A stretch of DNA of 64,000 bases from NCBI RefSeq assembly GCF_031127875.1, contig NZ_JARXIA010000008.1:1-64000 (forward strand), in the 5' to 3' direction. This document shows positions 1 through 64,000 of this stretch, one piece after another (positions within the stretch are counted from its first letter, which is position 1; every line of letters begins with the position of its first letter). The stretch is from Pelagicoccus sp. SDUM812005 (lineage in GTDB: Bacteria > Verrucomicrobiota > Verrucomicrobiia > Opitutales > Opitutaceae). Both the position numbers and the translations under genes were made by a program. The notes beneath the pieces are model-generated. The model worked only from the letters and a program-made list of their open reading frames with translations. It was not told the DNA's origin and searched no databases.

Positions 1-351
1 AGCATTTTTCGTTTGATCATTCGCATAAGGTAGGGCGGGACCGCCGGGCACGCCGCGTTTCCCTCATCACACAGTACGACTAACTAAACGAAAACGCTCT
101 AGGTCAACCGACCTGACGCAGACTCGATCTGTGCTTAAAAAAACAATACACAACCGCATCCCACCACCACCTTTGCGCCCGGCCTCCTCGCTCATCAGAG
201 CGATCCCTTTCACGCCACCACCCCCAAGAAACCAAAAAAGATCCGCGTAATCTGCGGGCCAAAAAAGCAAAACCCAATCCCCCGTCACCCCAGCCCTAAC
301 CCGGTTCACAAAAAAAGACCGCCTTCCGGCGGTCTTTCGCAAAAATCGGTT
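1..351. other. gene-free left edge
   Basis: No convincing coding region is seen. The first 60 bases hold a GC-rich inverted stretch (around 31-58) of the kind often found between genes in GC-rich bacteria. The open frame on the minus strand (67-342) lacks the strong third-position C bias of the real genes here. The only clear element is the terminator at 311-337. Confidence 0.5.
311..337 (-). terminator. Rho-independent terminator of the small minus-strand gene
   Basis: A perfect 10-bp stem (AAAGACCGCC at 314-323, GGCGGTCTTT at 328-337) with a TTCC loop is preceded on the plus strand by a run of A, which becomes the U tract on the minus strand. It lies 15 bases past the stop of the gene ending at 352. 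Confidence 0.85.
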
Positions 352-636
352 TCAGTCCTCTTCCCTGTAGTCCGCCATCAACTCGCGGATGTAGGTCTTC
401 GTTTTCTCTCGTTCGCGGTAGGTCTGCAGGCTGCTTTCCGAGCCGCGGGTGATCATGTACTCAGGGGGACGTTGGCCATAGTAGCTCCAGAGAGCCAAAG
501 CCAAAAGACGGGGCAGGTAACAACTCACTTCGACAAGTTCGTTACGTACACGCTCCTTCTCGTAGTAAGACAGGTTTCGCAAGCCGATCCATTCGATCTT
601 CTTAGCGAGGTCACGGGATGTGGTCGTATCGGTCAT
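352..636 (-). CDS. small conserved-looking hypothetical protein
   Basis: A 94-residue cytoplasmic protein that I do not recognise. I place the start at the ATG at 634-636 (protein begins MTDTTTSRDL); an in-frame extension to 669 is possible, and neither has a clear ribosome site. It is rich in Arg, Glu and Tyr, predicted helical, with no signal peptide or membrane segment. It contains a segment reading YYGQRPPEYMITRGSESS. It sits alone between its own terminator and the M16 peptidase gene, which ends at 759. The terminator just behind it is the best evidence that it is a real transcribed gene. Confidence 0.6.
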   Translation of the reverse strand: MTDTTTSRDLAKKIEWIGLRNLSYYEKERVRNELVEVSCYLPRLLALALWSYYGQRPPEYMITRGSESSLQTYREREKTKTYIRELMADYREED

Positions 637-758
637 TGGTTGGCGTTTGTAGGTTTTGATAAGTCGCAATTAACGACCCGCTAAAACTAACAGAGTTCAC
701 GGATTTATCATACCTTAAACTCGGATCGGGGGCGGGCCTAGGGGTGGGGGTCCATTCA

Positions 759-3587
759 TCACTCCTCATATTCAGGACGAAGATAGGCGACCAATAGATT
801 GCGCATATCGTAATATAAAACCGCCGCCTCCTGGGCCGCCTGTGCATCGAAAGCCTTCACCCGCTCCGGGAAACTCAGGATCTCCTCGAAGTCTCGCCCT
901 TCGGCCACCATGCCGACCAAATTGTTCAGCCAAAACCCGTTCTCCTTCAGCCCGCGCTCGTGCTCGCGCAGGTGCAGCTCGCGCACCTTCTGCACGTTCT
1001 CCGGACGCGGACCCTCCTCCTGCAGCTCGATGATCTGCAGCAAGCCGAGGCGCACCAGATTCTCCGCGTTCCCCGGATCACAGGAAAACCCGAAGCCGGA
1101 CGAATAGGAGCCGCTCGGCAAACGTCCCAGCGACCCAAAAACGCTCACCCCGTACACTCCGCCGTTGTCCTCGCGCAAGACTTCGCGCATGCGGATGTTC
1201 AGCAAGCCGCGAGCGAAGGCCAAAGCGTACCGGTTCTCGGGAGACCACTCCGCCTCCCCGTTGAAAAAGACCCGTACCGTCGTCTTCTCCTCCAAGCCCT
1301 TCTTGATGTCCACCGACAGGCGGCCCGACTTCGGCTTGTCGCCCAGCTCCCGCGCCTTCTCCGGCGGCCCCTCGCGCGTCGGCAAACTGGCCAGGTAGGT
1401 GCGCACGTACTCGCGGAAGGAATCGACCTCGATCGACCCCACGAAGACAAACGTGAAGTCGCCCGCGTTCTGAAAGCGATCCTTGAAGATCTCCAGCGAA
1501 AGCCGCGCCTCCATCTCCTGCAGACGATCGATGTCCAAAGGCTGGTGACGCGGATGGTCGCCATAGTAGGCCTCCTCGATGGCGTCCTGGAAAACCGCCC
1601 CCGGCGACTTGCTGCGATTCGCCACCATCTCCGAAAGACGAAACTTCACCGACTCGTAAGCCTTGTCCAAATCCTTCTCGTTCGGATCGGTGATCTGCAA
1701 GTACACCAGCTTGAAAAAGTCCTCCAAGTCCTGCGGAGACGTCGAACCGCTCAGCGACTCGGAAGTGGACCCGATCGAAGGCGAGAGCCGCACCGTCTTG
1801 CCCGCCAGCTTCTTCTCGAGCTGAATTGTATTGAAAGGACCAATACCCGCTTCGCCCAGCAACATCGTCGCCGTCATCGCCGGAATGAACTCGTCGTCCG
1901 AAACCAAGCTGCTGCCACCTTCGCTGTAAGCCGACATCAGGATCTGGTCGTTCTTGAAGGTGGTTGGCTTCACGATCACCCGCGCCCCATTGGACAAGGT
2001 CCAATCGTAAACCTCCACCTCTTCGTGAAAGCGCTCCTGCACGATTTCGCCTGGCTCCGGAATCTCCGCCAGCAAGGGCTCGTCCGACACGTCGTCCACG
2101 TACTCGCCCAAGTCCATGGCCCGGCCAGCCTCCAATGCGGCCAGCAAAGTCTCTTCGCTCGGCAGCTCGTAACCCTCCGCCTCCGGCGCCGTAAACAGGA
2201 TCACCCGGTTCTCCTCCTTGCGGAAAACGTCGCCGACCCGATTCACCTCCTCCACGTCCAAGTCCTTCAGGAAGGCATGGTGCATGGCCCGCTCCAAAGC
2301 GATACCGGGAATCGGCTCGTCCACCGTGAACGCTCGCGTGTATTCGCTGGCAAATACGCTCGACTGCGTATTCTCCCGCTCCTCGTAGGCCCGATCCATG
2401 CCGCGAATCAAGTCCGCCTTCACGCGATCCAGCTCGCTTTGGCTAAAGCCTTCTCGGCTCGCCCGGGCTACCTCCGCCATCAAAAGCGAAATCCCCTCCT
2501 GCACCTTGCCCTGCACCAGTCCTACCGACATCACGTAGGCCCGCTTGGTCCGAGCCAGCCCCGTGGCTCCCACGCTGGCGTTGATGTAGGGCGGATTCGC
2601 CTCCAAGGTCCGCTCGCTCAAGCGCTTGTTCAGCAGCGAAAAGTAGATCCGCTCGATCATGTGGCGACGGTAGTCCTCCCCCGTCTCGTCCTCGTCCTGG
2701 TCGAGCTTCAGGTACACCCGGGCCGACATGCTCGTAATCTCGGGATCGGAAACGATCGAAAACAGGGTCTCCTCGTGGTCCGGCACCTCCGCCTCCACCC
2801 GCTCCGGGGCGTCCTCCGGATTCTCGAGCCGCGAAAACCGAGTGATGATCTGGCGCTCGATCTCGTCGGGATCAAAATCCCCCACCGCGATCACCCCCAT
2901 CAAGTCGGGACGGTACCACTTCCGGTAAAAGTCGGCGAAACGCTCCGCCGGAGCATTCTGCACCACAAACATCGACCCGATCGGCAAGCGCTTCGCGTAA
3001 CGGGAATTGAAGAAGATCAAGGGATACTGCTGGTCGCGGATCCGCTGCCCCGCGCCCTGGCCGGAACGCCACTCCTCCACCACGACGCCGCGCTCCGCCT
3101 CGATCTCGAACGGATCCAAGGAAATGTTCGAAGCCCAATCCTCCAAAATCAAAAACGCCTTTTCGATCACCTCCGGATCGTCCCAAGGCACCTCCAGCTT
3201 GTAGATGGTCTGGTCGAAGGACGTGCTCGCGTTCAAGTGCTGGCCAAATCGCATCCCGATGCTCTCCAAGAAGTTAACGAGCTCGTGCTTCTCGAAGTTC
3301 TTGGTTCCGTTAAACGCCATGTGCTCCAGGAAGTGGGCGATCCCGCGCTGGTCGTCCTCCTCCTGCAAGGACCCCGCATTCACCACCAGACGCAGCGACA
3401 CCCGATTCTCCGGACGCCCGTTCTTCCGGATGTAGTAGCGGAGCCCATTGTCCAGCTCCCCCACCCGCACCTCGGGATCGACCGGCAACGGAGCCGACAT
3501 GTCGAAATCCTCCGGAAGCTGGGTCCAGGCCACAGCCGGGAGGGCAATTAAAAGAAAAGCGGATACAAGCTTGGATAGGAACTGCAT
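759..3587 (-). CDS. secreted M16 family zinc metallopeptidase (insulinase/pitrilysin type)
   Basis: A 942-residue two-domain M16 peptidase, predicted to cut peptides in the periplasm. The N-terminus has a signal peptide (charged start, hydrophobic run, cleavage near AWTQ). The inverted zinc motif HFLEH is followed about 75 residues later by the acidic ligand region ERGVVVEEW, as the family requires. The second half is the catalytically inactive M16 domain that closes the chamber, so the length matches the full double-domain form. The gene is monocistronic; the divergent neighbour at 3733 starts 145 bp away, which leaves room for two promoters. Confidence 0.92.
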   Translation of the reverse strand: MQFLSKLVSAFLLIALPAVAWTQLPEDFDMSAPLPVDPEVRVGELDNGLRYYIRKNGRPENRVSLRLVVNAGSLQEEDDQRGIAHFLEHMAFNGTKNFEKHELVNFLESIGMRFGQHLNASTSFDQTIYKLEVPWDDPEVIEKAFLILEDWASNISLDPFEIEAERGVVVEEWRSGQGAGQRIRDQQYPLIFFNSRYAKRLPIGSMFVVQNAPAERFADFYRKWYRPDLMGVIAVGDFDPDEIERQIITRFSRLENPEDAPERVEAEVPDHEETLFSIVSDPEITSMSARVYLKLDQDEDETGEDYRRHMIERIYFSLLNKRLSERTLEANPPYINASVGATGLARTKRAYVMSVGLVQGKVQEGISLLMAEVARASREGFSQSELDRVKADLIRGMDRAYEERENTQSSVFASEYTRAFTVDEPIPGIALERAMHHAFLKDLDVEEVNRVGDVFRKEENRVILFTAPEAEGYELPSEETLLAALEAGRAMDLGEYVDDVSDEPLLAEIPEPGEIVQERFHEEVEVYDWTLSNGARVIVKPTTFKNDQILMSAYSEGGSSLVSDDEFIPAMTATMLLGEAGIGPFNTIQLEKKLAGKTVRLSPSIGSTSESLSGSTSPQDLEDFFKLVYLQITDPNEKDLDKAYESVKFRLSEMVANRSKSPGAVFQDAIEEAYYGDHPRHQPLDIDRLQEMEARLSLEIFKDRFQNAGDFTFVFVGSIEVDSFREYVRTYLASLPTREGPPEKARELGDKPKSGRLSVDIKKGLEEKTTVRVFFNGEAEWSPENRYALAFARGLLNIRMREVLREDNGGVYGVSVFGSLGRLPSGSYSSGFGFSCDPGNAENLVRLGLLQIIELQEEGPRPENVQKVRELHLREHERGLKENGFWLNNLVGMVAEGRDFEEILSFPERVKAFDAQAAQEAAVLYYDMRNLLVAYLRPEYEE

Positions 3588-3732
3588 TTAACAAGGGGAC
3601 GAAGAGAACAACCCTTGGCCTAGAAAAACGATTTAGCAATTCGTTCCGCCCAGAATCCCCCGCACCCCGTCCTCGCCCCCAAAAAACAAATCCTTCCCTT
3701 TCCCCGCTCCGCCCCTAAAAACGGAGCCCGCA

Positions 3733-4983
3733 ATGCCAGAATCCCAACCACAGCTCTCCGTCACCATCCTCTCCGGCTTCCTAGGAGCGGGAAAAACCAC
3801 CCTGCTCAATCACCTCCTCAAAAACGCCAACGGAGAACGCATCGCCGTCATCGTCAACGACATCGGCGAGGTCAACATCGACGCCGCCCTCATCCAGAGC
3901 GAAGTCCGCACCCTCGAAGGCCAGCCCCAAAACGAGGTCGTCGAGCTCTCCGGCGGCTGCATCTGCTGCACCATCCAAGGCGACCTCGCCCTCGCCGTCA
4001 TGGACCTCGCCAAAAAAGGCAACATCGACCACATCGTCATCGAGTCCACCGGCGTGGCCGAGCCCACCCAGATCGTCCACACCTTCCTCACCCCCGGCCC
4101 CAACGGCAAGTCCCTCGAAGAAGTCGTCCGTATCGACAGTCTGGTTACCGTCGTCGACACCGCCTTCTTCCTCCGCGAGTGGAAAGCCAACGCCGCCAAA
4201 GGCGCTTCCCGCGAACTCCTCCGCCAAGAGGACGAACGCCCCGTCTTCGAGCTCGTCATCGAGCAAATCGAGTGCGCCGACCTGCTCGTCCTCAACAAGA
4301 CCGACGTGCTCCAGGAAGGCGAGCTCACCGAAGTCCGCGTCATCCTCGACGAGCTCAACCGCCGCGCCACCAAGCACGAGTGCGTCAACGGCCAGCTCCC
4401 CAATTCCGCCATCCTGCACAACGGCTCCTTCGACCTCGACGCCACCCTCTCCGGCGCCAGCTGGCTGCAAAGCCTCAACAAGCAAGACCAAGAAGCCGGC
4501 CCCGCCGACCCCATCGACGACAAGGAAACGCCCCCGCTCTTCCGCCCCGTCCCCAACTCCCCCAGCAGCCTCTTCTTCCCCAGCATCTCCAAAGCGCTCG
4601 ACCCCATCGCCAAAGCCCAGCAAGGCCTCGTCACCCTCGTCTACCGCTCCCGCAAGCGCTTCCAGGCCGACAAGTTCGCCCACGTCATCAACACCTCCAT
4701 CCCCGGCCTCCTCCGGGCCAAAGGCTACTGCTGGATCGAAGGCAACGACCAACAAGTCGGCTTCCTCTCCATCGCCGGCTCCACCACCCGCTGCGACTTC
4801 ATCGGCTCCTGGTGGATCACCGCCCTCGAAAAAGGCAACATCGACCGCTCCCAAATCCCCGGCGAAGTCGAAAAGAAATGGGAATCCCCCCACGGCGACC
4901 GACGCCAAGAGCTCGTCTTCATCGGCTTCAAGCTCGACCGCGAACGCCTGCAAGCCGAACTCGACGCCTGCCTCGTCGACTAG
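3733..4983 (+). CDS. CobW/G3E family GTP-binding metallochaperone
   Basis: A 416-residue G3E GTPase of the COG0523 family, whose members deliver metals (zinc, cobalt) to client enzymes using GTP. The Walker A loop GFLGAGKTT lies at residues 15-23, the metal-binding GGCICC motif at 74-79, the switch region IESTGVAEP near 118-126 and the guanine-specificity NKTD near 189. The C-terminal third (about 300-410) is the CobW_C domain. The start ATG at 3733 puts the P loop at its usual distance from the N-terminus. It converges on the amidohydrolase gene. Which metal it handles cannot be read from the sequence; no Zur-type site was found. Confidence 0.9.
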
Positions 4984-5019
4984 TCAAGCTCGCCCCGTCG
5001 ATCGCCAAAGTCAGGCCGC

Positions 5020-6096
5020 CTAAACGCCCAAGTACCGCCCGCTTCTCTCGAACACCTCGGCCGGCACGCCCAGCGCCGCCTTCAGCATCACGTCCCGATC
5101 CCACGGATTGCCCACCCGCGAAATCCGCCACATCTGCCCCAGCGTCAGACGAAGTGGATACAGCCAGGCCGACACCATCGGCGTATTCGTCAACGGGTGA
5201 TCCGTCCCGTAGAGCAGCCTCCCCCGCAAACGCTCCTCCCTCAGCACCCGCGGCAAAAACCGCTTACGGTTAAACTGAGTCAGCGTCGAAATATCCGCCA
5301 CCAAGTTCGGAAACCGCGGCATCAACTCCAGCAGCCGCTCCACATTGCACTGCCCCTCGTTCTCCCCTGCGCTCGCCACATGGGCCGCGATCACCCGCAC
5401 CCCTAAGCTCAAAGGCAACTCCAGCAGCTTCGGATCCCCCAAGCGATTGTCCGTCCGCGAAAACGAATCCTCGTGCCCCGTATGCGTCAGCAAAGGCAAG
5501 TCCAGCTCCACCAGCTTGCGGTAGTACGGCGCCAAGCGCTCGTCGCTCGGATCTATGTTCTGGATATTCGGTAACCACTTTACCAATACAGCCCCCTTCG
5601 CCTTCGACCACTCCAGCTCCTCCAAGGCGTCCGGACGCAGCGGATGCACGCTCGCCCCGAAAAGCAAGTGCTCGTAGGCCGCCACCGCCTCCCCTACGAA
5701 ACGATTCGGCACCCACACCTCCACCGCATCCTCGTCCAGCGACCCGTCGTCCCGATACGGAGCATCCATCGCCAAAATCACCGCCGCGCGCACCCGCTTC
5801 GACTCCCCGACAGACCGGTTGATCCCATCCATGATAAAGCAATCCCCATGCTGCGTCAGCAGCTTCTCGCTACAGCCAAAGATCTTCAAGTACACCCGAA
5901 ACCGCCAGCTCGCCCGCAAAGCCGCCGAGATCCGAGCCTCGCTCCCGCCCGCCCCGATTCCCGCCGTATGGCAATGCATGTCCACCACCCCCTCCGGCAA
6001 GGCCTCCGCCACCGGCCCCATCGGGCCCTTCCAAAGCAGCGCCCGCGTCAAGGCCAAGCACCCCAGCGCACCCAAAAACAACAAGAGGAAAAGCAT
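5020..6096 (-). CDS. membrane-anchored amidohydrolase-2 family protein
   Basis: A 358-residue protein with an N-terminal hydrophobic anchor (MLFLLLFLGALGCLALT) followed by a metal-dependent TIM-barrel hydrolase. Metal-binding landmarks are the DMHCH motif after strand 1, THTGHE, a His in AAHVAS, and YGTDHP near the C-terminus, in the order expected for amidohydrolases. I chose the ATG at 6094-6096 because it begins right at the anchor; an in-frame TTG at 6184-6186 would add 30 atypical residues. The substrate is unknown. The gene is divergent from the efflux operon starting at 6268. Confidence 0.75.
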   Translation of the reverse strand: MLFLLLFLGALGCLALTRALLWKGPMGPVAEALPEGVVDMHCHTAGIGAGGSEARISAALRASWRFRVYLKIFGCSEKLLTQHGDCFIMDGINRSVGESKRVRAAVILAMDAPYRDDGSLDEDAVEVWVPNRFVGEAVAAYEHLLFGASVHPLRPDALEELEWSKAKGAVLVKWLPNIQNIDPSDERLAPYYRKLVELDLPLLTHTGHEDSFSRTDNRLGDPKLLELPLSLGVRVIAAHVASAGENEGQCNVERLLELMPRFPNLVADISTLTQFNRKRFLPRVLREERLRGRLLYGTDHPLTNTPMVSAWLYPLRLTLGQMWRISRVGNPWDRDVMLKAALGVPAEVFERSGRYLGV

Positions 6097-6230
6097 CCCA
6101 CCACCCAATCCCCAAACGCCTCCGCGCACAAGCCCGCAAGCCGAAGCCAGCCCCGCCGAGAATTCCCGCTTTCCACCCCCTTTCAATCCTCGCTAAAAAG
6201 CGGCATTCATACACCTTTCGCAGCCGTAAG

Positions 6231-6246
6231 TCCCACATGTGTGGGA
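6231..6246. promoter_or_regulatory. 16-bp perfect palindrome before the efflux operon
   Basis: TCCCACA-TG-TGTGGGA is a perfect inverted repeat with 7-bp arms. It lies in the 171-bp gap between the divergent amidohydrolase and efflux adaptor genes and ends 21 bp before the adaptor ATG. Position and symmetry fit an operator for a dimeric repressor of the pump operon, but no regulator gene is adjacent, so this is inference. Confidence 0.45.
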
Positions 6247-6267
6247 GATCCCGCGCCCCTCTTCATC

Positions 6268-7440
6268 ATGTCCTCCAATAAAAGATCCAAAGCACCCCTC
6301 GCCATCCTAGCCCTCGCCGGCCTCGCCGCTCTCGGTTACTTCCTCCTCAAACCTTCCGGCGACGAAGCGGAAGAAAAGCAACGAAACCGAGCCGCAGCCG
6401 TCGCCGTCGCCCCCGTCGAGCACCGAGCCATCGAACTGCGACGCGTCTTCAGCGGCGCCCTGGAAGCCCACTCCAAGTTCGTCGTCGCGCCCAAGGTCGC
6501 CGGACGCGTGCACGACATCCCCGTCGACATCTCCGACGTGGTCAGCCGCGGCGACGCCGTCGCCATCCTCGACGCCGCCGAGTTCGACCAAGCCGTCCGC
6601 CAAGCCGAAGCCGACCTCGCCGTCGCCCAAGCCAACCTCGCCGAAGCCAAGAGCGCCCTCGAGATCACCCAACGGGCCGACCAACGCACCACCACCCTGC
6701 GCGAACGCGGCATCGCCTCCGAAACCGAATACGACAACGTGCAAGCCGAGCTCCTTGCCCGCCAAGCCCAAGTCAAAGTCGCCGAAGCCCAAGTCATCCG
6801 CGCCGAGTCCTCCCTCGAGTCCGCCCGCATCCGCCTCGGCTACACCCGCATCACCGCAGACTGGTCCGGCGACGAAGACCGCCGCGTCGTCGCCGAACGC
6901 TACGTCGACGAAGGCGAAACCGTCTCCGCCAACGAACCCCTGCTCATGATCGTCGAGCTCGACCCCATCACCGCCGTCATCTACGTCACCGAACGCGACT
7001 ACGGCCTCCTCCAACCCGGTCAAACCGCACGCTTCACCACCGACGCCTTCCCCCAGAAAACCTTCGAAGGCAAAATCGACCGCATCTCCCCCGTCTTCCG
7101 CGAAAGCAGCCGCCAAGCCCGCGTCGAGCTCTCCCTCGCCAACCCCGACCACTCCCTCAAGCCGGGCATGTTCGTCCGAGCCAACATCACCCTCGACCGC
7201 GTCGAAGACACCACCGTCATCCCCTACGCCGCCCTCTCCCGACGCGGAACCGAAACCGGCGTCTTCCTCATCTCCGACGACGCCAAGACCGTCCGCTGGC
7301 AAGCCGTCACCACCGGAATCCGCTCCGAAGAATCCGTGCAAGTCCTCGAGCCCCCGCTCAAGGGACGGGTCGTAGTCCTCGGACAACACCTCCTCGACGA
7401 TGGCTCCTCCATCACCATCCCCGACGCCAGCCCCCTCTGA
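6268..7440 (+). CDS. RND efflux periplasmic adaptor (membrane fusion protein)
   Basis: A 390-residue HlyD/AcrA-type adaptor linking an inner-membrane RND pump to an outer-membrane channel. The start is the ATG at 6268, which gives a short Lys/Arg-rich N-terminus and a hydrophobic anchor ([17 protein letters not shown]). Then come a lipoyl half ([16 protein letters not shown]), an alpha-helical hairpin of Ala/Glu heptads (about residues 105-195) and beta-barrel plus membrane-proximal domains. The frame stays open far upstream, but that stretch is antisense to the amidohydrolase and not coding. The pump gene begins 8 bp after the stop, so the two are co-transcribed. Confidence 0.9.
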
Positions 7441-7448
7441 TCCGAGCC

Positions 7449-10400
7449 ATGAGCCTCTCCGACTTCAGCGTTAAACGCCCCATCTTCACCACCATGGTCA
7501 CCCTCATCGTGGTGGTCCTCGGTTCCGTCTCCCTCGCCCGACTCAAGATCGACCTCTTCCCGAGCATCGAGCTGCCCACCGTCAGCATCCGAACCAGCTA
7601 CCCAGGCGCCAGCCCGGAGGTCATCGAAACCCTCGTCACCCAAATCATCGAGGAAATCATCTCCACCGTCCCCGGCGTCGAAGAAGTCACCTCCGAATCC
7701 AGCGAAGGCAACAGCCGCGTGCGCGTGCGCTTCTCCTGGGGTACCGACATCAACGCCGCCGCCCTCGAGCTCCAAGCCACCCTTGAAGACGAAATCAACG
7801 AACTCCCCGACGGCATCGAACGCCCCCGCGTCTCCAAGTTCGACGTCGACTCCTTCCCCGTCGTCATCCTCGGCGTCTCCGGCGACATCGACCCCGTCGA
7901 GCTCACCGACATCATCAACAACGAAATCCGCTTCCGCTTCTCCCGCGTCCCCGGCGTCGCCCAGGTCGACCTCTGGGGCGGCTACAACCGCGAAATCCGC
8001 GTCGAGATCGACCGCCAACGCCTGCAAGCCCTCGGCATCCCCCTCAACCAAATCCTGCAAGCCCTGCGCGACTCCAACCTAGACCGCCCCTCCGGCTCCA
8101 TCCAAGAAGGCCGCTACGAAATTTCCCTCCGCGCCCCCGCCCAATTCCAAAACCTGGACCAAATCCGTAACACCGTCGTGGATACGCGAGACGGCACCAC
8201 CGTCACCCTCGAGCAAGTCGCCCTCGTCAAGGACACCCACGAAAAGGAGACCCGCATCGTGCGCGTCAACGGCGTGCAAGGCATCCGCGTCGCCATCCGC
8301 AAGCAAGACAACGCCAACACCGTCGAAGTCTCCCAAGCCATCCTCGAGGAAATCGAACGCACCAACAAAGACTTCCCCCTCATCAACATCGTGCCCGTCT
8401 CCAACTCGGGCAACTTCATCGAACGCTCCATCCAAAACGTCTCCCGCTCCGTCCTCTACGGCGGCGGACTCGCCATCCTCGTACTGCTCTTCTTCCTGCG
8501 CGACTGGCGCTCCACCCTCGTCATCTCGCTCGCCATCCCCATCTCCATCATCTCCACCTTCGCCCTGCTCTACTTCGGAGGCTTCACCCTCAACATGATG
8601 TCCCTCGGCGGACTCGCCCTCGGCGTCGGCATGATGGTCGACTCCTCCATCGTCGTCCTGGAAAACATCTTCCGCCGCCGCGACGAAGAAGGCGAAGTCC
8701 CAAAAGTCGCCGCCGCCAGCGGAGCCCGCGAAGTCGCCACCGCCATCATCGCCTCCACCATCACCACCCTCGTCATCTTCCTCCCCCTCATCTTCGTGCC
8801 AGGCGTATCCGGAATCCTCTTCCGCGAACTCGCCTACACCGTATCCTTCTCCCTCGTCTGCTCGCTCGTCGTATCGCTCAGCCTCGTGCCCATGCTCTCA
8901 GCCAAGCTGCTCAGAGCCCAAATTTCCCAGGAAGAGAAGAAAAAGAGCCCCTTCCGCCGCCTCTCCGAAACCTCCGAACGCTGGTTCCAAAGCCTCGAGA
9001 GCAACTACAAGCGCATGCTCAACAAAGCCCTGCGCCACCGCCGCTGGGTCCTCGTCGGAGCCGGCTCCACCCTGGTGCTCAGCTTCTTCCTCGCCCCCAT
9101 GATCAGCAGCGAATTCATGCCGCCTAGCGACGAAGGCGAAGTCGGAGCCTGGATGCGCGCCGAAAATTCCACCCGTCTCGAAATCGTGGATACGCTGGCC
9201 AAACGCATCGAAGAAATCGCCATCCCCGCCGTCCCCGAAGCCATCTCCCACGTCACCAACGTCCGCGGCGACGGAGCCGATATCAGCTTCAACCTCGTGC
9301 CCGCCAGCCAACGCAGCCGCTCCAACGCCGAAATCGCCGAAGAGCTGCGCACCCTCCTCGATGGAAAAATCCCCGGCGTGCGAGCCGGAGCCTGGGCCCC
9401 GCGCGGCCAAAACCTCCTCAACCGCCTCCTCGGCGGCGGCGGACAGGGCATCGAAGTCGAAGTCCGCGGCCCCGATATCCCCACCCTCGAAAAGCTCGCC
9501 CTCGACGCCAAAGCCCGCATCGAGCAAATCGAAGGCGTCACCGACGTCGACACCAGCTTCGACGAAGGCACCCCACGCCAAGAAATCACCATCGACCGCG
9601 ACAAGGTAGCCGACCTCGGCCTCTCCGCCCGCGACGTCTCCGAAGTCCTGCAAACCGCCATCGCCGGCTCCACCGCCGGAAACTACCAAACCTCCGGAAA
9701 CTCCTACCGCATCCTCGTGCAGATGGCCAACGCCGAACACCTCTCCATCGACGAAGTGCTCGACCTCACCCTCCGCACCCCCTCCGGCGAACTCGTCGCC
9801 CTGCGCAACCTCGTCACCTCCGACTTCGGCCGCGCCCCCTCCGAAATCGAACGCCGCGACCAGCAACGCCTCGTCACCCTCGACGCCGAATTCGAAAAGC
9901 GAGCCCTCGGCGACGTATCCACCGAAATCGAAGCCGCCCTCAACCAAATCCCACGCCCCTCCGGCTACGCCTTCCGCATCACCGGCGCCTGGGAAGAACA
10001 ACAAAAGACCTTCAACGAACTCGGCATCGCCCTCGGCCTCGCCATCATGCTCGTCTACATGGTGCTCGCCTGCCAATACGAGTCCCTGCGCGACCCCACC
10101 ATCGTTATGGTCGCCGTCCCCATGGCCGCCATCGGCGTCATCCTCACCCTCATCCTCACCGGCACCACCATGAACCTCCAGTCCGGCATCGGCTGCATCA
10201 TGCTGGGCGGCATCGTCGTCAACAACGCCATCCTGCTCGTCGACCAAGCCAGCCAGCTCCGCCTCGAAGGCGCCGGAGCCCGCGACGCCGTTGCCGAAGC
10301 CGGCCGACGCCGCCTGCGCCCCATCCTCATGACCACCCTCACCACCGTGCTCGGACTCCTCCCCCTCGCCCTCGGCATCGGCGAAGGAGCCGACGCCCAA

Positions 10401-10520
10401 GCCCCCCTCGCCCGCGCCGTCATCGGCGGCCTCGTGGGCTCGACAGCCATCACCCTGCTCCTTACACCCGTCGTCTATTCCATCGTCCACAGCAAGCGCA
10501 GCAGCAGCGACGCTCAATGA
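7449..10520 (+). CDS. RND family efflux pump, inner-membrane subunit
   Basis: A 1023-residue proton-driven RND exporter with the standard 12-helix layout: one helix near residue 12, a large periplasmic porter/docking loop, helices around 335-480, a second loop, then helices 855-1010. The TM4 signature [19 protein letters not shown] keeps the first of the two proton-relay aspartates, with Ser at the second, as is usual in this NolG/acriflavin-like subclass. It shares an operon with the adaptor (8-bp gap) and overlaps the TolC-like gene by 4 bp (ATGA). The substrate could be drugs, solvents or siderophores and cannot be assigned. Confidence 0.92.
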
Positions 10521-12076
10521 AACCCACCCTTTCCATCCTCCTCGCAAGCTCCCTCCTCGGCGGCTGCGCCTCCGTATCCAAAACGCCACCCCTCGACCCG
10601 GCGACCCTCGCTCCCACCGTCGCAGACCGGAGCGTAACCCCCTACATCGAGTGGAAGCCCCGACCTCTCGCCCGCCCCGGAGAACTGCTCACCCTCTCCG
10701 TCGAAGAAGCCATCTACACCGCCCTCGAACGTAACCGCGAGCTGCGTATCCAAACCCTGGAGCCCGTCAAAGCCGGCGCCTTCGAACTCATCGAACGCGG
10801 CCAATTCCAGCCCGAGCTCTACGCCGAGCTGGAAGCCGGCGAAGAAGAAGTCTCCGAAACCTCACGCGCCACCGGCGAACAGTTCAGCGTCACCGGCCGC
10901 GACGCCAGCGGCGAGATCGGCATCAGCCAAAGCCTCGCCACCGGCACCGAGATCGACCTCTCCATCCAGCAAGACCGCTCCATCTCCAACCGCACCTCCG
11001 AGCAGCAAGAAGCCCGCCTCGGACTCAGCATCACCCAGTCCCTCCTCCAAGGCTACGGCCCCGCCGTCAACCTCGCCTCCATCCGTCAGGCCAAACTGGA
11101 TACGCTCGCCAGCCAATACGAACTGCGCGGCTACACCGAAGCCTTCGTCGCCGAAGTCGAAACCGCCTACTGGCAATACGTGCTCGCCCGCGAAGAAATC
11201 GCCATCTTCCAAAGCTCCCTCGAACTAGCCCGCCGCGAACGGGACGAAATCGAAGGCCGCATCGAAGTCGGCTCCCTCTCCCAAACCGACGGAGCCCTCT
11301 CCCGAGGCGAAGTCGCCCGCCGCGAAAGCGCCCTCATCGACGCCAAAGCCGACCTCGCCGAGCGACGCTACCGCCTCGCCCGCCTCCTCAACGCCAACCT
11401 CGACGGCTCCCTCGACTTCCAAATCCAGGCCAGCAGCGAGCCCGACGTCGACCACGAGCCCCTCCACGAAATCGAAGCCCGTATCGAGCTCGCCCTCAAA
11501 AAGCGCCCCGATCTCAACGAAGCCCGCCTCCGCCTCGCCCAAGATCGACTGCAAACCATCGTCACCAAAAACGGACTCCTCCCCCAGCTCGACCTCTTCC
11601 TAACCCTCGGAAAAACCGGCTACGCCGACACCTTCTTCGAATCCTTCGAAAACATCCAGGAAGACAGCTACGACGTCACCGCCGGGCTGAGCTTCAGCCA
11701 CGCCCTCGGCAATTCCGCCGCCCGCGGCCGCGACCTCATCGCCCGCGCCAACCGCGAGCAAGCCGCCGACGCCGTCCTCAACCACGAACAAATCGTCCGC
11801 CTCGACGTCCGACTCGCCGCCAACGAAGTCGAACGCGCCCGCCAGCAAATCGAAGCCACCGAACAAATCCGCAAACACCTCGAAGAAACCGTGCAAGGCG
11901 AAGTCGAACGCCTCGAGGTCGGCTCCAGCACCGCCCTGCAAGTCGCCGCCGCCCGCCGCGACCTGCTCGCCAGCCGTATCCAAGAAGTGGAGGCTCTCGT
12001 CTCCTACCGCCTCGCCCTCATCGACCTCTACCTCGCCGAAGGCAGCCTCCTGGAACGCCGCGGCCTCTCCCTATGA
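10517..12076 (+). CDS. TolC-like outer-membrane efflux lipoprotein
   Basis: A 519-residue outer-membrane factor completing the tripartite pump. It begins with a lipoprotein signal (SSLLGGC lipobox), so its N-terminal Cys is probably acylated. Two long helical repeats rich in Ala, Glu, Arg and Gln (about residues 70-270 and 300-500) match the OEP duplicated coiled-coil barrel. Its ATG overlaps the pump stop codon (ATGA at 10517-10520), which indicates translational coupling. No terminator is visible after its stop. Confidence 0.88.
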
Positions 12077-12140
12077 AATCTTAGTCTTCACATCCATCCC
12101 CCCCGATCACCCATCACCCTCATCCACCTACACCCCACCC

Positions 12141-13136
12141 ATGCCTAACCCCAGTCCCCTTTCACTCTCACTTTTCACCCTTCACCTTTCCTTCCTCCTC
12201 CTCGCCTCCTGCGCCACCCCGCAGCCCAAAAGCTTCGTCACCATCGCCGACCAAGACGGTCGCTACGATTTCGTCACCGCCGACGGCAAGCCCCTGCTCA
12301 GCTACCAACACGCCACCTACCCCGCTCCCGCAGGGGTCGATCCCGCCTTCGCCCGCAGCGGCTTTATCCATCCCGTGAATTCGCTCGCCGGACAGCAGCT
12401 CACCCGTATCCAGCCCGACGACCACTACCACCACTACGGCATTTGGAATCCCTGGACGCGCACCTCCTTCCGGGGCAAAGAAATCGACTTCTGGAACCTC
12501 AAGAAAAAGCAAGGCACCGTACGCTTCGCCGGACTCCAGCAGCTCAGCCAAAGCCCCGACTCCGCCGCCGTCACCGTCCTGCACGAGCACGTGGCCTTCA
12601 ACGAAGACGGCAGCGAAACCGTCGCCCTGCTGGAAACGCAGCGCATCCAAGCCAGCGCCTCCGAGCACCCCGACCGCTACTACCTCGACATCGTTAGCGA
12701 ATACCGCTGCGGCACCGAAGATCCCTTCACCATCGTCGAATACCGCTACGGCGGCCTTTGCTGGCGCGGTCCCGCCAGCTGGAACCACGAAAACAGCAGC
12801 CTCCTCACCTCCGAAGGCAACACCCGCGAGAGCGCCGACGGCAGCCGCGCCCGCTGGGTTCTCGGCCAAGGCCCCCTCGCCGGCCAAACCGCCGGCATCG
12901 CCATCCTGTCACACCCCAGCAACTACAATTCCCCTAGCCCCCTACGCGTCTGGGCCAAAGCTAACCAAAACGGCGAAACCTTCATCAACCTCGCCCCCAC
13001 CAAAACCCAGGACTGGACGCTGGAGCCGGGGCAGACCTACCGCTTGCGCTACCGCATGATCGTCTTTTCCGGCAAAATCTCGGCCCACGAGATCGACGCC
13101 GAATGGCAGAAGCTAGCCGCGACTCACTCGCGCTAA
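12141..13136 (+). CDS. DUF6807 (PmoA-like) lipoprotein
   Basis: A 331-residue exported protein. Its start has a hydrophobic run ending in a LLASC lipobox. The body matches the DUF6807 family, annotated in databases as PmoA although not a proven oxygenase: FIHPVNSLAG, then the His-rich core DDHYHHYGIWNPWTR and a jelly-roll-like C-terminal half ending in YRLRYRMIVFSG. Such proteins are common in Verrucomicrobiota and Planctomycetota in sugar-catabolic contexts, where a role in sugar modification is suspected but not shown. It follows the efflux operon by 64 bp and may have its own promoter. Confidence 0.72.
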   Translation: MPNPSPLSLSLFTLHLSFLLLASCATPQPKSFVTIADQDGRYDFVTADGKPLLSYQHATYPAPAGVDPAFARSGFIHPVNSLAGQQLTRIQPDDHYHHYGIWNPWTRTSFRGKEIDFWNLKKKQGTVRFAGLQQLSQSPDSAAVTVLHEHVAFNEDGSETVALLETQRIQASASEHPDRYYLDIVSEYRCGTEDPFTIVEYRYGGLCWRGPASWNHENSSLLTSEGNTRESADGSRARWVLGQGPLAGQTAGIAILSHPSNYNSPSPLRVWAKANQNGETFINLAPTKTQDWTLEPGQTYRLRYRMIVFSGKISAHEIDAEWQKLAATHSR

Positions 13137-13255
13137 GGCTCCCGCCCCAGCGGAAGCCCGAATTCTCCGGTCCCTAGGGTTTCTTCGCTATCGACTTGGG
13201 GGAACGCATCGCTAGAAAGAGCAGCCTAACTCCTGCTCTCGCCCTGTCGTATCCG

Positions 13256-13816
13256 ATGAACTTCTTTCCGCGTGGAATCAAGGCCACCTGCATTTTCGCC
13301 TGCCTGCTGTCAGGCTTGATGGGAATGCGAGCCTTGGCGGAACCCATCGAGCAAGACACCATTGAAGCCGCCATGACCCTGCAGCTCCTTGGATTCACAG
13401 AATGGCCCGCAGACGAAGCCAAAGACCCGGCCGCCCCCAAAACCATCGGCATCGTAAACTCGGAGGCAACCTACCTCGCCTACCAATCCCTCCTCGCCGA
13501 CCCGCGCTTCAAAGACCGCTTTCTTGTTACCCGCATCACCCCGCAGACGCCTCACGGCGACCTGTATCGCTGCGACGTCCTCGTCTTCAGCGAGCCCGAT
13601 CCAACCGAAATCCCCCGCCTTATCAAGAAACTCGAGGAACGCCCCATCGTGCTGGTCGGCTCCTTCGAAGGCTTTCTCGAACAAGGCGGCCTCGTAAACC
13701 TCGTCAAGAAACAGAGACGTCTCGGATTCGAAATCCATTTGGGCAATTCCAAGCGACGCGGCATCGAATACCGCGCCAAGCTCCTGAGACTCGCAACCCG
13801 GATCGTGCAAGAATGA
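13256..13816 (+). CDS. YfiR-family (DUF4154) periplasmic protein
   Basis: A 186-residue secreted protein. The ATG at 13256 gives a clear signal peptide ending near MRALAEP; an upstream TTG at 13196 would bury it. Family marks are LLGFTEWP early on, a central Rossmann-like part (TIGIVNSEA), the glycine-containing segment EQGGLVNLV and the closing RRGIEYRAKLLRLA. In Pseudomonas, YfiR represses a diguanylate cyclase; here its stop overlaps the start of a hybrid kinase (ATGA, 13813-13816). It therefore probably signals into that kinase from the periplasm. Confidence 0.82.
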   Translation: MNFFPRGIKATCIFACLLSGLMGMRALAEPIEQDTIEAAMTLQLLGFTEWPADEAKDPAAPKTIGIVNSEATYLAYQSLLADPRFKDRFLVTRITPQTPHGDLYRCDVLVFSEPDPTEIPRLIKKLEERPIVLVGSFEGFLEQGGLVNLVKKQRRLGFEIHLGNSKRRGIEYRAKLLRLATRIVQE

Positions 13817-15723
13817 GCTCACCCCAACCAGGCAACGTTAGCCCGATCTTCCAGCGCTACCAAAACCTCTCCATCCGCAAGAAGCTGGTCGTGCTCATCG
13901 CCGCAGTGGCAGGCATCGTCACCGTCATCTCCATGCTCGCCTCCTTCTTCATAGAGATGACCTCCTTCCGCGGCCGACTGCTCGAAGAATACAAGGCCAC
14001 CGCCCGCATGACCGCGAGCAACCTCGAGTCATCCGTCAGCTTCCGCGACGGCTACGACGCCCAAGACATGATCTCCGTGCTCTCCCAGCGCGAGCAGATC
14101 ACTTGCGCCGCCGTCTATCTGCTCGACGGCACCATCCTCGCCCAATTCCACCGCGAGGAACTCGATACCCAGCAAGCGCTCCCCGGCATGGACTCCGTGA
14201 CCCGCATCTCCGGCAACTACATCACCGTCAACCAAGCCATCTCCCCCAAAGGCAACCTGGACGGATACCTCGTCTTCCAAGCCGAACTCGGCGAGCTCAA
14301 CGACTTCATCCTAGCCAGAACCCTCATCTTCGTCTCGCTCTGTATCGCCTCCCTCGGAACCGCCGTCTTCCTCGCCAAACAGCTCGGCAACCACGTATCC
14401 CGCCCCATCGTCGAACTCGCCCAAACTGCCGAGCGCATCACCCAGGACCACGACTTCTCCACCCGCCACGAGCGCCTCAGCGACGACGAAATCGGACAGC
14501 TCGTCGACGCCTTCAACGAAATGATGGCCGAGATCGAAAGCCGATCCGACGACCTCGTGCAAGCCCGCGACCGGGCCGAAGCCTCCAGCCGCGCCAAGGA
14601 CGACTTCCTCTCCGTCATCAGCCACGAACTGCGCACCCCCCTCAATCCAATCATTGGATACGTCGAAATCCTCCTGCGAAAGAACAGGGATGCCGAAGAC
14701 CGCAAGCAGCTCGGCCTCGTGCGCCAGTACGCCGAACACCTGCAAAGCCTCATCGACCGCGTCATTGACTACAGCCGCTTCGAACGCGGAGCCATCAGCC
14801 TCAACCTCGAGCCCGTCGACTACCAACGCCTCTGCCAAAACGTCGTCAACCTCCTCCTCCCCCAAGCCCAGGAAAAACGCGTCGCGCTCAGCTACGCGCA
14901 CCAAGACAATAGCGAGGTCCTCAGCCCCCCAAGCGCCATCAGCGCCGACAAGGTAAAGCTCCAGCAAGTCGTGCTCAACCTCGTCGCCAACGCCCTCAAG
15001 TTCACCCCCTCCGGCAGCATCGAGATCCGCACCCAGCTAAAAGCCGCCCGCGGCCACGATGCCCTCCTGCGTATCAGCGTTAAGGATACCGGAATCGGAA
15101 TCAGCGAAGAAGACCGCGACCGCGTATTCAAACCCTTCTCCCAAATCGACGTCAGCCTGACCCGCCAGTACAGCGGCATGGGACTCGGCCTCGCCATCAC
15201 CCAAAAGATCGTCAACGCCATGGGCGGCAGCATCGACTTCGAAAGCCAAAAATCCGTCGGCTCCACCTTCTGGGTCGAAATCCCCGTCGACTTTTCCGAA
15301 GACGCCGACCCCGACCCCATTGAATCGAGCGCCCTCTCACCCGCTCGCTCCGAACGAAAGTGCAAGGTCCTGCTCGTCGACGACCAGATGGTGAACCTCG
15401 AGCTCGGCGAAACCATGCTCGTCGACAGCGGACACCAAGTCCGCTGCGCCCGCAGCGGCGCGGAAGCCGTCGAACTGGCCCAAAAAGAAGATTTCGACCT
15501 CATCATCCTCGACATAAAAATGCCCAAGATGAACGGCTACGAAACCGCCCGCGCCTTGCGGAAGCTCGAAACCAACGGGAAGCGCACCCCCATCATCGCC
15601 ATGACCGCCCACGTGACCTCCCGCGGAAACGAACAATGCCTAGAAGCCGGCATGGACGACTCCATGTCCAAGCCCTTCAACACCGAGCGCCTCAACCAGA
15701 TCATCCACAAGTGGCTCGCCTAA
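13813..15723 (+). CDS. hybrid sensor histidine kinase, partner of YfiR-like protein
   Basis: A 636-residue membrane kinase. Residues 22-47 form TM1, about 50-165 a periplasmic sensor domain of the CHASE8 kind, 168-188 TM2, then HAMP (190-245), HisKA with phospho-acceptor His271 in SVISHELRTPL, HATPase_c (to about 500, with DTGIGI and GLGLAI boxes) and a C-terminal receiver (about 515-632; LLVDDQ, phospho-acceptor Asp in IILDIKMPKM). The start ATG overlaps the YfiR stop, so both proteins are made together. No separate output regulator is encoded next to it. The convergent receptor gene 15764-17863 completes a TBDT-YfiR-kinase trio. Confidence 0.9.
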   Translation: MSSPQPGNVSPIFQRYQNLSIRKKLVVLIAAVAGIVTVISMLASFFIEMTSFRGRLLEEYKATARMTASNLESSVSFRDGYDAQDMISVLSQREQITCAAVYLLDGTILAQFHREELDTQQALPGMDSVTRISGNYITVNQAISPKGNLDGYLVFQAELGELNDFILARTLIFVSLCIASLGTAVFLAKQLGNHVSRPIVELAQTAERITQDHDFSTRHERLSDDEIGQLVDAFNEMMAEIESRSDDLVQARDRAEASSRAKDDFLSVISHELRTPLNPIIGYVEILLRKNRDAEDRKQLGLVRQYAEHLQSLIDRVIDYSRFERGAISLNLEPVDYQRLCQNVVNLLLPQAQEKRVALSYAHQDNSEVLSPPSAISADKVKLQQVVLNLVANALKFTPSGSIEIRTQLKAARGHDALLRISVKDTGIGISEEDRDRVFKPFSQIDVSLTRQYSGMGLGLAITQKIVNAMGGSIDFESQKSVGSTFWVEIPVDFSEDADPDPIESSALSPARSERKCKVLLVDDQMVNLELGETMLVDSGHQVRCARSGAEAVELAQKEDFDLIILDIKMPKMNGYETARALRKLETNGKRTPIIAMTAHVTSRGNEQCLEAGMDDSMSKPFNTERLNQIIHKWLA

Positions 15724-15763
15724 AGCGCGCTCGCGGCCGCCAGCCAGCTGGCCTAGCCGAACA

Positions 15764-17863
15764 CTAGAACTGGATTCCAGCCTTGAGCGTGATCCCCCGC
15801 CCCGGACCGATGTTTCCACGGTCCAGCAGCAAGCCATTGATCGGATTGCTCGGGTAGCGTACTTCCGAATCGAATACATTCTTCACATGCAGATTCAGGT
15901 ACACGTTTTCCCACACCTGCTCCCAACGTAGGTTCAAGTCCATTAGCGCGTAACTGTCCGCCGACTCCCCAAAATAGCCATCCTTGAAAAGCGGAGTCGC
16001 TTCCTCGTCCACATTGTAGAACGCCAGCGTATCGTCCACGTAACGCCCCAGCAATGCCATAGATAGGTCGCCTCTCTTGTAGGAAAGCTTGAGATGAGCC
16101 AAAAAGTCGGGCGAATAGCTCAAGCGGCCATCCGGTGTTTCCACCGTTTCCGACTCCTGCATCGTCACTCCCAGCTCCGCCCGGAAAGCATCCGAAAAAT
16201 CGCGGATCAACAAGAGCTCCAAACCGTCCGTATCCACTTCTCCACCACGCAAAAGATCCGTGTCGATCATACCGGAAGCCTCGACGTCGAGAGCCTGGAT
16301 CAACAAGTCGTTCAAGGAATTATGGAATAGGCTGGCGCTCAAAACCATCGATTCGGAAGACCAAGTATAGTTGATCTCGCTGGTGCGAATTCGCTCCGAC
16401 TCGAAGGTCGGGTCGTTGAAGTTCGGGATCTTGATCGCATCTCCCACCATGAACTTGAGCACCTGCGACTCGTTCGGCTGGAAAATCAGGGACACGCGCG
16501 GCGTTCCGTTCTTGAAGCCTCCCTTCGCACCGCCCGGCAACGGCGTTCCGTCAATCGGCTCGTCGATGAACACGAAACGGTCGAAGCTGCTCATCTCCTC
16601 CTCGCGGAAGCCCGCCACCACGCTCCATGGCTCGCTCAGCTGATAGCTCACCTGCCCGAAGATGGAGTGGATATCGCGCTCGTCGATCACCACCGCCTCA
16701 TGCAGCAAGCCCACCGCCGGCACGTGCGTGTACTCGAAAAAGTTCTGCATCCGCTGCCAGTTCACGCCGGCCAGCACCCGCAGCTTGGAACCCGGAGAAT
16801 AAGTCAGCAAGGACTCCCATTCCCAGTTGTCGAAATCGCGCGTATTGATCCCCTCAAACCCGGGAAACAAGGCGTCGTAGTCCTCCTCGCTGTAGAAAGA
16901 GTTGTAGGTCAAACGCGTATCCAAGCTGAAGTCCTCGCCGAAGGGAACCTCCACGCCGGCTACGATACGGGCATTCTCGCTGGAGCGGAGGTTTCCGTCC
17001 GCCACCGCAGGAAAACCGGAATACGACTCCACGTCCGCTTCGTTCAAGCTGTACTCGAAATAGAAACGCTTCCACGCCGCCGACAGCTGCAGAAACTCGG
17101 AACGCTGTTCCAAGCGCCCCGCCAAGGAACTGTTCTCCGGCGTTACCCCAAAGGCCGGCAGCAAAGCCGCCCGCTCCGGCCCCACCATGTCCAGCAGGTC
17201 GTGATCGTAGCCATCCGTCTCCGAATAGCCCGCATTGACAATCACATGGTAGTCGTCGCCAAACTCCGACCAGCGGCCCGCCATGCGGGTCGTGCCTCGA
17301 GAGCCGTACGACACGCTAAACAAATCGTCGCTGTAGGAACCGTCGGTTATGATGTTGATCGCCCCGAAAAATGCCCCGTTCCCGTAAATCACGCTGTTCG
17401 GCCCACGCGAAACCTCGATCCGGTCGATCGCCTCCACTGGTACTCCAAGGCCCTCCATCGGGGTCGCGAACAAGTCCTGCCGCATCTGCGGCACCCCGTT
17501 CACCAATATCGCCACGCTGCTGTTCTGGGAGCGCCCGTTCCAGTACCCGCGAATCCCGAAGTTGCCGCTCACCCCCGTGTAGTTGTCGATGTTGTAGAAG
17601 CCGGGGACGTTCTCGAAAACCTCCGTCAAAGTCGTGTAGCCAAACGTCTCGATATCCTCGCGCCCGATCAAGTAAACGCTCGACGGCGTATCGCGGATCG
17701 CCTCCGGAACCTTGCCCGGAGTCGTCACCTCCACCTCCATCAGCTCGTCCAAGGACAACGAGGCCACATCCAAGCTTTCCGCCCACCCAAAGCTGCCACC
17801 TCCCAAGGCGGCGAGCGCAGCAAAACGGGATACCAGAGACTTGTTCAAGTTGCTAAAAATCAT
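15764..17863 (-). CDS. TonB-dependent receptor of the YfiR/kinase-associated type
   Basis: A 699-residue outer-membrane transporter. It has a signal peptide, then the stretch LDVASLSLDELMEVEV, typical of receptors found beside YfiR-type genes. A plug domain (about 50-190; IEVSRGPNSVIYGNGAFFGA) and a 22-strand barrel follow, ending in the aromatic C-terminal signature KAGIQF. It converges on the kinase gene with a 40-bp gap, so a sensing role together with YfiR and the kinase is likely. The ligand is unknown. No tandem 21-bp repeat of the iron-region kind lies upstream. Confidence 0.88.
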   Translation of the reverse strand: MIFSNLNKSLVSRFAALAALGGGSFGWAESLDVASLSLDELMEVEVTTPGKVPEAIRDTPSSVYLIGREDIETFGYTTLTEVFENVPGFYNIDNYTGVSGNFGIRGYWNGRSQNSSVAILVNGVPQMRQDLFATPMEGLGVPVEAIDRIEVSRGPNSVIYGNGAFFGAINIITDGSYSDDLFSVSYGSRGTTRMAGRWSEFGDDYHVIVNAGYSETDGYDHDLLDMVGPERAALLPAFGVTPENSSLAGRLEQRSEFLQLSAAWKRFYFEYSLNEADVESYSGFPAVADGNLRSSENARIVAGVEVPFGEDFSLDTRLTYNSFYSEEDYDALFPGFEGINTRDFDNWEWESLLTYSPGSKLRVLAGVNWQRMQNFFEYTHVPAVGLLHEAVVIDERDIHSIFGQVSYQLSEPWSVVAGFREEEMSSFDRFVFIDEPIDGTPLPGGAKGGFKNGTPRVSLIFQPNESQVLKFMVGDAIKIPNFNDPTFESERIRTSEINYTWSSESMVLSASLFHNSLNDLLIQALDVEASGMIDTDLLRGGEVDTDGLELLLIRDFSDAFRAELGVTMQESETVETPDGRLSYSPDFLAHLKLSYKRGDLSMALLGRYVDDTLAFYNVDEEATPLFKDGYFGESADSYALMDLNLRWEQVWENVYLNLHVKNVFDSEVRYPSNPINGLLLDRGNIGPGRGITLKAGIQF

Positions 17864-18194
17864 CGGGAGAACGTAGAAGAAAAAGTTATAAGGGGCAGAT
17901 ACCCCATATCAGAATCAATGCCGGAACATTTTCAAGCGCCAGCCGCGAAGCTGCAGGTGATGACTAGGTACCAAACGCGCTGATACACACGGTCATGCAA
18001 ACCCAAACCCATCCTTTCCAACACGGAAACTAAGGCAAGCAATCCCACTAGCCAAAAAACGCAGCCTAACCAAGTATTAGCCCCTATAATCTCAGGCAAC
18101 CCGGCGCCACCTGCCACGGGGAAAACTCGACACCCGTGGCCCGCGGCCCTATTCCTTGCGTCTTACCTTCCTCCTAAATCCAACCCAACGCCAC
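17864..18194. other. 331-bp divergent intergenic region
   Basis: It separates the minus-strand receptor (start 17863) from the plus-strand hydrolase (start 18195). Near the receptor it holds TTATAA (17886-17891) and the inverted repeat GGGG-N6-CCCC (17892-17905), plausible promoter and operator parts. The rest is AC-rich with no open frame I trust and no terminator. Confidence 0.5.
17886..17905 (-). promoter_or_regulatory. possible -10 and GGGG-N6-CCCC dyad of the receptor gene
   Basis: Reading on the minus strand, GGGGTATCTGCCCC lies directly upstream of TTATAA, about 23 bp before the receptor ATG. The dyad and the A/T hexamer are visible; promoter function is inferred, and no good -35 was found at 17 bp. 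Confidence 0.3.
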
Positions 18195-19637
18195 ATGCTA
18201 CCCATCGTCCTCATCCACGGCTACTCCTCCGAAGGCGCCGACAATACCGCCCAAGACATCTACGGCACCCTGCCCGCCACCCTCCGCAAGGAATTCGGAG
18301 CCGAAACCCTCGACATCAACCTCTCCCGCTGGATCTCCCTCAGCGACGGAGTCTCCCTCGACGACATCAGCTTCGCCATGGACCGGGCCCTCGCCGCCCA
18401 CGCCGACACCCTTGCCGACGGCTTCCACGTCATCATCCACAGCACCGGCGCCCTCGTAGTGAGAAACTGGATCAAACGCTTTAGCCCCAAGCCCTGCCCC
18501 ATCCAAAACCTTGTCCACCTCGCCGGCGCCAACTTCGGCAGCGGCCTCGCCCACATCGGCCGCGGACAACTGGCCCGCTGGGCCCGCTTCTTCCAAGGTA
18601 CCGGCCGCGGCGTCAAAGTCCTCGACGAACTCGAGTTCGGCGCCAGCAAAACCATCGACCTGCACAGCCACTTCACCGAGACCGGCAACGACATGTACCA
18701 AGACTACCAAGTCCAGGAATTCTGCATCATCGGCTCCCAAACCCTCCCCGCCATGCGCCACATCCCCGTGCGCTACGTCAAGGAAGACTCCTCCGACAAT
18801 ACCGTGCGCACCTCCGCCGGCAACCTGAACTACAACCTCCTGCGCGTGGCCCCCACCTCCGACGCCTTCAGCCTCAGCGTCGACCAACTCCAGGAGCTCA
18901 TCGAAAAGCGACAAGAGAACGAAATCCTCGACACCAGCGACATCTACCAGTTCGACCTCAGCGACGTCGCCTCCGAGCGCCAAGCCGTCCCCTTCTCCAT
19001 CGCCTTCGAAACCGCCCACTTCGGCGACAAGATCGGCATCGTCACCGGCTCCGAAAACCGCGACGAAATCGTACCCCTCGTCAAGCGGGCCATCGCCACT
19101 CCGTATTCGCAAACCAACTACTCCGCCGCCGTGCTCGCCTTCGAAGCCGCCCGCCAAAAAACCTTCCAACGAGCCGCCAAACTCCGCTCCAGCGCCCTGG
19201 AGTGGAACAAGCAATGCCAGTACGAAGGACACGCCCAGCTCATCTTCCGCCTGCGCGACCAATTCGGAGCCCCCGTGGAGGACTTCGACATCACCATCAA
19301 GTCCACCCCCCTCAACACCTCCCGAAACAAGCTGGAAAGCATGATCGAGGACAAGCACCTCAACAAGAAGACCAAAGGCATCATCACCTTCTACCTGCGC
19401 ACCCAGCAGTTCAACAAGCGCTCCAAGAAATGGACCGAGCTGCTCGACAACGTCACCACCGTGCACCTCGAAATCACCGCCCACGAAGACCAGTCCGACG
19501 ACATCGCCTTCGCCCCTCTCAGCATCAAGCTCACTCCCACCAAAATCCAAGCCCTCATCCAGAGCTTCCGCACCACCATCGTCGACGTCACCCTCCTGCG
19601 CCTCCCTTCCACCAAGGTCTTCGCCCTCAGCAAATAA
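18195..19637 (+). CDS. alpha/beta-hydrolase (lipase-like) with an unknown C-terminal domain
   Basis: A 480-residue protein starting with the oxyanion-hole segment LPIVLIHGYSSEG. The nucleophile elbow reads IHSTGALV (residues about 87-94, S-x-G with His before Ser), followed by a conserved-looking VHLAGANFGSGLAHIGRG block. This resembles triacylglycerol lipase-like or PGAP1-like hydrolases. The C-terminal half (about 320-480) is Lys- and Thr-rich, predicted beta-sandwich, and unrecognised. There is no signal peptide, so a cytoplasmic location is likely. The ATG at 18195 is chosen over a TTG at 18156 because it starts at the hydrolase core. It appears to be monocistronic. Confidence 0.75.
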   Translation: MLPIVLIHGYSSEGADNTAQDIYGTLPATLRKEFGAETLDINLSRWISLSDGVSLDDISFAMDRALAAHADTLADGFHVIIHSTGALVVRNWIKRFSPKPCPIQNLVHLAGANFGSGLAHIGRGQLARWARFFQGTGRGVKVLDELEFGASKTIDLHSHFTETGNDMYQDYQVQEFCIIGSQTLPAMRHIPVRYVKEDSSDNTVRTSAGNLNYNLLRVAPTSDAFSLSVDQLQELIEKRQENEILDTSDIYQFDLSDVASERQAVPFSIAFETAHFGDKIGIVTGSENRDEIVPLVKRAIATPYSQTNYSAAVLAFEAARQKTFQRAAKLRSSALEWNKQCQYEGHAQLIFRLRDQFGAPVEDFDITIKSTPLNTSRNKLESMIEDKHLNKKTKGIITFYLRTQQFNKRSKKWTELLDNVTTVHLEITAHEDQSDDIAFAPLSIKLTPTKIQALIQSFRTTIVDVTLLRLPSTKVFALSK

Positions 19638-19961
19638 ACGGCGCCGCTCCTAGCTGAAGCCCCGCCCGCAAGCGGACCAAACCATGCCAGTCGCTAGGCC
19701 GCCGCCGCGCCCGCGGCGGCCACTCGCTAGGGCTACCACCGCCCGCCGCTCCCAGTTCCCCTCCCTTTTCCCGCTCCGAACCCTAGGGTTCGAAGTCCGG
19801 CCAGGAGCGGGCGGATAACGCCTTCGTAAGTCGACGTAAGGCACTTGCTTACAGCTCGCAAGCCCCCTGCCACCGCCTATGAATAGGGAGCATCCAACTT
19901 TTGAGCGCCCGAGAAGCTTGGCGCGCAATTTGCCGCATGTAGAGCTCCGAAACCGACCGCC
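19638..19961. repeat. 324-bp gene-free stretch with two GC-rich inverted repeats
   Basis: At 19697-19721 a 9-bp stem (GGCCGCCGC / GCGGCGGCC) with a 7-base loop is flanked by TCGCTAG on both sides. At 19777-19792 there is a perfect 16-bp palindrome CGAACCCTAGGGTTCG. No U tract follows either, so they are not typical terminators. They may be mobile REP-like hairpins. The promoter of the GTG-started gene at 19962 must lie in the right part, but I could not pick it. Confidence 0.5.
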
Positions 19962-20567
19962 GTGAAGACCTACCGATCCACCATCAACGCCCACTTCCTA
20001 GCCTGCGCCATCGTCATCGCAGTCACCCTCACGGGCATGCTGCTCCCCGCCCTCGCTCCCTACCGCGAAGCCCTCAGCGCCACCCTTGGCCTGGCCCCGA
20101 AGCAACTTTGGATCCTCGTCGCCCCCCTATCGCTCTCCCTTCTCTTCGCCCTTTCCCTCCAACTGAAAAACAAGCTCTGCTCCCCCACCCAGTCGCTCAG
20201 CGAGCAGTGCGCCCTCGGGACCGTCGCCCACGACACCGCCTACGGCCAGCTCAAGGAGCTGCGCATCATCCGCGACTTCGTCTGTCTCACCCAAGACCGA
20301 GCCAACGCCCGGGCCGAGCAAATATCCCGCATGGAGCAAGAACTCTATTCCGCTCGCAAAAACGCCGAGCGCCACCTTCGCAAAGTCGAGGAACTCGAAG
20401 ACCTCGTCACCAGCTACGGACGCATCCGCAACGAGCTCAACTACGACCTCAGCCTCCTGCGCCAGGAAAACCGCAACCAAAGCTCCCGGATCGCTGCCCT
20501 CGAGCGCGAGCTGCACACCCTGCGCACCCGCGACAAGGACGCCTCCATCTACCTAGGCGGACAATAG
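19962..20567 (+). CDS. membrane coiled-coil protein, paralogue A
   Basis: A 201-residue protein starting with GTG. Two membrane segments (about 14-32 and 45-65) are joined by a short loop containing LPALAPYREAL, followed by a cytoplasmic region with LKNKLCSPTQSLSEQCALGT and a long Glu/Arg/Leu coiled coil (about 105-190). It is clearly related to the next gene: both share an MKT start, an LP.L.PYR loop, LWI, PT..L..Q..LGT and SRME followed by E. It has no catalytic domain. The function is unknown; a scaffold or signalling role at the membrane is a guess. Confidence 0.72.
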   Translation: MKTYRSTINAHFLACAIVIAVTLTGMLLPALAPYREALSATLGLAPKQLWILVAPLSLSLLFALSLQLKNKLCSPTQSLSEQCALGTVAHDTAYGQLKELRIIRDFVCLTQDRANARAEQISRMEQELYSARKNAERHLRKVEELEDLVTSYGRIRNELNYDLSLLRQENRNQSSRIAALERELHTLRTRDKDASIYLGGQ

Positions 20568-20797
20568 GATTCCCCTAGGCCTCACCCTTCGGCACCCGCA
20601 GCCGCTCCCGCAGGAGCGCCCCCGAGAAAGCCGCTTGGAACAGCGCCCCACGCCCCCTGTCCCCAGTACACGCGTCGCCGCCGCAACGTAGTCCTCGGGC
20701 AGATCCGAGCCGCCCGGCCCTCCCGTTTGACCTTTACCTGCGGCCGATTTGCACTAGCGAAGGCCCAGCAACTAACTTTACAGCCAACCAACAGTAA

Positions 20798-21637
20798 GTG
20801 AAAACGTCCAAGTCCATCCTCGCTCGCCACGCCCTGCTGATCCAGACGCTGCAAGTCCTCATCGTAGTGGCCATCGCCCTGCCGCCCCTCGAGCCCTACC
20901 GCCAGCAACTTTCCGAACTGATCCAGCTTCCCGTATCCGCCCTCTGGATACCACTGCTCGGACTGCTCCTAGTCCTGAACTTCCTTCTCTTCCGCCGCAT
21001 CGGCTCCCATCTCGTCGAGCCCACCGAGGAGCTAGTCAACCAAACCAAGCTCGGCACCGCCTCCATCGCCTTCAAGAAGAAGAGCAAGAACTTCGAGGAA
21101 GACCATCTCAAGCACTTCATCGAAAGCCAAGCCCTGCGCTCCGCCGACCTGGAAAACGAAGTCAGCCGCATGGAAGGCGAAATCGAGCGCATCACCGAAC
21201 TCTCCAAAGTCACCCCCGACGAATTCGACGCCCTGCAAGGCCAGCTCAAAGCCGTCACCGAAGCCAAGGAAAAGAGCGACTCCCAAGTCATCGCCGAGCA
21301 AAGCGCCGTCGCCAAGCTCGAGAAGGAGCTCCTCCTCCTGCGCCGCGAACTCAAGCAAGCCAACCGCGAGCTCGAAACCGCCCTCGAAGAAAGCGACCAG
21401 CAGCTCCGCACCGGCAGCCACGCCCCCCTTTCCTCCATCCTGGTGGAGCGACTCAAGACCCCGCTCAGCCTCATCAACAACCTCTCCTGGCGCCTCGCCA
21501 AGTCCTGGGCCGAGACGCCGCCCAGCCAGGTCCGCGAAGGCCTCGAGCAAATCACCCGCCACTCCCAAGAGCAGCTCGAGCTCCTCAAGAAGTACGAGGC
21601 CGAAGAAAACGAAAACGCCCAGCGCGACGCCCAATAA
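20798..21637 (+). CDS. membrane coiled-coil protein with a His-less HisKA-like end, paralogue B
   Basis: A 279-residue, GTG-started paralogue of the preceding gene. It has two membrane segments, a loop LPPLEPYRQQL, the linker LVEPTEELVNQTKLGTAS and a long coiled coil (about 110-210). Its C-terminus (about 212-272) looks like a kinase dimerisation helix pair. The H-box equivalent reads VERLKTPLSLINNL where kinases have SHELRTPL, so the phospho-acceptor His is replaced by Glu. No ATPase domain follows. A terminator lies 28 bases past the stop. The 230-bp gap before it suggests its own promoter. Confidence 0.72.
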   Translation: MKTSKSILARHALLIQTLQVLIVVAIALPPLEPYRQQLSELIQLPVSALWIPLLGLLLVLNFLLFRRIGSHLVEPTEELVNQTKLGTASIAFKKKSKNFEEDHLKHFIESQALRSADLENEVSRMEGEIERITELSKVTPDEFDALQGQLKAVTEAKEKSDSQVIAEQSAVAKLEKELLLLRRELKQANRELETALEESDQQLRTGSHAPLSSILVERLKTPLSLINNLSWRLAKSWAETPPSQVREGLEQITRHSQEQLELLKKYEAEENENAQRDAQ

Positions 21638-21665
21638 ACACGGCCCTAGGCCCGTCCCTTTCATC

Positions 21666-21692
21666 AGCCGACTTGACACAAGTCGGCTTTTT
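21666..21692 (+). terminator. Rho-independent terminator after paralogue B
   Basis: A 10-bp perfect stem (AGCCGACTTG / CAAGTCGGCT) with an ACA loop is followed by five T. It ends the transcript of the coiled-coil gene. Confidence 0.92.
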
Positions 21693-21769
21693 CGTGCCCC
21701 TCTCGCCTTCCAAATCCCAAAAGACTTCCAATCATTCCTCCCCTAGCCAACACCCACGACCTTACCGAA

Positions 21770-22630
21770 ATGAGCTTTAACACCCTCCTCACCCACCCCG
21801 GATCCGCCCACAAGGACGACCTGCTCGCCTGCTGCGTCCTGCTCGCCAAAAATCCCGTCCCCATCCAGCGACGCGAACCCACCCCCGAAGACCTGGCCGA
21901 TCCCCACACCGCCGTGGTAGACGTCGGCGACCACCACCAGCCCGAGCGCGGCAATTTCGACCACCACCAGTTTCCCCGCGACACGCCCCCCACCTGCGCC
22001 CTCTCCCTCGTGCTCCGGCACTACGGCCTCTACGAGGACGCCAAGGCCTTCTGCGAATGGCTCGAGCCGGCCGAGTGGTTCGACTGCCGCGGCCCCAACC
22101 ACACCGCCCAATGGCTGGGCGTCGAGCGCGAGGTCATCGGCAAGCTCAACTCCCCCATCGACATGACCCTCCTGCGCCGCTTCGCCGCCTCCCCCCTCCA
22201 CCAGCCCGGCGAAGCCGTCTGGGAGATGATGAAGCTCGTCGGCGAAGACCTCGTCGACTACCTCGCTAGCACCCGGGCTCGCATCGACTTCGTCTCCGCC
22301 CACAGCCAAATCTGGGAGTGCGGCCCGCTCAAGTTCCTCTACCTCCCCCGCGTCGAATCCGAAATCGACGACCCCTCCTCCGGCATCGGCCACTACCTCC
22401 GCGAAAAAGGCCTCGACCAAGAAATCGCCGGCACCGTCTATCCCGACCGCCGCAATACCGGCTACGGCATCTTCCGCTACAACGACCATCCCGCCCTCGA
22501 CTACACCCAGATCGAAAACGAGCCCGACGTACACTTCGCCCACAAAAGCGGCTTCGTCGCAAAGACCACCGCTACCGAGCCCGACCGCCTCCGGCAACTC
22601 GCCGCTCAGGGCATCAAAGCCGAGGCCTAA
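21770..22630 (+). CDS. MYG1/DHH-like phosphoesterase-type protein
   Basis: A 286-residue cytoplasmic protein. It begins LLTHPGSAHKDDLLACC, close to the metal-binding start of the MYG1 (UPF0160) family, and carries two DHHQ motifs within 15 residues (DVGDHHQ and NFDHHQF), as in DHH-type Mn-dependent nucleases. The C-terminal part contains GFVAKT. MYG1 homologues are 3'-5' RNA exonucleases in eukaryotes; the bacterial role is unknown. It is a single gene between two terminators. Confidence 0.62.
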   Translation: MSFNTLLTHPGSAHKDDLLACCVLLAKNPVPIQRREPTPEDLADPHTAVVDVGDHHQPERGNFDHHQFPRDTPPTCALSLVLRHYGLYEDAKAFCEWLEPAEWFDCRGPNHTAQWLGVEREVIGKLNSPIDMTLLRRFAASPLHQPGEAVWEMMKLVGEDLVDYLASTRARIDFVSAHSQIWECGPLKFLYLPRVESEIDDPSSGIGHYLREKGLDQEIAGTVYPDRRNTGYGIFRYNDHPALDYTQIENEPDVHFAHKSGFVAKTTATEPDRLRQLAAQGIKAEA

Positions 22631-23068
22631 AAGCCTCCGCGCCCCGCTCCGAAAGCGGCGCAATCCCCACAAAACTCAAAAAAAGTCCAAAAAAGTCTGA
22701 ACAAATTCCGCTCTGCTTCGTCTTTCTTAGCAGATCATCGCTTAGCGAGATCTTATTTGGGGTAACAAAGAAAACAAGTGGCGGATTGCTTAGGGGTAGG
22801 CAATCCGCCTTTTCTTTGCCCAAGCGGTACGTAGACAGCCCACCCACCTGCAGCGACGCCATTTCGGTCATTCGTCTAGGCGTCCTACGTATCTATTCAT
22901 TTTATAGGCGTTGATAGGTACCCGTATCGTTCGCTAGAGTCCTGACGCTGATTGCCCGCCGGTACGGTTCTTAGCCCATTACGCGTTATGAACCTCCTAC
23001 GGCCCTTCGTCTCCTTTTCGATCGTCGCTGCTCTGCGATCAGCCCTCCTCAGTTCGAGTCATTCTTCG
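22631..23068. other. 438-bp region before the giant secreted protein
   Basis: It holds A-rich direct repeats (AAAAAAAGTCC and AAAAAAGTCTG, 22678-22698), the dyad CGCTTAGCG (22739-22747), a strong terminator (22780-22813), and then the leader of the giant gene. The last part is translatable in frame with that gene from an ATG at 22988, so the true gene start may lie inside this region. A short transcript ending at the terminator is possible. Confidence 0.45.
22780..22813 (+). terminator. Rho-independent terminator 150 bp past the MYG1-like gene
   Basis: A 10-bp perfect stem (GGCGGATTGC / GCAATCCGCC) with a 10-base loop is followed by TTTT. It lies 149 bases beyond the stop of the MYG1-like gene, so it ends either a long 3' UTR or a separate small RNA. 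Confidence 0.88.
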
Positions 23069-26000
23069 ATGACTCCAACAACTAGACCTGCCGCGCTGCT
23101 TTTAGCCACGGCCACGCTAGCCTTCCTATCGGTAGCGGACCTGCGAGCCGAGGACAACCCGAGGCAAGACCTCGAACCCGACGAGCATGGAGCCAGAACC
23201 TTCAACCTCTACCTGAAGAACGACACCCACGAGACGCTGAACTTCCTCATTAGCGAGGCCGACTGCACGGATTCACCCCTCGATACCGATAAGTACGGCT
23301 CCGTCGCTCCAGGCGGACAAGTCACCGTTTGGATCGCCCGCGTGCAAGGAAACGGATGCGACGGCGAAAACGGTTCCTTCCGCCTGCGCCCGAGCCTGTT
23401 TGCGTACAAGGACTCCGTTGTCTTCATGTTCAGCAACGACGGAGGCCTCTGGCTCGCGACCACTCCAAACCTCTACCAGGACACCCTCACCAAAGACGCG
23501 AGAGGCCACTACACTTACACGATACACGCCGACGACAAGAAACCGCGCCTCGCGACGGCGATCGACGAACGCCTCACCCAACCTCGCAACCGCATCGCCT
23601 ACGACTCAGGCGAATGGGGCCGTCTCGACGCGGGAATCACCGCCAAAGTAGACCTTCTCCGCTTCGACGAAGATAGAACCAAGTTTTTCCCGGCTTGGTT
23701 CGAGTCCTGCGTTGGAGAAGCCCTCTACCATCCGCAGCACGTCAAACGACTGCCGAACAAGGACGGCAAAGCCTATTTCATGATCGCCCAGTCGCGCGCT
23801 CACAATGGCTACATCACTTTGGTCGAGACGTATCCAAACGCCCTCGACGAAACTACCGACCGCGTATTCGCCCCCGATTCGGATCCCAGAGTCGCCGTGC
23901 CCGTCGGCGAAGTTATCTGGCAAGACGTCTTCACCGGAAAGGAAAACGGCAACTTCAACCGCATCGGCAACTGGAACCACCCCGCAAAGATGGCGGTTAT
24001 GGGCGGCGTCCTCGTCGTCGTTGCCCAAAACTGGAGCGAAGGCATCGGATTGGACGGCATCGGTTGCTCAAACGACACCAGCAATCCCTACCAACGAGGA
24101 GAATCCGAGGACGCGCTTCTCTTCTACGATATCCGCGACCCGGCCAAACCCGCCTACTGGGGAATGATGAGCGCCTCGGACCTCGAACTGCCATCCATCG
24201 AATACTTCAACGGCACAGACGGCTCAGGTCGCGGCGGGCATGCCAAACAGATAAGCGTAGTAAGCTTGGCCTACATCCATGAAACAGGCAAATGGCGCAT
24301 CAACGCGGGCGGACGGTTCAACGAAGCAAACTACTACACAACCTGGGAAACGAATTCTGACTCGTTTTCGCCCAAGATCGAAGACTGGGAGAAAATCGCC
24401 TCTCCCCCTTCTACCGCCTTCTACACCTCCGGAGAACATGGAGACGATTTCGAAAGCTACCAACTCGCGGACGGTCGCGCTCGATCGGGAACGCTTCGCA
24501 ACATGTCTTTCGTAACCGCAGACAACGGCCCCGGTGCATCCGAGGTGGAAGGTTTCACCTTCGCCAGCGCATTCGACGGATCAATCCCCTACAACATGGG
24601 ACCGCTCGAACAAGCAAAGGACTGGGTCGCCGAATCCGTGTACGTCACGGAAAGAGGAGAGACCCTCGCCTACACGGTTCAAAACAGCAACCCGCCCGAT
24701 GGCGGAACGCTTCCTCTTCACGCTACCAATCCCCCCCTTTTCGGACACGAAAGGCGGATCGGCTACCATCTATTCCAAGTCCACGACACACGAAATACTC
24801 CTCCCAAATCAAAACCTTTCTTCAACGAAGTATTCCAAGTAGTCGAGAACACCAACGACAGCGGCCCCGGCTCGCTCCGCGCCGCAATCGCTAGAGGCGG
24901 ACGCATCACCTTCCTCCCAGCCGTAAACGGCAAAACCCTCACCCTCACCTCCGGGCCCCTCGTCGTCTACTTGGAAGATACCGAAATCGCCGGCTACTCC
25001 CCGCTGCTACCCAACGGGCAGCCCGGCCCCAAACTGACCGAGGGCTTTACCATCGTCGGCGATACCAGTTCAGACGACCAACAGGGAATCTTTCTCATCG
25101 AAGGCGGCCGCAGCCTCACTGTCGACAATCTCAACTTGGAAATGAGAACCGCCATTCCGTCCAACGCCGGCAAACTGAACGCCGCCGTTTACGTACGCCC
25201 AAACACTAACTTTACCCTGCGAAACAGTACCATAATCACGAACCCAAGCGTGCATGCGGTGCTGAATCTCGGCGGAACCGTGCTCGCAGAAAACTCAACC
25301 ATCACCATGGCTCGATTCTTCCATACCACCGAAGAACGGCCAATCGTATTTAATACGGGAACCATGACGCTGCGCTCCTGCACCGTCGCTCCCCAGAAAG
25401 AGGACATTTGGAAAAACTCCGCTATCTACAGCTTGAACGCGACTCGACTTGAACTCGAAAATACAATCGTCGCCACCTACGGTTATAACAACGTCGCCCT
25501 GTTCGGCGACTACCATGCGACCGGGGCCAACCTGATCACCAGCCACTATCGCGATCGACTCAGCGGTCCAGCCGCCATCACCGCCGATCCCCAGCTCTCT
25601 CCCCTCGCAAACAACGGCGGCACCACCAAAACATTCGCCCTTCAATACGGATCGCCAGCCATCGCCTCCGCAAGCGCCTCGCCCTTGACCACCGACCAGC
25701 GCGGCAAGGACGCGGAAGGCAATCCCATCCTACGCATAGCCAACGTCGATTCCGTCAACGACCTCGGCGCCTTCGAATCCATGGGGCCCGCCCAACTCAT
25801 CGCCCCTCGATCCACCTCCTTCTCTATCTCCGGCGACACCTTCTCCTGGAGCAACGTAAACGAAGCCACCTACAAAAAAGTATTCCTCACCTCCGCCGAC
25901 GGTACCCCGTCAGACGAGGGAGAAACCTCCGAGCAATCTTGGGAACTGAATAAAACGCTGGAAAAAAGCACGGAGTATTTCTGGCGTATCGATACCATAA

Positions 26001-29000
26001 TAAACGGAAACACTTATAAAGGCCCCATCCAAAGCGTCACCACCCGCGGCGACCTTATCGTAACGACCCTCCTAGACGAGAACGACCCCCTTATCGGACA
26101 AGGCGCTGGCGATTCTCTACGAGAAACCATCGCCGAAGCAGTCCCGGGCGAAACCATCCGCTTCGCCTCCAACCTAGCAGGCAAGAGCATCACGCTCGAT
26201 CAAGCCAACGGCCAAATCCTTCTAGGCAGTGACCTCATCCTTGATGCCAGCAATCTGAATACGCCGGTTACCATCATCGCCGCAGAAAACGCTCGTATCT
26301 TTGAAATCGCAGAGGGAGCAACCGTCACCCTAAAAGGCCTCAAACTAACATCAGGCCGCAGCGATCTCGGTGGAGCGATCTATAACAACGAATCCAACCT
26401 AACGCTCGAAGCCTGCACCCTCCGCGAAAACGAAGCCAGTCAATCAGGCGGTGCCATCTATAACGATGGCGGTACCGTAACCCTGCTCCACTCGCGACTA
26501 ACAAAAAACAAAGCCACCCAAAACGGAGGCGGTATATACAACGCCAACGACGGCTCGCTTATAATAAAAGACTCCAAGCTTCTCGACAACCAAGCCGTGC
26601 AACACGGGGGAGCCCTCTATAATTCCGGAGCAAGCTTCGAACTCGATAGAGTCGGAGCCATCGGAAACGGCGCCGAGCGCGGCGGAGCAATCGCAAACGC
26701 TGGTACAGGAGTAGGCTTAATCGAGAACAGCACCTTGCAAGGAAACGGAGCAAGCTCCTCGTTCGGCGGCGGAGCCTACAACGACTCAACGGCAAGCCTC
26801 ACCCTACGCCACGTCACCACCACCGGAAACGTAGGTGGCGGTATCTACAACGCGAATACAGCAACCCTCACCCTCGAAAACTCCATCGTCGCCAGCAACG
26901 TTGATACATCGAACAGCCCAATCGACTACCAAGGGAACCTAACCGCAGTCGGCGCGAACATTGTCGAAACCCATGACGGCAGCATACTCAGCGGTCCTAC
27001 CCCCATCAGCGCAGACCCCCACCTCGAACGCGTCAACTTGGACATCCAACGCGCCCCGAAGCCCGGATCTCCCGCCCTCGACGCCGCGATCGTTTCAGAG
27101 GACACCCCGTCCCTCGATCAAAACGGCGACGCCCGTACCTTCGGAGGAGCTCCCGATCTCGGAGCAATCGAAGCGCAACTGCAGGCCGATGCCTCCCTCC
27201 TCTGGGTGACGACCAGCGCTGGCCCTATCTATCCAGGCTTCCGGTCCTCAACATATGAATACAAAACCTCTCTCCCCGATGGGAAGACTTCCCTTGCGGT
27301 AAGAGCGGGCAGCCCCATCAACAGCAACCAAAACATCGAAATCAAGTTCAACGACGGAGACTTCAGCCAGCTCAACTCAAAAGCCGCCTCGGCAGATTTC
27401 GTTATAAATTCCGAAACCAGTACCATCGAGCTAAAGGTCACGGCCCAGAACCTCGTCACGGTGCAATCCTACCTTATCAACGTGCTTCCCGAAGCAGTGC
27501 CCGTGCGCGACGGTGGACTCGCCTCGCTTGCCTCTAGCCTCGATACCATCGCTCCGATCTTCAACGCGAACGACTTGTCGTACGCAGCTTACGCTCCCAA
27601 CGAAGTGGATACAGTCGCCATCACCGCGATGCCAGCCGACGAAAGTTCAAAGCTGGAAATCCGCAAAAACCTCGGAGCCTTCACAAGCCTCGCCAGCGGA
27701 GTTGCCTCTAATGCGTTTAGCTTGGACGCAGGAAAAAACCTCTTCGACGTTCGCGTGATCAGCGATGGCAACCTCACCACTGCGACCTACGAACTAGCGG
27801 TCACGAGAGCGCCCCCCGCCCTTGCAAACGCAAACCTGAGCGCGCTCGCCACAGGACTTGGAAAACTTTCACCCGCCTTCAGTCCCGGCGAAACCTTCTA
27901 TAAACTCGTCTTCGAAAACTCCACCGAATCAATCTCCATTACGCCGACGCTCGCGGAAGCCAGCGCCAGCGCCGAAATCCGATTGAACGAAGGAAACTTC
28001 AGTCCTCTCACATCAGGACAGGCAAGCAACGCCATCGCCTTGAATCCTGGATTTAATCTAATCGAAGTCAGAGCCACCGCCGCGAACGGCACCACCACCA
28101 GAACCTATAAAATAACGGTATCGAGAACAGTCGACGGACTCGAAAGGGTCAGCGAAGGCAGCAACGATCGCTCCTTCAATCCCTCCATTTCTGCCGACTG
28201 TCGGTATATCGCCTTCTCGTCTCGCGCCACCAACCTTGTCGACAACGATACCAACAACAAAGAGGACGTCTTCGTCTACGACCGCGCCAACGATACTACG
28301 AAACGTGTCTCTATAAGCCAGTCTGGAGTCCAAGGAAACTTCGAATCATCCAATCCCTCCATCTCCTCCAACGGACGCTTCGTCGCATTCGAATCGGAAG
28401 CGACCAACCTTGTCCCCAACGACGAAAACGGAAATCCCGACCGCTCAGCCGGGCAGGATATATTCGTCTACGATCTCGAGCTCGATACCATCGAACGCGT
28501 CTCGCTCCGGAGCAACGGAAGCGAATCCAACCAAGCCTCGCAAGAAGCTACCCTATCAGGCGACGGACGCTATGTCGCCTTCGCCTCCGGCGCCAACAAC
28601 CTCGTTCCTGATTTCAATTTCGGCGAGGTGAATGTCTACTTGGTCGATCGCGAAGAAGATACTATTATCGGAATCCCCGTTCCCTTCGAAGATATACTAT
28701 CAAACCAGGCGTCCCTGAATCCCGTTATTTCATCCGACGGCAAATTCGTCGCCTTCGAATTCCACGTCAGCAGAAATATAGATCAAAACAACGAATCCTA
28801 TAGCTACCGGGATATTTATCTATTCAATCGCGAAACCAAAGCCGTCGAACGCGTCACCGGCACGATCTCCGGGGTTCCAGCCGACGCCGCAGATTCCAGC
28901 AATCCTAGCATCTCGGGCGATGGGCGATATATAGCCTTCGATTCCGAACTCGACGAACTCGTCTTCGCAGACACCAAAGGCGAACCGCACGTCTACGTCT

Positions 29001-30511
29001 ACGACCGAGAAACCGGCGTCACCCAACGTGTATCCAAAAGTATAAACAATATCGACGATCCGTTCCGAAACGCGACCCACCCATCCATTTCCCAAGACGG
29101 GCGCTACATCGCCTTCCAATCTAATTCCAGCACTCTGGTCGAAAATGATACGAATGGAACAACGGACATCTTCGTCCGCGACATGCTCACCGGCGTTATC
29201 GTTCGCAAATCGACCCCCACAAGTGGAATTGAATCAAACGGCGAATCGACCGCTCCCTCGATTTCTGCCGACGGGCGTTGTATCGTCTTTCAGTCGAAAG
29301 CCACGAATCTTGCCGACAGCGATGTATCCAGTTCGGATGACATCTACCTCGCCAACACCAGCGACGAAGCTCCGAGCTCCTACGCAGGCCTGAATGTCTT
29401 TTCCAACTTTGGCGCCTTCGATGCAGGCGAAACGACCGTCGCCACCAGCGTCGGAAGCGATGTTGCATTCGCTCAGTTGCGACTGAACGCCGCCGATCAA
29501 CTCTCGAAGATCGCAGTCAGCATCAACGGCGGGGATTTCGCTACCGTCGCTTCCGAAGGAGCCATCGAAAACCTCCCGCTACAAACCGGCGCCAACACGA
29601 TTGACGTCAAGGTGACAGCTGCCGACGGAACCACCATCGAGAGCTACCGCTACACCGTCACCCGAGCGATGAACTCCAACGCGAATCTCAGTGACTTGAT
29701 CACCGTGCCGGACGATGTAGCGACACTCTCTCCAGACTTCGACAGCGATACCGTCGCCTACACCGCCAGCGTGCCCACCGAAGTCGATAGCATAGTGATC
29801 GGACCCATCGCCGCCCACCCGCTCGCGACCCTCACCGTAGCCGGAAAAAGCGTCGCCGCGGGCGAAATCAGCGAAGCCCTCGACCTGTCCTTCGGCGAAA
29901 ACGTCATAGCCGTGAAAGTCACCGCCGAAGACGGCACTACCAAAACCTACACTATCGCCATCCAAAGGGAGCTCAGCTCCGACGCGACGCTCGCGAGCTT
30001 GGGTACGAATATTGACCTCGAAACCGGCCCCCTTCCCTTCAGCAGCCAATCGACGAGCTACCGCACGAGCCTAGCCGACACCATGCGGGCCATCACCCTC
30101 ACTCCCACGGCCCAAAATCCAAACGCAACCGTAACCGTAAACGGAACCGCTGTCTCTTCCGGCTCCACGAGCGACCCCATCCCCCTCAGACTGGGCATCA
30201 ACACTATCAATGTGACCGTGACCGCTCAAGACGGGGCCACCACCCAGAGCTACATCCTATCGATAACCAGTACCGAGACTCCCAAAATCAGTATCGACAC
30301 GTCCTCGCTAACCAGCGGGACACCCCCGAAACTGAGCCTAACCTGGCAGTCCGAATCGGGAGCCAGCTACATCATCGAGCAATCGAACAATCTAGAAGAC
30401 TGGGTCCCGATTGATCCCGAAGTCCCCAGCGCGGGAGACTCCACAACCAGCGAATTCGAGCTCAGCTCACCCAGCGAGGCCCCGATCTTCCTGCGCATCA
30501 AGCTCAAGTAA
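23069..30511 (+). CDS. 2480-residue secreted mosaic adhesin-like protein
   Basis: The ATG at 23069 starts a clean signal peptide (cleaved near DLRAED); an in-frame ATG at 22988 would add 27 residues. Order by nucleotide position: an unrecognised 590-residue head containing DALLFYDIRDPAKPAYWG, a CSLREA/choice-of-anchor-type beta-helix (24840-25800), an FN3-like linker, a second beta-helix with GGAIYN repeats (26050-27190), cadherin-like beta-sandwich domains (27200-28135), seven PD40 propeller blades with PSIS.DGRYIAF cores (28140-29375), three more cadherin-like domains, and a C-terminal YIIEQSNNLEDW tail of the type many Verrucomicrobiota proteins carry. It is probably a cell-surface or released binding protein; the target is unknown. 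Confidence 0.85.
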   Translation: MTPTTRPAALLLATATLAFLSVADLRAEDNPRQDLEPDEHGARTFNLYLKNDTHETLNFLISEADCTDSPLDTDKYGSVAPGGQVTVWIARVQGNGCDGENGSFRLRPSLFAYKDSVVFMFSNDGGLWLATTPNLYQDTLTKDARGHYTYTIHADDKKPRLATAIDERLTQPRNRIAYDSGEWGRLDAGITAKVDLLRFDEDRTKFFPAWFESCVGEALYHPQHVKRLPNKDGKAYFMIAQSRAHNGYITLVETYPNALDETTDRVFAPDSDPRVAVPVGEVIWQDVFTGKENGNFNRIGNWNHPAKMAVMGGVLVVVAQNWSEGIGLDGIGCSNDTSNPYQRGESEDALLFYDIRDPAKPAYWGMMSASDLELPSIEYFNGTDGSGRGGHAKQISVVSLAYIHETGKWRINAGGRFNEANYYTTWETNSDSFSPKIEDWEKIASPPSTAFYTSGEHGDDFESYQLADGRARSGTLRNMSFVTADNGPGASEVEGFTFASAFDGSIPYNMGPLEQAKDWVAESVYVTERGETLAYTVQNSNPPDGGTLPLHATNPPLFGHERRIGYHLFQVHDTRNTPPKSKPFFNEVFQVVENTNDSGPGSLRAAIARGGRITFLPAVNGKTLTLTSGPLVVYLEDTEIAGYSPLLPNGQPGPKLTEGFTIVGDTSSDDQQGIFLIEGGRSLTVDNLNLEMRTAIPSNAGKLNAAVYVRPNTNFTLRNSTIITNPSVHAVLNLGGTVLAENSTITMARFFHTTEERPIVFNTGTMTLRSCTVAPQKEDIWKNSAIYSLNATRLELENTIVATYGYNNVALFGDYHATGANLITSHYRDRLSGPAAITADPQLSPLANNGGTTKTFALQYGSPAIASASASPLTTDQRGKDAEGNPILRIANVDSVNDLGAFESMGPAQLIAPRSTSFSISGDTFSWSNVNEATYKKVFLTSADGTPSDEGETSEQSWELNKTLEKSTEYFWRIDTIINGNTYKGPIQSVTTRGDLIVTTLLDENDPLIGQGAGDSLRETIAEAVPGETIRFASNLAGKSITLDQANGQILLGSDLILDASNLNTPVTIIAAENARIFEIAEGATVTLKGLKLTSGRSDLGGAIYNNESNLTLEACTLRENEASQSGGAIYNDGGTVTLLHSRLTKNKATQNGGGIYNANDGSLIIKDSKLLDNQAVQHGGALYNSGASFELDRVGAIGNGAERGGAIANAGTGVGLIENSTLQGNGASSSFGGGAYNDSTASLTLRHVTTTGNVGGGIYNANTATLTLENSIVASNVDTSNSPIDYQGNLTAVGANIVETHDGSILSGPTPISADPHLERVNLDIQRAPKPGSPALDAAIVSEDTPSLDQNGDARTFGGAPDLGAIEAQLQADASLLWVTTSAGPIYPGFRSSTYEYKTSLPDGKTSLAVRAGSPINSNQNIEIKFNDGDFSQLNSKAASADFVINSETSTIELKVTAQNLVTVQSYLINVLPEAVPVRDGGLASLASSLDTIAPIFNANDLSYAAYAPNEVDTVAITAMPADESSKLEIRKNLGAFTSLASGVASNAFSLDAGKNLFDVRVISDGNLTTATYELAVTRAPPALANANLSALATGLGKLSPAFSPGETFYKLVFENSTESISITPTLAEASASAEIRLNEGNFSPLTSGQASNAIALNPGFNLIEVRATAANGTTTRTYKITVSRTVDGLERVSEGSNDRSFNPSISADCRYIAFSSRATNLVDNDTNNKEDVFVYDRANDTTKRVSISQSGVQGNFESSNPSISSNGRFVAFESEATNLVPNDENGNPDRSAGQDIFVYDLELDTIERVSLRSNGSESNQASQEATLSGDGRYVAFASGANNLVPDFNFGEVNVYLVDREEDTIIGIPVPFEDILSNQASLNPVISSDGKFVAFEFHVSRNIDQNNESYSYRDIYLFNRETKAVERVTGTISGVPADAADSSNPSISGDGRYIAFDSELDELVFADTKGEPHVYVYDRETGVTQRVSKSINNIDDPFRNATHPSISQDGRYIAFQSNSSTLVENDTNGTTDIFVRDMLTGVIVRKSTPTSGIESNGESTAPSISADGRCIVFQSKATNLADSDVSSSDDIYLANTSDEAPSSYAGLNVFSNFGAFDAGETTVATSVGSDVAFAQLRLNAADQLSKIAVSINGGDFATVASEGAIENLPLQTGANTIDVKVTAADGTTIESYRYTVTRAMNSNANLSDLITVPDDVATLSPDFDSDTVAYTASVPTEVDSIVIGPIAAHPLATLTVAGKSVAAGEISEALDLSFGENVIAVKVTAEDGTTKTYTIAIQRELSSDATLASLGTNIDLETGPLPFSSQSTSYRTSLADTMRAITLTPTAQNPNATVTVNGTAVSSGSTSDPIPLRLGINTINVTVTAQDGATTQSYILSITSTETPKISIDTSSLTSGTPPKLSLTWQSESGASYIIEQSNNLEDWVPIDPEVPSAGDSTTSEFELSSPSEAPIFLRIKLK

Positions 30512-30589
30512 ACCAAATCGCGAAACGCGGGGCGCGAGGTTTATCCTCGTCCCGCACAGAGCAGGAGCTTCAAAAAAACTCAGATCCCG

Positions 30590-31375
30590 CTACACCAAAA
30601 CCGGAGCGGTCTTGCCTTCCGGCACGGTCAAGATCTCCGGACCCTTTTCGCCTACCAGCACCGTGTGCTCGAAGTGGGCGCTGGGGCTGCCGTCCGCGCT
30701 CAGCGCCGTCCAGCCATCCTCGCCCATGGCGATCTTGTGCTTGCCCATGTTCACCATCGGCTCGATGCAGAGCACCATGCCCCGCTTGAGCCGCTGGTAG
30801 TCGTTGGGACGTCCGAAATTCGGAATCTGCGGCTCCTCGTGCAAAGTCTTGCCTACGCCATGACCCACGAAATCGCGGATCACGCTGAAGCCCGCTCGCT
30901 CCACCTTCTTCTGCACCGCGCTGGAAATCTTGCCGACCTTGTTGCCGGCCACCGCATTCTTGATGCCCTCGTACATCGACTCCTCCGTCACGTCCAGCAA
31001 GCGCTGCAGCTCCGGATCCACCCGGCCCACCGGGATGGTACGGCAATTGTCGCCGATATAGCCGTTGTAGCGGGTGCAAACGTCCACGCTGATCACATCG
31101 CCCTCCTTGAGCACGCGCTCCAGAGTTCCGATGCCGTGCACCACCTCGTCGTTCACCGAAAGGCAGGTCCAAGAAGGAAAAACGCGGGACCCTACCTTGT
31201 ATTGGTAGCAGGCGCTCTCGCAGCCGATCTCCTCCATGAAGCGGCGCCCCGCCTGGTCCAGATCGTAAGTGTTCATGCCGGGCACCACCAAGGCGCACAT
31301 GCGGTCCAGCACAGTGGCTGCTGCTTGGGCGGCTTCCTTGATGGCCTTATATTGCTCTTCGTTCCGTACGATCAT
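30590..31375 (-). CDS. map: methionine aminopeptidase, type I
   Basis: A 261-residue enzyme that removes the initiator Met from new proteins. Dinuclear-metal ligands are visible in order: Asp in VISVDVCTRYNGY, Asp in GDNCRTIPVG, His in VGHGVGKTLHEEP, Glu in CIEPMVN and Glu in HFEHTVLV. HEEPQIPNFG supplies the substrate-gating His region. Length and lack of an N-terminal zinc extension fit the bacterial type Ia. It lies 62 bp downstream of rmuC on the same strand and converges on the giant secreted-protein gene. Confidence 0.96.
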   Translation of the reverse strand: MIVRNEEQYKAIKEAAQAAATVLDRMCALVVPGMNTYDLDQAGRRFMEEIGCESACYQYKVGSRVFPSWTCLSVNDEVVHGIGTLERVLKEGDVISVDVCTRYNGYIGDNCRTIPVGRVDPELQRLLDVTEESMYEGIKNAVAGNKVGKISSAVQKKVERAGFSVIRDFVGHGVGKTLHEEPQIPNFGRPNDYQRLKRGMVLCIEPMVNMGKHKIAMGEDGWTALSADGSPSAHFEHTVLVGEKGPEILTVPEGKTAPVLV

Positions 31376-31437
31376 GTCTCAGTCTATCGAACTTTGTTCT
31401 GCAATAGATAATCGGTTTCAAGCGCAAAACCTGAGCC

Positions 31438-32808
31438 TCACTCCAGCTCCAGCTGCCCGTCCGTCTCGGAGGCCACCTCCGCCACCTCCTGCGGAAGCGC
31501 CTTCTTGGCCTTGGCTCCCAGGTCCTTCAAGCGCTGCACCTGGTTCACCAAATTGCCCCGCCCGTTCGACAGCTTGTTCATCGCCGCGTCGTAGGCCAGC
31601 TGGCTGCGCCCGATCTGCTCGCCGATCTTCTGCATGTCCTCGAAAAAGCCCACGAACTTGTCGTAGAGCAGGCCGCTCTTCTCCGCGATGTCGATCGCGT
31701 TGCGGGTTTGCTTCTCCTGCCGCCAAATGTTCGCAACCGTACGCAAGGTCGCCAGCAAGGTCGAAGGCGTCACGATCACCACGTTCTGGCGAAAGGCGAA
31801 GTCGAAGAGCGTATCGTCGGCCTGGATGGCCATCACGAAGGCCGGCTCCACCGGGATGAACATCAGCGTAAAGTCCGGCGACTGGATTTCGTACAAAGCG
31901 TCGTAGCGCTTCTTGCTCAGCTCCAGCACGTGGTTCTTCACGCTCTGGATGTGCTCCCTCAAGGCCGCTTCCCGCTTGGTCTCGTCGTCCTCGTTCACGC
32001 AGCGCTCGTAGGCCACCAAGCTCACCTTGGCGTCGATCACTAAGTGCTTGCCCTCCGGCAAGTTCACCAGGACGTCCGGCTGCTGGCGCTTGCCATCCTC
32101 GGAGGTGAAGCTCGCCTGGGTACGGTACTCGCGCCCCTGTTCCAGCCCCGACTTCTCCAGAACCGTTTCCAAGACCAGCTCGCCCCAGTTACCCTGCGTC
32201 TTGGTCTGCCCCTTCAAAGCCGTCGTCAAGTTGCGGGCCTCCGTGCTCATCTTTTGGTTGAGCTCGCCCAAGGTCTTCAGCTGGGCCACCAGCTCCGCCC
32301 GGTCCTTCACGCTCTGGTCATGGGTACGGTCCACCCGCACCCGAAAATCCGTGATCTTCTCCGCCAACGGCACCAGCAGCTTGTCCAAGCTCTCCTTGTT
32401 GCGAGCCACGAACTTCTCCGAATTCGCGTCCAGCACCCGCGTCGCCAAAGTCTCGAACTCCGCCGTCAGCTTCTGCTGCAGCTCCGCCACCTCCTTCTTC
32501 TGCTCCTCGATCCGCGTCTCCATCGACTGGATACGCTCATCCGCAGCTGCCAATCTCGCCCCCAAGCCCGCATTCGTCTCCCGCAAGCGGACCAGCTCGG
32601 CCTTCGCCTCCGCCAGCGAAGCCTCGCCCGAGCGGGAACGCTCCTCTAGCTTCGCGTTCTCCTGGGCGGCCATGGCCAAACGCCCCTCCAGCTCCATCCG
32701 CTCCTCCTCCGGCAAGCCCTTGGGCGTGCGCAAGCGGTAGGCCTGGATAAACCAAGCCGCCGCGAATCCCGCCACCAAAGCGATCAACCAAGCCCACTGC
32801 TCGATCAT
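31438..32808 (-). CDS. rmuC: DNA recombination protein RmuC
   Basis: A 456-residue protein with an N-terminal membrane anchor (WLIALVAGFAAAWFIQAY), a long coiled coil (about residues 35-160) and the conserved RmuC nuclease-like core (LVLETVLEKSGLEQGREY, PDVLVNLPEGKHLVIDAKVSL, FTLMFIPVEPAF). RmuC limits inversions between short inverted repeats in E. coli. Its ATG overlaps the stop of the upstream DtxR-type regulator (ATGA, 32805-32808), so the two are translationally coupled. Confidence 0.93.
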   Translation of the reverse strand: MIEQWAWLIALVAGFAAAWFIQAYRLRTPKGLPEEERMELEGRLAMAAQENAKLEERSRSGEASLAEAKAELVRLRETNAGLGARLAAADERIQSMETRIEEQKKEVAELQQKLTAEFETLATRVLDANSEKFVARNKESLDKLLVPLAEKITDFRVRVDRTHDQSVKDRAELVAQLKTLGELNQKMSTEARNLTTALKGQTKTQGNWGELVLETVLEKSGLEQGREYRTQASFTSEDGKRQQPDVLVNLPEGKHLVIDAKVSLVAYERCVNEDDETKREAALREHIQSVKNHVLELSKKRYDALYEIQSPDFTLMFIPVEPAFVMAIQADDTLFDFAFRQNVVIVTPSTLLATLRTVANIWRQEKQTRNAIDIAEKSGLLYDKFVGFFEDMQKIGEQIGRSQLAYDAAMNKLSNGRGNLVNQVQRLKDLGAKAKKALPQEVAEVASETDGQLELE

Positions 32809-33479
32809 TTGCCGCCCTCCAGCTCCACGCTGATCTTGCGGGCTGCTTCGAAACCAAGCTGCCGCTTCGCTCCGTCGCTAAACTCCAGCGAAACGACCCC
32901 GGCCTGCGCGTCCCGGCCCGACACCAGCAAACCCTGCCCGGGCGTCAGAGAATTGCTCTCCAAGTATTGCAAAAACTGGTCCTCCTGGTCCTCGATCCGG
33001 CCCACGACCACCCGCTGCCCCTGCTTGCAGTCCACCAGCGGCAGCAAGTCGCGCACCGCAATGGCCCCGCTCTTGTCCGGGATCGGATCCCCATGCGGGT
33101 CCAGCTCCGGATGCCCCAGCAGGACGTCGATACGCTCCAGCACCCGGTCCGAAATCACATGCTCCAAGGCCTCCGCCTCGTCGTGGATCTCGTGCCAGTC
33201 CATGCCCAGCACTTTGACCAAAAACAGCTCGATCATGCGGTGCCGCCGCAATACCAGCAAAGCCAGCTCCTTGCCCTGATCCGTCAGCTGCACCCCCACC
33301 CGCGGCGTATAGCCCACCAGCCCCGTCTTCGCCAAAGACTTCACCATCGTGGTCGCCGTCCCGGGAGTCACCTCCAGCGAGGTGGAAAGATCGCCCATGC
33401 TCACGTTCCCCCCCTCGCCCTGCTCGAACTGCAAGGTGTAAATATTCTTGATGTAGTTTTCTACCGTACTGGTCGCCAT
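32805..33479 (-). CDS. DtxR/MntR-family metal-dependent transcriptional regulator
   Basis: A 224-residue regulator. An N-terminal winged helix (about 1-65; MGDLSTSLEVTPGTATTMVKSL is the recognition region) is followed by the dimerisation and metal domain (HRMIELFLVKVLGMDWHEIHDEAEALEHVISD, with the His/Glu ligands typical of the family) and a C-terminal FeoA/SH3-like domain (about 150-220). It senses Fe2+ or Mn2+. The first gene of a three-gene run with rmuC and map, it is the only metal-sensing repressor in the window and a candidate controller of the iron genes further right, although its usual operator sequence is not seen there. Confidence 0.9.
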   Translation of the reverse strand: MATSTVENYIKNIYTLQFEQGEGGNVSMGDLSTSLEVTPGTATTMVKSLAKTGLVGYTPRVGVQLTDQGKELALLVLRRHRMIELFLVKVLGMDWHEIHDEAEALEHVISDRVLERIDVLLGHPELDPHGDPIPDKSGAIAVRDLLPLVDCKQGQRVVVGRIEDQEDQFLQYLESNSLTPGQGLLVSGRDAQAGVVSLEFSDGAKRQLGFEAARKISVELEGGK

Positions 33480-33762
33480 GATCTAAATTCCTTCGCCACC
33501 CCGCACGTCGAAAAAGGAGGACCGGCTTCGCCAAAGACGGCAATGAAAGCCCGTCCCGACAGAAGCCCGCGACCAAGGAGCAACGGGGCAATAGACACTC
33601 CCTATCGCTGACCCATCGGGCCTCGATTGCAAAGCCTTTTGTAGCGCCCGGATCGTGGCTCCGCCCGTAAAACAAATGTCAATTCCCGCGCGAACAGCAC
33701 TTAACGGCATAGAGGGATTCACTCAGGGCCGCCCCATCCGATAAAAGCAATGAACAGTCGTA

Positions 33763-34374
33763 ATGAGCCACCACTTCAAAGTCCATATCGTCGAAGACGA
33801 TAAAACCACCCGCCGCCTCCTCGAAAACGTCACCAGCATGCTGGGCTACGACGTCAAATCCTACGAGAATGGCCAGCAAGCCTGGGACGCCTTCCGGATC
33901 GAACGCCCCCAAATCGTCATCAGCGACTGGATGCTCCCCGAAATGGACGGGCTCGAGCTCTGCCGCAAGCTGCGCGAGAGCATGAAGGACAGCTACACCT
34001 ACTTCGTCCTCGTCACCGCTCAGAAACGTTCCCGCCCCAACCTCGAAGCCGCCATCAACGCCGGCGTCGACGACTTCCTCAAGAAGCCGATCAGCTCCGA
34101 CGAGATCTGGAACCGCCTCCGCGTCGCCGAACGCATCCTCAATTTCAACAAGCAAGTCCAACGCCTCGAAAGCCTCATCCCCATCTGCTGCTACTGCAAA
34201 AAGGTCCGCAACGACGGAGACCTCTGGGAACAGATCGAGCAATACGTCAACGAACGCACCGGCGCCGACTTCACCCACTCCATCTGCCCTAGCTGCATGG
34301 ACACCCACGTCCGTCCCCAAATGGAATCCTACAAGCAGTCCCTCAAGGACAAATCCCGCGCCTCCACCGACTAG
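33763..34374 (+). CDS. response regulator with a Cys-rich C-terminal domain
   Basis: A 203-residue protein. The receiver domain (about 5-122) has the acidic pair in HIVEDD, phospho-acceptor Asp in VISDWMLPEMDG, and Lys in FLKKPIS. The C-terminal part is not DNA-binding: it reads IPICCYCKKVRNDGDLWEQI and later ICPSCM, a four-cysteine module recurrent at the ends of receiver and PAS proteins in many bacteria. The cysteines could bind zinc. It is a single gene with no cognate kinase next to it; output is probably by protein contact. Confidence 0.85.
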   Translation: MSHHFKVHIVEDDKTTRRLLENVTSMLGYDVKSYENGQQAWDAFRIERPQIVISDWMLPEMDGLELCRKLRESMKDSYTYFVLVTAQKRSRPNLEAAINAGVDDFLKKPISSDEIWNRLRVAERILNFNKQVQRLESLIPICCYCKKVRNDGDLWEQIEQYVNERTGADFTHSICPSCMDTHVRPQMESYKQSLKDKSRASTD

Positions 34375-34413
34375 CCCCCATCAGGACTCTCGTCGCTCAG
34401 AGCTGACGCGCCT

Positions 34414-34695
34414 TCACTCTCCGCATTTCTCCAACTCCACCCAAGTCGCGCCCCAGCCGCCTCCCGTCTGGTCGCACAGGCCGAAGTCCCGCACGCAGGC
34501 GATCTTGCGCAGCTGGCCATGCACCAGCTCCCGCAGCGACCCGGAGCCCTTGCCGTGGATCACCCGCACCCGCGTGATCCCCTTCTCCAAGCATAGCTCG
34601 AAGTAGTCCGGCAACAGCTCCTTCACCTCCTTCGGGCGAAAGGTATGCAGGTCCAACTCGTCAGATATCGGGAACTCAATCGGCTCGTCTTCCAT
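34414..34695 (-). CDS. Smr-domain protein
   Basis: A 93-residue stand-alone Smr (small MutS-related) domain. The characteristic LDLHTFRPKEV start and the VRVIHGKGSGSLRELVH core are present, followed by the WGATWVEL end. Smr domains nick or bind nucleic acids; short bacterial versions of this kind are uncharacterised. The start ATG at 34693-34695 leaves only 13 residues before the domain. It is a single gene, convergent with the response regulator. Confidence 0.88.
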   Translation of the reverse strand: MEDEPIEFPISDELDLHTFRPKEVKELLPDYFELCLEKGITRVRVIHGKGSGSLRELVHGQLRKIACVRDFGLCDQTGGGWGATWVELEKCGE

Positions 34696-34801
34696 TATTT
34701 TCGTAAAACAACCCCTTTCCCCCTACGAATCCACTAAAACCGCTAGACTCGCGGCCGAATTACCCAGTAGGTAAGGAGCGAACTCCCTGCCCAACCCACC
34801 C

Positions 34802-35530
34802 ATGTACCGACTCGGCCATAGCATCACCGTCGCCCTCAGCCTCCTCGCCAGCCTAGGATTCAGCCTCGCCGCGACCGCTCAACCCACGCCCCCAGCAGCC
34901 GAGGAAAAGGACGAGCTCATCCCGCCCGAGGCCATCTACAAGATCGACCCCACCCACCCCGCCGAGCTCTACGCCCGCGGCATCGAAGGCGAAGCCATCA
35001 TCATCGTCTCCGTCGACGTCTTCGGCACCGCCCTCGATCCCGTCGTCGACCGGGCCACCCACGACGAGTTCGGCCTCGCCGCCATGCTCGCCGCCTCCGA
35101 GTGGATCTTCGAACCCGCCACCAAAAACGGAGTCCCCGTAGCCGTACGCGTCAAAATCCCCTTCACCTTCAAGATCGCCTTCGAGCACAAGCTAAACGTC
35201 GAGATGGGCCGCGAAGTCTTCAAGGAGATCGACGTCCCCGTCACCCCCTCCTTCGAGCTCGACCAGGCCCCCATGCCCAAGTTCATCCCCGCCTTCGACG
35301 CCTTCTACCCCGAAGAATTCGCCAACACCGGCAAAAGCGCCGCCGTCAGCGTCGAGTTCATCGTCAACCCCGACGGCAACGTCATCAATCCCCGCATCGT
35401 ATCCATTTCCACCCCCGGCTTCGAAGAAGCCGCTCTGCGAGCCATCGCCCACATCCAGTACAACACCATCCGCGTCCAGGGCCAACCCGTCTACGTTTCC
35501 ATCATGATGCCCATCCAGTTCTCCCCCTAA
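34802..35530 (+). CDS. periplasmic protein with two TonB C-terminal-like domains
   Basis: A 242-residue exported protein. A signal peptide (cleaved near ATAQP) replaces the usual TonB membrane anchor. Two TonB_C-type domains follow: one at about 40-125 (IVSVDVFGTALDPVV, AASEWIFEPATKNG) and one at about 155-240 (VEFIVNPDGNVINPRIVSI, ALRAIAHIQYNTIRVQG). With no anchor or Pro-rich linker and no exbB/exbD beside it, it probably does not energise receptors by itself. It may bind outer-membrane or cell-wall partners. Confidence 0.75.
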   Translation: MYRLGHSITVALSLLASLGFSLAATAQPTPPAAEEKDELIPPEAIYKIDPTHPAELYARGIEGEAIIIVSVDVFGTALDPVVDRATHDEFGLAAMLAASEWIFEPATKNGVPVAVRVKIPFTFKIAFEHKLNVEMGREVFKEIDVPVTPSFELDQAPMPKFIPAFDAFYPEEFANTGKSAAVSVEFIVNPDGNVINPRIVSISTPGFEEAALRAIAHIQYNTIRVQGQPVYVSIMMPIQFSP

Positions 35531-35607
35531 AGCTCGGGCACCCACCGACACAGGCGGAATAACGCTAATCGCACTCCCTCACCCGCTACCGCGCCCTCAG
35601 CATAAAA

Positions 35608-36045
35608 ATGACTTCTCGTCATATCGATAATCCCGAGGTCGCAGCGGTCTTCGATTCATATCCCCCCGAACCGCGGCAGCGCCTCCTGGAGCTGAGAAGC
35701 CTAATCTTAGCAGTCGGAAAACGCATCGATGGGATCGTCGCCGTAGAGGAGTCGCTCAAATGGGGACAGCCAAGCTACTCGTGCCTTTCAGGCAGCTCGA
35801 TTCGCTTGGGCTGGGACAGGAAATCACCCGAAACCATCAGCCTCTACTTCCACTGCCAGACCAAGCTGGTCCGCACCTTTCGAGCGCTGTATCCAAAGAG
35901 CTTCACCTTCGTGGGAAATCGAGAGATCCGATTTCATAAAAACGACCCTATCCCTGCAAAAGAACTAGAACACTGCCTCGAACTCGCGCATTCCTATCAT
36001 CGCATAAAAAACCTTCCCCTACTTGGCGCCGCAAAGAACCGATAA
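35608..36045 (+). CDS. DUF1801 protein
   Basis: A 145-residue cytoplasmic protein of the DUF1801/YdhG fold. The family pattern is visible: VFDSYPPEPRQRLLELRSLI, then ESLKWGQPSYS, FHCQTKLVRTFRALY and a C-terminal REIRFH part. The family includes the B. subtilis frataxin-like iron chaperone Fra, but most members have no known role. Codon use is a little less GC-rich than its neighbours. Confidence 0.7.
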   Translation: MTSRHIDNPEVAAVFDSYPPEPRQRLLELRSLILAVGKRIDGIVAVEESLKWGQPSYSCLSGSSIRLGWDRKSPETISLYFHCQTKLVRTFRALYPKSFTFVGNREIRFHKNDPIPAKELEHCLELAHSYHRIKNLPLLGAAKNR

Positions 36046-36111
36046 GCCTTTTTCCCGTCGATCCTGCTGGCCCACGCCCCTGCCCTCACTCGCAACCACG
36101 CTCGATCGGAC

Positions 36112-36477
36112 ATGAACCTAAGCTCAATCATTATCGGCTACGCGACCTCTACGCTCGGCGGCGCCCTCTTGCTGTGGCTCGTCATCGACAAGGTCCTGTG
36201 GAAGATGATGGAAAAAGAAGGCGGCGGGAAAAAGCCCTTATCCTTCTCCCTTCTGCTGGGTATCCTTGAACGGGCCTCCTATACCACCGCCCTGCTCATG
36301 GGGCACCCCGCCTGGATCGGCGTCTACCTCGCCATGAAGGTTGCCGTTGGCTGGAGGGCCCAGCAATCAAGGGTGTCCCCCTCCGACAACGTCTACCTCA
36401 TCGGAAACCTGCTGTCGATCGGCATGGGCCTGCTGGGTTACTGGATCGCCACAGACCTCAAAACCCTCGCCCCCTAG
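36112..36477 (+). CDS. small integral membrane protein, unknown
   Basis: A 121-residue protein with three or four hydrophobic segments (about 5-26, 42-62, 66-80, 95-112). The first loop is KVLWKMMEKEGGGKKP. I recognise no family. It lies between the DUF1801 gene and the broken acetyltransferase with short gaps, possibly one transcript. Confidence 0.65.
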   Translation: MNLSSIIIGYATSTLGGALLLWLVIDKVLWKMMEKEGGGKKPLSFSLLLGILERASYTTALLMGHPAWIGVYLAMKVAVGWRAQQSRVSPSDNVYLIGNLLSIGMGLLGYWIATDLKTLAP

Positions 36478-36501
36478 CGGCGAAAGGCCGCCCCGCCTTC
36501 C

Positions 36502-37061
36502 ATGAAGATCCCCACCACCATCAAGCTTGAAACGGAGCGGTGCTTGCTGCGCTTCATCACCCAAGAGGACATACCTCACATCTTCAGCGCGACCCGATAC
36601 GAGGGATTCAACGACGGCATGCTCTGGGAGCCGCCGCAAAGCGAAGACGAATTACAGGAACCCTTTGAGCGAAATGTGAGGCATGGAACGAAGGGCTCAG
36701 CTACACCTTCACTATCGAATCGAAAGAAAAAGGCGAGTTCATCGGACGCATCGCGACCCGCAAGCAACCGGGTGAACAGATATGGGATATCGGCTTCTGG
36801 ACCCACCCAGCGCACCAATCCCAAGGATTCATGAGCGAGAGCGTCGCCCGAGTGATCGAATTTTGCTTCGCCGAACTCAACGCTTCCAAACTCGTCGCCT
36901 GCCACGCTCTCTGGAACAAATCCAGCGAGAAAGTATTGAAGCGCAACGGACTGAGCTTCGTCCGGCACGTCCCAGAAGGCTTCAAAAAGAACGGTCGTTG
37001 GGTGGAAGAAAACCAGCTCGAGATAACGCGGGAAAACTGGGAACGCCGCCGCTCCGCTTAA
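36502..37061 (+). pseudogene. GNAT N-acetyltransferase split by a one-base deletion
   Basis: The first 59 codons (to 36678) encode a RimJ/RimL-type start (LETERCLLRFITQEDIPHIF). The reading then continues in another frame: from 36679 with one added base the text becomes EAWNEGLSYTFTIESKEKGEF, then IWDIGFWTHPAHQSQGFMSE and VARVIEFCFAELNASKLVA, the acetyl-CoA-binding core and C-terminal part. A single missing G after 36678 (GTG-AGG, expected GTG-GAG) explains it. As read, the first frame runs on to a premature end at 36834. It is either a recent pseudogene or a sequencing error, since the downstream part is intact. Confidence 0.85.
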
Positions 37062-37098
37062 CGACGTCCATTCCCCCAGCCTCCCTTTATGCTGCGAA

Positions 37099-38184
37099 CT
37101 AGAAGGAGCGGATCTTGATGGCCACGCCCCAGGAGCTATCCTTGCGGTAGTAGTCGACTAGGTCGCTGTTGTATCCATAACGGTACCACAGCGAGGTATA
37201 CTTGAAGCCGAGCTCCAAGCGGGCCGTGATACGCTGGAAGGGATCCTTGTAGCCGGTGCGAAGCTCTAGCATGATTTCGTTCGCGTCAAAGAACCAGTCC
37301 AAGCTTTTGGATTGGTAACGCACGCTGGCTCGCAGGCCGTCGACCTTGTTGCGGCGAATCTCGCCGTCGTACTCAGCGAGCCAATCCCTGTCCTCTTCCC
37401 AGAGGTTATACTCCTCCGCCCCGTTCTGCAGAAGCCCGTCCTTCAAGTAATACCGTCCGTCGAACATGAGGAAAACCTTCCCTGTATCGAGCTGCCAACT
37501 ACTGGACCAACGGGCACCGAGATAGTCCCAGCCGCGACTGAGCTCGTCGCGAGCGATGCTGGCGTCCCCGTCCACCAAAAGATATTCCGCCTGCAAAGCC
37601 TCGAAACGCGTCCGCCCCAAGGCCGCCTCCTCGGGAGTTTGCGGATCCTCCAGGTCTCCGATGCGTTGGCCATTGGACTCGTGCCCGTAGGACAACTCGA
37701 AGTAGTCGTGCAAGCTGTAGCCTTGCTCCGCCGAGGAAGTAAGGTCGCGGCGCTTCTGCCACCAACGGGCGCTGAGCAGCGGATTGAAGCGCTTGCCCAC
37801 CACTGGCGAGGACTCGCGGGTGCCCATGTACTGCCCCGCCCGACCGCTAAACGCGAGGTAGAGGCGCGGCTGGTAGGGGAAAAGCTTGGGGGTGTCGTAG
37901 TCCCGCCCCTCCACCGGAAACTTGTTGCTGGGATTCCACGATTCCCAGGGGAAAAGGATGGAAGAGGGCGTGATGACGGAAAGGGAGAAGTCAAGGTAGG
38001 CTTGGTCTCCCTCGTCGAAGGTGTACCCGACGTACAAGGGCTCGTAGGTGCGCACCACGTCCTTCCAGGAAGGCGGGTCCGGCGTGGTGGCTTCCGGCTC
38101 GATCCCGTTCGCCTGCTGTTGGGCGAAGGCGATCGGAGCGCCTGCTAATGCTGCTGCAACGAAGAGTGGACAGACTCGTTTCAT
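37099..38184 (-). CDS. outer-membrane phospholipase A (OMPLA)-like protein
   Basis: A 361-residue exported beta-barrel protein; the ATG at 38182-38184 starts the signal peptide (AFAQQ cleavage region). The OMPLA frame is visible: YEPLYVGYTFDEG, FPYQPRLYLAF and the catalytic segment SYGHESNGQ with His and Ser in H-x-SNG. The second catalytic block SRGWDYLG has Asp where E. coli OMPLA has Asn156 (SRSWN), and about 30 extra residues separate the two blocks. The barrel ends GVAIKIRSF. It probably hydrolyses phospholipids in the outer leaflet. It shares a strand with the SpoIIE-type gene upstream. Confidence 0.72.
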   Translation of the reverse strand: MKRVCPLFVAAALAGAPIAFAQQQANGIEPEATTPDPPSWKDVVRTYEPLYVGYTFDEGDQAYLDFSLSVITPSSILFPWESWNPSNKFPVEGRDYDTPKLFPYQPRLYLAFSGRAGQYMGTRESSPVVGKRFNPLLSARWWQKRRDLTSSAEQGYSLHDYFELSYGHESNGQRIGDLEDPQTPEEAALGRTRFEALQAEYLLVDGDASIARDELSRGWDYLGARWSSSWQLDTGKVFLMFDGRYYLKDGLLQNGAEEYNLWEEDRDWLAEYDGEIRRNKVDGLRASVRYQSKSLDWFFDANEIMLELRTGYKDPFQRITARLELGFKYTSLWYRYGYNSDLVDYYRKDSSWGVAIKIRSF

Positions 38185-38230
38185 AGGCAATTGCTGAGGT
38201 ATTCAGGCTGCGGGCACAACCTCAGAAAGC

Positions 38231-39673
38231 TCAAACCCGCTTGACCGTGACCAGCGTCAAGTCGTCGTCGTAAGTCTTCTTGCCGCTGAAACTGCGGAGC
38301 GACCCGAGGAGGCGCTGGCTGATTTCCGCCGCGCTTCCCTTGCGGTTCGACTTGACGGAGTCGGCCACCCGAGCTGCGGAAAATTCCTTGCCGCTCGCGT
38401 TCGACGTTTCGATGACTCCATCCGTAAAGGCCAAGAAGACATCCCCTTCCCGGAACGGAACCGTCTTCTCTTCCAAGAATTCCTTGAACGCCTCGTCCGG
38501 AACCATGCCCACAGGAAAGCCGTCGCTGTCCGGAAAGCTGGCTTGGCAAACGCCCCGGGCGTTATCGTAGGAGCAAAGCAAGGGACGCTCGTGGCCCGCT
38601 CGGGCGTAGGTGATCTGCCCTGCGTCCAAATCGATGACTGCGTAGAGCACCGTCACGTAAGTATCACCTTTGATCTCGTCCGCCACCACTCGGTTCAACT
38701 CGCGAAGCACCTCGTATGGGGAATCTTCGACCTGGGCGATGCGGTGCAGGTTGGTACGGCAAATCGCCATCACGATGGAAGCCGGTATCCCTTTTCCCGA
38801 TACGTCCGCTACGGCAACGCCGAGCTTCCGCTCGCCCAAGGGAATCACGTCGTACAAGTCGCCGCCGATCGTATGGGAAGACACGTATTGGGCGTCGATC
38901 TCCAGCCCCTCGATCTGCGGCAACTGCTGGGGCAGCAGCATGAGCTGGATGCTGCGAGCGAGCCCGAGGTCGATGTCGATCTGCTTGCGCTCGAGCATGA
39001 GGGTCAGGAAGGTGTTGTTGCGGATGGCGATGCCGGCCTGCTCCGCCAAGGATTGCACCACGGACTGGTCCGTCTCCGTAAAGGGCGCCCCGTCGGCCGA
39101 ATTGCAGACCGCCAAGACGCCTAGCACCTCGTCGCGAAAGAGGATCGGAGCGCAGATCGTGGTGGTCACCCGCAGCGCGGAATCGCTGTGCCGCACGATA
39201 CGCGGATCCGTTCTCCCGTCCTTGACAAGGATCGGTCTCTTGCTGCGTGCGGCCTCGCCGGCCACTCCTTCGCTGAGCGGAAACTCTTCGGTCTTCAGCA
39301 CGCTTTCAATGAACTTGGCCCGAGTGGCAATCTGGTCCTGCACGTCGGGCGGCAGCGGGCGGTGCGGCGGAAAGAGGCCTTCCACGGCGACGCTCCTCAG
39401 CGTTCCCTGCTCCGTCTTTTCAAATACGCAGGCGCTCAATGCCCCCGTGCTCACCACCGCCGCATGCACGATCCGCTGGAAGAGCGCCTCCTTGCTCAGC
39501 TCGTCGCCCAAGGCCTGCACCATGTCGTGCATGAAGTCGGCCACGATCAGCTTTTCCTGGTGGGCGAGCTGAGCCCGCTCCAAGTATTCGGAACTGCGCT
39601 TCACCTCTCGGAAATAGAGCCAACCGAAGAGGCATCCGACCAACAGCAATACGAGGGGAAACAGCAGGCTCAT
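38231..39673 (-). CDS. membrane GAF-SpoIIE (PP2C-type) phosphatase
   Basis: A 480-residue signalling phosphatase. It has an N-terminal membrane anchor (LLFPLVLLLVGCLFGWLYF), a GAF domain (about 55-215), a linker helix and a PPM/SpoIIE domain (about 245-480) with metal-binding motifs GGDLYDVIPLG, VADVSGKGIPAS and FTDGVIE. I chose the ATG at 39671-39673 because it begins the anchor. Such enzymes dephosphorylate STAS antagonists; a STAS gene lies 183 bp upstream on the same strand. This is consistent with a partner-switching module, though no anti-sigma kinase is present. Confidence 0.88.
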   Translation of the reverse strand: MSLLFPLVLLLVGCLFGWLYFREVKRSSEYLERAQLAHQEKLIVADFMHDMVQALGDELSKEALFQRIVHAAVVSTGALSACVFEKTEQGTLRSVAVEGLFPPHRPLPPDVQDQIATRAKFIESVLKTEEFPLSEGVAGEAARSKRPILVKDGRTDPRIVRHSDSALRVTTTICAPILFRDEVLGVLAVCNSADGAPFTETDQSVVQSLAEQAGIAIRNNTFLTLMLERKQIDIDLGLARSIQLMLLPQQLPQIEGLEIDAQYVSSHTIGGDLYDVIPLGERKLGVAVADVSGKGIPASIVMAICRTNLHRIAQVEDSPYEVLRELNRVVADEIKGDTYVTVLYAVIDLDAGQITYARAGHERPLLCSYDNARGVCQASFPDSDGFPVGMVPDEAFKEFLEEKTVPFREGDVFLAFTDGVIETSNASGKEFSAARVADSVKSNRKGSAAEISQRLLGSLRSFSGKKTYDDDLTLVTVKRV

Positions 39674-39856
39674 GGGGCAAGGGACAACGGCTAGGGAGCG
39701 GCGGATCGTCGCTCGAGAGGCCGCAGCCACGGCGGGCCCAGCGTGTCGATGGATGCCCGAAGGCTCAATTCCTCCCGTTTCGGGCTCGCAAACGGCTCTG
39801 CGGCAAGACCCCTCATGACGGATGTTTCGAAAGAGGCGACGCGATAGCCCCTCGGC

Positions 39857-40369
39857 TTAGCCCTCGTCCTCTACCCGATTCTTGAGGTAGGCGATGACGT
39901 CCTGGAACTTCTCCTGGTTGTCGGAATCCGCGGCGACGAGGTTCTCGTGGGCCTCCAAGCAAAGGCGAGCGTTCTCCAGCTCGTTGAGCTGCTTGGCGTT
40001 CAGGGCCGTGGTGGCGCCGACCCCAGATGCCAAGGTCTCCTCACCGGCATCCACCGTCGCGATGCGGTGCAGGCCAAGGTTTTTGACCAGCTCGAGGTTG
40101 CGGTCGTTGAGGCGCGAAAGAACGAGGGAGCCCTTAGGCTCCAAGCGTCGCAACTCCAAGGCGCAGCCGGCCAAGACGCCGAGCACCGTGCTGTCCATCC
40201 CCGTGCACTGGCTGAAGTCGAAGACGAAGTCCCGCTTGCCGGCGGCGTAGGAGTTCTTGAGGAATTCCTTGAGCGGCACGACGTTCTGAAAGGAGGCACG
40301 ACCAGCGATCCGCACTGCGACGGGATTGGAATAAGGATCGACTAAAAAAACAGGAGTGTCTTCAGACAT
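39857..40369 (-). CDS. STAS-domain anti-sigma factor antagonist-like protein
   Basis: A 170-residue protein with a STAS fold in residues about 8-105. The phospho-acceptor segment reads FDFSQCTGMDSTVLGVLAG, in which the Ser of MDST is the expected phosphorylation site. A helical tail (about 125-170) is added. The ATG at 40367-40369 is preferred over an upstream in-frame start that would add an unrelated 34 residues. It is followed by the SpoIIE-type phosphatase, its likely partner. Confidence 0.85.
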   Translation of the reverse strand: MSEDTPVFLVDPYSNPVAVRIAGRASFQNVVPLKEFLKNSYAAGKRDFVFDFSQCTGMDSTVLGVLAGCALELRRLEPKGSLVLSRLNDRNLELVKNLGLHRIATVDAGEETLASGVGATTALNAKQLNELENARLCLEAHENLVAADSDNQEKFQDVIAYLKNRVEDEG

Positions 40370-40421
40370 GACTTCGGAACGCGCTTGAAAGGATGACGCT
40401 TGGATTGTGATAGGCCACGGT

Positions 40422-43148
<2,727 letters not shown>

Positions 43149-43253
43149 AATTATACGTATCTGTCTTTCCGGAAACTGGTTCTACTGACGTAGGCCAAAC
43201 AAAACAGGCCGATCCCGGAAGCGGACCGACCCGGTTGAAAACAAAAGCCCCGA

Positions 43254-43724
43254 CTAAGCGAGGGCAGCTTTAATCGCGCCGAAGTCCGGCAACTGCTTCG
43301 GATCGTCGCTCGACTCCGAATAGATCACTTCGCCGTCCTTGCTGATGACGAAGGCAGCGCGCTTGGAAACGCCCTTGAGGCCAATCAGGTCCTCGAAAAG
43401 CACGTCGTAAGCCGTGGAAACTTCCTTGTTGAAGTCGCTCAGCAACGGGAAGTTCAAGCCGTTCGCCTTCGCGAAGGCTTCCTGCGCGAAGGGGCTGTCG
43501 ACGCTGATGCCGTAAACCTTGGCGTCTAGATCGTTGTATTCGGAAAGCGAGTCGCGGATGCCGCAAAGCTCCGACTCGCAAACGCTCGTGAAAGCGAGCG
43601 GGAAAAAGAGGAGCACCGTCGCGGAAGAACCGTAGTTCGCGCTCAAGGTGACGTCAGCCAAGCCTTCGTCGTTTTTGCTCTTCAAAGTGAAATCAGGGGC
43701 CTTGGTGCCAGTCGCGATTGCCAT
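43254..43724 (-). CDS. peroxiredoxin (AhpC/TSA family)
   Basis: A 156-residue thiol peroxidase. The peroxidatic Cys49 lies in FPLAFTSVCESELCG (T-x-x-C), with a second Cys54 five residues on. Start, WD-free helix and length fit the AhpE/Prx group. It removes H2O2 or organic peroxides in the cytoplasm. The gene is divergent from the TBDT at 43967 across 242 bp, a region that holds ATTGTACAAT and a CCCC-N4-GGGG dyad. Confidence 0.9.
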   Translation of the reverse strand: MAIATGTKAPDFTLKSKNDEGLADVTLSANYGSSATVLLFFPLAFTSVCESELCGIRDSLSEYNDLDAKVYGISVDSPFAQEAFAKANGLNFPLLSDFNKEVSTAYDVLFEDLIGLKGVSKRAAFVISKDGEVIYSESSDDPKQLPDFGAIKAALA

Positions 43725-43771
43725 AGTCTTGATGTGTTTTCCTTGGATGGTTTAACGAGGAGCCGACGAGC

Positions 43772-43793
43772 ATTGTACAATCCCCAATCGGGG
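43772..43793. promoter_or_regulatory. adjacent ATTGTACAAT palindrome and CCCC-N4-GGGG dyad
   Basis: ATTGTACAAT (43772-43781) is a 10-bp palindrome, immediately followed by CCCCAATCGGGG (43782-43793). They lie 48-69 bp before the peroxiredoxin ATG in the divergent region, where an operator would be expected. The second dyad resembles one copy of the iron-region repeat with an extra base but is not doubled. Confidence 0.4.
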
Positions 43794-43936
43794 CAAATCG
43801 AAAGTGGGCCCAATTCAGCTAAATCCGCCGGTTTTCTCGGCGAAACCGAATCACCCAAGGGTTTCGCATTAGCAGAACCGATAGCGCCCCGCCCCAAGAC
43901 CTCGCCGCAAATCCAAGCTTGACCTTCGCTCCTCTT

Positions 43937-43954
43937 ACTTTGATTGATCAAAGT
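43937..43954. promoter_or_regulatory. 18-bp perfect palindrome before a TBDT gene
   Basis: ACTTTGAT-TG-ATCAAAGT is a perfect inverted repeat ending 12 bp before the receptor ATG. Its location over the probable transcription start fits a repressor operator. The spacing between the TTGAT/ATCAA arms (2 bp) does not fit an FNR site (4 bp). Confidence 0.6.
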
Positions 43955-43966
43955 CTAGTATTTGAA

Positions 43967-46135
43967 ATGACGAACAAAGTTTTTAGAACCCTCGCAGCAA
44001 GCGTCGCCGCCGCCCTTTCCACCGGCGGCTTCGCCTCCGACTCGCATTCCCACGCCTCCCCGGAGCGGGTCGTGGATCTGGACGCCTTCCAAGTCGTCTC
44101 CACCGGCACCCGCACCGAACGCCTCGCCCGCGAGCTACCCATCCGCACCGAACTGCTCGGGGCCGACCTCTTCCTAGCATCCGGCGCCCGCGACCTCGCC
44201 TCCGCCCTGGAGTACATGAACGGCATCCGCACCGAGGCGAACTGCCAAAACTGCGGCACCTCCGAGATCAAGATGCTCGGCCTGGGCTCCGGCTACAACC
44301 GCCTCCTCTTCGACAGCCAGCCCCTTTTCTCCGGACTCGCCTCCGTCTACGGCATCGAGCACATCCCCACCGCCTTCATCTCCCGCGTCGAAGTCGTCAA
44401 GGGCGGCGCCTCCAGCCTCTACGGCCCCGGCGCCGTCGCCGGGGTCATCAACATCCTCCCCAACGAACCGGTCGTCGACAAGCAACGCTACGACAGCTCG
44501 CTGGAAAGCGTCTCCGGCAAGCTTTTCCGCAGCGCCTCCCTGCTCCGCGACTGGTCCTCGCCGACCGGCGACCTAGCCCTCTCCTTGTATGGACAATTCA
44601 ACGACAACGACGCCGTCGACCTCAATGGCGATGGCTTCACCGAAATCACGCGAAAGCAGTTCTACACCGCAGGAGCCAACGGCTGGATCTACCCCACCGA
44701 AAACGGCAAGCTCAGCGCCAACTACTCCTACAGCTGGGAAAAGCGACGCGGAGGCAACGCCCTCCACCTCCTCCCCCACGAATCCCAAACCACCGAACAG
44801 CTCGAGCACCATTGGCACCGCGGAGGCATCGCTTGGGAAAGCTCCCTCCCCAGCGAGGTCGACTACCGCCTCAGCGCCTCCGCCTCCTACGTCACCCGCG
44901 ACAGCTACTATGGCGGAGTCGGCGCCGTCGCCCTGCCCGAAAGCCCCGACTACGACCCCGTAGCCTACCAAGCCGCTCTCGAAGACTCCAAGCTTCTGTA
45001 TGGATATTCGGATACGATGCGCTACTACCTCGACTCCCTCTTCTCCAAAAGCGTCGGCCAACACCACTTCTCCTGGGGAGCCCAATTCCAAGTCGACGAA
45101 GTCTTCGACGAAAAGCGCAACGAGCGCGGCCTAGCCCTTCGCACCGACGGCTCCCAAGCCACCTTCAGCCGACAAGACCCCATCGCCGACGGCGCCTTCG
45201 AGAACTTCGGGCTCTTCTTCCAAGACGAATGGATGCCCCAGCAGTCCACCACCCTGATCACCGGCCTTCGCGCCGACCGGCATTCGGAACTCTCAAGCTG
45301 GATCCTCTCGCCCCGCATCGCCCTGCGCCACACCACCAGCCCGGCTTGGACCTGGCGAGCCTCCATCACCACCGGCTTCCGCGCCCCCGAAATTTTCGAC
45401 GAAGACTTCCATATCGAAATCCTCGACGACCCCACCCGCACCCGCAACGCCAGCGACCTCAAAGAGGAAAATTCCACCTCCTACTCCGCCGGTTTCGTCT
45501 GGACCCCCTCGCCCGAACAGCAAAGCCGCTTCCAGCTCGAAGGGGAGCTCTACCGCACCGATCTGCGCGATACCTTCAACGTATCCGATATCGTATACAC
45601 CGATTCCCATGGCAACGCCTACAAGGAACGGGTCAACTCCGGCGGCTCCACCGTGCAAGGCTTCGAGCTGAACGCCGCCTACCGCCTCAGCCAACGCTGG
45701 AAAGCCGATATCGGCCTCACCCATGTGGACGCAACCTTCGACGCCCCCCAAGAAGTCCTGCCGGGGATCTTCGAAAGCCGCTACCTCGAAACCCCGCAAT
45801 GGAGCGGCGTCGCCCAGCTCAAATACGAGAACGACGACTTCCTAGACCTCTTCTTCGGACTCGTCTACACCGGCCCCATGATCGCCGCTCGCGAAGTGGA
45901 AGGCAGCCTCAACCCCTCCACCCAGGAGTTCTTCGTGTTCGACATCACCGCCACTAAACACCTCCACCGCACCGTAGGAGGAAAACAACTACACATCGAC
46001 CTCATGGCAGGGGTAAAGAACCTCTTCGACCACCGCCAGCCGGACCTCACCTCCGGCCCCGAACGAGATACGACCTACTTCTACGGTCCGAGATACCCCC
46101 GTCGCTTCGTCCTCCGGGCCGGCTTGAACTGGTAG
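43967..46135 (+). CDS. TonB-dependent receptor with an NCQNCG plug motif
   Basis: A 722-residue outer-membrane receptor. The ATG at 43967 gives a signal peptide and then DSHSHAS, and the plug domain begins near residue 40. The plug holds EANCQNCGTSEIKMLGLGSG, LFDSQPLFSGLASVYGIEHIP and KGGASSLYGPGAVAGVIN. This is a CirA/FecA-related group in which the CxxC pair is conserved and might bind a metal. The barrel ends FVLRAGLNW. It has no tandem 21-bp repeat but a perfect palindrome directly upstream, so it is controlled differently from the three receptors to its right. The ligand is unknown. Confidence 0.88.
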   Translation: MTNKVFRTLAASVAAALSTGGFASDSHSHASPERVVDLDAFQVVSTGTRTERLARELPIRTELLGADLFLASGARDLASALEYMNGIRTEANCQNCGTSEIKMLGLGSGYNRLLFDSQPLFSGLASVYGIEHIPTAFISRVEVVKGGASSLYGPGAVAGVINILPNEPVVDKQRYDSSLESVSGKLFRSASLLRDWSSPTGDLALSLYGQFNDNDAVDLNGDGFTEITRKQFYTAGANGWIYPTENGKLSANYSYSWEKRRGGNALHLLPHESQTTEQLEHHWHRGGIAWESSLPSEVDYRLSASASYVTRDSYYGGVGAVALPESPDYDPVAYQAALEDSKLLYGYSDTMRYYLDSLFSKSVGQHHFSWGAQFQVDEVFDEKRNERGLALRTDGSQATFSRQDPIADGAFENFGLFFQDEWMPQQSTTLITGLRADRHSELSSWILSPRIALRHTTSPAWTWRASITTGFRAPEIFDEDFHIEILDDPTRTRNASDLKEENSTSYSAGFVWTPSPEQQSRFQLEGELYRTDLRDTFNVSDIVYTDSHGNAYKERVNSGGSTVQGFELNAAYRLSQRWKADIGLTHVDATFDAPQEVLPGIFESRYLETPQWSGVAQLKYENDDFLDLFFGLVYTGPMIAAREVEGSLNPSTQEFFVFDITATKHLHRTVGGKQLHIDLMAGVKNLFDHRQPDLTSGPERDTTYFYGPRYPRRFVLRAGLNW

Positions 46136-46186
46136 TCGAGCCCCCTCCCGTCGCGACCGCTCGCCCCAACGCAGGGCGGAGCGCAA

Positions 46187-46221
46187 AAAAAGTCCGCGGC
46201 AACCAAGGTGCCGCGGACTTT
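46187..46221 (-). terminator. terminator between the convergent TBDT and acnB genes
   Basis: A 13-bp perfect stem (AAAGTCCGCGGCA / TGCCGCGGACTTT) with a 7-base loop has an A run on its left side, giving a U tract for the minus-strand acnB transcript that ends at 46242. On the plus strand only three T follow, so it may act weakly in that direction too. Confidence 0.85.
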
Positions 46222-46241
46222 GTTGTAATTATCTAGAAGCC

Positions 46242-49010
46242 TTAGCTCAACATCGCTTCGCGAGGCGGGGCGAACTTCGTCAAGCTGATGCCTTCCACTG
46301 CGGCCCTGTACTCGTCCATGGTTGGAGTCCGTCCCAGTATTGCCGAAAGCACTACGACTGGCGTAGATGCGAGCAGGGACTCGCCCTTCTTGCGCTCGGA
46401 GTCCTCCACCACGCGCCCTTGGAAGAGGCGGGTCGAGGTCGCCATCACGGTGTCGCCCTTGGCCGCCTTCTCCTGGTTGCCCATACAGAGGTTACAGCCG
46501 GGACGCTCGAGGTACATCATGTTTTCGTACTCCGTGCGAGCCGCGCCCTTGGGAGCCTCGTCGTTGAATTCGAAACCGGAGTACTTCTGCAACATGTTCC
46601 AGTCTCCTTCCGCCTTGAGCTCGTCGATGATATTGTAAGTCGGAGCCGCAACCACGAGCGGAGCCTTGAACTCCACCTTTCCTTGCTGCTCCTCCAAGTT
46701 GCGCAACATCTGGGAGACGATCTTCAAGTCGCCCTTGTGCACCATGCAGGAACCGACGAAACCGAGGTCGACCTTCTTCTCCCCACCGTAGTAGGAAACT
46801 GGACGAATCGTGTCGTGTGTGTAGCGTTTGGATACATCTTCGTTGTGCACGTCCGGGTCGGCGATCATCGGCTCGACGATCTGATCGAGATCCACCACGA
46901 ACTCCGCAGAGTACTTCGCGTTCGCGTCCGGAGTCAAAGCAGGCTTCTCGCCGGACTTGATTTCCGCGATTCTCTTGTTCGCCTTGTCGACCAATCCCTG
47001 CAGCACCTGGGCATCGTTATCCATGCCCTTGTCGATCATGATCTGGATTCTGCTCTTCGCGATCTCGAGCGACTCGATCAAAGTCTCGTCCTGGGAAATG
47101 CAAATAGACGCCTTGGCCTTCATTTCCGCAGTCCAGTCCGTGAAGGTAAAGGCCTGGTCCGCTGGCAAGGTGCCGATGTGCACCTCGATGATCCTGCCTT
47201 GGAAAACGTTGTCTCCGAACTGCTGCAGCATCTGGGCCTGCGTCGCGTGAACGACGTCACGGAAGTCCATGTGGTCCTTCAGGTCGCCCTTGAAGGTAAC
47301 CTTGACCGATTCCGGAATCGGCATCGTCGCTTCGCCCGTTGCCAGGGCCAGCGCCACCGTGCCGGAATCCGCGCCAAAGGCCACGCCCTTGGACATGCGA
47401 GTATGCGAATCGCCGCCGATGATAATCGCCCACTCGTCCACCGTCAGGTCGTTCAGAACCTTGTGGATAACGTCCGTCATGGCATGATACTTGCCCTTCG
47501 GGTCGCGAGCGGTGATCAGGCCAAAGCCATGCATGAACTGCATCAGCTTCGGAATGTTCGCCTGAGCTTTCTTGTCCCAAACCGAGGCAGTGTGGCAGCC
47601 GGACTGATAAGCGCCATCGACCGTCGGAGATATCACGGTGGCCGCCATCGACTCCAGCTCCTGGGCCGTCATCAAGCCGGTCGTGTCCTGCGAACCTACG
47701 ATGTTCACCTTAACGCGTACGTCCGATCCCGCGTGCAAGACCTTGCCGTCCGTCACGCCGACCGCATTCTTGTTAAAGATCTTTTCGACCGCCGTCAGCC
47801 CCTGCCCTTCGTGAGAGATCTCCTTCGAAGGCGCGTAAACCGGCGCCACGGGAACCCCCAAAGTTTGGGCCGCGAAATTCTGTAGTTTCTTTCCGAATAC
47901 GATCGCGTAAGAGCCTTCAGCCTTGATGAACTCGAGCTTCTGCGGCGTCAGGGCCGAAGAAATGTCGACCAGCTCCTCGTCGCCCTTGTAGAGCTTCTTG
48001 GTCTTGGTGTTGATGGTCAGTACCGTGCCCGTTTCGACCGAGTACTTTTGCTCGAGAATGGGGTCGCCATTGTCGTCGAGCACCGGCTTGCCGTTGGCGT
48101 CGAGCTTCTTGACCCAGTTCTTCAGGTCGATCCCGATACCTCCCGTTACGCTCACGGTCGTCAGGAAGATGGGAGAAATCCCGTTGGTGCCAGCTACGAT
48201 CGGAGCGATGTTCACGAAAGGAACGTACGGGCTCGCAGGCTTGCCGGTCCAAAGAGCGACGTTGTTCACGCCGGACATGCGAGAGGAACCCACCCCCATC
48301 GTGCCCTTCTCGGCGATCAACATCACGCGCTTGCCGGGATGGGCCGCTTGCAAAGCCTGGATTTCCTTCTGCGCCGCCTCGGAAATCATGCACTTACCGT
48401 GCAACTCGCGGTCGGAGCGGGAGTGCGCCTGGTTGCCCGGCGACAGCAAATCGGTCGAGATATCGCCTTCCGCGGCGATATAGGTGACGACATCGATCTT
48501 CTCCTCGACGTCCGGCAACTTCGTGAAAAACTCGGCCTTCGCGTAGCTCTCCAACAGGTCCTTCGCGACCTCGTTCCCCGCCTTGTAGGCCTCTTCCAGC
48601 CGCTGCGTATCGGCTTCGTACAAAAACACCTGCGTCTTCAGAACTTCCGCCGCGGAGCTCGCGATCGCCGCATCCTCGCCCAAAGCGAGGTCGAGCAAAA
48701 CCTCCACCGAAGGCCCCCCCTTCATGTGCGACAACAACTCGAAAGCGAACTCCGGAGAGATCTCCTCCACCACCGATTCCCCAAGGATGATCTCCTTGAG
48801 AAACTTCGCCTTAACGCCAGCCGCGCTCGTAGTCCCTGGCAAGGTATTGTAAATGAGAAACTTAAGAGAATCCTCACGGTCTTTGTGCCCGAGATCCTTG
48901 ATCTGCGAGATAATCTCGGAAAGGAGATCGCTCCCATCTATCGGCTTTGGGCTCAAGCCTTGGCCCTTACGCTCTTCGATCTCTTTTAAGTAGTCTGAAT
49001 ACAAGCTCAT
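46242..49010 (-). CDS. acnB: aconitate hydratase B (2-methylisocitrate dehydratase type)
   Basis: A 922-residue AcnB-type aconitase. The ATG at 49008-49010 begins MSLYSDYLKEIEERKGQ, the usual HEAT-like N-terminus; the open frame upstream runs into the promoter region. Then come the swivel domain and the Fe-S core, with GGDSHTRMSKGVAFGADSG, FVGSCMVHKGD and the C-terminal cluster pair in RPGCNLCMGNQEKA. It duplicates acnA at 40422-43148. Its promoter region is shared with the divergent siderophore receptor and contains tandem repeat A. Confidence 0.96.
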   Translation of the reverse strand: MSLYSDYLKEIEERKGQGLSPKPIDGSDLLSEIISQIKDLGHKDREDSLKFLIYNTLPGTTSAAGVKAKFLKEIILGESVVEEISPEFAFELLSHMKGGPSVEVLLDLALGEDAAIASSAAEVLKTQVFLYEADTQRLEEAYKAGNEVAKDLLESYAKAEFFTKLPDVEEKIDVVTYIAAEGDISTDLLSPGNQAHSRSDRELHGKCMISEAAQKEIQALQAAHPGKRVMLIAEKGTMGVGSSRMSGVNNVALWTGKPASPYVPFVNIAPIVAGTNGISPIFLTTVSVTGGIGIDLKNWVKKLDANGKPVLDDNGDPILEQKYSVETGTVLTINTKTKKLYKGDEELVDISSALTPQKLEFIKAEGSYAIVFGKKLQNFAAQTLGVPVAPVYAPSKEISHEGQGLTAVEKIFNKNAVGVTDGKVLHAGSDVRVKVNIVGSQDTTGLMTAQELESMAATVISPTVDGAYQSGCHTASVWDKKAQANIPKLMQFMHGFGLITARDPKGKYHAMTDVIHKVLNDLTVDEWAIIIGGDSHTRMSKGVAFGADSGTVALALATGEATMPIPESVKVTFKGDLKDHMDFRDVVHATQAQMLQQFGDNVFQGRIIEVHIGTLPADQAFTFTDWTAEMKAKASICISQDETLIESLEIAKSRIQIMIDKGMDNDAQVLQGLVDKANKRIAEIKSGEKPALTPDANAKYSAEFVVDLDQIVEPMIADPDVHNEDVSKRYTHDTIRPVSYYGGEKKVDLGFVGSCMVHKGDLKIVSQMLRNLEEQQGKVEFKAPLVVAAPTYNIIDELKAEGDWNMLQKYSGFEFNDEAPKGAARTEYENMMYLERPGCNLCMGNQEKAAKGDTVMATSTRLFQGRVVEDSERKKGESLLASTPVVVLSAILGRTPTMDEYRAAVEGISLTKFAPPREAMLS

Positions 49011-49158
49011 ATCTAGTAGGAAAAATGGCTCCTGCAGCTCAGTCATTTCAAGAAGATTCTGAGAGGGATCACGCAGGGGAGAACCGAGGCAGTCCCCCAC
49101 CGCGCAAAGAGCTCGCCAACATCGACCGCTCCGCCGAGCTCCCAACCGCGTTTCCAAA

Positions 49159-49222
49159 AATCCCTCTCGGAGCGCCCAAAATCCCGTTCGGGGCGGATCC
49201 CTTCCGCAAATCGCCCTATAGT
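49159..49222 (+). promoter_or_regulatory. tandem 21-bp repeat A with -10 of a siderophore TBDT
   Basis: Copies AATCCCTCTCGGAGC (from 49159) and AATCCCGTTCGGGGC (from 49180) are exactly 21 bp apart. A -10-like TATAGT (49217-49222) starts 37 bp after the second copy begins, and the -35 position is poor. The expected start of transcription is near 49229, putting the copies at about -63 and -42, the layout of an activator site. The downstream gene starts at 49271. Confidence 0.75.
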
Positions 49223-49270
49223 CCGACTCCTAATCCAACGGACAAGCCTTCCCTCTGAAAGGCCCCGCAG

Positions 49271-51433
49271 ATGACAGATCCTATGAACTCAACCCAACCA
49301 TCCTCTCCCTCTCAAAACTTCGGACTTCGCGCCGCCGCTATCGCCCAGACTTTCCTCGTGGCCGGTAGCGTCAACGCCCAGTCGAACGCAGCCGTCGAAG
49401 ACACCGACGCCGTCGAGCTCGACCCCTTCGCCGTCAAGGGCGACAACTTCGCCCTCTCCTCCCCCAAGTTCACCGTCGCCCTCCGCGACACCCCTCAGAC
49501 AATCAACGTCATCCCCGAAGAAATCCTCGAAGCCCAAGGCGCCACCAGCCTACAGGACGTCCTGCGCAACTCCCCCGGCATCACCTTCCGCGCCGGCGAA
49601 GGCGGAGCCGCTCCCGGCGACAACCTCTTCGTACGCGGCTTCTCCGCAGCCAACGACATCTTCGTAAACGGCGTACGAGACCGCGGCGAGTATTCACGCG
49701 ACGCATACAACCTCGAGCAAGTCGAGGTCTCAAAAGGCCCCGCCTCCGCCACCTACGGCCGCGGCTCCACCGGAGGCTCCGTCAACCTCGTAACCAAGCA
49801 AGCCAACCTCAGCGAAACCGACACCGCTTCCCTCTCCATCGGCACCCATAACCACAAGCGCCTCGTCTTCGATTCCAATTCCGTCATCGACGGCGAAAAG
49901 GGCATCGCCTTCCGCCTCACCGGCATGGCTACCGACGAGGACGTGGCCGGACGCGACTTCGTCTACAAGAGCTCCTGGGCCCTCAACCCCAGCCTCTCCT
50001 TCGGCCTCGGCCAGGACACCCAAGTCACCCTCAGCTACGAAAAGCTCAAGCAAGACGACATGGGCGACTACGGCATGTGGACCGGCCTCTTCGGCAACCC
50101 GCTCGTCTCGTATTCAAATTTCTATGGCTACCCCGAACGCGACTTCGCAGAAGTCGACAACGACCGGGCCACCCTCTCCGTCGGACACAACTTCGCCAAC
50201 GGACTCACCCTGCGCAACGTCTCATCCTACTACACCTCCAAGTCGGACGCCATCTACACCGCCCCCGCCGGCCCCAACGACAGCACCCCCGAAGGCTACA
50301 TCCGCACCAGCGACAAGGCCAAGGACAAGTACAACGAAAACATCGCCAACCACACCACCCTCTCCGGGTCCTTCAAGGTCGGCGAACTCACCCACTCCTT
50401 CTCCACCGGACTCGAGCTCAACACAGAGACAGCGGACAACTACTCCCATAACTCCATCTCGCCCGATCCCGTCCGCAACGCCATCGATCCCTACTCCGAC
50501 GGTCCCTTCACCTTCTCTGCTGACGAACGTAGCGGTCGCGTCCGTAGCGGAACATCGGATACAGTCGCCCTCTACGCCTTCGACACCCTCTCCATCGGGG
50601 AAAAGTGGCAAGTCAACGCCGGCCTTCGCTGGGAAAGCTTCGACTCCGACTACGTCGACGCTACCGACGGAGTCGCCACCTCCGAACTCTCCCAAAAGGA
50701 AGAAATGACCAGCTACCGCTTCGGACTCGTCTACAAGCCCGTCCGCGAAGGCAGTATCTACTTCGGCGCCGGAAATTCCTTCAACCCGACCGCTGAAAAC
50801 TTCTCCCTCAGCGACAGCGAAACCTCCAGCGCCAGCCTGAACCTCGAGCCAGAAGAGACCAAAACCCTCGAGCTCGGCACCAAGTGGGACCTCTTCGAAA
50901 GCCGCGCCTCCTTCGCAGCTGCCGTATTCCAATCCGACAAAAACAACGCCCGAGCAAGCCTCGGCGGACGCGGCACCGAATACACCAACCTCGGCAAGCA
51001 AACCGTAAAAGGATTCGAGCTCGGCCTCTCCGGCAACATTACCGATCGCCTGTCAGTGTACGGTGGATACAGCCAGCTCGACACCGAGATCAAGGACTCG
51101 CCCAACCTCGACGAAGTCGGCGCCGAGCTCAGCTACTCCCCCTCCGAGTCCTTCAACCTCTGGCTCGACTACCAAGCCACCAGCAGGCTCAGCTTCGGCG
51201 GCGGAGCCAGCTACTCCGGCTCGCAAGCCTATAGCTCCACGGTCGAAGCTCCAGCCGACGCCTCCTTCTGGCTCATGGACCTCACCGCTAGCTACGTGCT
51301 CAACGAGCAGCTCTCCTTCCGCCTCAACGTCGACAACGTCGCCGACGAGAAATACATCGAGCGCGGCAGCTCCAACCGCTCCGTCCCCGGAGCCTCCCGC
51401 TCCGCCAAACTCACCGCCTACTACAAGTTCTAG
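49271..51433 (+). CDS. TonB-dependent siderophore receptor (Fiu/PiuA-like)
   Basis: A 720-residue catecholate-siderophore-type receptor. It has a signal peptide (cleaved after NAQ), the pre-plug VELDPFAVKGDNFALSS, plug motifs RDTPQTINVIPEEIL, LFVRGFSAANDIFVNGVRD and SKGPASATYGRGSTGGSVN, then the barrel, ending LTAYYKF. The Fiu/PiuA match is supported by the PiuC gene 122 bp downstream, a well-known pairing. A second ATG at 49283 is an alternative start. Its promoter holds tandem repeat A. Confidence 0.92.
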   Translation: MTDPMNSTQPSSPSQNFGLRAAAIAQTFLVAGSVNAQSNAAVEDTDAVELDPFAVKGDNFALSSPKFTVALRDTPQTINVIPEEILEAQGATSLQDVLRNSPGITFRAGEGGAAPGDNLFVRGFSAANDIFVNGVRDRGEYSRDAYNLEQVEVSKGPASATYGRGSTGGSVNLVTKQANLSETDTASLSIGTHNHKRLVFDSNSVIDGEKGIAFRLTGMATDEDVAGRDFVYKSSWALNPSLSFGLGQDTQVTLSYEKLKQDDMGDYGMWTGLFGNPLVSYSNFYGYPERDFAEVDNDRATLSVGHNFANGLTLRNVSSYYTSKSDAIYTAPAGPNDSTPEGYIRTSDKAKDKYNENIANHTTLSGSFKVGELTHSFSTGLELNTETADNYSHNSISPDPVRNAIDPYSDGPFTFSADERSGRVRSGTSDTVALYAFDTLSIGEKWQVNAGLRWESFDSDYVDATDGVATSELSQKEEMTSYRFGLVYKPVREGSIYFGAGNSFNPTAENFSLSDSETSSASLNLEPEETKTLELGTKWDLFESRASFAAAVFQSDKNNARASLGGRGTEYTNLGKQTVKGFELGLSGNITDRLSVYGGYSQLDTEIKDSPNLDEVGAELSYSPSESFNLWLDYQATSRLSFGGGASYSGSQAYSSTVEAPADASFWLMDLTASYVLNEQLSFRLNVDNVADEKYIERGSSNRSVPGASRSAKLTAYYKF

Positions 51434-51463
51434 GCTGTACAAATTCATATCTGAGAAAGCTCC

Positions 51464-51493
51464 GGGCGCCCTGATCCTTCAGGGCGCCCCTTT
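51464..51493 (+). terminator. terminator-like hairpin between receptor and piuC
   Basis: An 11-bp perfect stem (GGGCGCCCTGA / TCAGGGCGCCC) with a TCCT loop is followed by CTTT. The short U tract suggests partial read-through, so piuC may get reduced expression from the receptor promoter. Confidence 0.7.
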
Positions 51494-51554
51494 CATCCCC
51501 ACGGCTCCTCATCCTGTTCTTTAACCTGACCCGCCTCCCTACCTCCCCAACCAC

Positions 51555-52235
51555 ATGCTCATCTCCATTCCCAACCTCCTGACTCCCGAACAAGTCACCC
51601 ACTCCCGCCGCATCCTCGAAGCGGCCAACTGGGTAGACGGAAAAGCATCCGCCGGCCACCAAGGCGCCAAAGTCAAGGACAACGCCCAGCTCCTCCCGGA
51701 AGACCCCGCCGCCCAGCAAGTCGGCGACCTCATCCTCCGCGCCCTCGGCAGCAATCCCCTCTTCATGTCCGCCGCCATGCCGCTGCACATCCTGCCGCCC
51801 ATGTTCAACAGCTACTCCGGCGGCCAAACCTTCGGCACCCACGTCGACGGATCCATCCGCGTCATCCCCGGCACCCAAAAGCAAATCCGCACCGACCTCT
51901 CCTGCACCCTCTTCTTCGCCGAACCCCACGAATACGAAGGCGGAGAGCTCTGCATCGAAGACACCTACGGCACCCAACGCGTCAAGCTCCCCGCCGGCCA
52001 CGCCATCCTCTACCCCTCCACCAGCCTCCACCACGTCACCCCCGTCACCAAAGGCACCCGCCTCTGTTCCTTTTTCTGGATACAAAGCATGCTCCGCGAC
52101 GACACCCAGCGCTCCCTGCTCTTCGACATGGACCTAGCCATCCAACGCCTCGGAGCCGACCACCCCGAGCACCCCTCCAACGTCCAGCTCACCGGAGTCT
52201 ACCACAACCTCCTCCGCCAATGGGCCGAGATGTAA
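51555..52235 (+). CDS. piuC: Fe(II)/2-oxoglutarate dioxygenase, PKHD-type (PiuC/YbiX)
   Basis: A 226-residue hydroxylase of the PiuC/YbiX family. The cupin-like core carries the iron ligands H-x-D in [11 protein letters not shown] and a distal His in [13 protein letters not shown], with Arg in [12 protein letters not shown] for 2-oxoglutarate. Family length is standard (about 225). It follows a Fiu/PiuA-like receptor as in Pseudomonas and E. coli, where it is iron-regulated; its substrate is unknown. The next gene overlaps its end by 16 bp. Confidence 0.93.
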
Positions 52236-53140
52236 ACGAACCGCGCGGCCACGAGCAGCCCAACAGCGCCTACCAACGCGCCAAATCCGCCATGAACCGC
52301 GGACACAGCCTCGCCGCGTCCGCAGCTAGCGACTCCCTAGACGTCGCAATCGCCGCCTACTCCAAGGCTATCCAAATTCTCGATACGCTGCCTCGCACCT
52401 CCGAAACCGCCAACTCCCTCGGAGCCGCCCTCTCAAACCGCGGGCAACTCCGCCATCAACTCCACGGCCTCGCCCAAGCCGACCTTGCCCTAGGCGATTT
52501 CCAGCGAGCCGCAAACCTGCTCGAAAAGCTCGATGCCCCCGGCTTTCCCTGGCCCCGCCGCAACCGCGTCGGCTCCCTCATCAACCAGGCCAACCTCCTC
52601 CTCGACCTCGAGCAACACCCAGCCGCCCTCCAAGCCGCGAACACCGCCATCGAAGCCAATCGCTTCGAACGCCTCGCCGATCCCACCGACACCGAGCTAG
52701 CCGTCCTCGCCGCCCGCGCCTACTGCGACGCCGCCGGACAGCTGCTTCCCACCCTCCCCGCCCACGAGCAAGAACCCCTCGCCCAGCAAGCCGGATTCCA
52801 CCTGCAAACAGCCCTCGTCCACATCCGAGCCCTTCGTCCTTACCTCAACCAAGAACCCTTCGCCGAAGCGAGCAAACGCCTCTTCCACTTCGGTTGCCTC
52901 CTCTTCGCTACCCACTGCCCCGAGAACCTTCCCGCCCTAATCGTCAGCCACTTCCAAAACCTCCAAGACGAATCCATTCGTATCCACCTTATCGAAACCG
53001 CTCGCGAAGCCATAAAGAGCGCCATCACTCAAATCAGCCTCGCTGCCCGCAACGCCGGCACCACCCCACAGGAGCAAGACCAGCTCGCCGCCCTTTCCCA
53101 ACAACTCGGAGAGCTCCACCAAGAGCTCCCCACCCTCTAG
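52220..53140 (+). CDS. TPR-like helical repeat protein linked to piuC
   Basis: A 306-residue all-helical, Ala/Leu-rich protein. Segments such as [30 protein letters not shown] and [22 protein letters not shown] look like degenerate tetratricopeptide repeats. It has no signal peptide. The ATG at 52220 overlaps piuC; an internal Met at 52292 is an alternative start. In Pseudomonas a Sel1/TPR-type gene also follows piuC (from memory), which supports a linked role. The function is unknown. Confidence 0.7.
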
Positions 53141-53497
53141 AACCGAACAACAATACCAGGCAACAGCCCATCCCAACCCGCCTAGAAAGGCCGCAAGCTC
53201 CGCAAAGGATTCAACTCGTTCATAACGTTCACCCACCGTCATCGCCACCTGCATCCTTAACGGCATCCTCGACGACCACTCGCGCCCCCCAGCGCAAATC
53301 CGCTCCCGCTAGCCGGTAGGCGCAGGAGTCACGACGGCACCCTGCGCCAACTACCGACTCTTAAAAATCCCGCTCGGAGCATTCGGAATCCCTGACGGGG
53401 CGGCAAGCCAGCCTCCCTTTCTGCTATCCTCCCGCCACGTGGAAGCCTGCGCGCGCCAGCGACGCCGGCCCCACGCAAACCCAAACCGGATACAGAA
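53141..53497. other. 357-bp intergenic region before the second siderophore TBDT
   Basis: The left 200 bp show no convincing gene or hairpin. The right part holds tandem repeat B and a -10-like hexamer (53366-53430), then a 67-bp leader to the receptor ATG at 53498. Confidence 0.55.
53366..53430 (+). promoter_or_regulatory. tandem 21-bp repeat B with -10 of the second siderophore TBDT
   Basis: Copies AATCCCGCTCGGAGC (from 53366) and AATCCCTGACGGGGC (from 53387) are exactly 21 bp apart. TATCCT (53425-53430) begins 38 bp after the second copy starts, one base off from the other three sites. Confidence 0.7.
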
Positions 53498-55657
53498 ATG
53501 AACTACCTGAATACTCTCCTCGCAGGAAGCGCCCTCGGCCTCGCCGCCGCCAGCGCCCAAAACAGCGTCGATACGCCCGTCACCGGCGACCAAGCCTTCG
53601 AGCTCAGCGGTTTCACCGTCTTCGGCGACCACTACGATTCCATCGGCGCCGCCACTCGCCTCCCCCTCTCCGACCGCGAAACGCCCCAAACGATCAGCCT
53701 GATCGACAGCTCCCGCCTCGAAGCGGAATCCATGTACAACATGGACGACGTCATGCGCAACGTCACCGGCGTCAACGTATCCATGTACGACACGCAACGC
53801 CCGCTCTACTTCTCCCGCGGCTTCCAGATCACCGACTTCCAAGTCGACGGCATCCCCACCTACAGCGGCGACACCAACCAGGAATTCGACACCGCCCTCT
53901 ACCAACGCGTAGAAATCCTCCGCGGCGCCAACGGCCTCTTCAGCGGCTCCGGCAAGCCCTCCGGCACCGTTAACCTCCACCGCAAGCAAGCGGGCAAAAC
54001 CTTCGCCGCCTCCGTCACCCAAACCGTCGGCTCCTGGGACTACTTCCGCACCCAAGTGGACGTGAACGCCCCCATCACCGCGGACGGCAAATTCCGTAGC
54101 CGCTTCGTCGCCGCCCTCACCGACCGCGACAGCTTCCGCGACCGCTACCACGAGGACAAGCTCGCCTACCTCGCCACCTTCTCCGCCGACCTCGCCGAAA
54201 ACTCCACCCTCACCTTCGGCTTCCAACGCCAAGATAACGAGCCCACCGCCTCCGTCTGGGGCACCATCCCGCCCCTCGCGGCCGATGGTACCCCCTCCGA
54301 GCTTCCGCACACCACCAACTTCGCTACCGACTGGGCCTACTGGCACCGTCACTCCAGCACCGCCTTCGTCAATCTCGAGCACGCCCTCAACGAGCGCTGG
54401 CAACTCAAGGCCGCCGTCAACCACACCACCGGCGACGAAGAAAGCCTCAGCACCTACGCCAACGCCTACGCCGCCACTTGGCTCAACAAGGACGACGGTT
54501 CCGGCGTCATCATCACCGGCTACTCCTGGGACAGCTCCGACGAACGCAACAGCCTCGACCTCTACCTCAACGGCAAGTTCGACCTCTTCGAGCGCGAGCA
54601 CGACATCGTCTTCGGCGCCAGCCACGCCGACTACGAAAGCGTAGCCCTCAACACCGCGTCCGGCTTCTCCGGCACTCCCTGGAACTTCGCTATCGACAAC
54701 TTCTATACCTGGGACGGCAGCGCCGAGCCCGCCATGGAACTCGCCTACCTCCCCGGCCAAGGCGTCGTCCGCACCAAGCAAACCGGCCTCTACTCCTCCA
54801 CCCGCCTCCGCCTCACCGAGGCCTTCTCCGCCATCCTCGGCGGCCGTATCACGAAATGGGATACCATCGACTACGCCCGCGACGATACCGGTGCAACCGC
54901 GTATCTGAACAGCCAATACGAGATCGAAAACGAGTTCACCCCCTACGTCGGCTTTACCTACGACCTCAATCAAAACCTCACCTTCTACGGCAGCTACACC
55001 ACCATCTTCGAACCGCAGGACAGCGTGGACGCGCTCGGAAACATCCTCGATCCCGTCCAAGGCAACAACTACGAGATCGGCCTCAAGTCCAGCTTCGCCG
55101 AAGGCCGCGCCACCTTTACCGCTGCCCTCTTCCAAACCGAGCAAGACAACTTCGCCGTCGCCGACCCGCTCAACCCCGATCCCCTCGAAAGCGGCAAGTT
55201 CCCCAGCATCGGAGTCGACGGCACCAAGGCCGAAGGCCTCGAGCTGCAGCTCAGCGGCAAGGTCACCGACGACTGGTCCATGATTTTTGGATACACCCAT
55301 AACGATACCAGCCGCCACGAAGGCGACCCCATCTGGACCAACCTTCCCGACGACCTCGTGCAGCTCTCCACCCACTACCAGTTCCCCGGCGAGTGGAGCC
55401 GCCTCGCCATCGGCGGCGGAGCCACCTGGCAAAGCGAGATCATCGGCAGCCAATACATCCCCGGCCAAGGAAACGTAGAGATCAGCCAAGGCGCCTACAC
55501 CCTGCTCAACTTCCACCTCAACTACGCCATCAACGAACGATTCTCCGCCACCCTCAGCGCCAAGAACGCCCTCGACGAAATCTACCTCGCCAACCTCGAC
55601 TACCCGCAATTCGGCGAGCCGCGCAACCTGCTGCTCTCCCTCAAGTGGAAGTACTAG
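53498..55657 (+). CDS. TonB-dependent siderophore receptor (FhuE/FpvA-like)
   Basis: A 719-residue ferric-siderophore receptor. It has a signal peptide (AAASAQ), a short pre-plug (FELSGFTVFGDHYDS), plug motifs RETPQTISLIDSSRL, LYFSRGFQITDFQVDGIPT and LRGANGLFSGSGKPSGTVN, then a barrel ending LSLKWKY. The RGF..T..QVDG..T pattern is typical of FhuE/FoxA/FpvA hydroxamate-type receptors. It has no signalling N-terminal extension, so it does not directly drive an anti-sigma factor. It forms a unit with the PepSY gene after a hairpin. Confidence 0.92.
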   Translation: MNYLNTLLAGSALGLAAASAQNSVDTPVTGDQAFELSGFTVFGDHYDSIGAATRLPLSDRETPQTISLIDSSRLEAESMYNMDDVMRNVTGVNVSMYDTQRPLYFSRGFQITDFQVDGIPTYSGDTNQEFDTALYQRVEILRGANGLFSGSGKPSGTVNLHRKQAGKTFAASVTQTVGSWDYFRTQVDVNAPITADGKFRSRFVAALTDRDSFRDRYHEDKLAYLATFSADLAENSTLTFGFQRQDNEPTASVWGTIPPLAADGTPSELPHTTNFATDWAYWHRHSSTAFVNLEHALNERWQLKAAVNHTTGDEESLSTYANAYAATWLNKDDGSGVIITGYSWDSSDERNSLDLYLNGKFDLFEREHDIVFGASHADYESVALNTASGFSGTPWNFAIDNFYTWDGSAEPAMELAYLPGQGVVRTKQTGLYSSTRLRLTEAFSAILGGRITKWDTIDYARDDTGATAYLNSQYEIENEFTPYVGFTYDLNQNLTFYGSYTTIFEPQDSVDALGNILDPVQGNNYEIGLKSSFAEGRATFTAALFQTEQDNFAVADPLNPDPLESGKFPSIGVDGTKAEGLELQLSGKVTDDWSMIFGYTHNDTSRHEGDPIWTNLPDDLVQLSTHYQFPGEWSRLAIGGGATWQSEIIGSQYIPGQGNVEISQGAYTLLNFHLNYAINERFSATLSAKNALDEIYLANLDYPQFGEPRNLLLSLKWKY

Positions 55658-55682
55658 CCCTCTCGCGACACCTTCATTGATC

Positions 55683-55717
55683 AAAAAAAGTCCACCCGCG
55701 TCCTCCGCGGGTGGACT
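55683..55717. terminator. terminator-like hairpin between receptor and PepSY gene
   Basis: A 12-bp perfect stem (AGTCCACCCGCG at 55689-55700, CGCGGGTGGACT at 55706-55717) has an A run on the left and only CTTCT on the right. On the plus strand it would be a leaky stop; it could lower expression of the PepSY gene starting at 55738. Confidence 0.6.
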
Positions 55718-55737
55718 CTTCTGTATTCCGAAAACGC

Positions 55738-56835
55738 ATGAAAAAAAGAATCTGGAAACTCCATTCCTGGATCGGCCTCTGTTGCGCCCTCGCCCTCACA
55801 GTCATCGGACTCACCGGCAGCGTGCTCGTCTTCCACCAGGAAATCTCCGACGCCCTCGCCCCCGAGACCACCCTCAACCAAAACTACAGCCCGGACGTCC
55901 AACGCCTCCCCGTCAGCCAGCTCACCCAAACGGTCGAGTCAAAGTTCCCCAACTTCTGGATACGCGGCTGGCTCTTCAACCACCAGTCCCCCCACCGCGA
56001 CAAAGCCTACCTCATGGAACGCGGCGGAGACGAGTGGCACATCCTCTACGTCGACCCCTACACCGGCGAAACCGCCGAGCGCCCCTACGGCTACAACGAA
56101 ACCCTCTACGGCTGGTTCGTCAATCTGCACTACACCTTCTTCGCCGACCACTTCGGCATGGCCATCGCCGGCATCTTCGCCCTCGGCTTCCTCTTCTTAG
56201 CGATCACCGGCATCTACCTGCACCGCCCCTTCTTCAAAAACCTCCTCAAGCTCCGCTGGGGCGCCAGCGCCCGCATCTTCTGCTCCGACCTCCACAAGGC
56301 CATCGGCATCGCCACCATTCCCATGAACCTCATCTTCGGGATCACCGGCGCCTACTGGAACATCAGCCACGTACTGCACGACCTCATCGAGCACGACCAC
56401 GAGGACGAGCACGCCAACGCCAGCGAATATCCCGGCCGGGCCGACCAGCTCGACGCGCTCGCTTCCATCGCGGACCACAGCATCCCCGGCTACTCCCTCA
56501 ACTACATCTACTTCCCCACCGCAGAAGATCCCACCTTCTACCTCTACGGCCAACACCCCGGCGCCGGCGTCCTCAACAGCCCCTACGGCAGCTCCGTCTG
56601 GGTCAAAGCCGAGAGCGGCGAGGTCACCCATTCCTCCGACCTCAGCCAAGCGGGCTTCTGGGCCCAAGTCCTCGACTCCTTCGAACCCCTGCACTTCGGC
56701 AGCTTCGCCGGCCTCGGCTCGCAAGTCCTCTGGTGCCTCGCCGGACTCAGCCCCGCCGCCCTCTCCCTCACCGGCACCATCATGTTCTTCAAGCGCGGCC
56801 GCCGCAAAAAGAAGCGCATACCACCGCAAGGCTGA
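55738..56835 (+). CDS. PepSY-associated membrane protein (PiuB-like iron-regulated)
   Basis: A 365-residue inner-membrane protein of the PepSY_TM/PiuB family. The ATG at 55738 begins MKKRIWKLHSWIGL, the family signature before TM1. Further helices lie near 148-170, 195-215 and 335-355, with a periplasmic domain between. A His/Asp/Glu cluster (LHDLIEHDHEDEHAN) follows the third helix and may bind metal or heme. PiuB-type proteins are thought to reduce or release iron from imported ferric siderophores. It is the second gene behind the FhuE/FpvA-like receptor, which supports this. Confidence 0.85.
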   Translation: MKKRIWKLHSWIGLCCALALTVIGLTGSVLVFHQEISDALAPETTLNQNYSPDVQRLPVSQLTQTVESKFPNFWIRGWLFNHQSPHRDKAYLMERGGDEWHILYVDPYTGETAERPYGYNETLYGWFVNLHYTFFADHFGMAIAGIFALGFLFLAITGIYLHRPFFKNLLKLRWGASARIFCSDLHKAIGIATIPMNLIFGITGAYWNISHVLHDLIEHDHEDEHANASEYPGRADQLDALASIADHSIPGYSLNYIYFPTAEDPTFYLYGQHPGAGVLNSPYGSSVWVKAESGEVTHSSDLSQAGFWAQVLDSFEPLHFGSFAGLGSQVLWCLAGLSPAALSLTGTIMFFKRGRRKKKRIPPQG

Positions 56836-56860
56836 AACCAAACGAAGATCCCAGCTTCAC

Positions 56861-56888
56861 GGCGTCCCCCCAAAAGGGACGCCTTTTT
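56861..56888 (+). terminator. Rho-independent terminator after the PepSY gene
   Basis: An 8-bp stem (GGCGTCCC / GGGACGCC) with a 7-base loop is followed by TTTTT. Confidence 0.9.
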
Positions 56889-56914
56889 CGCGCCCGCACC
56901 TCGCCCTTTCGCCG

Positions 56915-56999
56915 AAATTTCGAGCCGCGCCTATTTATTCAAGGCCAGTTGCCAGGTAATGCCCCTAGGAAGGGGCAAATTCGGCTAAATTTCGGGCCG
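56915..56999. repeat. direct repeat and hairpin upstream of the RedB-like gene
   Basis: AAATTTCGAGCCG (56915-56927) recurs as AAATTTCGGGCCG (56987-56999), 72 bp apart. Between them GCCCCT-AGGA-AGGGGC (56961-56976) forms a small dyad. They lie 100-190 bp before the redB-like ATG. The role is unknown. Confidence 0.4.
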
Positions 57000-57104
57000 T
57001 AGACACCGATTCCAAAAACCCGGGGAGGCCTTGTTTCGACGACATCCGTCAAGCTACTGAGCGCCAAAAAGTAGGCATGCCTAGCCGGACAAGAACGCCA
57101 CGTC

Positions 57105-57719
57105 ATGACCGAAGAATCGAAGAGGAAACCCAAGAGCGCCCTGCTGCTCGTCGCCACCCTGTGGCTCGGAGGCATCGGAGCCGGCTCCCTCGCGCTTTTG
57201 GACCATGAATTCGCCGCCGGCCAGCCCAACGAAGCCCCCGTCGCCCTTCCCGCGCAACTCGCCCCCTTCGCTTCCCCCCAAAAACCGCTCACCCTCTTCA
57301 TGGCCGTACACCCGGATTGCCCCTGCACCGGCGCCAGCCTCGAACAAGTCGACCGCCTCATCGCCCGCAACCCCGACTCCATCCAAGTCGTCGGCCTCGT
57401 TCGCAGCGCTCCCGACGCCGAGCTGCGCGACAACAGCTACTGGAAACGCCTGCAAGCCATGCCCCACGCCCGCGCCGTGGCCGACATCGACGGCGAACTC
57501 GCCTCCCTGCTCGGCACCCACGTCTCCGGAGCCACCATCGCCTACGATCCCGACGGCCACCTCCGCTTCCAAGGCGGCATGACCGCATCCCGAGGACACG
57601 CCGGCCCCAGCCGCGGCATGGACGACCTCGAAGCCATCGCCCGCCAGCTCGCCCCACTCGACCTTTGCTCAACGCCGACCTTCGGCTGTTCCCTCGAGAA
57701 CGCCTCAGACCTTCTCTAA
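57105..57719 (+). CDS. RedB-like membrane-anchored thioredoxin-fold protein
   Basis: A 204-residue protein with an N-terminal anchor (ALLLVATLWLGGIGAGSLALL, residues 12-32) and a periplasmic thioredoxin-like domain. The redox centre is Cys72-Pro-Cys74 in HPDCPCTGASLEQ. The C-terminal part keeps FQGGMTASRGHAG and STPTFGCSLE with a further Cys pair. This matches proteins named RedB in Planctomycetota. The kinase gene begins at the very next base after the stop codon, so the two are expected to act together, perhaps as redox sensor and transducer. Confidence 0.8.
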   Translation: MTEESKRKPKSALLLVATLWLGGIGAGSLALLDHEFAAGQPNEAPVALPAQLAPFASPQKPLTLFMAVHPDCPCTGASLEQVDRLIARNPDSIQVVGLVRSAPDAELRDNSYWKRLQAMPHARAVADIDGELASLLGTHVSGATIAYDPDGHLRFQGGMTASRGHAGPSRGMDDLEAIARQLAPLDLCSTPTFGCSLENASDLL

Positions 57720-60482
57720 ATGCCAGACCTGCACTCTCTAGACAAACAGATCGACGCCCAAGCGAGCGTCATCTTCCGAACCCAGCATTCGAAGATCCTG
57801 CAAAGGACCGACCGCTGGTTCTCCAAGCTCATGATCGCCCAATGGATCGGGGGCATCATTGCGGCCCTCATCTTCACGCCGCTTGAATGGACCGGCGACA
57901 TCAGCGCCATCCATATCAACGTATGGGCAGCCATCTTCCTCGGCGGAGCCATTGCCAGCCTCCCCGTCTACCTCAGCTACACCCGCCCCGGCGAGACCGC
58001 CACCCGCCACGTCATCGCCGTTTCCCAGGCCCTCTTCTCCGCCCTGCTCATCCACCTCACCGGCGGCCGACTCGAGACCCACTTCCACGTATTCGGCTCC
58101 CTCGCCTTCCTCAGCTTCTACCGCGACTGGCGCGTCATCGCCTCCGCCACCCTCATCATCGCCCTCGACCACTTCATACGCGGCGTCTGGTGGCCGAGCT
58201 CCGTATTCGGCATCCTCACCTCCTCCCCCTGGCGCTGGGTCGAGCACGCAGCATGGGTCATCTTCGAAGACATCTTCATCGTTCGCAACTGCATCGAAAG
58301 CATCCGCGAAATGAAAGTCCAGGCGCGCCAGCAAGCCGAGCTGGAAAACGCTCACCTGCGCACCGAACGCATCGTCCTCGAACGCACCTCCCAACTGCGC
58401 CAAAGCCAGAAACGATTCTCCAACATCGTAAACCATATCAACGGCATCGTCTGGGAAGCCGACCCGCACAGCTTCCATTTCAGCTTCGTCAGCAAGCAAG
58501 CCGAACGCATCGCCGGCTACCCCCTCCAGGAATGGACCGAAAACCCAAGCTTCTGGAAGGACCACCTCCACCCCGACGACAAGGAGCGAATCCTCAACCT
58601 CTGCCAAAAGCGCACCGCCCACGGCGAGTCCCACGATTTCGAATACAGGATACTCACCCAGGACGGCAGCTACGTCTGGCTGCACGATCTCGTGACCGTC
58701 GAAACCAACGAAGCCGGCGAACCTATCCTCCTGCGCGGCGTCATGATCGATATCGACGACCGCAAGCAAAGCGAAGCCGAACTCCGCGCCGCCAAGGAAG
58801 CCGTCGAAGAAGCCAACGCCCTGCTCGTCGAATCCCTCAACGAATCCAAACGCCTCGAAAAGGAAGCCCAGTCCGCCAACATCGCCAAGAGCAAGTTCCT
58901 CGCCACCATGAGCCACGAGATCCGTACCCCCATGAACGGTGTCATCGGCTTCACCAACCTCCTGCTCGAATCCCCCCTCGACGAAGAACAACAGGAATTC
59001 GCCACCTCCATCCAAAACTCGAGCCAAGTCCTGCTCAATATCATCAACGACATCCTCGACATCTCCAAGATCGAAGCCGGCAAGCTCGTCGTCGAAAACA
59101 TCGACTACGACCTCAGCCAAGCCATCGACGACGTCGCCATGCTCCTCTCCCCCGCCGCCGAGACCAAAGGTGTCGAGCTCGCCGTCAAGTTCGAGAAAGA
59201 CTTTTGTCCAAAGGTCGTAGGCGACCCCGGTCGTATCCGACAAGTCATTACAAACATCGCCAACAACGCCATCAAGTTCACCGACGAAGGACACGTCTTC
59301 CTCCGCATAGAAACCGACTCCTCGGATTCCAGCAAAATACGTATCGAAATCGAAGATACCGGAATCGGAATAACCCCCGAACAACAAAAGCAGCTCTTCA
59401 CCAGCTTCAACCAAGCCGACTCCTCCACCACCCGCCGCTACGGCGGCACCGGCCTCGGGCTCGCCATCTCCAAGCACCTCGTAAACCTCATGGGAGGCAA
59501 CATCGGCATGCGCAGCTCCGTCGGCGCGGGATCCACCTTCTGGTTCACCATCCCCAAAAACGCCACGCCACAAGAGATCGCCCCCATCGAATTGCCGAGC
59601 GAACTCCAAAAACGCCGCGTCCTCGTCGTCGACGACCACGAAATCAACCGCAACCTGCTGCGCGACCAATTGCAGGACTGGGCGATCGAGGCCAGCACCG
59701 CCGCCACCGGCAAGCAAGCCCTCGACAGCCTTCTCCAAGCCACAGCCGAAGGGCGCCCCTTCGACATCGCCATCCTCGACTACCTGCTGCCCGACATGGA
59801 CTGCAACCAGCTTCGCGAACGTATCCAGTCAAACCCTACCATCCCCACACCGCTCCTCGTCGCCCTCGGCTCCACCGCCTACCGAGTGCAGATCAAGGCC
59901 TTGCTCGAAAGCGGATTCCAGTCGCACCTCTTCAAGCCACTCATCCGCCCCCGCTTGCTCGCCCAAGCCCTCACCACCGCGACCGCGACACCTCCGCAGG
60001 GCAAAGTCACCAAAACCACCGAACGCCGGGCCGATACCAAACCGAGAAGCATCGCCCAGGACGACACCCCTAAAGCTTACACGGTTCTGCTCGCGGAAGA
60101 CCATCCCGTGAACCAAAAGCTGGCCATGCGACTCCTCAATAAAATCGATTGCCAGGTCGACATCGCCAACAACGGAATCGAAGCCGTCGAAAAAGCCTCC
60201 CGCCACCGCTACGATGCCATCTTCATGGACTGCCAAATGCCCGAAATGGGCGGACTGGAAGCCACCCGAAAGATCCGCGAAATCGAAAGCCAGCGACGCC
60301 TCGACGACACCGAGGGACGCTCCCGCATCCCCATCATCGCCATCACCGCTGGCGCCATGGAAGGAGACCGGGAGATCTGCGTGCAGTCCGGCATGGACGA
60401 CTACCTCACCAAGCCCCTGAAAACGAGCTCCCTAAAAGCAGCCGTCGAACGCTGGTGCAAGGCTCGCTCCGGTAAAAACTAA
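57720..60482 (+). CDS. hybrid histidine kinase with a His-rich membrane sensor, partner of RedB-like
   Basis: A 920-residue kinase. The first 190 residues form about five membrane helices with conserved-looking His112, His121, His123 and His151 (IHLTGGRLETHFHVFG, ALDHFIRGVWW). A PAS/PAC domain (about 232-350), HisKA with His399 (ATMSHEIRTPM), HATPase_c (to about 615), a first receiver (about 630-745, Asp in AILDYLLPDM) and a second receiver (about 785-910, Asp in FMDCQMPEM) follow. It starts directly after the redB-like stop. No DNA-binding output is attached or adjacent. Confidence 0.9.
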   Translation: MPDLHSLDKQIDAQASVIFRTQHSKILQRTDRWFSKLMIAQWIGGIIAALIFTPLEWTGDISAIHINVWAAIFLGGAIASLPVYLSYTRPGETATRHVIAVSQALFSALLIHLTGGRLETHFHVFGSLAFLSFYRDWRVIASATLIIALDHFIRGVWWPSSVFGILTSSPWRWVEHAAWVIFEDIFIVRNCIESIREMKVQARQQAELENAHLRTERIVLERTSQLRQSQKRFSNIVNHINGIVWEADPHSFHFSFVSKQAERIAGYPLQEWTENPSFWKDHLHPDDKERILNLCQKRTAHGESHDFEYRILTQDGSYVWLHDLVTVETNEAGEPILLRGVMIDIDDRKQSEAELRAAKEAVEEANALLVESLNESKRLEKEAQSANIAKSKFLATMSHEIRTPMNGVIGFTNLLLESPLDEEQQEFATSIQNSSQVLLNIINDILDISKIEAGKLVVENIDYDLSQAIDDVAMLLSPAAETKGVELAVKFEKDFCPKVVGDPGRIRQVITNIANNAIKFTDEGHVFLRIETDSSDSSKIRIEIEDTGIGITPEQQKQLFTSFNQADSSTTRRYGGTGLGLAISKHLVNLMGGNIGMRSSVGAGSTFWFTIPKNATPQEIAPIELPSELQKRRVLVVDDHEINRNLLRDQLQDWAIEASTAATGKQALDSLLQATAEGRPFDIAILDYLLPDMDCNQLRERIQSNPTIPTPLLVALGSTAYRVQIKALLESGFQSHLFKPLIRPRLLAQALTTATATPPQGKVTKTTERRADTKPRSIAQDDTPKAYTVLLAEDHPVNQKLAMRLLNKIDCQVDIANNGIEAVEKASRHRYDAIFMDCQMPEMGGLEATRKIREIESQRRLDDTEGRSRIPIIAITAGAMEGDREICVQSGMDDYLTKPLKTSSLKAAVERWCKARSGKN

Positions 60483-60511
60483 CGCCAGGGTCGCCTCTAG
60501 GCTGCTCCCCA

Positions 60512-60575
60512 AATCCCGCTCGGGGTCGCAAAAATCCGTCGCGGAGTAGCGACGGATCAGGCTTTCCGCTAGGAT
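60512..60575 (+). promoter_or_regulatory. tandem 21-bp repeat C with -10 of the unknown operon
   Basis: Copies AATCCCGCTCGGGGT (from 60512) and AATCCGTCGCGGAGT (from 60533) are exactly 21 bp apart. TAGGAT (60570-60575) begins 37 bp after the second copy starts. With a 6-bp spacer, transcription would begin at the ATG itself (60582). Confidence 0.65.
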
Positions 60576-60581
60576 CCACCC

Positions 60582-60902
60582 ATGATCCAGCCACTCGATA
60601 CCCAAGGGGTATCCGCCTCGCGAATACACTGCAGCATCAAGGCGGAGAAATCCTCCCTCGCCCACGAAATCAGGAAGATCGCCCAATACTGCGCCATCGA
60701 CTTGAAGCTCTCCTCCCCGCTCGCCATCAGCGAAGACCTCGGCGCCAAGCCCCACGTCATCCTCACCGTCGATATCGAGTCCGCTCTCGCCCACCAAGCG
60801 GTCTGGCGCCTCGCCGGACGCATCGCCTCCTTCTGCCCCCAAGCCAGGGTCAGCACCCAAATCCTGCCCTCCGAGCAATTCAAGAAGATCGAGTCCGCAT
60901 GA
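60582..60902 (+). CDS. hypothetical protein, first gene of a repeat-C operon
   Basis: A 106-residue soluble protein, mixed alpha/beta, not recognised. It contains AHEIRKIAQYCAIDLKLSS and HVILTVDIESALAHQA. It has no signal peptide. Its stop overlaps the ATG of the next gene (ATGA, 60899-60902), so the two are translationally coupled. There is no room for a ribosome site if the predicted promoter is right, which suggests a leaderless message. Confidence 0.7.
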   Translation: MIQPLDTQGVSASRIHCSIKAEKSSLAHEIRKIAQYCAIDLKLSSPLAISEDLGAKPHVILTVDIESALAHQAVWRLAGRIASFCPQARVSTQILPSEQFKKIESA

Positions 60903-61744
60903 ACCGACTACTCTCCCCGCAAACGCCTAGCCAATCCCCCGCCCTCTGCCTTCGCACCCATTCCGACGGCACCATCCCGCTAAACTGTTCGCCCCTGGAC
61001 CTCTTCAACCAAGCCGCTCCACGCTTCGATAACCTCTACCTGCAAAGCAAACACGACTTCGCCCGGCTCGTAGCCATCATCGAGCCACCCACCCTCGACT
61101 GGGTCGAAATCGGAAGCTTCGCCTACTCGCCAGACCATCGCTTCATTCTCCACCCCGCCGCAACCAGCCAACTCCTCTCCCGCGTGCAACACTGCGACTG
61201 CTGCGGCAGCCCCGGACGCGTCGAACTTCGCAACGAGCACGGCCAAGAGCGCCTCCAACTCTGCGCCCCCAACCAAATCCCCGCCTACCAGTGGGGACGC
61301 TACGTGCAAGCCCTCTCCCAAACGAAAATGCCTGTCCCTGCGACCGGCACACCCCGCCCCTTTCCCCGTATCCCCGGCAACACTACGGAGCTTCCCTTCC
61401 ACCCCTTCCTGCTAGCCACCCTCCTGAGCCTGCTCAGCGACCAAGGCCGCAGCGTCGAAGTCACCCTCGTCAACGAAGTCTCCAGCAACCGACGGCCCCT
61501 CAAGCCGGATATCGTCGAAGTCGAGGACACCCTGCTCACCTGCAGCTCCCCGCTCAGCTCCCTCCAGCTCGATCTCGCCGCCGTCGAAAAGCTAAGCCTC
61601 GCCCTCACCGCTAAAGGCGCCCCTCAGCTCTACGCTTCCGGCCCCGACCGCTCCCAACTCCTGCTCCTCGAAGCAGCCGACACCCCAGAAGACCGCCGCG
61701 CCCTCACCGACATCCTCCATGATCACATACCCGAACTCATCTAA
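60899..61744 (+). CDS. hypothetical protein with a CDCCG motif in the iron/heme operon
   Basis: A 281-residue cytoplasmic protein. A Cys cluster QHCDCCGSPGRVEL sits near residue 100, and the C-terminal third (about 205-275) contains VEVEDTLLTCSSPLSSLQLD and LTAKGAPQLYASGPDRSQL. Distant similarity to ChuX/HmuS-type hemin-handling proteins crossed my mind because of that C-terminal shape and the heme receptor downstream, but no heme-binding signature is clear. It is coupled to the preceding gene by an ATGA overlap. Confidence 0.7.
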   Translation: MNRLLSPQTPSQSPALCLRTHSDGTIPLNCSPLDLFNQAAPRFDNLYLQSKHDFARLVAIIEPPTLDWVEIGSFAYSPDHRFILHPAATSQLLSRVQHCDCCGSPGRVELRNEHGQERLQLCAPNQIPAYQWGRYVQALSQTKMPVPATGTPRPFPRIPGNTTELPFHPFLLATLLSLLSDQGRSVEVTLVNEVSSNRRPLKPDIVEVEDTLLTCSSPLSSLQLDLAAVEKLSLALTAKGAPQLYASGPDRSQLLLLEAADTPEDRRALTDILHDHIPELI

Positions 61745-61757
61745 GCCCAGCCCCGCC

Positions 61758-61853
61758 GTGACCCGAAAACAAGCCGACCTCGCCCGCAGCGCCCTCTGCA
61801 TCATCGGCCCGCTCTGCCTCCTGCTCGCCTTCATCCTGCTCGTCCACAGCTAA
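61758..61853 (+). CDS. 31-residue single-span membrane peptide
   Basis: A GTG-started frame encoding MTRKQADLARS and then a hydrophobic helix (ALCIIGPLCLLLAFILLV) ending in HS and TAA. It begins 13 bp after the preceding stop and 28 of its 31 codons end in G or C, as in the genes around it. Positive residues precede the helix. No family was recognised; it is too short to be found by standard gene callers. Confidence 0.6.
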   Translation: MTRKQADLARSALCIIGPLCLLLAFILLVHS

Positions 61854-61939
61854 GGGCACGGTCCCCCTCCGCCTACCCATTCGAATTGACTCGCCGCCGC
61901 CCTTGCCCCCTTCAATGGAAGCAGAACCACGCGACCGCC

Positions 61940-62590
61940 ATGCAAGACGATTCGAACTACCAAGCCCTCGCCCAAATTCTCCGCCAGCGCCGGACCACCA
62001 AAGCCATGGCCGACGCCCCCTGGCCCCCAAGCGACCCCGCCCCCGCCGCCATCGAAAAAATCCTCGCCGCCGCCACCGAAGCCCCCTTCCACAAGCCCGC
62101 AGCCCGCGAAAACCGCTCCGGAGCGCTAGCCGGCATCCAACCCTGGCGCTGCTACGTCCTCGACTCGGAAAACTGCCGCAAGCTCCGCCAGCTTCTCATC
62201 GAGCAAGGCGACAATACCAAGATCCCCCAAATGCTCGCCGTCGCCGATTACCTGATACAAGTCACCTGGCTCCCCAACCCCGCCGCCGAGCCCAGCGACG
62301 CCCTCTTCGAACCGAGTATCCAAAACATGGAACACATCGCAGCCGCGTCCGCCGCGATCCAAAACATGCTGCTCGCCGCCACCACCCTCGAATTCCCCAA
62401 CTACTGGTCCAGCGGCGGCGCCCTCCGCTCCGCCGAAACCTTCAGCCTGCTCGGCATCCCCCCGACCGAGATCCTCCTCGGCTCCCTCTTTCTCTTCCCG
62501 CAAGACCTCGCCGACGCCACCACCAAAGCCGGCGGACTCCGCCACTCCCGTAGCCCCCACCAAGACTGGGCCCGCTACGTGACCTTGTAA
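61940..62590 (+). CDS. nitroreductase-family (FMN) protein
   Basis: A 216-residue protein of the nitroreductase fold. The FMN-binding start RQRRTTKAMADAP, APFHKPAARENR, IQPWRCYVLDSE and IAAASAAIQNMLLAATTLEF, and the GIPPTEILLGSLFLF end, follow the family order. I chose the ATG at 61940 because family members start a few residues before RRT/RRS. It probably reduces a substrate with NAD(P)H. Its place in an operon before a heme-type receptor suggests a role in iron or heme release. Confidence 0.8.
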   Translation: MQDDSNYQALAQILRQRRTTKAMADAPWPPSDPAPAAIEKILAAATEAPFHKPAARENRSGALAGIQPWRCYVLDSENCRKLRQLLIEQGDNTKIPQMLAVADYLIQVTWLPNPAAEPSDALFEPSIQNMEHIAAASAAIQNMLLAATTLEFPNYWSSGGALRSAETFSLLGIPPTEILLGSLFLFPQDLADATTKAGGLRHSRSPHQDWARYVTL

Positions 62591-62620
62591 TGCCGGTCGC
62601 CCCGACGCCTCGTCTAAAAT

Positions 62621-62684
62621 AATCCCTCTCGGGGCGCGATAAATCCTGCTCGGGGCTGAGGCGTCGACCGATTTTCGCCATAGT
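62621..62684 (+). promoter_or_regulatory. tandem 21-bp repeat D with -10 of the heme-type TBDT
   Basis: Copies AATCCCTCTCGGGGC (from 62621) and AATCCTGCTCGGGGC (from 62642) are exactly 21 bp apart. CATAGT (62679-62684) starts 37 bp after the second copy begins. The expected transcript start is near 62691, 14 bp before the ATG at 62705. Confidence 0.75.
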
Positions 62685-62704
62685 CGCGGACTCTGCAAAC
62701 CCGC

Positions 62705-64000
62705 ATGGCAAAAATCATGACTACCCAGCAAACTTTCAACTCTCTCGCGACCGCCCTAGGATTCCTCGGCGCCACGACCCTTTCCTTCGCCCAAAGCGAA
62801 GTCAGCGCCTCCGAGGACGTCATCGACCTCGCCCCCTTCGTGGTATCCGGAGAAACCTACGCCTTCGGCGCCCAAAAGATCGTCCACGTCACCGACAAGG
62901 ACCTAGAGCGCCTGCAGGCCGTCGACCTCGCCGACATCTTCTCCCAAGACCCCTCCATCATGGTGGGCGGAGGCATCTCCGCTGCTGAAAAAATCTACGT
63001 GCGCGGCATCGAGGACAAGATGCTCAACGTCTCCGTCGACGGAGCCACCCAAGCTGGCTACCTCTCCCACCACCAAGCCCAGTACTCCATCGAGCCCGAA
63101 CTGCTCAAGTTCGCCGAAGCCGAGCCTGGGGCCGGAGCGGCTTCCGCCGGACCGGGCGCCCTCGCCGGCGTGATCCGCTTCGAAAACAAAGGCGCCGCCG
63201 ACTTCCTCGAAGGCGACGACACCTTCGGCTCCTTCGCCAAAGTCAGCTACGGCAGCAACGGCGACCAGCTCAAGCTCACCGGAGCCCTATACGGAAACGT
63301 CAACTCCACCCTCTCCGCCCTCTTCGCCTACACGTATTCAGAATCCAACGACTATAAGGACGGCAACGGCGACACCGTGGAACTCACCAGCAGCGACACC
63401 GACCGCGCCTTCCTCAAGCTCGACGCCCAGATCGACGCCAACCAGACGCTCGACTTCAGCTTCGAAGACCGCAGCAACGAAGGTACCTTCCGCCACCGAC
63501 CTAACTTCTACGGCGACTTCAACCACCCTCGGGCCCCGAACGATCCCGTCTTCATGACCTTCGACCGCCAAACCGCCACCCTCGGCTACGGCTACGTCGC
63601 CTCCGATCGCAACCTGGACCTCCAGGCCAAGCTCTACCACACCGACAACAGCGTCGACCGCGCCGACCAATACGAGATGGGCTACGAAAGCCTCGGCTTC
63701 GACCTCTCCAACACCGCCGCCTACAGCGACCACACCGTCAACTACGGACTCAACTACCGCGACGACACTGCCTACTTCACCGGCAAGGGCCAAACAACTC
63801 TCCGCCCTCCCTTCTCCAGCTTCCTCCCACCGCTCGTCTACACCACCATCCCAGACGAGACCATCGAGATCCTCGGCTTCTTCGCCCAAGACGAATGGCA
63901 AGTCACCGACAGGCTCCAAGCTTCCTTCGGTATCCGCTGGGACGAATACGAATACAGCGACAAGGACGGCCAAACCTTCAAGGACTCCGGCTTCTCTCCC
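62705..64000 (+). CDS. TonB-dependent heme/hemoglobin-type receptor (partial, runs off the end)
   Basis: The first 432 residues of an outer-membrane receptor, open to the window edge. It has a signal peptide (cleaved after SFAQ), pre-plug EDVIDLAPFVVSGE, then LADIFSQDPSIMVGGG, KIYVRGIEDKMLNVSVDGATQAG and the PGALAGVIRFENKGAADFL block, typical of HutA/HmuR-like heme or hemoglobin receptors. ATG codons at 62705 and 62717 are both possible; the first is nearer the expected transcript start. It has its own promoter (repeat D) behind the nitroreductase gene. Confidence 0.85.
   Translation, partial: MAKIMTTQQTFNSLATALGFLGATTLSFAQSEVSASEDVIDLAPFVVSGETYAFGAQKIVHVTDKDLERLQAVDLADIFSQDPSIMVGGGISAAEKIYVRGIEDKMLNVSVDGATQAGYLSHHQAQYSIEPELLKFAEAEPGAGAASAGPGALAGVIRFENKGAADFLEGDDTFGSFAKVSYGSNGDQLKLTGALYGNVNSTLSALFAYTYSESNDYKDGNGDTVELTSSDTDRAFLKLDAQIDANQTLDFSFEDRSNEGTFRHRPNFYGDFNHPRAPNDPVFMTFDRQTATLGYGYVASDRNLDLQAKLYHTDNSVDRADQYEMGYESLGFDLSNTAAYSDHTVNYGLNYRDDTAYFTGKGQTTLRPPFSSFLPPLVYTTIPDETIEILGFFAQDEWQVTDRLQASFGIRWDEYEYSDKDGQTFKDSGFSP

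Follow-up and report, generated by a model that had tools for sequence, protein, structure and literature searches.

The tandem repeat that stands before four genes or operons of this Pelagicoccus cluster is, with a probability that we put at roughly 87%, the operator of an AraC/XylS-family activator of iron/heme uptake, a 310-aa protein encoded in the same cluster. This assessment draws on the sequence of the repeat, its spacing, its position, its co-occurrence with the regulator and its targets. The features concerned, in the window (the whole 64,000-nucleotide stretch analysed) and beyond it, are:

49159..49194, + strand: operator pair 1, copies 49159-49173 and 49180-49194, with a -35-like element at 49194-49199 and -10 TATAGT at 49217-49222
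49271..51433, + strand: TonB-dependent siderophore receptor; best NCBIfam match Fiu (below cut-off), above the TonB-siderophor cut-off
51555..52235, + strand: PKHD-type Fe2+-dependent dioxygenase (YbiX/PiuC-like), the next gene after receptor 49271
53366..53401, + strand: operator pair 2, copies 53366-53380 and 53387-53401, with -10 TATCCT at 53425-53430
53498..55657, + strand: TonB-dependent siderophore receptor; best NCBIfam matches FauA and FhuE, above the TonB-siderophor cut-off
55738..56835, + strand: PepSY_TM protein, after receptor 53498 on the same strand
60512..60547, + strand: operator pair 3, copies 60512-60526 and 60533-60547, with -10 TAGGAT at 60570-60575, ending six bases ahead of the ATG at 60582, a putative leaderless start
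60582..60902, + strand: 106-aa protein with no Pfam or NCBIfam match, recurring in the regulon
60899..61744, + strand: 281-aa Cys-rich protein, HemS/PhuS/ChuS fold in the predicted model
61886..62590, + strand: nitroreductase-family protein, start at 61886 or 61940
62621..62656, + strand: operator pair 4, copies 62621-62635 and 62642-62656, with -10 CATAGT at 62679-62684
62705..64000, on to C107:64726, + strand: heme-type TBDT; best NCBIfam match TonB-hemin, below cut-off
66012-66047, beyond the window: pair 5
C107:69480-70412 (L013:6480-7412), beyond the window: AraC-family regulator, 310 aa, directly before pair 6
70438-70473, beyond the window: pair 6

The eight motif copies that the sequence-only reading had described as four pairs with a 21-bp period were all recovered, with mismatches to AATCCCKCTCGGRGC of 0 and 1, 0 and 2, 1 and 3, and 0 and 1 in the successive pairs, each pair just before a gene start, as had also been claimed (downstream are TBDT 49271, TBDT 53498, the 60582 operon and TBDT 62705). 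Enrichment of the single 15-mer was rejected, its 17 window matches at up to 3 mismatches being at chance level (shuffle mean 13.3, sd 3.6). The pair pattern AATCCN4CGGRGN7AATCCN4CGGRG had four exact matches in the window; 40 first-order Markov windows contained none, even with as many as 2 mismatches allowed. Across the whole genome it gave six matches at up to 1 mismatch, one at 2 and five at 3, while its reversed control gave none at up to 3; a second form of the pattern gave eight at up to 2 mismatches and six more at exactly 3 (control, 1). The matches at 3 mismatches look like noise. The 6.65-Mb genome thus totals eight pairs at up to 2 mismatches, the four of the window being joined by two further ones on the same contig and two weaker ones on another contig, and six of the eight fall within 22 kb.

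Each half-site has the form AATCC-N5-GGRGY, an AATCC box followed by a GGRGY box, and the half-sites are asymmetric and directly repeated. A palindromic operator was rejected, there being no inverted repeat common to the four window sites, and the internal symmetry (CCC-N4-GGG) proposed for the copies is not supported as a feature of the units. In the sequences fetched from relatives, the distance between same-strand matrix matches was exactly 21 bp in 88 cases and some other value up to 80 bp in two (88/90 close pairs), a result that, like the conservation of the units, is partly circular because the matrix and the aligned blocks were built from pattern hits. None of 90 pairs lay inside a called gene. 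The length of the surrounding open frame was of no use as an indicator of chance matches, because the DNA is GC-rich and long open frames surround the real sites too.

Several of the cluster receptors and PepSY_TM genes are paralogues, and the pairs might then be a functionless repeat, dispersed or duplicated, that spread together with the promoters of paralogous receptors. We rejected this scarcely credible explanation on register and conservation: conservation across sites is confined to the units and the promoter elements and does not extend to the spacer or the flanks, and pairs also stand, across genera and in fixed register to the -10, ahead of unrelated genes (a HemS-like operon, a ferritin operon, DUF3450 and FumC).

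A degenerate -35 (TRGAnn) adjoins the second copy, and a -10 (TAnnnT) follows 17 bp downstream; in 78 aligned sites TRGAnn occupies positions 36-41 and TAnnnT positions 59-64, 53 of the 78 have the -10 at 22-23 bp, and 77 have G38. The -35 is poor, keeping only TRGA, and the -10 is good. As judged from sequence, this layout is the class II activator geometry of the AraC/XylS family, with direct half-sites about 21 bp apart and the proximal one abutting or overlapping the sigma-70 -35. In XylS and AraC as well, the proximal half-site sits against the -35.

The 310-aa regulator carries the C-terminal double helix-turn-helix of the AraC/XylS family (HTH_18, 84.6 bits against a cut-off of 33.6; HTH_AraC, 38.9 bits against 26.6), and this domain matches solved AraC-type domains in the PDB (3oio, TMt 0.86). 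Its predicted N-terminal domain is beta-rich; cupin-like domains, among them those of AraC and BgaR, match it at E about 1e-5, and the matches to ToxT, CsvR and Rns over their full length have low TM-scores. Model confidence is low around Cys16 and Cys202. No curated cut-off was reached against named NCBIfam AraC equivalogs (AraC, AndR, Btr, RhrA and others), the best match being AndR at 55 bits against a cut-off of 350 (among the best 25 of 31 families at E 0.001). Sensor-domain cysteines form the set CPF, CxxC and E/DPC in Opitutales relatives (the CxxC is borne, for instance, by orthologues of the G012 and G057 type), a set pared down to CPF and SPC in Pelagicoccus; their conservation hints at metal sensing. 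As with regulators of the PchR/IutR type, the gene adjoins TBDT genes of iron uptake. The available text of PMC11221513 describes IutR of Synechocystis PCC 6803 as a PchR-like, AraC-family activator, encoded beside TBDT genes, that binds their promoters and is required for their induction under iron deficiency; the available text of PMC3672683 describes PchR of Pseudomonas aeruginosa as AraC-type, controlling siderophore uptake and responding to the siderophore as its effector. We draw both likenesses from these descriptions (for IutR, an AraC-family regulator encoded beside TBDT genes; for PchR, AraC type and siderophore uptake).

Pairs and regulator occur together in relatives. Among 200 genomes of the family, 18 had an orthologue of the regulator, including 12 of the 12 with at least 3 pairs and 6 of the 188 others. 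In the class sample, 3 of 286 genomes had at least 2 pairs and all three had the orthologue, with no excess of pairs where the orthologue was missing. In 13 of the 17 orthologue genomes with fetched stretches, araC is followed by a pair within 1.7 kb, and in six of them within 61 bp. Three genomes without the orthologue had two pattern matches each (G030, G094 and G143), and two orthologue genomes had two (G158) and one (G063); all nine of these exceptional matches scored under the matrix threshold of 14, the highest at 7.8. The pairs could instead be read by some other regulator, the linked araC gene being a cluster passenger, and several observations lean that way: three of the 18 orthologue genomes (G137, G153 and G192) lack any pair within 2 mismatches, and de novo 21-bp repeats were not found in the fetched stretches of the first two; G101 has a single pair at that threshold; in G008 the contig stretch that carries araC has no pair, the pairs being on a different fetched stretch; and the genome holds many AraC-family candidates (61 at first look). 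We nonetheless consider another reader improbable, given the co-occurrence in both samples, the half-site size and 21-bp tandem spacing that suit a double-HTH protein, and the recurrence of AATCC pairs beside related regulators in other phyla. Still less credence goes to a phosphorelay response regulator binding the tandem sites: a hybrid histidine kinase is encoded within the cluster, at 57720, but by Pfam it has receiver domains and no DNA-binding domain, and no DNA-binding response regulator was seen among the scanned cluster genes (49-71 kb).

In the mechanism that we propose for the AraC-family protein, two protomers would physically bind the tandem, one on each 15-bp direct half-site and set two helical turns from each other; within a half-site, the AATCC box would probably be read by the first helix-turn-helix and the GGRGY box by the second. 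The protomer nearer the promoter would abut the degenerate -35 (TRGAnn, followed after 17 bp by TAnnnT) and recruit sigma-70 RNA polymerase as a class II activator, the putative inducer being iron limitation or an imported ferri-siderophore or heme. It would thereby turn on siderophore/heme receptors, PepSY proteins, the HemS-like heme protein and the ferritin operon and, in relatives, also TonB-system genes and the fumarase FumC. Repressors, too, bind adjoining a -35, and the protein might bind but repress, its site overlapping and blocking the promoter, or might need a partner. This is highly improbable in our view, since a poor -35 with only TRGA kept and a good -10 resemble activator-dependent promoters, and most AraC-family proteins whose tandem sites lie upstream of the -35 activate transcription. 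IutR, a cyanobacterial relative by kind, likewise activates, according to the available text of PMC11221513.

The XylS/Pm, MekR and AraC (araI1-I2) systems share with this one a double C-terminal HTH and two direct half-sites, and the sites of XylS and MekR also have a 21-bp period in the available text of PMC4514859; here the half-site is AATCC-N5-GGRGY, the sensor domain is another one, the targets concern iron and heme and the host is a member of the Verrucomicrobiota. The sequence-only reading had predicted an iron or heme regulon with an unrecognised operator. The regulon stands, as a small and clustered one, and the operator sequence is, as far as we know, new; its architecture, tandem half-sites as in AraC/XylS systems, is a recognised one, because the strong candidate reader is an AraC-family protein. 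This is a new regulator/operator pair of the already known AraC/XylS kind. In our literature search no AraC-type iron regulator, and no operator for one, had been described for Verrucomicrobiota, which gain a candidate regulator with its operator, promoter geometry and target list.

At loci of related regulators from Bacteroidota and cyanobacteria, AATCC-21-AATCC is kept, while the second box and the second helix-turn-helix diverge; in cyanobacterial loci L152, L165 and L166 the 21-bp repeat lies near an AraC/TBDT pair. The AATCC pair was present in 0 of 12 short loci (L034-L045, about 3.3 kb each) of AraC relatives lacking the LNEFKLK helix, and in 0 of 3 order-level loci (L205-L207, short stretches, one with LNEFKLK). 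Any cross-phylum claim rests solely on such loci around regulators: a genome-wide scan of 36 distant genomes for AATCCG-N15-AATCCG gave matches in 31, mostly few each and with no clear excess over chance (a dispersed repeat accounts for the high counts in two Mucilaginibacter genomes), and speaks neither for nor against it. Tentatively, and as a combination that we think unlikely, one operator code may run through an AraC clade of Verrucomicrobiota, Bacteroidota and cyanobacteria, with the first HTH (helix LNEFKLK) holding AATCC in 21-bp tandem, the second HTH co-diverging with the second box, and a cysteine sensor domain making the activator, not Fur, the primary iron sensor of the regulon; the cysteine set of the Opitutales relatives would then directly sense iron, an Fe-S cluster or heme. 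The AATCC-21-AATCC half beside related regulators could help locate iron regulons in many little-studied bacteria.

The genome-wide pair scan that the sequence-only reading had called for returns iron/heme genes, and in sister species pairs are present before like kinds of gene. Targets are siderophore/heme receptors, PepSY proteins, the HemS-fold protein and a ferritin operon, with TonB-system genes and FumC added in relatives. Pairs also precede genes without an evident iron link (a cellulase, a sigma-54 gene 789 bp away, an EF-hand protein and an FMN dehydrogenase). A large genome-wide regulon was not seen: a limit of 2 mismatches gave eight pairs, and 5 of the 93 Plug-domain matches of the genome stand behind a pair; the TBDT at 43967, in the window, has none.

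The protein encoded at 60899-61744 had no Pfam match at E 0.001, and two homologues had none at 0.1. Its AlphaFold2 model (pLDDT 87.9, pTM 0.85) found HemS, PhuS and ChuS as the top nine PDB matches in Foldseek (E 7e-14, TMq 0.71), at an identity of only about 10-12%; by this predicted model it has the HemS fold, and its heme handling is only putative. Its Cys 99, 101, 102 and 122 are invariant, and HemS is not known to have such cysteines. Shared control suggests functions for this Cys-rich protein, a 55-aa Cys protein, DUF6607 and DUF3450.

The sequence-only reading had placed eight copies of a 15-bp unit in the window (bases 1–64000 of the 256-kb contig C107, in a genome of 6.65 Mb), and all were found where it put them, as direct pairs 21 bp apart (49159/49180, 53366/53387, 60512/60533 and 62621/62642). 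Single units occurred at chance level, with 17 matches for 13.3 expected; pairs were above chance, at four in the window vs. none in 40 simulated windows (at most two mismatches). At that threshold the whole genome held the pair pattern in exactly eight places, six on C107 and two on another contig, C31. Allowing three mismatches yielded six more matches, and the reversed control one; these look like noise. The C31 pairs stand before a TonB-dependent receptor (TBDT), with CfrA as top NCBIfam match (under cut-off), and before an operon of PepSY_TM_like_2, DUF2271 and DUF4198. In this genome, 5 of the 93 Plug-domain matches lie behind a pair, so the pair does not mark receptor promoters in general. 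The window's fifth receptor, at 43967, has no pair, its upstream region (43700–43970) bearing only a single degenerate unit-like stretch; this region is a natural negative control.

Pairs in the host genome (pattern scan, at most two mismatches) and cluster genes in order (annotated with Pfam and NCBIfam)
C107, pairs 1 to 6: 49159, 53366, 60512, 62621, 66012, 70438
C31, pairs: 886557 (+) and 892354 (−)
Cluster, part 1: siderophore receptor (Fiu-like), PKHD Fe2+-dependent dioxygenase, protein without Pfam match
Cluster, part 2: siderophore receptor (FauA/FhuE-like), PepSY_TM
Cluster, part 3: 204-aa protein without match, hybrid histidine kinase
Cluster, part 4: 106-aa unknown, 281-aa unknown, nitroreductase
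Cluster, part 5: heme-type receptor and PepSY_TM, then again heme-type receptor and PepSY_TM (heme-type being the best NCBIfam match, under cut-off, for both)
Cluster, part 6: AraC-family regulator (C107:69480–70412), pair 6, 55-aa Cys-rich protein (C107:70580–70747), ferritin

The 281-aa protein (window 60899–61744) had no family match, and its predicted model (pLDDT 87.9) resembles HemS, PhuS and ChuS (E 7e–14, TMq 0.71); judging from that model, the third pair seems to control an operon for heme handling. Cysteines 99, 101, 102 and 122 of this HemS-fold protein, which Pfam does not match, are invariant, and it may represent a new branch among heme-handling proteins. The hybrid histidine kinase (window 57720–60482; PAS, HisKA and two receivers) is located within the iron cluster, and the cluster genes scanned showed no DNA-binding partner for it.

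We searched 200 family genomes, the host included, for the AraC regulator, the proposed activator that reads the pairs, and for the pair (at most two mismatches). An orthologue was present in 18 (E 9e–205 to 9e–37), and the next best match (E 2e–27) covered the HTH part only. All 12 genomes with at least three pairs had the orthologue, vs. 6 of the other 188 (Fisher 3e–15, such figures overstating independence because genomes share ancestry). Of those with at least two pairs, 14 of 17 had it, and the pattern matches of the other three score under the matrix threshold. A class sample of 286 genomes, scanned with a stricter pattern, gave three genomes with at least two pairs, each with the orthologue, and four others with one match each. 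Counting against a joint regulator and operator are three genomes with the orthologue and no pair at up to two mismatches (G137, G153 and G192, the last 85% complete and with its araC gene truncated where a contig ends) and one with a single pair (G101). Among the best 80 of 381 relatives in one scan of genome contigs, the nearest named regulators belong to Pelagicoccus sp. SDUM812002 (77% identical) and P. mobilis (63%).

From 17 orthologue genomes we took 40 blocks (778.5 kb) around pattern matches or the araC gene, covering 77 of the 80 pattern matches that orthologue genomes contain, the remaining three being under threshold. Trained on 53 seed pairs, a single-unit matrix gave 217 matches, with same-strand neighbours within 80 bp lying 21 bp apart 88 times and 29 and 50 bp apart once each, a test that is partly circular because the training units came from 21-bp pairs; the 53 seed pairs nonetheless grew to 88. 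None of 90 scored pairs lay wholly within a called gene, in sequence that is 80% coding by our own simple gene caller. A pair followed the araC gene within 1.7 kb in 13 of 17 genomes, and within 61 bp in six. The 55-aa Cys-rich protein (CxxC and further cysteines) between pair 6 and ferritin is shared by 14 of 17 genomes, with a stop in the alignment for one copy; its gene lies mostly directly 3′ of araC and has no Pfam match.

Taking as target the first called same-strand gene after each of the 90 pairs, at any distance, we counted 46 TBDT, 7 ferritin, 4 PepSY-like, 3 HemS-like, 2 each of the 106-aa protein, nitroreductase and PepSY_TM, 3 stretch ends and 21 unlabelled. The gene start was within 450 bp for 75 of 90; it was within 300 bp for 61, and 41 of these are TBDTs. 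The unlabelled targets are 18 distinct genes; Pfam was run on 16 (the other two lie 2.0 and 5.7 kb away) and gave three more TBDTs, DUF3450 twice, DUF6607 twice, FumC (two sites), FecR (674 bp away), cation efflux (two sites), an EF-hand protein, porin O/P, FMN dehydrogenase, cellulase (two sites), sigma-54 (789 bp away) and one 109-aa protein without match. Proteins with DUF3450 occur in TonB-system operons, and FumC is a fumarase that contains no iron and thereby spares it. Two pairs precede the FumC-type gene of Puniceicoccaceae bacterium K14 (locus L098, 45990–46147; G008:C65), which suggests that the regulon includes iron-sparing metabolism. One pair at that locus also stands divergently before a receptor.

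Among the 78 pairs with the highest scores, ATCC (positions 2–5 and 23–26) and GGRGY (11–15 and 32–36) were nearly fixed, partly by construction. R-G-A at 37–39 follows the second copy only (G38 in 77 of 78, and A39, which unlike position 38 was outside the matrix, in 52). Little signal lies between it and TA...T at 59–64, also outside the matrix (T59 in 48, A60 in 63, T64 in 62). The best −10 hexamer begins 22 or 23 bp past the repeat for 53 of the 78. Given a 17-bp spacer, the −35 reads Y-R-G-A-n-n, keeping G and A of TTGACA and overlapping the second copy by one base, the copy's last. At XylS and AraC promoters the binding site reaches the −35. As read from the aligned positions of the 78 pairs, the predicted promoter geometry is that of AraC/XylS class II activation; the XylS and MekR sites described in PMC4514859 have the same 21-bp period. 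The ATG of the 106-aa (or first) gene comes ∼6–8 bases past the −10 hexamer, both in the window (60512–60582) and at the same gene in G158, G144, G008, G012, G120 and G078, so that its transcript looks leaderless and this trait looks conserved. The system is of a known kind, an AraC/XylS activator with a tandem operator and siderophore/heme genes, and the nearest described case in the literature covered is IutR of Synechocystis, likened through its description in PMC11221513. Our searches, which covered open-access literature and no regulon databases, showed no such operator or regulator for Verrucomicrobiota; one may be in print elsewhere.

The best 80 of 381 relatives include 61 distant loci (L140–L200), mainly Bacteroidota, Paenibacillus, cyanobacteria, desulfobacterial and other Opitutales or Pontiellaceae. 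Across 140 kb of intergenic DNA from these loci, AATCC-N16-AATCC occurred 15 times in 13 loci, vs. a mean of 0.54 and maximum of 3 at the other 50 distances (Poisson 4e–17, with near-duplicates L153/L155 and L180/L200 in the set); inside genes it occurred twice vs. 4.7. Control words TTGAC and GATCC gave no intergenic 21-bp pairs in the 61 loci, and ATTCC gave 4 vs. 0.38; the excess thus extends beyond AATCC. Four of the 17 AATCC pairs precede a TBDT, two the AraC gene, one lies within a gene, and the others are either upstream of unlabelled genes or distant from any start. Genome-wide AATCC pair counts in 36 distant genomes were not clearly above chance. The pair is mimicked in two Mucilaginibacter genomes (those of L186 and L190) by a dispersed sequence, AATCCGAAATCGAAN..., whose near-identical copies number in the tens in each (37 and 14 pattern matches).

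Conservation of the first helix-turn-helix (HTH1) is built in, because peptides in and adjoining it served to choose the loci; HTH2 was unselected. The NPSH core of HTH2 stands at 93–100% in the near set vs. 29–52% in 17 loci labelled repeat-bearing from our own repeat scans, where AATCC is kept and GGRGY mostly lost. From this parallel loss we infer that HTH1 would read AATCC and HTH2 the second box.

In the N-terminal CPF stretch the cysteine is invariant in all 16 rows of the regulator alignment, two rows reading CLF or CAF. Among 26 named loci (L121–L146), 21 have CxxC in the sensor region, 16 of these with the E/DPC cysteine too; L121–L124 have CPF and SPC only, without CxxC, and L141 has neither. 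Such cysteines could serve as ligands for iron, an Fe-S cluster or zinc. The CxxC, often ACxxCxQR, recurs among L125–L146 and is absent from the four Pelagicoccus-type loci.
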